33,854 nucleotides of DNA from Gemmatimonadaceae bacterium (lineage in GTDB: Bacteria; Gemmatimonadota; Gemmatimonadetes; Gemmatimonadales; Gemmatimonadaceae). The translations under genes and the position numbers were made by a program. Positions 1 to 33,854 of the stretch are shown here, piece after piece. The stretch spans positions 1-33,854 of the forward strand of contig DATLTC010000047.1 of NCBI GenBank assembly GCA_035533755.1, read 5' to 3'. Positions within the stretch are counted from its first letter, which is position 1, and each line of letters begins with the position of its first letter. The notes beneath the pieces are model-generated. The model was given only the letters and a program-made list of their open reading frames with translations, did no database searches and was not told the DNA's origin.

Positions 1-3000
1 CCCGCGGCGAGCACGGTGTAACCCGCCGACGTGAGAATCCGCTCGGCCAGCCGCCGCACCGCCACCTCGTCCTCCACCAGGAGGATCGTCTCCGTTCCCG
101 GCGCGTGCGCCGCAGTCCGTGCGGTCACGCGGGCGTGCGGCACCGCGTCCACCCGCGGCAGGTAGATCTTGAACGTCGAACCCTGCCCCGGCTCGCTGTA
201 CGCCCAGATACTGCCCTCGCTCTGCTTGACGATGCCGTACACCGTGGCCAGCCCCAGCCCCGTCCCCTTGCCCGCTTCCTTGGTCGTGAAGAACGGCTCG
301 AAGATGCGCTGCTGGGTCACCTCGTCCATGCCCACGCCCGTGTCGGCCACCGACAGCAGCACGTGGGCGCCCGGCCGCACCGACGCGTGCAACTCGGCGT
401 GGGCCGCGTCGAGTTCCACGTTGCGCGTCTCGATGGTCAGCGTGCCGCCGTCCGGCATCGCGTCGCGCGCGTTGACCACCAGGTTGAGCAGCACCTGCTC
501 CAACTGGCGCGGATCGGCCCGCACGCTCCCCAACTCCTTGCCCGGAATGATCACCAGGTTCACGTCCTCGCCGATCAGCCGCTGCACCATGGTGTGCATG
601 CCGCCCACCAGCCCGTTCAGGTCCACGACGTCGGGCTTGAGGATCTGCTGACGACTGAACGCGAGCAACTGGCGAGTCAGATTGGCGGCCCGCTCGCCGG
701 CTGCCTGGATCTCCGCCAGATCGCGGCGCAGGGGATCCGCCGGCGGCACCTGGTCCATGGCGAGGCTCGTCGTCCCGTTGATCACGGTGAGCAGGTTATT
801 GAAATCGTGCGCGATCCCGCCTGCCAGACGCCCCACGGTCTCCATCTTCTGCGCCTGCAGAAACTGGGCCTCCAGTTGGCGGCGCTGCTCGGCCTGCGCC
901 GCCAGCTCCATCGCAAACCCGATGTTCATGGCCAGATCGTCGAGCAGCGCCAGCTCATCGTGGTCAAAGAAGCCCGGTTCGGTGGCGTAGAGCGTGAACG
1001 CGCCCCGCGTGGCGCCGCTCACGGTGAGCGGGAACGCCGCCGACGCCCGGTAGCCCAGGCGCAGCGAATCGTCGCGCCACGGCGCCATGCGCGGGTCGTT
1101 GGCGATGTCGTTGCTGACGTCGTGGCGGCCGGTGCGGAGCGCGGTGCCCGTGGGGCCGCCCGCGCGCCTGGGGTCGCTGAGCACGATGTCGAGGCGCGAC
1201 AGATACCCGTCGGACACGCCGGCCGACGCCGCCACGCGCACCGCCTGCGTGGCGGGGTCCACCAACCCCACCCACGCCATGCGGAACAGGCCCCGCCCCA
1301 CCGCGATCTCGCACGCGCGTTCGTACAGCGCCTGCAGGTCGCGGATGCGCACGATGCCCTCGTTGATCTCGCTCAGCACGGCGTACACCCGATTCAGCCG
1401 GCGCACGCGCTCCTCGGTGCGCCGCACCTCGGTCACATCCTGCATCGCCCCGATCACGCGCACCGCGCGCCCGGCGGCGTCGCGGGCAATCCGCCCCCGA
1501 TCCTCCACCACCGCGTACGTGCCGTCGTGGCGCCGGAAGCGATACGTGTCCGACCAGCTCGCGCTCGTCGAATCGAGCGCCGACCGCAGCCCCTCGCGCA
1601 CGCGGTCGCGATCATCGGGGTGCAGGCGGGTGGTCCACGACTCCAGGCCCGGCTCCACCTCCGCGGGCGAATCGCCGAACAGCACCTGGAAGTTGTCGTT
1701 GCGCCAGAGCGTGTCGGCGGTCACGTCAAAATCCCAGATGACGTCGAACGTCGCCTGGTTCGCCATCTGGAAACGCTCCAGACTCAACCGCAGCGCCTCC
1801 TCGGCGCGCTTGCGCTCGGTGATGTCGTCGAACACCGCGGCAAAATGCCCGGGCTCCGAGCTGTACACCGAGAGCATGAGCCATTGCTGATTGGACTTGA
1901 AGTCGAACTCCACCACCTCGGGCACGCCGGTGGACGCCACGCGCCCATACAACTCGAACAGTTCGGGGCTCACCTCGCGGATGCCGGGAAGGAGTTCGCT
2001 CACGCGCTTCCCGATCGCCCCCGTGAGCCCGCTGAGGCGCGTGAACGCCGCGTTGACGTCGAGGTAGACGAAATCCACCGGCCGCCCCGCCGCGTCGTAC
2101 TCCATCCGGCAATACGCGAATCCGTTGAGCATGTGTTCGAACAACGACCGGTAGCGCGCTTCGCTCGCTCGCAATGCTTCCTGGGCTCCACGCTCCAACT
2201 CGTACAACTCGCGGTAGATGCCGGCCTGCTTGCGCCGATAGCCGCTGGCCGTGACGGCCGCCGCCAGCAGGATGAGCGAGGCCACCACGAGCCCGATCAG
2301 CATCGCCCGGTAGCGCGCTTCGGCCAGCAGTTCGCCGGAGTCCACCTTGGCCACCATGAACCAGGGTGATCCGGCGATGGGGCGCAGGTCCGCCAGCACC
2401 TTCACGCCGCGATAGTCCAACCCCTCCACCTGGCCAACCCGGCCGAGCACCGCCTGGGCGGAGGGATAGTTGGTCTGGCTCAAGGGACGCCGCCAGCGGA
2501 GCGCCGTGTTCGGTGCGTACCGCAGATCGCTGAGCGCCACGACGTCGTCGCCCTCGCGCTCCACGAGCACGGTCTCGGCGCTGCGACTGGGCGTGGGCCA
2601 GGTCTGGATCAGCGGATACAGATACGCGTGCGCGTCGGTCCGCAGCATCGCCGCGCCCACCGGCCGGCCGGCCGAGTCCCGGACCACCGCCACGGCGTCG
2701 ATGTACACCGCGCCGCCGCGCCCGCGGAACAGGTCCGACAGCACGGCCCCACGCGAGGCGAGCGACGCCGCCACGGCCCGCCGCGTGGCCGAATCGACCG
2801 ACACCACGGTGCCGTTGCCCCCAACGAGCACCCGGCCGTCGGGCGCGATGAACGCTGCGTCGACATATCCATACGCGGCGGCGGTGATCTTCAGGTACTC
2901 ACGCAGTTGCGCCAGCAGCGCGGGCCGCGCGACGCCGCCCGAGAGTTCGCCGAGCGCGCCGCTGATGAATGGATTCCGCGCCAGGACCGCCGCATCGCCA

Positions 3001-3197
3001 ATGCGCTCCCGGCGCCACTGCTGGATCTCGTCGGCCTTCAGGCGCCCCACCGCGGCCACGGCGCCGTACTGCGCCTGCTGGATGGCGTCCGCCTCTATCC
3101 GGTAGTAGCCGTAGCCGCCCACGAGCAGCACCAGCGTGACGGCCAAGAAGGCCGCCACCCGGGTTCGCCAACCGACGCGCGACGCTGAAATCGCCAC
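1..3197 (-). CDS. Hybrid sensor histidine kinase (Cache-like, PAS, PAS, GAF, HisKA, HATPase, receiver), truncated at window edge
   Basis: Membrane sensor kinase, expected to autophosphorylate on His and pass phosphate to its own C-terminal receiver. The reverse strand is open from a GTG at 3197, preceded by AAGGA, past base 1, so about 1065 residues are visible and the end is missing. Seen in order: membrane helix about 14-32, an extracytoplasmic sensor region of about 260 residues (Cache-like by position), second helix about 298-319, PAS about 342-456 ending DDITERKRAEE, second PAS about 468-588, GAF about 625-765, the HisKA motif GGIAHDFNNLL with phospho-acceptor His797, the N box with Asn909, then FEPFFTTKEAGKGTGLGLA. 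ILLVEDE at about 1035 opens the receiver; its acceptor Asp lies outside the window. The gene starts 78 bases after the GH127 stop on the same strand, so the two may be cotranscribed. Family assignment is firm; the ligand is unknown. Confidence 0.93.
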   Translation of the reverse strand, partial: MAISASRVGWRTRVAAFLAVTLVLLVGGYGYYRIEADAIQQAQYGAVAAVGRLKADEIQQWRRERIGDAAVLARNPFISGALGELSGGVARPALLAQLREYLKITAAAYGYVDAAFIAPDGRVLVGGNGTVVSVDSATRRAVAASLASRGAVLSDLFRGRGGAVYIDAVAVVRDSAGRPVGAAMLRTDAHAYLYPLIQTWPTPSRSAETVLVEREGDDVVALSDLRYAPNTALRWRRPLSQTNYPSAQAVLGRVGQVEGLDYRGVKVLADLRPIAGSPWFMVAKVDSGELLAEARYRAMLIGLVVASLILLAAAVTASGYRRKQAGIYRELYELERGAQEALRASEARYRSLFEHMLNGFAYCRMEYDAAGRPVDFVYLDVNAAFTRLSGLTGAIGKRVSELLPGIREVSPELFELYGRVASTGVPEVVEFDFKSNQQWLMLSVYSSEPGHFAAVFDDITERKRAEEALRLSLERFQMANQATFDVIWDFDVTADTLWRNDNFQVLFGDSPAEVEPGLESWTTRLHPDDRDRVREGLRSALDSTSASWSDTYRFRRHDGTYAVVEDRGRIARDAAGRAVRVIGAMQDVTEVRRTEERVRRLNRVYAVLSEINEGIVRIRDLQALYERACEIAVGRGLFRMAWVGLVDPATQAVRVAASAGVSDGYLSRLDIVLSDPRRAGGPTGTALRTGRHDVSNDIANDPRMAPWRDDSLRLGYRASAAFPLTVSGATRGAFTLYATEPGFFDHDELALLDDLAMNIGFAMELAAQAEQRRQLEAQFLQAQKMETVGRLAGGIAHDFNNLLTVINGTTSLAMDQVPPADPLRRDLAEIQAAGERAANLTRQLLAFSRQQILKPDVVDLNGLVGGMHTMVQRLIGEDVNLVIIPGKELGSVRADPRQLEQVLLNLVVNARDAMPDGGTLTIETRNVELDAAHAELHASVRPGAHVLLSVADTGVGMDEVTQQRIFEPFFTTKEAGKGTGLGLATVYGIVKQSEGSIWAYSEPGQGSTFKIYLPRVDAVPHARVTARTAAHAPGTETILLVEDEVAVRRLAERILTSAGYTVLAA

Positions 3198-3275
3198 CGG
3201 ATCCTTGGCACGAGGGAACGCTCGCCGCGCGCTACTGCCCGGCGCGGCCGCTATCCCCCGCAATGTGCGCCGGCT

Positions 3276-5786
3276 TCAGCCCCCGGGCAACACGTCCCGA
3301 ACGGTTCGCACCCCAAACACTTGCGCAACGCGCCCCTGCGGCCCGGCCTGGAACCGCACCGTCACCTTGGACTTGCCGCGCGTGAGACTCGCCGGCACGG
3401 CGTACCTCGCATCGTAGAATCCGGTGGCAGTGGCGGCAGGCGTGAAGTGCGCGATGGACGTTCCGTCCACGAGGATCTCGAAGTCGGCCGGCGCCGGCGG
3501 CAGTCCCAGCTCGTCGTAATACGTGACCACCAATGCCATGGCGGCATTGGCGTCCACCGGCAGATCATACGAGAACCAGCCAGCCCCGCCGCGGCCCAAC
3601 CGCCCCTGCGCGCGCTGCGACGGCCGGTTGGCGGGATCGCTCTGATAATTGAAGTTGGGCTCCTGCGCCCGGTTGCCCGGCTGCACGAAGCCCATGGTGT
3701 GTGCTTCGAGTTCGCGCACGCGCTCGGCCTCGGCGTCGAGCGCCGCCACGCGCGCATCGAACCCCGCGGGCGTGATCACGTCCATGTACACGCTGTACGT
3801 GCGCTCGTACGTGCGGTAGAACGGCGCCAGCGGCACGTCGGTGGGCGCCGCCGGCTGCTCGGGAATGCGCGCCACCTGCCGGGCCACGAAGTTGCCGGGC
3901 TGCGTGCCCGCCGGCACCACCCAGTCGCTCACCGGCCGCCCGGCGGCCACCATCACCGGCACGAGCGGGCGCGTGTACTCCTCCCGTCCCTTGCGGCGCG
4001 GGCCGAGATCGGCGGCCAGCGCCATCGGGCCCCACATGACGGCGGTGATCTGCGCGTTGTCGGGCGTGGTCTCGAAGCGCAGCGTCCTGGGCAGCACCAA
4101 CTCCACCCGGTCGCCCGACTTCCACACGCGTCTCAGCTCCACGAACGTGCTCGGCGGCAGCACGCGCGGATCCTGGCTCACCAGCCGCCCGCCGGCGCGC
4201 CCCGCCGCCAGGCTCGCCAACGACGGCTGCGGCATGTCCGCGCCGTTCACCCGCACGGCAAACTCGTCGCCCGCCCAGCTCGGGCGCCGCACGGCGAGGG
4301 TGAATTCCCTTGCCGACGGCATGGTGAGCGTGAGCGCCGCGTGGCCGCCGTCGGGAAAGTCGGTGTCCATGGCCACGTGCACGCCGAGGCCGGGCACATC
4401 CGCCGCCGTCGGCACGAACTGCGTCACGTAGAGCGTGTCGCCGGTCTCGTAGTAGATGCCGTAGCCGTGCAGCGCGTGGTTCTCCATCCCCGTGCCCACG
4501 CAGCAGGTGAAGTCGTGGAGCATGTCCTGATACTCCTGCTGCTCGCCGCGTCCGATCGGCACCATGTACGACATGTCGCCGGTGACCGGATCCATGGACG
4601 ACAGCGCGTGATTGAACAGCGCGCGTTCCTGGAAGTCGGCGTAGAACGCGTCGGGGCGCAGCGAGAACAGCCGCCGCGTGAGCTTGAGCATGTTGTACAC
4701 GTTGCACGACTCGCAGGTGCGCCCGTCGATGAGCGTGCTCCACCGGTCGGCCGGCCCGAAGTACTCCGACAGCCCATGGCCGCCGCTGGCGTACGTGTGG
4801 TGCTGCACCACCGTGTCCCAGAAGAACGATGCCGCCAGCAGGTCGCCCGCGTCGCCCGTGTACCCGAACCGTTCGGCAGAGCCCACGAGCTTGGGGATGG
4901 CGCAGTTGCCGTGCTTGCCGTCCAGGTTGTCCTGGCCGCGCTTGAGCGCGTCGGTGAAGGCGTGGTGCTCGAACCGGTACGACAGACGCAGCCACCGCTC
5001 GTCGCCGGTGTCGGCCCAGAGGTCGGCCAGCACCTCGTTCATCCCCCCCTGCTCGGTGTTGAGCATCTCGGCCAACTGCTGCGCGTCGAGCGGCGCCAAG
5101 ATCCCCTCGGCCCACGCGGCGAACTTCGTCTCCACGTCGAGCGCCGCGCGATTGCCCGTGTGGCGGTAGGCGTCACGCAGGCCGGCGAACGTCTTGTGCA
5201 GCGTGTACCAGGGCGACCAGAGTCCGTTGAGATCGAACGGCTGCGAGCGGATGATGCCCCGCTGCAACTCGCCGAACGCCTCGCGTCCGTGCTCGAGCGC
5301 GCTCAGATAGCCGTCGCCGTTCTTGTCCTGCACTTCCTTGAGCCCAGCCACCAGATAGTCGGCGCGCTGCTTGAATCGCTCGTCGCCGGTGGCGCGGTAC
5401 ATGAGGCTCACCGCCGACAGGTGGTGGCCGGCGATGTGGCCGGTGAGGTTGTGGCCGTCGCCGTCCCATCCGCCGTAGCCCGGCGCCTTGGGGGCGAGCC
5501 CGGCGCGGATGCGATAGTACGCCAGCATGCGGTCGGGGTCGAGCGAGAGCAGATACTTCCCGTCCATCTCCTGCGCGTGCTTGAGCGGACCGCCCAGCAC
5601 GCGGACGTTGCCCAGCGGCACGGGGCGGGCGCGCACCATCTTGTCGGGAACCACGCCGTCGGCCAGCGCCTGCTCGCGCTCGGCGGCGGTCAACACGGAG
5701 GCGCTCGCGGTGCCGCGCAGGCCAAGGGAGAGAGCGGCGGCCGCGGAGGCGGAGCGCACCAGGAAGTCGCGTCGGGACGAGGGCAT
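3276..5786 (-). CDS. Tat-exported GH127 (DUF1680) beta-L-arabinofuranosidase-like glycoside hydrolase
   Basis: Predicted retaining glycosidase removing beta-L-arabinofuranose or a related sugar from plant glycans outside the cytoplasm. The 836-residue product starts MPSSRRDFLV followed by an Ala-rich stretch, a twin-arginine signal peptide. The body is the DUF1680 (alpha/alpha)6 barrel: GHNLTGHIAGHHLSA about 111-125, SPWYTLHKTFAGLRDAY about 191-207, GRTCESCNVYNMLKLTRR about 355-372 and DFTCCVGTGMENH about 425-437. Glu359, Cys361, Cys428 and Cys429 match the Zn-binding and nucleophile set of Bifidobacterium HypBA1 as I remember it; Glu341 is a candidate acid/base. The C-terminal part from about 560 holds beta-rich accessory domains. 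It lies upstream of the sensor kinase on the same strand. Substrate specificity cannot be read from sequence; other GH127-related activities are possible. Confidence 0.9.
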   Translation of the reverse strand: MPSSRRDFLVRSASAAAALSLGLRGTASASVLTAAEREQALADGVVPDKMVRARPVPLGNVRVLGGPLKHAQEMDGKYLLSLDPDRMLAYYRIRAGLAPKAPGYGGWDGDGHNLTGHIAGHHLSAVSLMYRATGDERFKQRADYLVAGLKEVQDKNGDGYLSALEHGREAFGELQRGIIRSQPFDLNGLWSPWYTLHKTFAGLRDAYRHTGNRAALDVETKFAAWAEGILAPLDAQQLAEMLNTEQGGMNEVLADLWADTGDERWLRLSYRFEHHAFTDALKRGQDNLDGKHGNCAIPKLVGSAERFGYTGDAGDLLAASFFWDTVVQHHTYASGGHGLSEYFGPADRWSTLIDGRTCESCNVYNMLKLTRRLFSLRPDAFYADFQERALFNHALSSMDPVTGDMSYMVPIGRGEQQEYQDMLHDFTCCVGTGMENHALHGYGIYYETGDTLYVTQFVPTAADVPGLGVHVAMDTDFPDGGHAALTLTMPSAREFTLAVRRPSWAGDEFAVRVNGADMPQPSLASLAAGRAGGRLVSQDPRVLPPSTFVELRRVWKSGDRVELVLPRTLRFETTPDNAQITAVMWGPMALAADLGPRRKGREEYTRPLVPVMVAAGRPVSDWVVPAGTQPGNFVARQVARIPEQPAAPTDVPLAPFYRTYERTYSVYMDVITPAGFDARVAALDAEAERVRELEAHTMGFVQPGNRAQEPNFNYQSDPANRPSQRAQGRLGRGGAGWFSYDLPVDANAAMALVVTYYDELGLPPAPADFEILVDGTSIAHFTPAATATGFYDARYAVPASLTRGKSKVTVRFQAGPQGRVAQVFGVRTVRDVLPGG

Positions 5787-5822
5787 GGCGGCGGCGGAGT
5801 GGAAGGCGGCAGGAGCCGCATC

Positions 5823-5886
5823 GGCGCGGCATTCTATGATACTCGCCGCCGGTCGAGGTGGCGAGCGCGCCGCCGAGCATAGTGGT
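5823..5886 (-). promoter_or_regulatory. Candidate promoter of the GH127 gene, related to the window's repeated -10 module
   Basis: On the minus strand this reads GGCGGCGAGTATCATAGAAT then GCCGC. The AT-rich hexamer TATCAT (5836-5841) lies 49 bases upstream of the GH127 ATG and is embedded in GC-rich inverted repeats. The same GGCGGCGA-TAT-ATAGAA pattern occurs ahead of the VOC gene at 13673, so it is probably a shared promoter element. No convincing -35 is visible. Confidence 0.4.
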
Positions 5887-5942
5887 GGGGGCGGCAGCCG
5901 CGACCGCTGGCCGTTCTGGTGACCGTCACTCGTCGCGTTTCA

Positions 5943-5971
5943 TTGCGCCTGCCAGACACCGGCCTTACGTT
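5943..5971 (+). promoter_or_regulatory. Possible sigma70-type promoter for the kinase fusion gene
   Basis: TTGCGC (5943-5948) and TACGTT (5966-5971) are separated by 17 bases and lie 24 bases before the GTG start. Spacing fits a housekeeping promoter with a short leader, but both hexamers are imperfect. Confidence 0.35.
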
Positions 5972-5994
5972 AGCGTTCCCGAGCCAGGGCACGC

Positions 5995-8892
5995 GTGTCC
6001 ACCGACCTTTTGCACAAGCTGCAGGCCTCACTTGGCGCCGAATACCTGCTCGAGCGCGAACTCGGCGGGGGCGGCATGTCGCGCGTGTTCCTGGCCGAGG
6101 AACGCCGCCTGGGCCGCCGCGTGGTGGTGAAGGTCCTGAGTCCCGACGTGGCTCCCGGCTTCTCCGCCGACCGGTTCGCGCGCGAGATCGGTCTCGCCGC
6201 CCGGCTGCAGGATCCGCGCATCGTGCCTCTGCTCCGGGCAGGACAGATCGACGACCTGCCCTACTATACGATGCCGTACGTGGACGGAGAGTCGCTGCGC
6301 ACGCGGTTGGTGCGCGGCCCGGTGCCGGTGCACGAGGCCCTGGGCATCCTCCGCGACGTCGCGCTGGCGCTCGAATACGCGCACGCGAACTCCGTCGTGC
6401 ACCGCGACATCAAACCGGAGAACATCCTGCTCTCCGGACGCACCGCGGTGGTATCGGATTTCGGAATCGCCAAGGCGATCACCGCGGCCACGCTTCCCCT
6501 CGACGGCCCCGCCGGACTCACAGCGCTGGGCACGATCATCGGCACTCCCGCGTACATGGCGCCCGAGCAGGCCGCGGGAGGAATGGTCGACGCGCGGGCC
6601 GACATCTACGCGTGGGGGATGGTCGCGTACGAGATGCTGGCCGGCACGCATCCGTTCGCCGAACACACGACGCTGCAGGCTCTGCTCACCGCGCAGATGG
6701 TCGACGCGCCAGAGCCGCTCGCCCGGCGGCGCGCGGGATTGTCCGCCGAGTTCACCTCGCTCGTCGACCAGTGCCTGGCCAAGGATCCCAACGACCGGCC
6801 GGCCAGCGCGTCGGCGCTGATCGAGCGGCTGACCGCAGCCGAACGTGGCGTGGTCGCGCCGGCGCCGGCGCCGGCGCTCGCGCGGCGCAAGCTCGCCGCT
6901 CTGGCGGCCGCAGTCGTGCTGCTCGCCGCCGCCGGCGGCTGGACGTACGTGCGCTCGGAACGACGGCATTGGGCGCGCGAGGTGGCGCTGCCGCAGGCGG
7001 AGCAGTTTCTCGCCGCCGACCGCCCCCTCGCCGCCTTCCAGTTGATGACCCGCGCCGCCGAGTACCTCCCCGGCGACACCGGCATCGCGCGCGCGATGCA
7101 GGACAATACGACCCGCGTTACCGTCACGTCGTCGCCCGCCGGCGCCCGCGTGGCGATTCGGGATTACAACGCGCCCGACAGCGTCTGGTACACGCTCGGC
7201 ACGACGCCCATTCACGCGGCGCGGATCCCGAAGGGGACTTTTCGCTGGAAGGTATCGGCCCCCGGTGCGCGGGATTACGTGGCGGCGCCCGTGAGCGCGC
7301 CCGCGATGACCTTTGCGCTCGATTCGTCGAACGCCGCGCCCGCCGGCATGGCGCGCGTGCCGGCCACGGTATGGGGCGACTACATCGCGTTCGTCGGATG
7401 GGTCGGCCCGTTCAACATGCCGGCGTTCTTCATCGACCGCTTCGAGGTCACGAACCGGCAGTATCAGGCATTCGTGGACGCGGGCGGATACACCAAGGCC
7501 ACGTACTGGACCGCGCCGTTCGTCCGCGACGGGAAGGCGCTCACGTGGCAGCAGGCGATGGCGCTGTTCCGCGATCGCACCGGGCGCCCCGGCCCGTCCA
7601 CGTGGGAGGCCGGGCACTATCCCGACGGCCAGGCCGATTATCCGGTGTCGGGCGTGAGTTGGTACGAGGCGTCGGCGTACGCGGCGTTCGCCGGCAAGAG
7701 TCTGCCGGCATTCGCGCAGTGGTATGAGGCGGCGCCGGGGGCGTCGGCGCGCGAGGTGGTGCGGGCCAGCAATATTTCACGGTCGGCGCCGGCGCCGGTT
7801 GGCGCGTTCAAGGGTGTGGGACCGTACGGCACGTACGACATGGCCGGCAACGTGCGCGAGTGGACGCTCAACACGCTCGACGGCGAACGGCGCTTCATCC
7901 TCGGCGGCAGCTGGTCGTCGCCCACATACCTGTACACGGAGCCGGAGTTGTTGTCGCCGTTCGACCGCTCGCCGGCCAACGGCATCCGGTGCGTGCGCAA
8001 CGTCGCCCCGGTGCCGGCGGCGGCGGCGGCCTCGGTGAAGACCCTCTCGCGCGACTTCTCCACGGTGCATCCGGCGAGCGACGCCGTGTTCCGCGCCTAC
8101 CGGGTGATGTATCGCTACGACCAGACCGCGCTCAACGCCAGAGACGAAGGCGTGGTGGCCGATACCAGAGACTGGACGGAAGAGAAGGTGAGCTACGACG
8201 CCGCGTACGGCAACGAGCGCGTGACGGCGTATCTCTTCCTGCCCAAGCGCGTGCGGCCTCCGTACCAGACCGTCCTGTTCTTTCCCAGCGCCCGCGTCCT
8301 CGACCTGAGCGACAGCCACCAGCTCGGCGACACGGCGTTCTTCGATTACGTGGTGCAGAGCGGGCGCGCCGTGTTGTATCCGATATATCAAGACACATAT
8401 GAACGCCGCCTCCGCCACACGCGTCCGGGCACCGCGGCGGCGGCCGCGGTGGACGTGCAGCAATCCAAGGACGTGGGGCGGTCGCTCGACTACCTCGCCA
8501 CGCGTCCGGACATCGCCGGCGACAAGCTCGCCTACCTCGGCGTGAGCATGGGCGCGGCCAACGGCGTCATCTACGCGACGATGGCGCAGGACCGGCTCAA
8601 GGCGATCGTGTTCCTCGATGGCGGGTTCTTCCTCGACGCGCCGCCGCCGGGGGCCGACCAGGTCGACTTCGCGCCGCGCCTCACCAAGCCCGTCTTGATG
8701 GTGAACGGCCGCTACGACTTCAGCTTCTCGCCCGCGCAGTCGCAGGACCCGCTGTTCCGCATGCTGGGCACTCCGGCCGCGGACAAGCGCCACGTCCTGC
8801 TCGAGACTCCCCATGACGTAGACGCCGACCGGCCCGCGCTCGTGGCAGCCGTGCTTGGTTGGTTGGACCGGTATCTCGGGCCGGTGCAGTAG
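5995..8892 (+). CDS. Ser/Thr protein kinase fused to PEGA, FGE-sulfatase (SUMF1) and alpha/beta-hydrolase domains
   Basis: A 965-residue multidomain membrane protein. The cytoplasmic Hanks-type kinase (about 18-280) has a Gly-rich loop LGGGGMSRVF, Lys46, HRDIKPEN with Asp138, DFG with Asp155 and MAPEQ. One membrane helix (about 300-322) follows. A PEGA domain (about 370-430, TVTSSPAGARVAI) and an FGE-sulfatase fold (about 448-668, FFIDRFEVTNRQYQAFV, GVSWYEASAYAAF, GNVREWT) are next. The C-terminus (about 685-965) is a dienelactone-hydrolase-like alpha/beta hydrolase with GVSMG Ser851 and probable Asp908 and His940, so a complete triad. The SUMF1 part lacks the Cys pair of true formylglycine enzymes and probably serves as a binding or structural fold. 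The GTG start has a weak AGGG ahead. It is divergent from the GH127 gene. Domain calls are firm; the joint function is unknown. Confidence 0.92.
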   Translation: MSTDLLHKLQASLGAEYLLERELGGGGMSRVFLAEERRLGRRVVVKVLSPDVAPGFSADRFAREIGLAARLQDPRIVPLLRAGQIDDLPYYTMPYVDGESLRTRLVRGPVPVHEALGILRDVALALEYAHANSVVHRDIKPENILLSGRTAVVSDFGIAKAITAATLPLDGPAGLTALGTIIGTPAYMAPEQAAGGMVDARADIYAWGMVAYEMLAGTHPFAEHTTLQALLTAQMVDAPEPLARRRAGLSAEFTSLVDQCLAKDPNDRPASASALIERLTAAERGVVAPAPAPALARRKLAALAAAVVLLAAAGGWTYVRSERRHWAREVALPQAEQFLAADRPLAAFQLMTRAAEYLPGDTGIARAMQDNTTRVTVTSSPAGARVAIRDYNAPDSVWYTLGTTPIHAARIPKGTFRWKVSAPGARDYVAAPVSAPAMTFALDSSNAAPAGMARVPATVWGDYIAFVGWVGPFNMPAFFIDRFEVTNRQYQAFVDAGGYTKATYWTAPFVRDGKALTWQQAMALFRDRTGRPGPSTWEAGHYPDGQADYPVSGVSWYEASAYAAFAGKSLPAFAQWYEAAPGASAREVVRASNISRSAPAPVGAFKGVGPYGTYDMAGNVREWTLNTLDGERRFILGGSWSSPTYLYTEPELLSPFDRSPANGIRCVRNVAPVPAAAAASVKTLSRDFSTVHPASDAVFRAYRVMYRYDQTALNARDEGVVADTRDWTEEKVSYDAAYGNERVTAYLFLPKRVRPPYQTVLFFPSARVLDLSDSHQLGDTAFFDYVVQSGRAVLYPIYQDTYERRLRHTRPGTAAAAAVDVQQSKDVGRSLDYLATRPDIAGDKLAYLGVSMGAANGVIYATMAQDRLKAIVFLDGGFFLDAPPPGADQVDFAPRLTKPVLMVNGRYDFSFSPAQSQDPLFRMLGTPAADKRHVLLETPHDVDADRPALVAAVLGWLDRYLGPVQ

Positions 8893-9052
8893 CGCCCGAG
8901 GAGGCGAGTCGGGCCCGCGGCGCGCTGGCTGGGAAACCGGGCCGGAGGGCCTCCCGTACGGCCTACCGGCTCCCCGTGCCCGGGACCAGTTTATACCTCT
9001 ATGCTCCGGCACCACCGTTCACCCTTCGCTCGAACCACGGGATCGAACTCCG

Positions 9053-10966
9053 ATGATTAATCCACTGTCCATCGCCAAGCGGCTGTCGGCCGCCCGGTCG
9101 CTGCTGCTGGCGGCCGCCGGCGTGTGGCTGCTGGCCGCGCCCGCCGCGGCGCAGTTGTACACGCCGCGCAACGTCAAGCAGGCGTACGCCAACGGCACTC
9201 GCGCCCTCGACGGCATGCCCGGCGCCAAGTACTGGCAGAACCGCGGCCGTTACTCGATCACCATCTCGGCGCTGCCGCCCGATCGGCGCGTGTCGGGCAC
9301 GGAGCAGATCACGTACTTCAACAACAGCCCCGACACATTGAAGACGCTGGTGATCAAGCTGTTCCCCAACTCGCACAAGCCCGGCGCGCCACGCGACGGC
9401 GGCACGTCCGAAGACGGGCTCACGTCCGGCGTCCACATCCGGTCGTTCGCGGTGAACGGCACCGCCGAGGCGTGGGACAACAGTCCGCGGTTCTTCAGTT
9501 GGCAGCCCGTGAAGTTGCCCGCCGCGCTGGCGCCGCACGACTCCGTGCGCCTGGCGTTCGCGTGGTACTACGACCTGCCCAAGCGCCCCAGCCGCCAGGG
9601 CGTGATCGACTCCACCACGTTCTACATCGCCTACTTCTATCCGCGCGTGGCCGTGTTCGACGACTACAACGGCTGGGACACGATGGATCACGCCGGTCAC
9701 GAGTTCTACAGCGACTTCAACGACTACGACGTGACGGTGAACGTCCCCGCCAACTTCATCGTCTGGGGCACCGGCACGCTCACCAACGCGGCGGCGCTGC
9801 TGCAGCCCGAGCCGCTGCGGCGGTTCCAGGCGTCGTTCACCTCCGACTCCACGATCCGCGTGGCCACGCACGCCGAGGTGCTCGATCACGCGGTCACCAC
9901 GCAGGGCGTCATGAACAGCTGGCACTTCACGGCTCGCGACATCCCCGACATGGCGTTCGGCCTCAGCGACCATTATGACTGGGACGCGGCCAGCGTGCTC
10001 GTGGACAACGCGGCCCACCGGCGGGCCAGCGTGCAGGCGGCGTACAACGACACCGCCGCCGATTTCCACCAGATGGTGCAGTTCGGCCGCCACTCGCTGG
10101 ACTTCCTGTCGCACACGTGGCCCGGCGTGCCCTACCCGTACGAGAAGACCACCGAATTCCAGGGTGGCGCGGGCATGGAGTACCCGATGATGGCCAACGA
10201 CGAGTCGTACGCCGACCCCGCGTTCGCCGAGTTCGTGGCCGCGCACGAGATCGCGCACACGTATACGCCCTTCTATATGGGCACGAACGAGACCCGGTAC
10301 GGCTTCATGGATGAGGGGTGGGCCACCACCTTCGAGTATCTGATCAACCAGGTGGACATGGGCATGGACAAGGCCACCGCCCTGTTCAAGCAGTTCCGCG
10401 TGAACCGGTGGGCCGCCGATCCGTCGCCGCTCGAGGACCTGCCCATCATCACGCCGTCCGACGCGCTCACCGGCGGCGCCTACGGCATCAACGCCTACGG
10501 CAAGCCGGCCCTCGGCTACCTGGCCATGAAGGACCTGCTGGGCGACGCGCTGTTCGCCAAGTCCCTGCACGCGTACATGGAGCGCTGGCACGGCAAGCAC
10601 CCCTCGCCCTGGGACTTCTTCTATACGTTCGACAACGTGTCGGGCCGGAACCTGGACTGGTTCTGGAGCAACTGGTTCATGAGCAACTACTACATCGATC
10701 TGGCGGTGCGCGGCGTGGCCAAGCACGGCAACGACTACACGGTGGCCGTGGAGAACATCGGCGGCATGGACGCGCCGTTCAATCTGATCGTGCACTTCGC
10801 CGACGGCAGCGTGGTCAACCTGCACCAGACGCCGGCCGTCTGGGAAAAGAATCAGAAGCAGGCCGAGGTGGCCTTCCGCAGCAATCAGACGGTGAAGTCG
10901 GTGGACATCGACGGCGGCATCTGGGTGGACGCCAACCCGGCCAACAACGTCTGGACGGCCAAGTAG
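9053..10966 (+). CDS. Exported M1 family metallopeptidase
   Basis: Zinc metallopeptidase of the M1 (gluzincin) clan, predicted to act in the periplasm or at the surface. ATG at 9053 gives 637 residues starting with a Sec signal peptide whose hydrophobic core ends LLAAPAAA-Q, cleavage after about Ala33. The catalytic motif HEIAH (His398, Glu399, His402) is followed after 18 residues by Glu421, the exact HEXXH-X18-E pattern. GGAGMEYP just upstream replaces the usual GAMEN exopeptidase loop, and AYGKPALGYL may supply the Tyr. The frame is open upstream of 9053, but a start there would place the signal peptide internally. It lies 160 bases after the kinase fusion on the same strand. A second, divergent M1 enzyme is at 18033. 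Cleavage specificity is unknown. Confidence 0.92.
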   Translation: MINPLSIAKRLSAARSLLLAAAGVWLLAAPAAAQLYTPRNVKQAYANGTRALDGMPGAKYWQNRGRYSITISALPPDRRVSGTEQITYFNNSPDTLKTLVIKLFPNSHKPGAPRDGGTSEDGLTSGVHIRSFAVNGTAEAWDNSPRFFSWQPVKLPAALAPHDSVRLAFAWYYDLPKRPSRQGVIDSTTFYIAYFYPRVAVFDDYNGWDTMDHAGHEFYSDFNDYDVTVNVPANFIVWGTGTLTNAAALLQPEPLRRFQASFTSDSTIRVATHAEVLDHAVTTQGVMNSWHFTARDIPDMAFGLSDHYDWDAASVLVDNAAHRRASVQAAYNDTAADFHQMVQFGRHSLDFLSHTWPGVPYPYEKTTEFQGGAGMEYPMMANDESYADPAFAEFVAAHEIAHTYTPFYMGTNETRYGFMDEGWATTFEYLINQVDMGMDKATALFKQFRVNRWAADPSPLEDLPIITPSDALTGGAYGINAYGKPALGYLAMKDLLGDALFAKSLHAYMERWHGKHPSPWDFFYTFDNVSGRNLDWFWSNWFMSNYYIDLAVRGVAKHGNDYTVAVENIGGMDAPFNLIVHFADGSVVNLHQTPAVWEKNQKQAEVAFRSNQTVKSVDIDGGIWVDANPANNVWTAK

Positions 10967-10980
10967 GCCGAACGCAGTAC

Positions 10981-11026
10981 ACGGCGGCACGGCACCGGGC
11001 GAAGGCGCCCGGTGCCGTGCCGCCGT
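10981..11026. terminator. Perfect 21-bp hairpin between convergent genes
   Basis: Left arm 10981-11001 and right arm 11006-11026 are perfectly complementary, with the 4-base loop AAGG. It lies between the M1 peptidase stop (10966) and the LOG gene stop (11030). No T-run follows on either side, so it is a GC-only stem. A bidirectional terminator or mRNA 3'-end barrier is the likely role. Confidence 0.8.
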
Positions 11027-11029
11027 CCC

Positions 11030-11614
11030 TCAGGTGGCCGTCCGGTCGATCCACTTGGGCAGCACCGCCGGGCGCGCGGCCTCCAGCGCCTCGAGCAGCG
11101 CCGCGGGATCCTCGGCCACCCGCACCATCGCCCGGTGCTCGGGGCGCACGAAGCGCTCGGCCACCGCATGGTCCAGGAACGCCAGCAGCGGCGTGTAGTA
11201 GCCGGCCACATTGAGCAATCCGTATGGCTTGGCGTGCAGCCCCAACTGCCCCCAGGTCCAGATCTCGGTGAACTCCTCCAGCGTGCCCAGCCCGCCGGGA
11301 AGCGCCACGAAGCCGTCCGCCATCTCGGCCAGCCTGGCCTTGCGCTCGTGCATCGAGCCCACGATCTCCAGCCGCGTGAGCCCCCGGTGCGCCACCTCGC
11401 GGTCGGCCAGATGCTTGGGCATGAGCCCGATCACCTCGCCGCTCGCGCCAAGCGCGGCGTCGGCCAGTTCCCCCATCAGCCCCGTGTTCCCGCCGCCGTA
11501 CACGATCCGCCGGCCCGACCGCGCCACGAGCGTGCCGAACGCTCGCGCCGCGGCCACGTAGCGCGGGTCGGCGCCGGGGCTCGACGCGCAGAAGACGCAG
11601 AGAGTCTGGAGCAT
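11030..11614 (-). CDS. LOG family protein (TIGR00730, probable nucleotide phosphoribohydrolase)
   Basis: Rossmann-fold LOG family member, expected to release a base from nucleoside 5'-monophosphates (cytokinin riboside monophosphate in the namesake enzymes). ATG at 11614 gives 194 residues: [14 protein letters not shown] at the N-terminus, [18 protein letters not shown] and the signature PGGLGTLEE. The frame is open further upstream, but that stretch looks non-coding and the family normally starts just before VFCGSS-type sequence. It converges on the M1 peptidase across the 21-bp hairpin and is divergent from the AIM24 gene. Bacterial LOG proteins often have housekeeping roles unrelated to plant hormones, so the physiological substrate is uncertain. 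Confidence 0.9.
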
Positions 11615-11717
11615 GGGAATAATGTACCGAACGGCGGCCATCTTGCCGCACGCGCCGCCACATCGCATTCTCCATGCCAATCCCGCGCCCCGTTCACCCT
11701 CTGCCGGTCCGGTCCCC

Positions 11718-12413
11718 ATGGCCATCCCGACACTCTGCAAGTCCACCATCATCAACGAGACCTACGCCGGCGTCACCTACCATCTCGAGGGCGAGCTGGT
11801 GCCGGTGCTGCACGTGGAGCTGGGCAAGACGGGCGTGTACTTCGAGCACCACGTGCTGCTGTGGAAGCATCCCGCGGTGACGATCGGGCTCAAGGCGCTC
11901 AAGGGCGCGTTCAAGCGGATGATCTCCGGCATGCCCGTGTTCATGACCGAGGCGTCGGGCCCGGGCCACATCGCGTTCAGCCGCGACGGCGCCGGCCAGA
12001 TCCTGGCCCTGCACATGCAGCGCGGCGAGTCGATCGACGTGCGCGAGCATCAGTTCCTGGCCGCGACCTCCAACGTGGAGTTCACCTTCCAGCGCGTGAA
12101 GGGCGCGGCCAACATGCTGCTCGGCGGCACGGGCTTCTTCATCGACACCTTCGGCGCGCCGAGCGGCGAAGGGATCCTCTGGCTGCACGGCTTCGGCAAC
12201 GTGTTCGAGGTGACGCTCAACGACGGCGAGGCGATCGACGTCGAGAGCGGCGGCTGGATCTACAAGGACCGCTCGGTGCGCATGGACACCCAGTTCCAGA
12301 AGCTGACCACGGGCTTCCTGGCGGGCGGCGGCCAGATCTTCTGGAACCGGTTCACCGGCCCGGGCCGCGTGGGCATCCAATCCATGTATGTGCACATGCC
12401 CACGGCGGAATAA
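11718..12413 (+). CDS. AIM24 family protein
   Basis: A 231-residue member of the AIM24 family, named after a yeast mitochondrial protein; the bacterial role is not established. The sequence shows the repeated beta segments and Gly-rich turns of the fold: [51 protein letters not shown] and [25 protein letters not shown] near the C-terminus. No signal peptide or membrane segment is seen. ATG at 11718 was chosen because translation from an earlier in-frame ATG at 11613 would overlap the divergent LOG gene start and add an unlikely Pro/His-rich leader. No strong Shine-Dalgarno is visible. Confidence 0.85.
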
Positions 12414-12436
12414 CGTCGTCCCGCCGCGGGCGCGGG

Positions 12437-12895
12437 CTACCCCTTGTCCGTCGCCCCCTGCACCGCGTTGCGGAACTCCGTGGGATGGCCGATGCCGGCG
12501 AACTGTTCACGCGTGCCGCCGGTGCCGGCGACCACGATGTCGCCGTAGCCGAACAGCTTGCCGCCCAGCCCCTGATTCACCGCGATCCCTTCCACCTTGG
12601 GGAGCAGCAGTTCCACCGAGCGCGTCTGGAACACGCCCAGCTTCATGATCACGCGCTTGTTGGTGACCGCGAACTCGGAGTACCGCCGCCGCATGACCGC
12701 GCTCACGAGCGCGATCACGATCGCCGCCACCGGCGCCACGGCCACGATCTGCCGTTCGGACTGGTAGGCCAGCCAGGTGAGCGGCGCGAACACGAGCAGC
12801 GACAGCAGCACGGGGCCCAGGTAGACCTTCCAGTGCAGGTGAGTGCGGAACTGCACCTGCTCGCCCGGCAGGAGATTGTTGTCGACGTAGGTCAC
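12437..12895 (-). CDS. Bacterial PH (bPH, DUF304-like) membrane protein
   Basis: A 152-residue membrane protein with two adjacent helices (about 24-44 and 49-68) followed by a PH-like beta domain (about 71-145) carrying FAVTNKRVIMKLG and FGYGDIVV, typical of the bPH_2/DUF304 family. Function is unknown; such domains are thought to bind membrane or protein partners. The start is GTG at 12895. No Shine-Dalgarno precedes it. Instead the GTG shares bases with TGA at 12892-12894 in the frame of the upstream selenoprotein candidate (GTGA overlap), which points to translational coupling if that UGA at 12973 is read through. Confidence 0.87.
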   Translation of the reverse strand: MTYVDNNLLPGEQVQFRTHLHWKVYLGPVLLSLLVFAPLTWLAYQSERQIVAVAPVAAIVIALVSAVMRRRYSEFAVTNKRVIMKLGVFQTRSVELLLPKVEGIAVNQGLGGKLFGYGDIVVAGTGGTREQFAGIGHPTEFRNAVQGATDKG

Positions 12896-13215
12896 GGGGT
12901 GGTCTCGGGTGGGCGGCGTTGGATGCGCTCGCGGATCAACTCGGCGGACGGAACTCCGTCCGGGTAGAACCTTCAACTGGGTTCGGGGAACGGCGGCGTC
13001 GGCACGTCCATGTCGAACAGATCGGTGCCGCCGTAGAGCACCGTCGGCGTGGGATACCCGCGGCGCGGATCGTCGCTGAGGAGCGTGGCCACGTTGGCCA
13101 CCTCATACTCGGCGGGCGCGCCGAGCTGCCGCAGCGCCTCGTCGAGGTGCCTGCGCAACTTCGGCGCGTTGCCGCAGCCGTCCCGGGTCACGAATACCAC
13201 ATCGCTCATGGTCAT
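12892..13215 (-). CDS. Predicted selenoprotein: thioredoxin-like small redox protein with in-frame UGA
   Basis: Conventional translation gives 80 residues (13215 to TGA at 12973-12975), starting MTMSDVVFVTRDGCGNAPKL; Met3 at 13209 is an alternative start. Cys14 sits after the first beta strand, as in thioredoxin/glutaredoxin-like folds, and PTPTVLYGGTDLF resembles the cis-Pro region. The UGA follows PFPEPS. Reading it as selenocysteine continues RFYPDGVPSAELIRERIQ and ends at TGA 12892-12894, 107 residues in all. I recall Cys-containing small thioredoxin-like proteins ending with CR-x-Y then P-S and I-R, so the UGA would replace that Cys. A SECIS-like hairpin lies at 12945-12962. The extended frame overlaps the next start by GTGA. 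A nonsense mutation or sequencing error remains the alternative. The gene follows the VOC gene by 11 bases. Confidence 0.75.
12945..12962 (-). promoter_or_regulatory. Candidate bacterial SECIS hairpin
   Basis: On the coding (minus) strand a 7-bp perfect stem CGGACGG/CCGTCCG closes the 4-base loop AGTT. The stem starts 10 bases after the UGA, and the loop G is separated from the UGA by 18 bases. Bacterial SECIS elements recognised by SelB are short stem-loops just downstream of UGA with a GU in the apical loop; E. coli fdhF has a comparable 11-base offset. The hairpin uses codons GGA and GTT in a gene that otherwise prefers G or C at third positions. Confidence 0.7.
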
Positions 13216-13226
13216 GGGTGTTGGGA

Positions 13227-13673
13227 TCAGCGTGCCGCCGCAATGGGTGACGAGATCGACAGCTTGAAACCGTCCGGATCCCGCAACCGGAAGCTGCGCA
13301 CACCCCACGGCATGTCGGCGGGCTCCGAGTCGAGCGTGCCGCCAAAATCCCTGATCCGTCGGGCCACATCGTCCACACTCTGGACCGTGGTGAACTGCAG
13401 CGAGAACCCCTCCCCCTTCACCCGGTCCCATCCCTTGGCGCCGTTGTCCTGATTGAGCAATATCCGCACGTCCCCGGCTATCAGCGACACCGACGCCAGC
13501 TTTCCTTCGCGCTCGTGCTTGCGGTCCACGGTGAAACCCACCACGTCGCGGTACCAGACCAGGCTCTTCTCCAGATCCTTGACGGTGAGCGACGCCGAGA
13601 GCGCGCGGGCGCGGAAGGTCTCGGGCTCGGCGCGCTCGGGGGCGCCGGCGGGAACCGGGGGTTGGGTGCTCAT
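13227..13673 (-). CDS. VOC (glyoxalase/bleomycin-resistance fold) family protein
   Basis: A 148-residue vicinal-oxygen-chelate fold protein. After a 25-residue Pro/Glu-rich leader come one betaalphabeta-betabetabeta module (ALSASLTVKDLEKSLVWYRDVVGF) and a second (SLQFTTVQSVDDVARRIRDFGG ... FRLRDPDGFKLSIS). The terminal DPDG-x-x-L strand is typical. Members include dioxygenases, glyoxalases and antibiotic-binding proteins, so no reaction can be assigned. Two in-frame ATGs exist, at 13676 and 13673. AGGAG at 13679-13683 is 2 bases from the first and 5 from the second, which favours 13673. It heads the minus-strand run VOC, selenoprotein candidate, bPH. Confidence 0.88.
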   Translation of the reverse strand: MSTQPPVPAGAPERAEPETFRARALSASLTVKDLEKSLVWYRDVVGFTVDRKHEREGKLASVSLIAGDVRILLNQDNGAKGWDRVKGEGFSLQFTTVQSVDDVARRIRDFGGTLDSEPADMPWGVRSFRLRDPDGFKLSISSPIAAAR

Positions 13674-13702
13674 CATCTCTCCTGTACCACGTGGGGGACG
13701 TT

Positions 13703-13757
13703 CGCTGCGGCGCTTCTATCATAGTCGCCGCCCGCGAGCGCGGCCAGCCGGCGGCGT
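13703..13757 (-). promoter_or_regulatory. Promoter-bearing copy of the attC-like central module, ahead of the VOC gene
   Basis: The minus strand reads GCTCGCGGGCGGCGACTATG then ATAGAAGCGCCGCAGC, nearly the same as the centre of the attC-like sites at 26851-26961 and 33512-33588. TATGAT (13718-13723) is a good -10 box, 45 bases before the VOC ATG. The flanking inverted-repeat core boxes of a functional attC are missing here. Confidence 0.5.
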
Positions 13758-13799
13758 CCGCCGTTGCAGGGGCGGCGGGCAGAACGATGGCGTTGAGCG

Positions 13800-13805
13800 T
13801 ATACT
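13800..13805 (+). promoter_or_regulatory. Possible -10 box for the slipin gene
   Basis: TATACT lies 44 bases before the slipin ATG and matches the sigma70 -10 consensus at most positions. No clear -35 is visible 17 bases upstream. Confidence 0.3.
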
Positions 13806-13848
13806 CAGAGTTGGGCAACCGCAACTTCTCTTCCAGCGAGTGTTCTCC

Positions 13849-14610
13849 ATGCCGATCACCATGCTCCTGTTCGCGATCGCACTCGCGCTCGTGGCTCTCT
13901 CGCTGCGCGTGGTGAAGGAATACGACCGGGGCGTCATCTTCCGGCTGGGCAAGTACACCGGCGTGCGCGGCCCGGGGCTCATCGTCCTCATCCCGGTGAT
14001 CGAGCAGATGACGCGCGCCACGTTGCGCACGATCACGATGAACATCCCCTCGCAGAAGATCATCACCAAGGACAACGTCTCCATCGACATCGCCGCGGTG
14101 GCGTACTACCACATCGTGGATCCGGCCAAATCGGTGATCGCCATCGAGAACGTGGACGCCGCCATCAATCAGATCAGCCAGACCACGGTGCGCAATGTGG
14201 TGGGCCAGTTCAGCCTCGATCAGCTGCTCTCGCAGACGCTGGACATCAACGCCCGGATCAAGGACGTCATCGACGGTCACACCGAGCCCTGGGGCGCCCA
14301 GGTCACGGCGGTGGAGATCAAGGACATCACGCTGCCCGACAACATGCAGCGCGCCATGGCCAAGGAGGCCGAGGCCGAACGCGAGCGCCGCGCCAAGATC
14401 GTCGCCGCCGAGGGCGAGTTTCAGGCGGCCGTCAAGCTGGGCGAGGCCGCCGATATCATCGCGGCGCACCCCGTGGCGCTCCAACTGCGCACCCTGCAGA
14501 CCATGGCCGAGATCAGCGTGGAGAAGAACTCCACCATCATCTTCCCGGCGCAATTCATGACCACGGTGCAGGAAGCTATGAAGATGATCCGCTCGGACGG
14601 GGCGGCCTGA
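13849..14610 (+). CDS. Slipin (SPFH/stomatin-like) membrane protein
   Basis: A 253-residue stomatin/prohibitin homologue expected to oligomerise in the membrane and organise membrane microdomains or assist proteases. It starts MPITMLLFAIALALVAL, a single N-terminal helix with little extracellular part. The SPFH domain follows: VVKEYDRGVIFRLGKYTGVRGPGL, then VSIDIAAVAYYHIVDPAKSV and an Ala/Glu/Arg-rich coiled-coil (AMAKEAEAERERRAKIVAAEG about 165-190). NfeD, the usual partner protease or anchor, is not encoded next door. ATG at 13849 was chosen since it begins the helix. The stop lies inside a hairpin, and the last 35 bases overlap the convergent DUF1697 gene. Confidence 0.93.
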   Translation: MPITMLLFAIALALVALSLRVVKEYDRGVIFRLGKYTGVRGPGLIVLIPVIEQMTRATLRTITMNIPSQKIITKDNVSIDIAAVAYYHIVDPAKSVIAIENVDAAINQISQTTVRNVVGQFSLDQLLSQTLDINARIKDVIDGHTEPWGAQVTAVEIKDITLPDNMQRAMAKEAEAERERRAKIVAAEGEFQAAVKLGEAADIIAAHPVALQLRTLQTMAEISVEKNSTIIFPAQFMTTVQEAMKMIRSDGAA

Positions 14611-15136
14611 CCGCCCCGTTGCCCAGCGCCGTGGCGATCGCGGTGATGGTATTCCAGTTGCGCGTGGTGGCCGGCACCCCGAACAGCCGGTCCACCATGC
14701 CGAGGTAGCTGATCACTTTCATGTGGCGCCGGTACACGCCGAAGACGAACCGGTTGTCCCTGGCGAGGATCTTCAGCAGCCATGTGCCGCTGGCAGGAAA
14801 GCGCATGGGCGTGGACGGCGCCGAGCGGGGGCGTCTGGACAGGACGCTCACGAATCGGACCATGTCGGGTCGCGCGGGCTGGTCAGCGAAAGGATGCTGG
14901 GCGATCAGCCCGGCGATCTCGCGTCCTTCGCATATCATGATCTCGGCGTCGAAGGGCAACCTGCGCGTCAATTCGGCGCGCAGTTGGTCCCGGGTGACGG
15001 GCCGCCGGATCACGAAGGTGCCCGCCGCGCCGATGTTCACCGCGTCGAGGTGCCTGAGCTGTTCGGCGAGCTTGGCGGGCCGGAAGGTCCTGTGACCGCC
15101 TACGTTCACCCCTCGCAGAAGAACCACGAGTGCCAT
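14576..15136 (-). CDS. DUF1697 domain protein
   Basis: A 186-residue DUF1697 protein of unknown function. Recognised from the start MALVVLLRGVNVGG, the NIGAAGTFVIRRP segment that varies from the family's NVGSGNVVF-like motif, and the end DRLFGVPATTRNWNTITAIA. It overlaps the convergent slipin gene by 35 bases at the 3' end. It lies 34 bases after the DUF5946 gene on the same strand, which in turn follows katG, so these may be one transcript. No membrane or signal segment. Confidence 0.87.
   Translation of the reverse strand: MALVVLLRGVNVGGHRTFRPAKLAEQLRHLDAVNIGAAGTFVIRRPVTRDQLRAELTRRLPFDAEIMICEGREIAGLIAQHPFADQPARPDMVRFVSVLSRRPRSAPSTPMRFPASGTWLLKILARDNRFVFGVYRRHMKVISYLGMVDRLFGVPATTRNWNTITAIATALGNGAVRPPRPSGSSS
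14597..14619. terminator. 9-bp hairpin at the slipin/DUF1697 convergent junction
   Basis: ACGGGGCGG (14597-14605) and CCGCCCCGT (14611-14619) form a perfect stem around CCTGA, which contains the slipin stop codon. There is no T-run. It may terminate slipin transcription and lies within the 3' coding part of the DUF1697 gene. Confidence 0.5.
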
Positions 15137-15170
15137 GCACTTCCCTCCTGCCGCCGGTGCGCCAACGGTG

Positions 15171-15623
15171 TCACGCCGAGCGTGCTCCGGACCTCAGGTG
15201 ATGCACCGTGGACCGGCACCACCTGTCCAGATCCACCGCGTACTCGGATGCCGCGAACTCGCCGAGGTCCGCGATGGTGACGGGGAACGGTTCGGCACCG
15301 CGCGTCGGCGGGTGATAGTCCGTGTCGGCTCCGCCTCGCCCGCGAGCACGCAGATCCCGAACCACGTAGTCGAGCGTCTCACCACGCTCGAAGACGCGCA
15401 TCAGGAACTCATAGGCGCGAGCCGCAGTCGCTGTCTCGTACCGGCCCGGATGCTGCAGGACGAAGACGGCGAACGCGAGCCCGTGACGACTGCCCCATGG
15501 CTCCTGGTGGGAGTGATCCAGGGCAAGAAGCACCTCGAACCGTTGTGCGCACGAGTCTCCTTCGTCGCTGAATCTGGCGCCGCAGTCCTCGCACACCATT
15601 CCTATCTCGCTCCCGCGCTCCAT
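15171..15623 (-). CDS. DUF5946 family protein, paralogue of 22132-22608
   Basis: About 150 residues with an N-terminal CEDCGARF Cys pair (possible metal site) and FVLQHPGRY, corresponding to the AVQHPG segment of the family. It resembles the better-conserved DUF5946 protein at 22132 in overall order: Cys pair, QHPG, then a helical C-terminus. Function unknown. Start choice is uncertain: ATG 15623 (MERGSE) or ATG 15599 (MVCEDCG), the latter closer to the usual family start. It lies 52 bases downstream of katG on the same strand. Confidence 0.7.
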
Positions 15624-15675
15624 GGTTCGAGCCACACCTCACGACGTCCGCATCCGCCCGCCGCTTCGCCCACGG

Positions 15676-17949
<2,274 letters not shown>

Positions 17950-18032
17950 CTAAGATCCCGCATGGGCGCCGGGTGGCCCGGCCGCGGACCGCGTGTTATC
18001 TGTTCGACTCGTAACCTTCGGAGTCTCCATCC

Positions 18033-20456
18033 ATGAAACGCCTGCTACTCGCCGCCGCGGCACTCGTGACGCTGGCCGCTCCCTCGCTACTCCTGGCCCA
18101 GCGGAATTCGGGCACCATCGGGCACTACATCCCGCCCCGGACCTGGCCGCAGGGCGTGCACAACTTCGACCTCGTCCACCAGAAGATCGCCGTGCAGTTC
18201 AACGAGGCCAAGCGGCTGGTGACCGGCGTGGTGACCACCACCGTCATCCCCGACGTGGCCACCGACACGGTCCGGCTCAACGCCGAGAACATCACGATCG
18301 ACCGCGCCAGCGATGCGCGGGGGCGGCAGATCAAGTTCTCGTCGGACACCGACCACGTCACCGTCCGCCTCCCGCGGCGCGTCGCCGCCGGCGACACGGT
18401 GGTCTTCACGCTCGCCTACCACACGATTCCCGAGCGCGGGATCTACTTCGTGCCCCGCCGCCACGTGATCTGGTCGCAGGGCGAAGCCACCGAGACCCGC
18501 GCCTGGGTGCCCACCTACGACTACGCCAACGACAAGACCACGTGGGAGTTCCTCGTCACCGCCGACTCGGGCCTCAAGGTGCTCTCCAACGGCACGCTGG
18601 CCTCGGTGACCCCGGTGGACGGCGGCAAGCAGAACGTCTGGCACTGGGAGCAGAACGAGAAGGCATCCACGTATCTATATAGCGTCGTGGTGGGTCCGTT
18701 CACCGTGCTCCACGACCAGTGGCGCGGCAAGCCGGTGGACGAGTACGTCTACCCCGACACCGTGGACGCGGGCTGGCGCGCGGCGGGCGAGACGCCGTCC
18801 ATGATCGAGCTGTACTCGCGCCTCACGGGAGTTCCCTTTCCGTGGGACAAGTACGACCAGTCGTGGATCCCGGATTTCACCTACGGCGGAATGGAGAACG
18901 TCTCCGCCACCACGCAGACCGATCTCTCGCTGCCGGGCGCGGGCAACGACCCCACAGAAGGCTCGCGCGGCCTCGTGGCCCATGAGCTCGCGCACCAGTG
19001 GTTCGGCGATTACGAGACCACCGCCAACTGGGCCAACGCCTGGCTCAACGAAGGACTCACCACGTACATGGAGTCGGTGCAGAACGAGAAGACCCGCGGC
19101 TGGGACGCCGCGCAGCTCGAATGGTGGGGTCAGCAGCAGCAGGCCATGCAGGCCGATCTCCGCCAGGCCCGTCCGCTGGTCTGGGGGCAGTATCAGGGCA
19201 ACGATCCGATCGCCCTCTTCTTCAGCGGCCACGTCTATCCCAAGGGCGCCCAGCTGGCGCACCAACTGCGCCGCCTGCTGGGCGACAAGATGTTCTGGGC
19301 GGGGATGCACCGCTTCCTCGTGAACAACGCCCACAAGGCCACCACCACCAAGGATTACGCCGACGCCTTCGAGGAGACCTGCCACTGCAACCTGGGCTGG
19401 TTCTTCGACCAGTGGGCATACGGAATCGGGTATCCCCAGCTCGACGTCACGCGCCGGTGGGATCCGGCGGCCAACGTCCTTCACGTGACGGTGCGGCAGG
19501 TCCAGCCCACCGATTCCACGCGGCCGCTGTTCAGGTTCCCCACCACCATCCGCGTGATCACGGCCGACTCGGTCGTGCGCGACAGCGTCATGGTCCTCGC
19601 CGAGAAGGCGCAGACCTTCAACATGCGCTTGCCGAGCGCGCCCCTGTCCTTCCGGTTCGACGAGGGGGGCTGGCTGCTCGGCACCGTGCACACCGACCAG
19701 ACGCCGGACGAGCTGGCGCACATGGCGGAGCACGACCTCGACACCTCGGCCCGCAACTGGGCGCTCCATGCCCTGGCGCAGTCGCAGGACACCGCGGCGA
19801 TTGACGCGCGGCGGTTCATCGTGCTGGATGAACGGATGCCGCAACTCCGCGCCGAGGCCCTGCGGCAGATGGCGCACGATTCCACCCCGCGGGCGATCGC
19901 GATGGTCCGCTCGGCGCTGCGCGACCCCGACGCATCCGTGCGGAGCGAGGCGCTGGTGCGGCTGGCGTCGCTCGACTCGGCGGGCGTGGCCGACACGGCG
20001 CTCGCGATGTACCACCAGGACATCTCTTCGAGCGCACGCGCCACGGCGCTCGGGGTCTACGGAAGGCTGGCCGGCGCGAGTGCACTTTCCACGGTCATCG
20101 CGGCCAGCGGACCGGCGCACACGCTCAGGGTGCGCATCACGGCGGCCGCCCTGCTGTCGCGGATGCACGTGCCGTCGGCGGTGGACGCGTTGGAACAGCT
20201 CACCAATCCGATCGAGGTGCGCGAGCTGCGCATGTCGGCGCTCCGTGGCCTGTTCGCCAGCGGCGACACCGTCCGCGCAATCGCCGTGGCCACACGAGGG
20301 CTCACCGACTACGACCCGCTGTACTCCCAGGCTTCGGTGCGCTCGCTGGGCCAACTCGGAACTCCCCAAGCGCTGGCCGTGCTCCGCACCGCGCTCAAGA
20401 CCGAGACGCGGGTGCACGTGAAGGAGGCAATGAAGCAGGCGCTCGAGAAGCGTTAG
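18033..20456 (+). CDS. Exported M1 aminopeptidase with C-terminal HEAT-like repeats
   Basis: Zinc aminopeptidase of 807 residues with a Sec signal peptide (MKRLLLAAAALVTLAAPSLL, ending near AQ). Catalytic set: GGMEN (285-289, the GAMEN exopeptidase loop), HELAH with His317, Glu318 and His321, third ligand Glu340 after exactly 18 residues, and Tyr402 in VYPKGAQ. This is the typical M1 aminopeptidase layout. Residues about 570-807 are repetitive helices with Arg/Ala/Asp-rich repeats (LRQMAHDSTPRAIAMVRSAL, LRDPDASVRSEALVRLASL), HEAT-like, in place of an ERAP1-type domain. It differs clearly from the M1 enzyme at 9053. The stop TAG overlaps the stop of the convergent DUF4173 gene. Substrate unknown. 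Confidence 0.94.
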   Translation: MKRLLLAAAALVTLAAPSLLLAQRNSGTIGHYIPPRTWPQGVHNFDLVHQKIAVQFNEAKRLVTGVVTTTVIPDVATDTVRLNAENITIDRASDARGRQIKFSSDTDHVTVRLPRRVAAGDTVVFTLAYHTIPERGIYFVPRRHVIWSQGEATETRAWVPTYDYANDKTTWEFLVTADSGLKVLSNGTLASVTPVDGGKQNVWHWEQNEKASTYLYSVVVGPFTVLHDQWRGKPVDEYVYPDTVDAGWRAAGETPSMIELYSRLTGVPFPWDKYDQSWIPDFTYGGMENVSATTQTDLSLPGAGNDPTEGSRGLVAHELAHQWFGDYETTANWANAWLNEGLTTYMESVQNEKTRGWDAAQLEWWGQQQQAMQADLRQARPLVWGQYQGNDPIALFFSGHVYPKGAQLAHQLRRLLGDKMFWAGMHRFLVNNAHKATTTKDYADAFEETCHCNLGWFFDQWAYGIGYPQLDVTRRWDPAANVLHVTVRQVQPTDSTRPLFRFPTTIRVITADSVVRDSVMVLAEKAQTFNMRLPSAPLSFRFDEGGWLLGTVHTDQTPDELAHMAEHDLDTSARNWALHALAQSQDTAAIDARRFIVLDERMPQLRAEALRQMAHDSTPRAIAMVRSALRDPDASVRSEALVRLASLDSAGVADTALAMYHQDISSSARATALGVYGRLAGASALSTVIAASGPAHTLRVRITAAALLSRMHVPSAVDALEQLTNPIEVRELRMSALRGLFASGDTVRAIAVATRGLTDYDPLYSQASVRSLGQLGTPQALAVLRTALKTETRVHVKEAMKQALEKR

Positions 20457-22051
20457 TGCGGCGTTGAACGGGGGCCGTTCGGGCCACAGGCGAGCGTTTC
20501 CAGCTCCGCCTGATGCGCCCGAACGGCCCGCGTCGCTCGACTCCGCGCCACGTTCCACTGCGTCCAGCTGCTGGACATCCGCTCCCGCTTCGCGCCCGTC
20601 CACCGCTTGAGAAGCGTTTCCGCGGCAGCGCAGCGGTCGCCTTCAGCGACTGAGTCGGCGGCGATTCCCCGCGACGTCAGCGCGGCCACCACCGCCGGGA
20701 TCGCGTCGCCGCCCAGCGAGGCCACGTACCGAAGATCCGAACCTGCCGCGCCGGTGCGCGCCGCGTCACCACGCGCGAGGTTGGCCCGCGCCACCAGCGC
20801 ATCGGGATTCAGCACATTGAGCGTGAAGAGCACGCCGAACCCGGTGGCCACGAGTCCCGCCGCAAAGGTGCGCGGGCGGGAACGCAGCACGGTGAACGCG
20901 AGCCACACGAACACCATCGCCAGCCAGATCATGAACGCCGACGCGTACAATCGGTCGGTGGAGATGCCGTAGTAGTGGATGTACAGGCTCATGCGCGCGC
21001 CGGCCGAGAGCATGATGGCGCCCAGCAGCACCACCAGCGGAACGGCAAGCCGGCGGTAGACGCGCAGCGTGCGGCCGTCCGACGCCGGAATGAGTGCGTG
21101 CGCGCCCAGGAGCACCGGGAGCAGCAGGCCGGCCACGCCCGTCAGCTCGGCGAATCCGCGTCTGGCGTAGGCGGCGTAGGTGAGGCCGGTGGTCCTGAGC
21201 ACCAGCGACTCGCCGCCGAACAGCCAGCCGATCTGCACCAACACGAACGCCGCGAACAGCACGTTCAGCGCGCCGAGTGCGAACGCCACGTCGGCGGCGC
21301 CGAGCGTGAGTGGGAGCGTCGTGGCCGGCGCGGCGCCGGCCGTGGCGGCGGTGCGCGCCAGCAGGGAGCGGCGCAACCAGCCCGCCACCACCCACGTGAA
21401 GAAGCCCGCGATGAAGACGTGGGAGAGCACGACGTCGTACTGGATGGCCGGAAGCTTGAAGAACGAGCCGAAGACCGGGTCGGCGTTCGCGAGCAGCAGT
21501 GTGAAGACCACGACGATGGGCAACGTGATCGCCACCGCCTTGCCGATGCGCCTGGCGTTGCCCTCGGCGGAGGGGCGGACGGCCGCGTTGAACTCCGCGT
21601 CGCGCAGCAACAGCGGCACGGCGCCCATGGCCACTTCGAGCCCGGTTCCGAAGGCGGCGCGGATCAGGTCGCGGACGCGGGCCAGGGCCAGACCGGGCAC
21701 GGGGATGGCGTTGATGCTCATGGCCAGCAGCACGAGCGCGGCGAGCATGGCCAGCACATCGAAGAACTGGAGCATGTCGGCGTCGCGCCACAGCGGGCCG
21801 GCGGCAGAGAGCAGAGCGACTGTGAGCCAGATGCCGCTCTCGCGCGAGAGCACTCGGCCGCTCCGCCGCACGAGCGCCGTGGCGATGCCGGCGAACGCTG
21901 CCATCCAGACCAGGAGCCCGAGGCCCCACGGACCGTTGCGGAGCAGCGGATCGGCGAGGATGCCGAGCAGGAGCGCGGCCGTGAGCGAGTGCCGCGCGAG
22001 GAGGGCGCGCGGTGATGGGTCGGCAGGGGGTGCGGAAGCCTGGAGGGGCAT
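20453..22051 (-). CDS. DUF4173 (DUF4153-like) polytopic membrane protein
   Basis: A 532-residue inner-membrane protein with about a dozen hydrophobic helices between residues 20 and 420 and a soluble Arg/Ala-rich C-terminus. The DUF4173 signature is visible: ANADPVFGSFFKLP, then GLTYAAYARRGFAELTGVAGLL and YYGISTDRLYASAFMIWLAMVF. Function unknown. The ATG at 22051 lies 80 bases after the DUF5946 stop on the same strand. The convergent M1 gene and this gene share their stop codons within TTAG at 20453-20456, with no room for a terminator between them. Confidence 0.88.
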   Translation of the reverse strand: MPLQASAPPADPSPRALLARHSLTAALLLGILADPLLRNGPWGLGLLVWMAAFAGIATALVRRSGRVLSRESGIWLTVALLSAAGPLWRDADMLQFFDVLAMLAALVLLAMSINAIPVPGLALARVRDLIRAAFGTGLEVAMGAVPLLLRDAEFNAAVRPSAEGNARRIGKAVAITLPIVVVFTLLLANADPVFGSFFKLPAIQYDVVLSHVFIAGFFTWVVAGWLRRSLLARTAATAGAAPATTLPLTLGAADVAFALGALNVLFAAFVLVQIGWLFGGESLVLRTTGLTYAAYARRGFAELTGVAGLLLPVLLGAHALIPASDGRTLRVYRRLAVPLVVLLGAIMLSAGARMSLYIHYYGISTDRLYASAFMIWLAMVFVWLAFTVLRSRPRTFAAGLVATGFGVLFTLNVLNPDALVARANLARGDAARTGAAGSDLRYVASLGGDAIPAVVAALTSRGIAADSVAEGDRCAAAETLLKRWTGAKRERMSSSWTQWNVARSRATRAVRAHQAELETLACGPNGPRSTPH

Positions 22052-22131
22052 GGCGACTCGGCGTTACATGTGCAGAGAACTTTACGTCACAAAGGTAAGT
22101 CCCGCAAGCGGCGGGCACCGCCGCCCCCGCG

Positions 22132-22608
22132 CTAGGCGCCGTGGCCGGCCCAGACCGCAACCTGCCGGTGATGGGGCGCCCAGGCCGTCCACGTGGACTC
22201 CACCCAGAACCGCGCCGCGTCGCGCAGGACGTTCACCGTCCCTTCGATGGGCATGTCGGCAACCGTGCATTCACCGCGCATGGCCGGCGGCGTGAGCCAC
22301 ACGAACGAGCCTTTCTCTCCGACCACCCGCAGCGGGGTGGCCGGGAGTCCCTCCACCAGGTAGCGGCGCATGCTCAGCAGGTGCAACGCGACGGACTGGA
22401 TGGCCTGCGGATTCGGCGTGCCGGGGTGCTGGACCGCGTAGGCATCCACGCACATCTGCCGCACGTCCTGCAGGTCCGGCCGCGTGGCGAGCCGCCCGAG
22501 CAATTCGCCGTAGCGCGCCCAGCACGCCGGGGAGGACGTCATGTATCTATGCACGGGCCCGTCCAGATCCTCGAACGCGGCGCCACAGCCGACGCAGCGA
22601 GTTTTCAT
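22132..22608 (-). CDS. DUF5946 family protein
   Basis: A 158-residue protein of unknown function with a Cys-pair start MKTRCVGCGAAFEDLDG, then HRYMTSSPACWARYGELL, VDAYAVQHPGTPNPQAIQSVALHL and a C-terminal W-rich stretch. These are the hallmarks of DUF5946; a metal site formed by the Cys and His residues is plausible but unproven. ATG 22608 matches the family's usual start. A GTG at 22647, overlapping the upstream DUF1801 stop as GTGA (22644-22647), is an alternative that would add 13 residues and couple translation. Last gene of the tight five-gene minus run. Confidence 0.83.
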   Translation of the reverse strand: MKTRCVGCGAAFEDLDGPVHRYMTSSPACWARYGELLGRLATRPDLQDVRQMCVDAYAVQHPGTPNPQAIQSVALHLLSMRRYLVEGLPATPLRVVGEKGSFVWLTPPAMRGECTVADMPIEGTVNVLRDAARFWVESTWTAWAPHHRQVAVWAGHGA

Positions 22609-22643
22609 GGACGACGTCGCGGGCGTCGTGGATTGCCGTGGCT

Positions 22644-23042
22644 TCACCGGCGGGCCTTGGACGTATTCAACGCCACGGCGGCGCGCACGAGCACCTTCAG
22701 CGCCTTCTCGTTCAGCGTCTCGCCTTCGTGCACGTCGATGGCGCGCCTGACGTTGCCGTCGAGACTGGAATTGAACAGCCCCGCCGGATCCTCGAGCGAC
22801 GCGCCCTTGGCGAAGGTCATCTTCACGACACTCTTATATGTCTCGCCGGTGCAGATGATCCCGTGGTGCTCCCACACCGGCACCCCCCGCCACTTCCATG
22901 CTTCCACCACGTCGGGATCGGCCGCCCTGATCACCGCGCGGACCCGGGCGAGCATCTGGCCGCGCCAGTCGTCCAGCTCGGCGATTCGCGCGTCGATCAG
23001 CGCCGACGCGGACGGCGCGTGCTTCGATGGGGTCTTCTTCAT
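22644..23042 (-). CDS. DUF1801 domain protein (copy 1)
   Basis: A 132-residue DUF1801 protein, a small alpha/beta fold of unknown function. Seen: a Lys-rich start, DWRGQMLARVRAVIRAADPDVVEAWKWRGVPVW, then GIICTGETYKSVVKMTFAKGASL and the C-terminal DGNVRRAIDVHEGETLNEKALKVLVRAAV. It lies 10 bases after the VOC gene. Its stop overlaps a possible GTG start of the DUF5946 gene. Two other DUF1801 members are encoded at 23948 and 29215, so the family is expanded here. Confidence 0.85.
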   Translation of the reverse strand: MKKTPSKHAPSASALIDARIAELDDWRGQMLARVRAVIRAADPDVVEAWKWRGVPVWEHHGIICTGETYKSVVKMTFAKGASLEDPAGLFNSSLDGNVRRAIDVHEGETLNEKALKVLVRAAVALNTSKARR

Positions 23043-23052
23043 CTTCCCGGCC

Positions 23053-23460
23053 TCATCGGCGTTCCTGGATCAGCTTCCACCCGTTCCCCGACGGGTCGCG
23101 GAAGCCGGCGTCCACGCTGCCGTAGCGGGCCACGGGTTCCTGTGTGAACTCCACGCCCCGCTCGCGCATCTGGTCGTAGGCGGCGCGGCAGTCGTCCACC
23201 ACCAGCACCAGCGGCGGCATCGCGCCCTTGGCCACCACGGCCTTCAGCGTCTGCGCCGTGGCCGCATCGTGCACCGGCGGGCCCGGTACGAACAGGCCCA
23301 GCTGGAACGACGGCTGGTCCGGGTGCTGCACCGTGAGCCAGCGATAGTCCCCGTTCTTCACGTCCGTGTGGACGCGGAAGCCGACCTTCTCCACGTAGAA
23401 CTCCAACGCCTCGTCCTGATCCCGCACGTATACGCCGGCCACATCCACACCCTGCGTCAT
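23053..23460 (-). CDS. VOC family protein (second)
   Basis: A 135-residue glyoxalase-fold protein: MTQGVDVAGVYVRDQDEALE then FYVEKVGF, WLTVQHPDQPSFQLGLF, VLVVDDCRAAYDQMRERGVEFTQ and the closing FRDPSGNGWKLIQ. The family includes glyoxalases, extradiol dioxygenases and drug-binding proteins; no reaction can be assigned. It is only distantly similar to the VOC protein at 13227. It lies between the AraC-type regulator gene (26 bases upstream) and a DUF1801 gene (10 bases downstream). Confidence 0.88.
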   Translation of the reverse strand: MTQGVDVAGVYVRDQDEALEFYVEKVGFRVHTDVKNGDYRWLTVQHPDQPSFQLGLFVPGPPVHDAATAQTLKAVVAKGAMPPLVLVVDDCRAAYDQMRERGVEFTQEPVARYGSVDAGFRDPSGNGWKLIQERR

Positions 23461-23486
23461 CGGATCTCCCTGTTGTCTGGACCCGT

Positions 23487-23951
23487 CTATTTAGCGCTCC
23501 CCACTCGGCGCCGCTTCTCCGAAACTGCCATCGTGAGGTGGGGCCGGTGCGCGGCGCTGTCGATGCACGCCGGCACGCGGTCGAGCCCCTGCGCCGAGGC
23601 CCTGGCGCGTGCACGGACGGCACTCGGGCTCTGGCCGGTGACGTCGCGAAAGGTGCGTCCGAACGTGCCCAGACTCCGCCAGCCCGTCTCGAACGCGATC
23701 TCGGTGATGGAACGGTCTGTGTCGCGGAGCAGCGCCGTGGCGCGTTCGATGCGCCGCGTGAGCAAGTAGCGGTGCGGCGGAACGCCGAAGGCCTGATTGA
23801 ACGATCGCGCGAAGTGGGCCTCGGACACGCCGCTCACGCGGGCCAGGCGCCCCACGGGCCAGTCCTCGTGCGAAGCGGCGTCCATGCGGTCCTTGGCGCG
23901 CAGCAGGCGGCGCAACAGCTCGGGGTCCTGGCTTGCCGGACCTCCGCTCAT
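23487..23951 (-). CDS. Short AraC-family transcriptional regulator
   Basis: A 154-residue DNA-binding protein consisting almost only of the AraC double helix-turn-helix. First HTH: WPVGRLARVSGVSEAHFARS; second: SITEIAFETGWRSLGTFGRT then FRDVTGQSPSAVR. No ligand-binding domain is present; about 40 C-terminal residues are basic and unassigned. ATG at 23951 overlaps the stop of the upstream DUF1801 gene as ATGA (23948-23951), a coupling signal. It probably regulates its own operon of VOC/DUF1801/DUF5946 genes, by inference from position. Confidence 0.88.
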   Translation of the reverse strand: MSGGPASQDPELLRRLLRAKDRMDAASHEDWPVGRLARVSGVSEAHFARSFNQAFGVPPHRYLLTRRIERATALLRDTDRSITEIAFETGWRSLGTFGRTFRDVTGQSPSAVRARARASAQGLDRVPACIDSAAHRPHLTMAVSEKRRRVGSAK

Positions 23952-24361
23952 GCCGTCCAGCCGGGGATGGCGGCCGCCTGCTGGATCCAGGTGGCCAGTT
24001 GATTCTCGTCGAGCGTGTCCGACTCGCGCACATCCAGGGAGCGCACGTTCTTGTGTTTGCCCACCGGCGGCACGGGCGTGAGCGACGTACCCTTGAAGAA
24101 GCTGAACTTCACGTGGTGCTGGAAGGCAGCGAAGGCGAGGAACCAGCCTTGCCCCTCGACGCCGTAGAATGGGCTGTGCCACTTCACGGCCTTGTGAACG
24201 CCGCGCACGTGCTTCACGACCAGCGCGTCGACGCGTTTGGCGATGGCGGCCTGCCACGGCTCCATGCTGGCGATGTAGGCCTGCACGCCAGCGTCCCCAT
24301 CGGACTTGGGTAGCACTGTGGGTTTGCGGGCCTTTGTGGAATGGCCGTTACGAGTTGGCAT
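23948..24361 (-). CDS. DUF1801 domain protein (copy 2)
   Basis: A 137-residue DUF1801 protein with a basic leader (MPTRNGHSTKARKPTVLPKS), then VQAYIASMEPWQAAIAKRVDAL, GVHKAVKWHSPFYGVEGQGWFLAF, HHVKFSFFKGTSLTPVPP and SLDVRESDTLDENQLATWIQQA. Function unknown. ATG 24361 is preferred; an in-frame start at 24397 would add 12 residues. First gene of the minus operon DUF1801, AraC, VOC, DUF1801, DUF5946, joined to the AraC gene by ATGA. Confidence 0.85.
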   Translation of the reverse strand: MPTRNGHSTKARKPTVLPKSDGDAGVQAYIASMEPWQAAIAKRVDALVVKHVRGVHKAVKWHSPFYGVEGQGWFLAFAAFQHHVKFSFFKGTSLTPVPPVGKHKNVRSLDVRESDTLDENQLATWIQQAAAIPGWTA

Positions 24362-24572
24362 GGCCGCCACGGTAGTCGATTTTCGCGGAGGCCGCAATCC
24401 GCGAGTCAGTCCGTAGCGAAACGCAGCAGGATCCTTCCGGATCGGCCGAGCCGAGCGGCGAGCGTGTGGGCAGCGGCCGGCTTAGGGTTTGCATATTGCG
24501 CCGCCCGCGACCCGGCCACAGTTTGACAGTGTGGCACGCCATTTCCGGGATCTTCCGCGCAAGGAGTATGGC

Positions 24573-25208
24573 ATGAAGCGTTTCAATATTCTGGCCCTTG
24601 GTTCTGCGTTGTGCTTGTCCGCGCCCACGGCCTTGCGCGCGCAGATGCCGGCCGCCCACCCGTCGTTTGGGGTCGTGGGCGCCCTCAACCTTGCCAGGTT
24701 TGGCGGTTCCGGCACAACGGGGATGGAGAACAAGGTCGGATACACCGCCGGAGGGTTCGTGCGCATTCCTTTGTCGCCGGCGTGGTCATTCCAACCGGAG
24801 CTCGACTACACGACCAAAGGGGTCAAGTACACCTTCGATTCCAACCAGGGCACGTACGTATCCACGCAAACGCTGCCCTACGTCGAGATGCCACTCCTGC
24901 TGCGCGTGGACGGGAACAGCGCCCGCGGCATTGGCCTGTTTGCGGAATTCGGACCCGCGCTGGCCGCCAGAGTCGGCTGCTCGATCAGCGTACGCGGCGG
25001 AGGTCTGTCGCGCTCAGGGCCGTGCGATGGATTCAGCCAGATGCGCACCTTCGACGTCGGCGCCATGGCCGGTGGCGGCATCGACCTGCCCCTGCGAGGC
25101 CACACGACGACGCTCGGCGTCCGCTACAACTACGGCCTCGCCCCCATCGCGGGGGGCAGTTCCGTCAAGAACCGCAATCTGCAGTTCCTGGCGGGTTGGC
25201 GCCCGTAG
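24573..25208 (+). CDS. Outer-membrane beta-barrel protein (porin-like)
   Basis: A 211-residue exported protein starting MKRFNILALGSALCLSAPTA and cleaving near LRAQ. The mature part has alternating aromatic/hydrophobic strands and Gly-rich turns (GGFVRIPLSPAWSFQPELDY, TTLGVRYNYGLAPI) and ends in aromatic LAGWRP, as expected for the OMP_b-brl family of 8-stranded barrels. AAGGAG at 24561-24566 is 6 bases from the ATG, the best ribosome site in the window. TTGACA at 24523-24528 may be a -35, but its -10 is weak. The function is not predictable. It is divergent from the DUF1801 operon and abuts the cassette array. Confidence 0.85.
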   Translation: MKRFNILALGSALCLSAPTALRAQMPAAHPSFGVVGALNLARFGGSGTTGMENKVGYTAGGFVRIPLSPAWSFQPELDYTTKGVKYTFDSNQGTYVSTQTLPYVEMPLLLRVDGNSARGIGLFAEFGPALAARVGCSISVRGGGLSRSGPCDGFSQMRTFDVGAMAGGGIDLPLRGHTTTLGVRYNYGLAPIAGGSSVKNRNLQFLAGWRP

Positions 25209-25235
25209 TCGCGCCGCATCCGGCCGGGCCGGCGC

Positions 25236-25427
25236 TCATTCAACTTTGACAGTCACGTTCATAGTGACTCCGTAATAGTGCGCCGTCGCTTGGATGGTTG
25301 TCGTCCCTGCCGCGACCCCGTCAACCACGCCGGTCGTAGGCCCCACGGTAGCCATGGCTGGGTTTGCCGACGTGTACGTGACGGAGTCCGTAAGCACCTT
25401 GGTGCCGCCGCAGCCAAGCCAACTCCT
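25236..25427 (-). pseudogene. 5'-truncated Ig-like (BIG2-type) protein, paralogue of 26989-27333
   Basis: Minus-strand translation gives a 60-residue stretch including DSVTYTSANPAMATVGPTTG, ending VTMNVTVKVE before TGA at 25236. It aligns end to end with the C-terminal half of the cassette protein at 26989 (DTITYASANPAIAAVDSASG ... VTMHVGITVQ). Upstream the frame is closed by TGA within 18 bases of the homology, and no start or signal peptide remains. It is probably the residue of a second Ig-like cassette, damaged by a deletion that also removed the attC site expected after hicA. Confidence 0.72.
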
Positions 25428-25497
25428 GCGTGATCATGGGAGGAGCTAATCCACGATCAGGCTGGAGGGCCAGCCCGTCACGTTTTCTAGCGAGCGC

Positions 25498-25710
25498 CTA
25501 CAGAAGATTGCGGAATTGTTCAGGCGTGAGTCCCGCATCTCGCACGATCCCACCGAGCGTGAAGGCGTTGACCGGGTTGTGGCGGGGAATCGTCACGATG
25601 CGCTGGCCGTCCGTCATCACAATATGCTTGCCTTGCCGCGCCACCCGAAAACCTGCCTTCTCCAAGGCGCGAACTGCCTCGAGGTGGTTGATGCCGGGGA
25701 TGCGTGGCAC
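25498..25710 (-). CDS. hicA: HicA-type mRNA interferase toxin
   Basis: A 70-residue toxin of the HicA family, expected to cleave mRNA when not bound by HicB. It shows the family layout: HLEAVRALEKAGFRVARQGK, the catalytic His in GKHIVMT, and VTIPRHNPVNAFTLGGIVRD then AGLTPEQF. GTG start at 25710, 3 bases after the hicB stop, so translation is linked. Antitoxin-first order is one of the two orders found in this family. It is part of the cassette array; toxin-antitoxin cassettes are common in integrons and may stabilise them. Confidence 0.9.
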   Translation of the reverse strand: MPRIPGINHLEAVRALEKAGFRVARQGKHIVMTDGQRIVTIPRHNPVNAFTLGGIVRDAGLTPEQFRNLL

Positions 25711-25713
25711 CCG

Positions 25714-25908
25714 TCACCCGACCTCAACCTCGCGCACGTCCGCGTCCCGCACGAGTTCGTCGCGGACCGCCAAGTACTCCCGGATGGCTTCGCTTACGTT
25801 GACGACGGCTTCGGCCTCGGTTGCGCCCTGGGACCAGCAACCGGGAAGACCGGGAACGGACACGCTGTACCCTTCATCCGAGTGTTGGAGCACCACCTTG
25901 TACTTCAT
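25714..25908 (-). CDS. hicB: HicB-type antitoxin
   Basis: A 64-residue partial-RNase-H-fold antitoxin: MKYKVVLQHSDEGYSVSVPG then LPGCWSQGATEAEAVVNVSEAIREYL. This is the short HicB form without an added DNA-binding domain, so any autoregulation would need another feature. GGAGG lies just before the ATG. It is the first gene after the attC-like site at 25951-26062, whose TATGAT box may provide its promoter, and it is directly upstream of hicA. Confidence 0.9.
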   Translation of the reverse strand: MKYKVVLQHSDEGYSVSVPGLPGCWSQGATEAEAVVNVSEAIREYLAVRDELVRDADVREVEVG

Positions 25909-25950
25909 ACATCCTCCGATTCTCGAAACTTACACAATGTCCGGTCGTCT

Positions 25951-26062
25951 CGCTAACGTCGCGGCGCTCTGCTGCGGCGGCTTATCATAATTGCGGCATG
26001 CGAGCGTAGCGAGCAAGCCGCCTCCCTACCCCCCCGCCGTCGGCAGCAGCGCCTCGTTAGCG
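25951..26062 (-). repeat. attC-like recombination site A
   Basis: A 112-bp imperfect palindrome. Outer boxes are CGCTAAC (25951-25957) and GTTAGCG (26056-26062). Inner arms GGCGCTCTGCTGC and GCAGCAGCGCC pair with two unpaired bases. A terminal stem-loop is built on GCGAGCG/AGCGAGC. It lies between the AbiGi-type stop (10 bases away) and hicB. It carries TATGAT on the minus strand (25984-25989), 75 bases before the hicB ATG. The core boxes deviate slightly from RYYYAAC/GTTRRRY. Confidence 0.75.
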
Positions 26063-26072
26063 GGCACGAGCC

Positions 26073-26834
26073 CTAGTAATCGGCCCTAATCCTTTCAGCT
26101 GTCGTGATTCGGGTTACAAGCGAGGCATCATTGCCTTGGAGGATCCCAGCGTCAGCAAGCCCTTCGAGTAGCGGCGGAATGTCTGCATCCGTTGCCACGA
26201 TTATGTGCGTTACGTCCTGCGGCCGAAACATCAGGCGGGAGCAAGTCGCCAAGTACGCCTCGACCGCCAAGCGAGCATTGGGATCGGCCATAGCCTCACG
26301 GCTAATGGTTGGGCAGTCCTCAATCGAGTCGGGTACGTAACGCCACTCGCGTTCGTCATAGAAGCGCGTATGGCGGATTTTCCCATCCGCCTGGCGGGCA
26401 TCGCCCTCATACGCCTTGAAGTAGTACACCAGCCGGCCCGCTTCCAGCGCATTGCGTCGCGCGGCAGGGTCAGGGTCACTCGTAACCTTGAACTTGAGTA
26501 ACAGCTTCCTATAGGCTATCAGTGCATCTAGAAGTGGCGTACCAGAGTGTCCGTATAGCACTGGTGCAATCTTACGCGCCTCGCCCCAGCCTTTCGAAAG
26601 ACCGATGGCATACTTGCCGTAGCGGTCCATGTGTTCGGTGGTCTGCGACAGCGGAATATCGCAGAAGCACACCATCGGTATCCCTGTCTCGTCACCATCC
26701 GGCGGTCCACCGAATGCTCGCGAAAGGATGTCCATGCGCTCAAACGACGGATTGACCTTGAACCCCTCGGCCAGGATGCCTCTCAGGCTCTGCAGATTCC
26801 TTGTGAAGTGGAAGAGCGACGCTGAGCTTAGCAT
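26073..26834 (-). CDS. AbiGi-type abortive-infection protein
   Basis: A 253-residue protein recognised from LFHFTRNLQSLRGILAEGF, IPMVCFCDIPLSQTTEHMDR then YGKYAIGLSKGWG, and FYDEREWRYVP. I associate these with the AbiGi family (PF10899), annotated as the antitoxin of an abortive phage-resistance system. No AbiGii toxin gene is next to it, so it may act alone or serve another purpose. ATG 26834 lies 17 bases after the GTTAGCG box of site B on the minus strand, a typical cassette-gene position; its stop is 10 bases before site A. No membrane segments. Family call moderately sure, mechanism unknown. Confidence 0.72.
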   Translation of the reverse strand: MLSSASLFHFTRNLQSLRGILAEGFKVNPSFERMDILSRAFGGPPDGDETGIPMVCFCDIPLSQTTEHMDRYGKYAIGLSKGWGEARKIAPVLYGHSGTPLLDALIAYRKLLLKFKVTSDPDPAARRNALEAGRLVYYFKAYEGDARQADGKIRHTRFYDEREWRYVPDSIEDCPTISREAMADPNARLAVEAYLATCSRLMFRPQDVTHIIVATDADIPPLLEGLADAGILQGNDASLVTRITTAERIRADY

Positions 26835-26850
26835 GGTACCTCGGGTGTCC

Positions 26851-26961
26851 CGCTAACGCCGCGGCGCTCTGCTGCGGCGTTTCATAATAGTTGCGGCCCG
26901 CGAGCGCAGCGAGCCGGCCGCTTCCAAAGCCAACGCCGACGGCAGCAGCGCCTCGTTAGGC
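26851..26961 (-). repeat. attC-like recombination site B
   Basis: A 111-bp site with outer boxes CGCTAAC (26851-26857) and GTTAGGC (26955-26961), inner arms GGCGCTCTGCTGCGGCG and CGCCGACGGCAGCAGCGCC, and the terminal stem GCGGCCCGCGAGCG/AGCGAGCCGGCCGC. The minus strand has TATTAT (26884-26889), 50 bases before the AbiGi-type ATG. It follows the Ig-like gene by 28 bases. Confidence 0.8.
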
Positions 26962-26988
26962 AGCGTGCCTGCGGCCCTCGAACGGCGA

Positions 26989-27333
26989 TCACTGCACAGT
27001 GATTCCGACATGCATGGTCACCCGGTAGTGGCGAGCCGTGACCGTAAGGCTAGTTGCACCGACGGCCTCACCCGTTACGAGCCCGCTGGCAGAATCCACC
27101 GCCGCTATGGCAGGATTCGCTGACGCATACGTGATCGTATCGGAGAGTGCTCTCGTTCCCCGGCAGCCCAATAGCGTTAGGTGGACAGGGAACTGCTGGC
27201 CCACTCGAATTGTGGTGTCTTGCGGGGTCACCCCAACCTGCAAATCCGCGTCACACGCAGGTGTAATCGCTAGGCCATTGCAGGACCAGCCAGCCACTAG
27301 GACGACCGCTAGAATCGCAACGCCGCGCGCCAT
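26989..27333 (-). CDS. Small exported Ig-like (BIG2-type) domain protein in a cassette
   Basis: A 114-residue protein with an N-terminal signal (MARGVAILAVVLVAGWSC; the Cys might be lipidated but the lipobox is poor) and one bacterial Ig-like domain: VTPQDTTIRVGQQFPVHLTL, then YASANPAIAAVDSASGLVTG and EAVGATSLTVTA. Such domains usually mediate binding or act as spacers; alone, the role is unknown. The ATG lies 30 bases after the GTTAGGC box of site C on the minus strand. A truncated paralogue is at 25236. Base composition is less GC-rich than neighbouring chromosomal genes. Confidence 0.8.
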   Translation of the reverse strand: MARGVAILAVVLVAGWSCNGLAITPACDADLQVGVTPQDTTIRVGQQFPVHLTLLGCRGTRALSDTITYASANPAIAAVDSASGLVTGEAVGATSLTVTARHYRVTMHVGITVQ

Positions 27334-27362
27334 GGTTCGATCTCCGGCAAGCCTCCGTCGCT

Positions 27363-27473
27363 GCCTAACGCCGCGGCGCTCTGCTGCGGCGTTTCCTAAT
27401 AATGGCGGCAGGCGCCCGCAGGGCGCCAGCCGCTACCCTAGCCCACGCCGACGGCAGCAGCGCCAAGTTAGGT
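27363..27473 (-). repeat. attC-like recombination site C
   Basis: A 111-bp site with consensus boxes GCCTAAC (27363-27369, RYYYAAC) and GTTAGGT (27467-27473, GTTRRRY). Inner arms are GGCGCTCTGCTGCGGCG and CGCCGACGGCAGCAGCGCC, and the terminal stem is GGCGCCCGCAGGGCGCC. The best preserved of the three. An AT-rich patch with CATTAT on the minus strand (27399-27404) is 66 bases before the Ig-like ATG. It lies 7 bases after the small membrane-protein stop. Confidence 0.82.
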
Positions 27474-27480
27474 GGCACGG

Positions 27481-27645
27481 TCAGAGGCGCTCGCGTGAGG
27501 CCACGGCCTCAAGGGTGCGTGCGATCCGATCGAGAGCTTTGCGAATCGCGACGATCTGAACGACAGTCCAGATGGCCGCGACGGCCGGGGTGATCGCCAG
27601 AAGCAGCATGAGCACGAATTGGACTGCGCCGAAGCTCTCAAACAT
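27481..27645 (-). CDS. 54-residue single-helix membrane protein in a cassette
   Basis: Short gene starting ATG at 27645: MFESFGAVQFVLMLLLAITP, a helix continuing AVAAIWTVVQIVAI, then an amphipathic basic tail RKALDRIARTLEAVASRERL. The layout resembles many tiny bacterial inner-membrane proteins. Function unknown. The stop is 7 bases before the GTTAGGT box of site C, and the start is 32 bases after the GTTAGAT box at 27678-27684, exactly a cassette layout. GAGG lies about 10 bases upstream of the ATG. An overlapping longer minus-strand frame (27468-27689) has a Ser/Pro/Arg-rich translation and was judged a shadow. Confidence 0.68.
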   Translation of the reverse strand: MFESFGAVQFVLMLLLAITPAVAAIWTVVQIVAIRKALDRIARTLEAVASRERL

Positions 27646-28020
27646 AGGCCGGCATCCTCACGCGGTTGTCCGGTGCCATCTAACTTCAATTTATGAAGTC
27701 ATGTTATGCTGCGAGCCCGCGCAAACTACAGCACGCTCTCGCAGCCTATTGTGTACCGCCCCCACCCACCAAGCAAGCCACGCGCCACGACGACACCACA
27801 TTAGACACATTAGAATCCAGCCCCCCCGCGCGTTACGCTGCAAGGACTTGCTGCATAACACGCACCGGTCACCCGCCGCGGGCCGAGCGTCCCCCAAGGC
27901 CCGTCCCGAGCCCTGAATGCGGGACAGCGCCCTATCTGTCCGATGAACAACCCTCTGTGGGCCCGTCGCTCCATCGTCCGCCAGTCCACCCCGGAGCGCG
28001 CCACCCCTCCCGCCACGATC
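27646..28020. other. Gene-free stretch at the head of the cassette array, with a GTTAGAT core box
   Basis: No convincing gene. ATCTAAC on the plus strand (27678-27684; GTTAGAT on the minus) matches the GTTRRRY box and marks the first cassette boundary. Beside it are ACTTCA/TGAAGT around a 5-base loop and the 8-base inverted repeat GCTGCGAG/CTCGCAGC. This could be a degraded attC or an attI-like entry site. The part 27684-27850 is AT-richer than the surroundings. No integrase gene is in or beside it. Confidence 0.5.
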
Positions 28021-29130
28021 TCAATCACGCCCAGCCGGGCGCCCCTTGGCGGACGCGGGCCCGGCACGCCATCCCGCGAAATCCTCGAGCACGTCGTCGG
28101 ACATGGCCGCCGCCGCGCGCACGAGCCAGTTCTTCGGGCGACGCTCGAGGTCGGCGAGCAGGGTGCGCGCACTCGCGCTCCCCAGATGGACGTTGGCGGT
28201 CTCCCACCCCATGGCGTGGAGCAGGTGTCGTTCGCTGCGGTCGCGCGGAAGACTCGCGAGTTCGATCCGCGAGCAGTCGGGCGCCAGCCGGCGGGCGATC
28301 CACCCCTCGTGGACGGTGACGAACGGATCGGCGCATCGCACCGCCCTGTCGAGCGCCGTCGCATACAGCGTCCGACCGACGCGCCGACTGCCCGACGCCC
28401 ACGCGGCCGCCGACACGGCCAGTCCCTTGGCCTCACGCGCGATGCGGCCGCCGCGCCAATCGGCCAGCGCCACGAATCGTTGGCGGCCCAGGCTGCCCAC
28501 TCCGGCAATCCGGTGCGCTACGCGCCATGGGAGAGCGCGTGATGGCCAGAGCTTGGCCAGCGCCGAGCGTGCTTCGCGCGGGAGCACACCGCGCATAGGC
28601 GTCGCCGCGTCGAGCTTCGCCCAGAACTCCTCGGGATTGCGCAAACGCGACACCGCAATCTTTCGCAGCGCGTGGTGCCGCTCGGCGAGCACCACGGGCT
28701 GCCCCCCCGCGGCGAGCGACTCGCGGTAGCCGGAAAGGAGGATCGTCGTCGCATCCTTGATGCCGAGCCGCAAATCCGACGCGTCGGCCGCGAGCGCGAC
28801 GCTCACCGCCAGACGCACGAGGTCGTTGGTGTACGGCAGGCGCCACACCTCGTCGAAGTCGTTGATGCCCCACACCAGCCGACCTTCGGCGTCGCGCCAG
28901 GTGCCGAAGTTCTCCACGTGCAGATCGCCCACTGCCAGCACCACCGGTGCGTCGAGCAGGTCGCGACAGGTGGCCGGCCAGCGTTGCGCCCACCGGAAGT
29001 AGGTGCCGCGGAGAAAGGGGAAGGCGCCTTCGCGCATTAGCCGGTGCTTGATGATGAGATCGGCCGCGATGAGAGGCAGGCGCCCGCCCAGCCAGCGCTC
29101 GTAATCGGCAACGGCATGATGAATGTTCAT
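28021..29130 (-). CDS. DUF2252 family protein
   Basis: A 369-residue DUF2252 protein, a kinase-like fold of uncertain activity. Seen: YFRWAQRWPATCRDLLDAPV, VLAVGDLHVENFGTWRDAEG, WGINDFDEVWRLPYTNDLVR, then a basic middle region and RHLLHAMGWETANVHLGSA. GDLHVENFG and DFDE match positions of catalytic-loop and metal-binding motifs in aminoglycoside-phosphotransferase-like kinases, so a phosphotransferase is possible. It is shorter than many members (about 400-450). ATG at 29130. The DUF1801 gene lies 84 bases upstream on the same strand. Confidence 0.85.
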   Translation of the reverse strand: MNIHHAVADYERWLGGRLPLIAADLIIKHRLMREGAFPFLRGTYFRWAQRWPATCRDLLDAPVVLAVGDLHVENFGTWRDAEGRLVWGINDFDEVWRLPYTNDLVRLAVSVALAADASDLRLGIKDATTILLSGYRESLAAGGQPVVLAERHHALRKIAVSRLRNPEEFWAKLDAATPMRGVLPREARSALAKLWPSRALPWRVAHRIAGVGSLGRQRFVALADWRGGRIAREAKGLAVSAAAWASGSRRVGRTLYATALDRAVRCADPFVTVHEGWIARRLAPDCSRIELASLPRDRSERHLLHAMGWETANVHLGSASARTLLADLERRPKNWLVRAAAAMSDDVLEDFAGWRAGPASAKGRPAGRD

Positions 29131-29214
29131 GAAGGGAGATCATCGCATCCCGCGCCGCGGGCCGCCAGACGCGATGGCCCAGGCCCTCGCGCTCCAACGG
29201 CGCTCGTCGTCCCT

Positions 29215-29607
29215 CTATGCTCTCACCCTCTTCCGTCTCGCGGCGGCCCGAGCGCGGTCCTGCTTGACCCGTAAGCGGACGATCCGCGTGATGAGGGCAT
29301 ACGGAATGGGTTGATCGAGCGGGAACCGGAGATTGCCCTTGGGGCCGGCGTAGGGTGCGAGTGCCTTGGCGAGCCTCGCGTCGCGGGCAACCGGGGGGAA
29401 GAGTCCGATGTGGTGTTTGAAGACGCCAACGTACAGGAGAATGCCGTGCTGCCGGAATGCCGGCATGCGGTAGCTGATGATCTCCTTGGCCTCCGGCGCG
29501 GCGGCCGCGATCGCGCGTCGTATCTTCTTCAGAATCGGTTGGACCTCGACGCGTGCGGCGGCGATGTACGCGTCGATGCTGGCCGGTGGTGATTTGCGAG
29601 CGTCCAT
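29215..29607 (-). CDS. DUF1801 domain protein (copy 3)
   Basis: A 130-residue DUF1801 protein: IDAYIAAARVEVQPILKKIR, EAKEIISYRMPAFRQHGILL, YVGVFKHHIGLFPP and FPLDQPIPYALITRIVRLRV then a basic tail KQDRARAAARRKRVRA. YRMPAF and IGLFPP are the classic family motifs, better conserved here than in the copies at 22644 and 23948. Function unknown. ATG 29607. It lies upstream of DUF2252 on the same strand with an 84-base gap. Confidence 0.88.
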   Translation of the reverse strand: MDARKSPPASIDAYIAAARVEVQPILKKIRRAIAAAAPEAKEIISYRMPAFRQHGILLYVGVFKHHIGLFPPVARDARLAKALAPYAGPKGNLRFPLDQPIPYALITRIVRLRVKQDRARAAARRKRVRA

Positions 29608-29652
29608 TGCATCCCGCCTTGGCTACGTCCTCTGGAATCGGGGTCTCGAACG

Positions 29653-29790
29653 CTACCGTCTCGGCTCGTACCGCATCGCCACCGCCCCCGAGCCGAACTC
29701 CAGCCAGCTCACGAGCTTCAGGTCAGGCCTCGCTCCCGTCGCCGCCGGCGGCCGCCACGCTGCTTCCTGGATTAGCACGCCGAAGCTCAC
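29653..29790 (-). CDS. Possible 45-residue protein coupled to the upstream small membrane protein
   Basis: A GTG at 29790 overlaps the TGA of the membrane-protein gene as GTGA (29787-29790). The frame runs 45 residues, MSFGVLIQEAAWRPPAATGA then RPDLKLVSWLEFGSGAVAMR and YEPRR, to a TAG. The composition looks protein-like and the coupling pattern is typical, but I do not recognise a family and the length is too short for confidence. Confidence 0.35.
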   Translation of the reverse strand: MSFGVLIQEAAWRPPAATGARPDLKLVSWLEFGSGAVAMRYEPRR

Positions 29791-29954
29791 GGCCGTTTCA
29801 GGACTCTGAAGTAGAAGGCTGAGAATATGAGGACGATGCCTATGTTCACCATCAGCCGTTCCCAGAACCGGTTCTTGAAGAACAACACATCGACGGCAAC
29901 GATCGTGGCTACCATCAGGACTACGTAGACTGCGGTGGTCGTGTGGCTTCTCAT
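29787..29954 (-). CDS. Small two-helix membrane protein
   Basis: A 55-residue protein starting MRSHTTTAVYVVLMVATIVA, with helices at about 7-25 and 34-51 and a short charged loop FFKNRFWERL between them. It resembles widespread short bacterial membrane proteins with the VDVLFF-x-F-W-ERL pattern; the function is unknown. ATG 29954 is preceded by GGGGGA. A longer in-frame extension to 30056 looks non-coding. Head-to-head with the SDR gene at 30110. Confidence 0.72.
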   Translation of the reverse strand: MRSHTTTAVYVVLMVATIVAVDVLFFKNRFWERLMVNIGIVLIFSAFYFRVLKRP

Positions 29955-30109
29955 CTCAGTCCCCCGAGAATGCGGTTGAACGCGTCCATGGCGCCCCGGG
30001 CTCGGGAGTGAAAATGGGCCACCCGCGAGATAAGTTGTTGCAGTCGGCGGCGCCAACGCAAAGCTGGAGGGCCGCTACGGAATGTGGGACATCTCCGCCG
30101 GGACGGCAA

Positions 30110-30934
30110 ATGGGCACCATCATCATCACGGGCGCGAGCGACGGCATCGGCGCGGCGAGTGCTCGCCAACTCAGGGCGAGGGGGCACGACGTGGTCATCG
30201 TCGGCCGCTCACCGGCAAAGACACAAGCGCTGGCGCGCGAGCTCGGGGCGCCGTTTCACGTGGCCGACTACGCGCGACTGGCCGACGTCCATCGGCTGGC
30301 CGCCGAACTCGCGCGTTACGACCGCATCGACGTGCTGGCCAACAACGCCGGCGGCATCATGGGACAACGGGAGGTGACCGAGGATGGCTTCGAGAAGACC
30401 TTCCAGGTCAACCACCTGGCGCCCTTCCTGCTTACCAGCCTGTTGCAGGAGCGCCTCATCGCGAGCCGCGCCACGGTGATCCAGACCGCGAGCGCCGCGG
30501 CAAATATGTGGGGCCGCGGGTTCGACATCGCGGACCTCCAGAACGAGCGCGACTACCGGCCAGAGCGCGCCTACGGCAACGGCAAGCTCGAGAACATCCT
30601 GTTCACCCGCGAGCTGCATCGCCGGCACCACGCCCACGGCATCGCGGCCGTTGCCTTTCACCCCGGCGTCGTGCGCAGCAACTTCGCCAGCGACACCACG
30701 CACTACATGCGCTTTCTCTACAACGCGCCACTCAAGTACCTGGTCATGATCAGCCCCGAGGCGAGCGGGCGCAGGCTCACCGCGCTCGCCGAGGGACAGC
30801 CCGGCGTCGCCTGGCAGCCGGGCGAGGTGTACAACAAGCGCAAGCCGATGCCCGTTGCGTTCAGGGACGACGACGGCAGCGTGGCCCGGGAACTCTGGGA
30901 GCGCAGCGAGGAGATGGTCGCTCGCGCAGGGTGA
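30110..30934 (+). CDS. Short-chain dehydrogenase/reductase
   Basis: A 274-residue NAD(P)-dependent oxidoreductase of the SDR superfamily. Cofactor motif TGASDGIG near the N-terminus, NNAGG, the catalytic Ser region QTASAAANMWG, and YGNGK giving the Tyr-x3-Lys pair. The overall order resembles retinol-dehydrogenase/WW-oxidoreductase-like SDRs (FQVNHLAPFLLTSLL, FHPGVVRSNF). Substrate unknown. ATG at 30110 begins directly before the first strand MGTIIITG; the open frame upstream to 30008 is not family-like. It converges with the lipocalin gene, with a 26-base gap and no clear terminator. Confidence 0.92.
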   Translation: MGTIIITGASDGIGAASARQLRARGHDVVIVGRSPAKTQALARELGAPFHVADYARLADVHRLAAELARYDRIDVLANNAGGIMGQREVTEDGFEKTFQVNHLAPFLLTSLLQERLIASRATVIQTASAAANMWGRGFDIADLQNERDYRPERAYGNGKLENILFTRELHRRHHAHGIAAVAFHPGVVRSNFASDTTHYMRFLYNAPLKYLVMISPEASGRRLTALAEGQPGVAWQPGEVYNKRKPMPVAFRDDDGSVARELWERSEEMVARAG

Positions 30935-30960
30935 CGCGCGGCCGGAACGCCCACCGCGGG

Positions 30961-31551
30961 TCAGGGCGCCGGTATTCTCTGCAGCCGCGCGACGTCGAAC
31001 CCCTCTCGCGCGGCGGTCGCCACCAGGCGGTCGTACGTGGCGGTGTCTAACACGGGCGTGCGCGACAGCAGCCAGAGGTAGCGCCGATCCGGCGTTCCGA
31101 TCAGCGCCGCGCCGTAGTCGTCCGTGAGATCGAGCACCCAGTAGTCTGCCCAGACCATGGGCAGGAACGAGAGAAATGCCGGCGCGAAGCGCACCTTGAG
31201 CATGGACGCGGGGCCGCCGCGATGGGCGAGGTGGGCGGCTCCCTCGGCACGACTGACCGTGCTGTCGGCGGCACGGCACGTGTTCACGATCTTGATGGTG
31301 CTGTCGGGCTGCAGCTCGTAGTTGGCGGTGGGCTGCCCCGCGCACCGGCGCTCGAACCAGTTGGGGAACCGCGCCACCTCGTACCAGAGGCCGGCGTACC
31401 GCTCGAGGTCCAGCGAGGGAATGGCGCGGACCGGCTGCGGCCGCTCCTGCGCCACCGCGCGCGTGGCGCTCATGACGCCGAGCACCGAGGCGAGCGCCAC
31501 GGCGCCCACGACTCGCGATGACGATCGCGCCGGCTTCGCTTGGATATTCAT
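30961..31551 (-). CDS. Exported lipocalin (Blc-like)
   Basis: A 196-residue protein with a Sec signal peptide ending ATRAVAQ and a lipocalin beta-barrel: the G-x-W motif region DLERYAGLWYEVARFPNWFE, YELQPDSTIKIVNTC, VRFAPAFLSFLPMVWADYWV, then YLWLLSRTP and a C-terminal helix. Blc-type lipocalins bind fatty acids or lysophospholipids. It lacks a normal lipobox, so it is predicted to be periplasmic, not a lipoprotein. The ATG overlaps the stop of the upstream APC permease as ATGA (31548-31551), so the two are translated together. Confidence 0.92.
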   Translation of the reverse strand: MNIQAKPARSSSRVVGAVALASVLGVMSATRAVAQERPQPVRAIPSLDLERYAGLWYEVARFPNWFERRCAGQPTANYELQPDSTIKIVNTCRAADSTVSRAEGAAHLAHRGGPASMLKVRFAPAFLSFLPMVWADYWVLDLTDDYGAALIGTPDRRYLWLLSRTPVLDTATYDRLVATAAREGFDVARLQRIPAP

Positions 31552-32960
31552 CTCCGAGTGGATTCCGCTCGACGGCGCCCCACGGCGTACGTGGCCGCGC
31601 CGCTGGCCACCAGCAACGCGCTCAGCCCCACCACCTTGAGAACATAGCGCCCCGGGTTCGGCTCGTCCGCCGGCGGGATCGCGGCCAGGACGATCGCGAC
31701 CGCCGACGTCAGGAACCCTACCGCGCCGCAGAGCACCGCAGCATGCTTCCCGCCCGGCACCCGCATCACCTCCGGGCCCGCCGGTTCACGCTGCAGGCGG
31801 ATCAACGCCGGGAACATCGTGAGGTACGGCAGGAAGTATGCGATGATGCCCAGACTCACCAGGATGTCGTACGCCTTCTTGGGCGTCTCGCCGGCCTGGC
31901 CCAGCACCGCGCAGAGCGCCGCCACGCCCACCTGCAGCAGCAGCGCCACGTACGGCGTGCCATAGCGCGGGTGCAGCTTGCCGAACGCGCGCGGCAGGTA
32001 GTTGTCGATGCCCGCTACGAACGGCAGGCGCGCCGGCGCCGACAGCCACACCCCCACCCCGCCCATGGAGCTCAGCACGATGAGGGCGGCCGCGAGCGGG
32101 CCCAGGCCCGGCAGGCCCACGCGGTCGCCCGTGCGCACGATGGCGTCCATGATGCCCTGCAGCCCTGTGATCTGCCCGTGGGGCAGCGCCAGCAGAATGG
32201 CCAGTGTGCCCAGGATGTAGATGGCCGGAATGATGAGCCCCGCGATCAGCACCGCACGCGGCACCGTGCGCCGCGGGTTCTCGATCTCCTCGCCCATGAA
32301 CGAGCCCGCCTCGAGTCCGCTGAACGCGAACGCCAGCGTGGCCCAGAAGATCATGTCCTTGAGCCCCATGCTCGGCGCCAGGCTGTGCATCGTGATCGCC
32401 GTTGCCGGCCCGAACTTTGCCGCGGCCACGAACCCCATCACGATGAGCACCGTCATCGGGATCCAGGTGGCGTATGCGCCGATGCTCGTGAGCCACTTGC
32501 CGAACTGCAGCCCGGCGATGTTGAGCGCGGCGGCCAGGATCAGCCCGGCAAGCGAGAAGCTGATGAAGTAGGCGCCGCTGGTTTGCAGGTGGGCGAACCG
32601 CGAACCGAAGATGTAGAGCGCCGAGCTGGCCGCGAAGTAGAGGATGCCCGGCAGATAGGTGAGGTTCGAGCCCCAGTACGTCCAGCCGGTCATGAATCCC
32701 GTAAAGTCGCCGAACGCCTGCTTGGTCCAGACGTAGATGCCGCCTTCCTGCGGGTAGCGCGAGGAGAGTTCCAGCACCGTGAACGCCAGCGGGACGAACA
32801 GGCCCAGGGCGCCGATCACCCAGACCACCAGCGAACTCGGGCCCGCCGCCGCGGCCACCGCCACCCATCGCATCCCCACCACGCCCACCACGTAGAACCA
32901 GACCAGGTCGCGCACGCGGAGGACGCGGCGCAGTCCGGGTGCTGTGGCGGGTTCGGTCAC
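31548..32960 (-). CDS. APC superfamily amino acid permease
   Basis: A 470-residue inner-membrane transporter of the amino acid-polyamine-organocation superfamily, with about 12 helices. Seen: LVWFYVVGVVGMRWVAVAAA, LSSRYPQEGGIYVWTKQAFG, FWATLAFAFSGLEAGSFMGE then EIENPRRTVPRAVL (the conserved helix 6/7 signature), and FVAGIDNYLPRAFGKLHPRY. The substrate is not predictable; glutamate/GABA- or YjeM-like members are similar. The GTG at 32960 is preceded by GGAG with 5-base spacing; the frame is open further upstream, but that region is not hydrophobic or family-like. It is translationally coupled to the lipocalin gene, an unusual pairing. Confidence 0.93.
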   Translation of the reverse strand: MTEPATAPGLRRVLRVRDLVWFYVVGVVGMRWVAVAAAAGPSSLVVWVIGALGLFVPLAFTVLELSSRYPQEGGIYVWTKQAFGDFTGFMTGWTYWGSNLTYLPGILYFAASSALYIFGSRFAHLQTSGAYFISFSLAGLILAAALNIAGLQFGKWLTSIGAYATWIPMTVLIVMGFVAAAKFGPATAITMHSLAPSMGLKDMIFWATLAFAFSGLEAGSFMGEEIENPRRTVPRAVLIAGLIIPAIYILGTLAILLALPHGQITGLQGIMDAIVRTGDRVGLPGLGPLAAALIVLSSMGGVGVWLSAPARLPFVAGIDNYLPRAFGKLHPRYGTPYVALLLQVGVAALCAVLGQAGETPKKAYDILVSLGIIAYFLPYLTMFPALIRLQREPAGPEVMRVPGGKHAAVLCGAVGFLTSAVAIVLAAIPPADEPNPGRYVLKVVGLSALLVASGAATYAVGRRRAESTRR

Positions 32961-33028
32961 GGAGTCTCCGGGGTTGGGACGGGCGAGCGCGGCAGCGCGC
33001 CGGTGTGGGGTGGGCCGGAGGAGAATGT

Positions 33029-33460
33029 CTAGCTGGGACGTCGGGGGCGCCAGGGCGCGTGCTTGTCGGCCCGGAACCCGAGCAGAAACAATACGATGGC
33101 AATAACGAACAGGGCCATGGCCGCTGACAGAACCAACGTGAGGTCTTGGTGCGAGGCGGAGCTGACCACGACCCTTCCGAACAACACGAGCAGGATCGCT
33201 GCGCTCAAAGCGAGAAAGGCTCTCTTGTGCCACCACCACGACGGTAAGGCTTCGCTCTTGGGCGGCTCGAGCCGAGCAATGATGTTCGCCGCCTTCGGCT
33301 CGTCCGCATCGTTGAGGATCGCGACTCTCACGCTACCGGCGAGGCCCAACGTCCCCGGCGAAGACTGGTCCAGCATGACCGCATCAATCCCATCCGCCAG
33401 CAGTGCGAGTCTCACACTCTCGGCCAGACTGAGCGAATGCGTGTGAAGGACGGTGATCAT
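33029..33460 (-). CDS. DUF2007-like signal-transduction protein with two membrane helices
   Basis: A 143-residue protein. The N-terminal 65 residues (MITVLHTHSLSLAESVRLAL ... VRVAILNDADEPKAANII) resemble the DUF2007 'putative signal transducing protein' domain, a PII-like ferredoxin fold. Two helices follow (about 80-98 and 106-127), then a basic tail. Function unknown. ATG at 33460. It lies 68 bases upstream of the permease GTG on the same strand, and a decayed attC-like promoter module is at 33512-33588. Confidence 0.75.
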   Translation of the reverse strand: MITVLHTHSLSLAESVRLALLADGIDAVMLDQSSPGTLGLAGSVRVAILNDADEPKAANIIARLEPPKSEALPSWWWHKRAFLALSAAILLVLFGRVVVSSASHQDLTLVLSAAMALFVIAIVLFLLGFRADKHAPWRPRRPS

Positions 33461-33511
33461 GGGCTACCGGTGGCTGTCGCGGCTACCTCGCGGACTCACT
33501 CCAACTCCAAT

Positions 33512-33588
33512 CGCGGACGCCGCGGCGTTCTGCGGCGGCCTTCTATCATAGTTGCCGCCCGCGAGCGCCGCGAGCCGGCCGCTTCCTT
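33512..33588 (-). repeat. Decayed attC-like site with a promoter-like box
   Basis: The minus strand reads GGAAGCGGCCGGCTCGCGGC, GCTCGCGGGCGGCAACTATG, ATAGAAGG and CGCCGCAGAACGCCGCGGCG, closely following site B (26851-26961). The core box is mutated: GTCCGCG where site B has GTTAGCG. The distal half with the other box is absent. TATGAT (33545-33550) is 85 bases before the ATG at 33460. Confidence 0.6.
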
Positions 33589-33610
33589 GGTGCCCATGTG
33601 TGAGGGGTGG

Positions 33611-33721
33611 TCAGTCGTCGCGAACCAGGGGGCTCTCCCATGCCTGGAGCAGCATGGCTTTCAGCCCGGCGAAGCGCTTGGGTCCGAGCTCGCGGCTCCA
33701 CTCCCGCTCGACTCCGCACTA
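33611..33721 (-). pseudogene. C-terminal remnant of a MarR-type regulator
   Basis: Minus-strand translation gives CGVEREWSRELGPKRFAGLK then AMLLQAWESPLVRDD and TGA at 33611. The VEREW-LG-RF-LKALL pattern is typical of the last helices of MarR-family regulators. A TAG closes the frame immediately upstream, and no helix-turn-helix is present, so only a fragment remains. It lies just before the decayed attC-like module. Confidence 0.5.
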
Positions 33722-33854
33722 AGGTCAATGCCTAAGTCTTATCTTCTTCACAACTCACCTGACCGGGCAGATCGAGCGCACGGCGACGACCGTAGCCGAC
33801 GGATCTGGCGGCTCGCCTCCTACGTGTGCGTCATGAAACGTGGTCGCGATCCCC
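33722..33854. other. Right-end stretch without a recognisable gene
   Basis: A minus-strand frame enters from the window edge and ends with TGA at 33755-33757 (about 32 residues, no family recognised). It may be the end of a gene beyond the window. Nothing else is visible. Confidence 0.3.

Follow-up and report, generated by a model that had tools for sequence, protein, structure and literature searches.

The stretch of DNA analysed here (the window), which is one entire contig of 33.9 kb from a draft genome of about 3.25 Mb in 103 contigs, probably represents a satellite array of a distributed chromosomal integron, i.e., an attI site followed by gene cassettes, on which an integrase (IntI) would act in trans. 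Under this reading, the cassettes would arrive as circles, and the folded single-stranded attC site would be recombined with the GTT core of attI by an IntI made elsewhere in the cell, so that new genes would enter at position 27684 and push the older cassettes away. One intI gene would thus serve several attI platforms across the chromosome in this lineage of the Gemmatimonadota. The proposed recombination between attI and attC at the window is suggested by comparative signatures, and the site may still be in use at the present day.

Reading the minus strand from 27879 to 25237, the attI site is followed by the gene of a 54-aa protein, attC A, a Big_2 gene, attC B, an AbiGi gene, attC C, the HicBA genes and a truncated Big_2-type gene. 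The features of the window are:

27676..27879, minus strand: attI-like site of about 204 bp at the head of the array, with no adjoining integrase gene (attI model and BLAST)
27678..27684, minus strand: crossover core GTTAGAT, the end of attI and start of cassette 1, where the homology among the attI copies stops
27683-27369: cassette 1, 315 bp, cut at G^TT
27481..27645, minus strand: cassette 1 gene, small membrane-type protein of 54 aa (open reading frame)
27363..27473, minus strand: attC site A, 111 bp
27368-26857: cassette 2, 512 bp, cut at G^TT
26989..27333, minus strand: cassette 2 gene, exported Big_2 (Ig-like) protein of 114 aa (PF02368, E 9.6e-8)
26851..26961, minus strand: attC site B, 111 bp, its R'' fitting the lead of its own cassette at 4/4 bases and that of the next at 2/4
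26856-25957: cassette 3, 900 bp, cut at G^TT
26073..26834, minus strand: cassette 3 gene, AbiGi-type, 253 aa (PF10899, E 2.1e-27; PADLOC AbiGi, E 1.6e-38)
25951..26062, minus strand: attC site C, 112 bp, its R'' fitting the lead of its own cassette at 4/4 bases
25714..25908, minus strand: HicB-like antitoxin of the cassette 4 remnant (PF15919, E 1.7e-8)
25498..25710, minus strand: HicA toxin of the cassette 4 remnant (PF07927, E 4.1e-10)
25420..25491, minus strand: 72-bp 3' end of the HicBA cassette, 94% identical to contig C19 of the relative G206
25237..25390, minus strand: 3' fragment of a second Big_2-type cassette gene, its attC lost, at the distal end of the array (compared by eye with cassette 2)
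33517..33588, minus strand: half of a decayed attC, with R' mutated and L''/R'' gone (profile match, E 2e-10)

Long identical arms are common to the three attC sites, together with inverted R''/R' and L''/L' boxes and 5'-AAC ... GTT-3' ends, and the fold of the plus strand (the attC bottom strand) has, in all three, long arms with two single-base bulges in the L'' arm. The energy of the folds is not decisive by itself (z = -3.1, -1.0 and -2.1 for sites A, B and C), being unusual only for site A and, weakly, for site C, and weak for site B. An earlier sequence-only reading had described three sites of 111-112 bp and cassettes of about 315, 512 and 900 bp, and these lengths were recovered. Its inverted boxes ending in AAC and GTT were also found, but the R' boxes are GTTAGGC, GTTAGCG and GTTAGCG, two of which depart from the strict GTTRRRY motif. 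The GTTRRRY-type box from which it began cassette 1 is present, but forms the end of a full attI (27879-27676) that had been missed, while the HicBA genes that it counted in the array are indeed cassette-derived, but constitute a remnant, with no attC behind them. Its general description of the array as CALIN-like, that is, as two or more attC sites with their cassettes that no intI adjoins, in the terms of IntegronFinder (PMC9024848), is supported by the three attC sites and the lack of an intI beside them, and is incomplete in respect of the attI head, the unproven absence of intI from the own genome and the attI-headed arrays of the relatives. The cassette 1 protein had no match in Pfam, NCBIfam or PADLOC.

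The window sites are confirmed as true attC sites. They are 84-93% identical (maximum 92.6%) to attC1, which lies beside a true intI in G206, a genome of the same genus, and all three are matched by an attC covariance model built from 13 sites of the family. As the window sites are among these 13, their own scores (104-107 bits) are circular; a site of genome G205, on which the model was not trained, scores 103 bits. The model matches 130 of the 179 genomes of the family, with exactly three sites in the own genome, the same number in G205 and ten in G206 (weak matches included), and the search for further attC sites that had been proposed thus recovered only those of the window in the 103-contig assembly. 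The gene content is non-syntenic in the relatives, and not a conserved order lacking variation in the sites. A match with three mismatches at position 7263 of the own contig C86 was not accepted as an attC, and Rfam provided no match at its gathering cut-offs, and below them a single chance-level sRNA match.

A test that is independent of the model score compared the pairing of R'' with the leading bases of its own cassette and with those of the next cassette, given that R'' is expected to pair with its own lead where cassettes travel as circles. Among 42 consecutive cassettes from 12 loci, R'' fitted its own lead better in 26 cases and the next lead better in three, the other 13 being ties, a result that not one of 20,000 permutations equalled. 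In the window, each R'' box that could be tested pairs with the lead of its own cassette.

In G206, the stretch that separates intI from its first cassette is homologous to the head of the array, the 200 bp ahead of cassette 1. By BLAST, the window attI is 60-71% identical to the attI copies of its congeners over 180-220 bp, the intI-linked copy included, and all the genus copies compared start at about the same point, 4-10 bp past the stop of the G206 intI, and extend to the GTT core. A sequence model built from five attI copies of the genus matches the window attI at 148.7 bits (E 1.8e-43), a score to be read with the presence of this copy in the training set, and places an attI right after intI in G134, a genome outside the training set. 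Strong matches number one in the own genome, one in G204 and three in G206 (one of them beside intI), and none was found in G205 with the genus model. Weak matches outside the two genera discussed here (e.g., G103 and G188) were not relied on. A further route, in which IntI inserted the cassettes at a chance attG-like site and not at an attI, is a known origin of CALINs (PMC8618304), but is scarcely credible here, given that about 200 bp upstream of the core are homologous to the intI-linked attI, far beyond what a chance core would share.

The fit of the first cassette to the window attI is 3/4, and is likewise imperfect (2/4) at G206 C19 and at the orphan attI of G145. For the promoter Pc, a search of 25200-28100 that covered sigma-70 promoters alone gave no consensus match. 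The attI copies (for example, L117 9393-9188, minus strand) also present an inverted pair at each end, such as TTAGACTGCA-TGCAGTCTAA at the 5' end, and these pairs are possibly two integrase dimer sites, which could bear on the copying of the module.

It is firm that the window attI has no adjacent intI. Its upstream neighbour, where intI would adjoin, is a DUF2252 gene, and tblastn detected neither an intI nor a trace of one in the window contig. No IntI was found in the rest of the own assembly, where the matches to TIGR02249 were rejected as IntI, being Xer-type recombinases far under the IntI cut-off. In G206, the complete integron has the order fhs, intI (TIGR02249 409.7 bits, cut-off 265), attI and attC1, followed by the end of the contig inside a second attC. 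In the own genome, contig C61 ends within fhs, at residue 393, and an intI beside fhs is therefore possible there; the intI of the host is either lost or inside an unassembled gap. Of the genome-wide search for intI proposed beforehand, the lack of an adjacent gene stands, but absence from the whole genome is unproven, as the position of the intI of the sister genome falls in an assembly gap. The truncation of fhs, beside which intI lies in G206, and the draft state of the 103-contig assembly would also suit an assembly artefact, in which an intI that belongs beside the window attI was misplaced or the contig is chimeric; such an artefact is highly improbable, since DUF2252, attI and the cassettes are contiguous in the 33.9-kb contig and the same arrangement occurs in single-contig genomes.

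Copies of attI without an integrase were also found in two congeners, on contigs C255 of G204 and C19 of G206. The two contigs have an L,D-transpeptidase-attI locus in common (76.6% identity over 2.4 kb), and this homology stops at the attI core, with 50 of 60 positions identical to its left and 16 of 60 to its right. Beyond the core, G204 carries a trypsin-like protease, and G206 a HigBA pair with an attC and an acetyltransferase (names read from the sequence). Homology that ends at the core and is followed by different genes is the pattern that insertion at an integrase-less attI would leave. No intI was detected in the G204 draft, and the intI of G206 lies elsewhere in that genome. A trypsin-like protease is the first gene past attI-like sites in two genera (at the contig start of L072 and around 1740-2540 of L100).

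The design recurs in G145, G146 and G147, single-contig genomes of another genus of the same family, each of which has one intI at E <= 1e-40. In G147, the one intI coexists with five attI sites and 17 attC sites; one attI lies beside intI, three head same-strand attC arrays, at a distance of about 0.4-1 kb from the first attC downstream, and no attC was detected near the fifth. The orphan arrays lie 0.34-3.9 Mb from intI along the listed coordinates, although the farthest of them (3.9 Mb) would be about 0.8 Mb away if the 4.72-Mb chromosome is circular, and the R'' of their first cassettes fits the tails of the orphan attI sites at 4/4 bases, with three different tails. G145 carries a single orphan attI-headed array besides its intI. 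In G146, there are two orphan attI-headed sites, and three of the five clusters or single sites distant from intI have no recognised attI; as the 65% likeness of one of these orphan attI sites to the intI-linked attI is about that of a gapped alignment of unrelated sequences, this orphan attI rests mainly on its position and core.

Cassettes common to two arrays were found in both genomes, one at the intI-linked attI and at this orphan attI of G146 (96.4% identity over 783 bp) and one in the intI array and an orphan array of G147 (97.3% over 634 bp), which could also reflect two independent captures or homologous recombination. A 1.2-kb match of 99.9% between two G146 arrays was rejected as a cassette exchange, since its sequence seems to encode a transposase of the IS110 type; a near-identical duplication of 2.7 kb in G160, which contains an inserted recombinase-like gene, was likewise not used as evidence. 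The copies of an IS110-type element, 99.9% identical, lie at an orphan attI core (L122 7877-8935) and at an attC end (L053 from 15691), and these exact positions suggest that the element targets integron recombination sites.

Across the second genus, attI matches occur in 24 of 30 genomes, up to about eight in each, and the attI model of this genus finds an attI beside intI at ten places in draft genomes on which it was not trained. Among 62 stronger matches in the drafts, 11 are beside intI and 51 away from it, an orphan count inflated by contig ends; of the latter 51, at least 15 have an attC on their own strand no more than 4 kb away, and none has one on the opposite strand among the attC sites listed. 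In every Gemmatimonadales intI locus with attC that was examined (L039, L053, L055, L058, L059, L117 and L123), intI is transcribed toward the cassettes, i.e., in the inverse orientation. Given that the same design is repeated around the chromosome in the closed relatives, a single integrase may be able to serve several docking sites. We lean towards the view that a single IntI serves dispersed attI platforms, each with an array of its own, and that the attI of about 200 bp is a unit copied without intI, which would have spread as such.

The window array is partly decayed at its distal end, where two attC sites have been lost. The 72-bp sequence behind HicBA runs directly into an attC in G206 C19, and this attC is absent from the window, so that the HicBA unit is read as a cassette remnant. 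The same 72 bp lie at the 3' ends of three unrelated toxin-antitoxin-like pairs (window 25491-25420, minus strand; L095 8588-8517; L077 3257-3329), which are HicBA in the window, HigBA in G206 and a DUF4258/DUF2283-like pair in the own contig C86. The half-attC at 33588-33517 is found 5.6 kb upstream of attI, before a small membrane-protein gene (33460-33029), and the genes near it may be former cassettes without attC. DUF1801, DUF1697 and VOC-type genes occur in blocks that L096 (contig C6 of G206) and the window at 14583-29627 have in common, but in a different order, and attC relics lie between these blocks in G206.

This decay counts in favour of the main rival explanation, that of an ordinary degraded integron, in which an intI once adjacent to attI has been deleted on the spot, leaving the array as a static relic. 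The loss of distal attC sites, the half-attC and the lack of an intI in the own assembly favour it, and both Treponema and Xanthomonas provide known cases of intI loss with arrays or remnants kept (PMC3607928, PMC12444791). We consider it unlikely nonetheless, given that the window contains no remnant of intI, that the genus attI copies share a start just past the intI stop, that both G206 and the closed genomes have orphan attI sites alongside an intact intI at another locus, and that the G147 first cassettes fit exactly. The reading of the window as a satellite array, which we prefer, has points against it as well, i.e., the decayed distal end, the imperfect 3/4 fit of the first cassette, the attI-less orphan clusters of G146, and the own assembly without a detected intI, so that the supply in trans is presumed for this host.

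With regard to known systems, the array of the window is by definition a CALIN, with three attC sites and no intI beside them (PMC9024848), but keeps a full attI head, and the arrays of the closed relatives, which coexist with one detected intI and have exactly fitted cassettes, are not simply debris. It has the attI head of a complete integron, without the integrase gene at the locus. The sedentary chromosomal integron of Treponema (PMC3607928) is similar in its attI, in attC sites that are alike within the genome, in one-gene cassettes and in the toxin-antitoxin and small exported proteins; the Treponema intI is codirectional with the cassettes, and the intI of the relatives likewise points toward the array. 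On the other hand, the window lacks intI, and the relatives have several attI platforms, whereas a single one is assumed for an integron.

The nearest precedent found is the Shewanella prophage M16-3, which carries an integron and a CALIN, each with an attI (PMC9892861). This is a single prophage case with an attI match of 28 bp, whereas the arrays described here are chromosomal and recur in two genera, where a genome may have as many as about eight attI matches. In Xanthomonas, CALINs away from ilvD occupy fixed chromosomal loci far from intI in about half of the genomes, and the parts consulted of that source report no attI head for them (PMC12444791), unlike the attI-headed array of the window. 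A review attributes the origin of CALINs to off-target insertion, to the loss of intI or to rearrangement, and lists the Gemmatimonadota among the integron-bearing phyla (PMC8618304). In the open-access literature, no account was found either of attI platforms dispersed in this way or of the structure of Gemmatimonadota integrons.

The window alone is a modest, partly decayed example, and its interest lies in the lineage-wide pattern, from which it follows as a rule of annotation that attI should be searched for upstream of CALINs. Should a single integrase supply several attI platforms, arrays that now pass for dead CALINs may be live, the question of the origin of CALINs becomes testable, and several loci could capture and express cassettes simultaneously.
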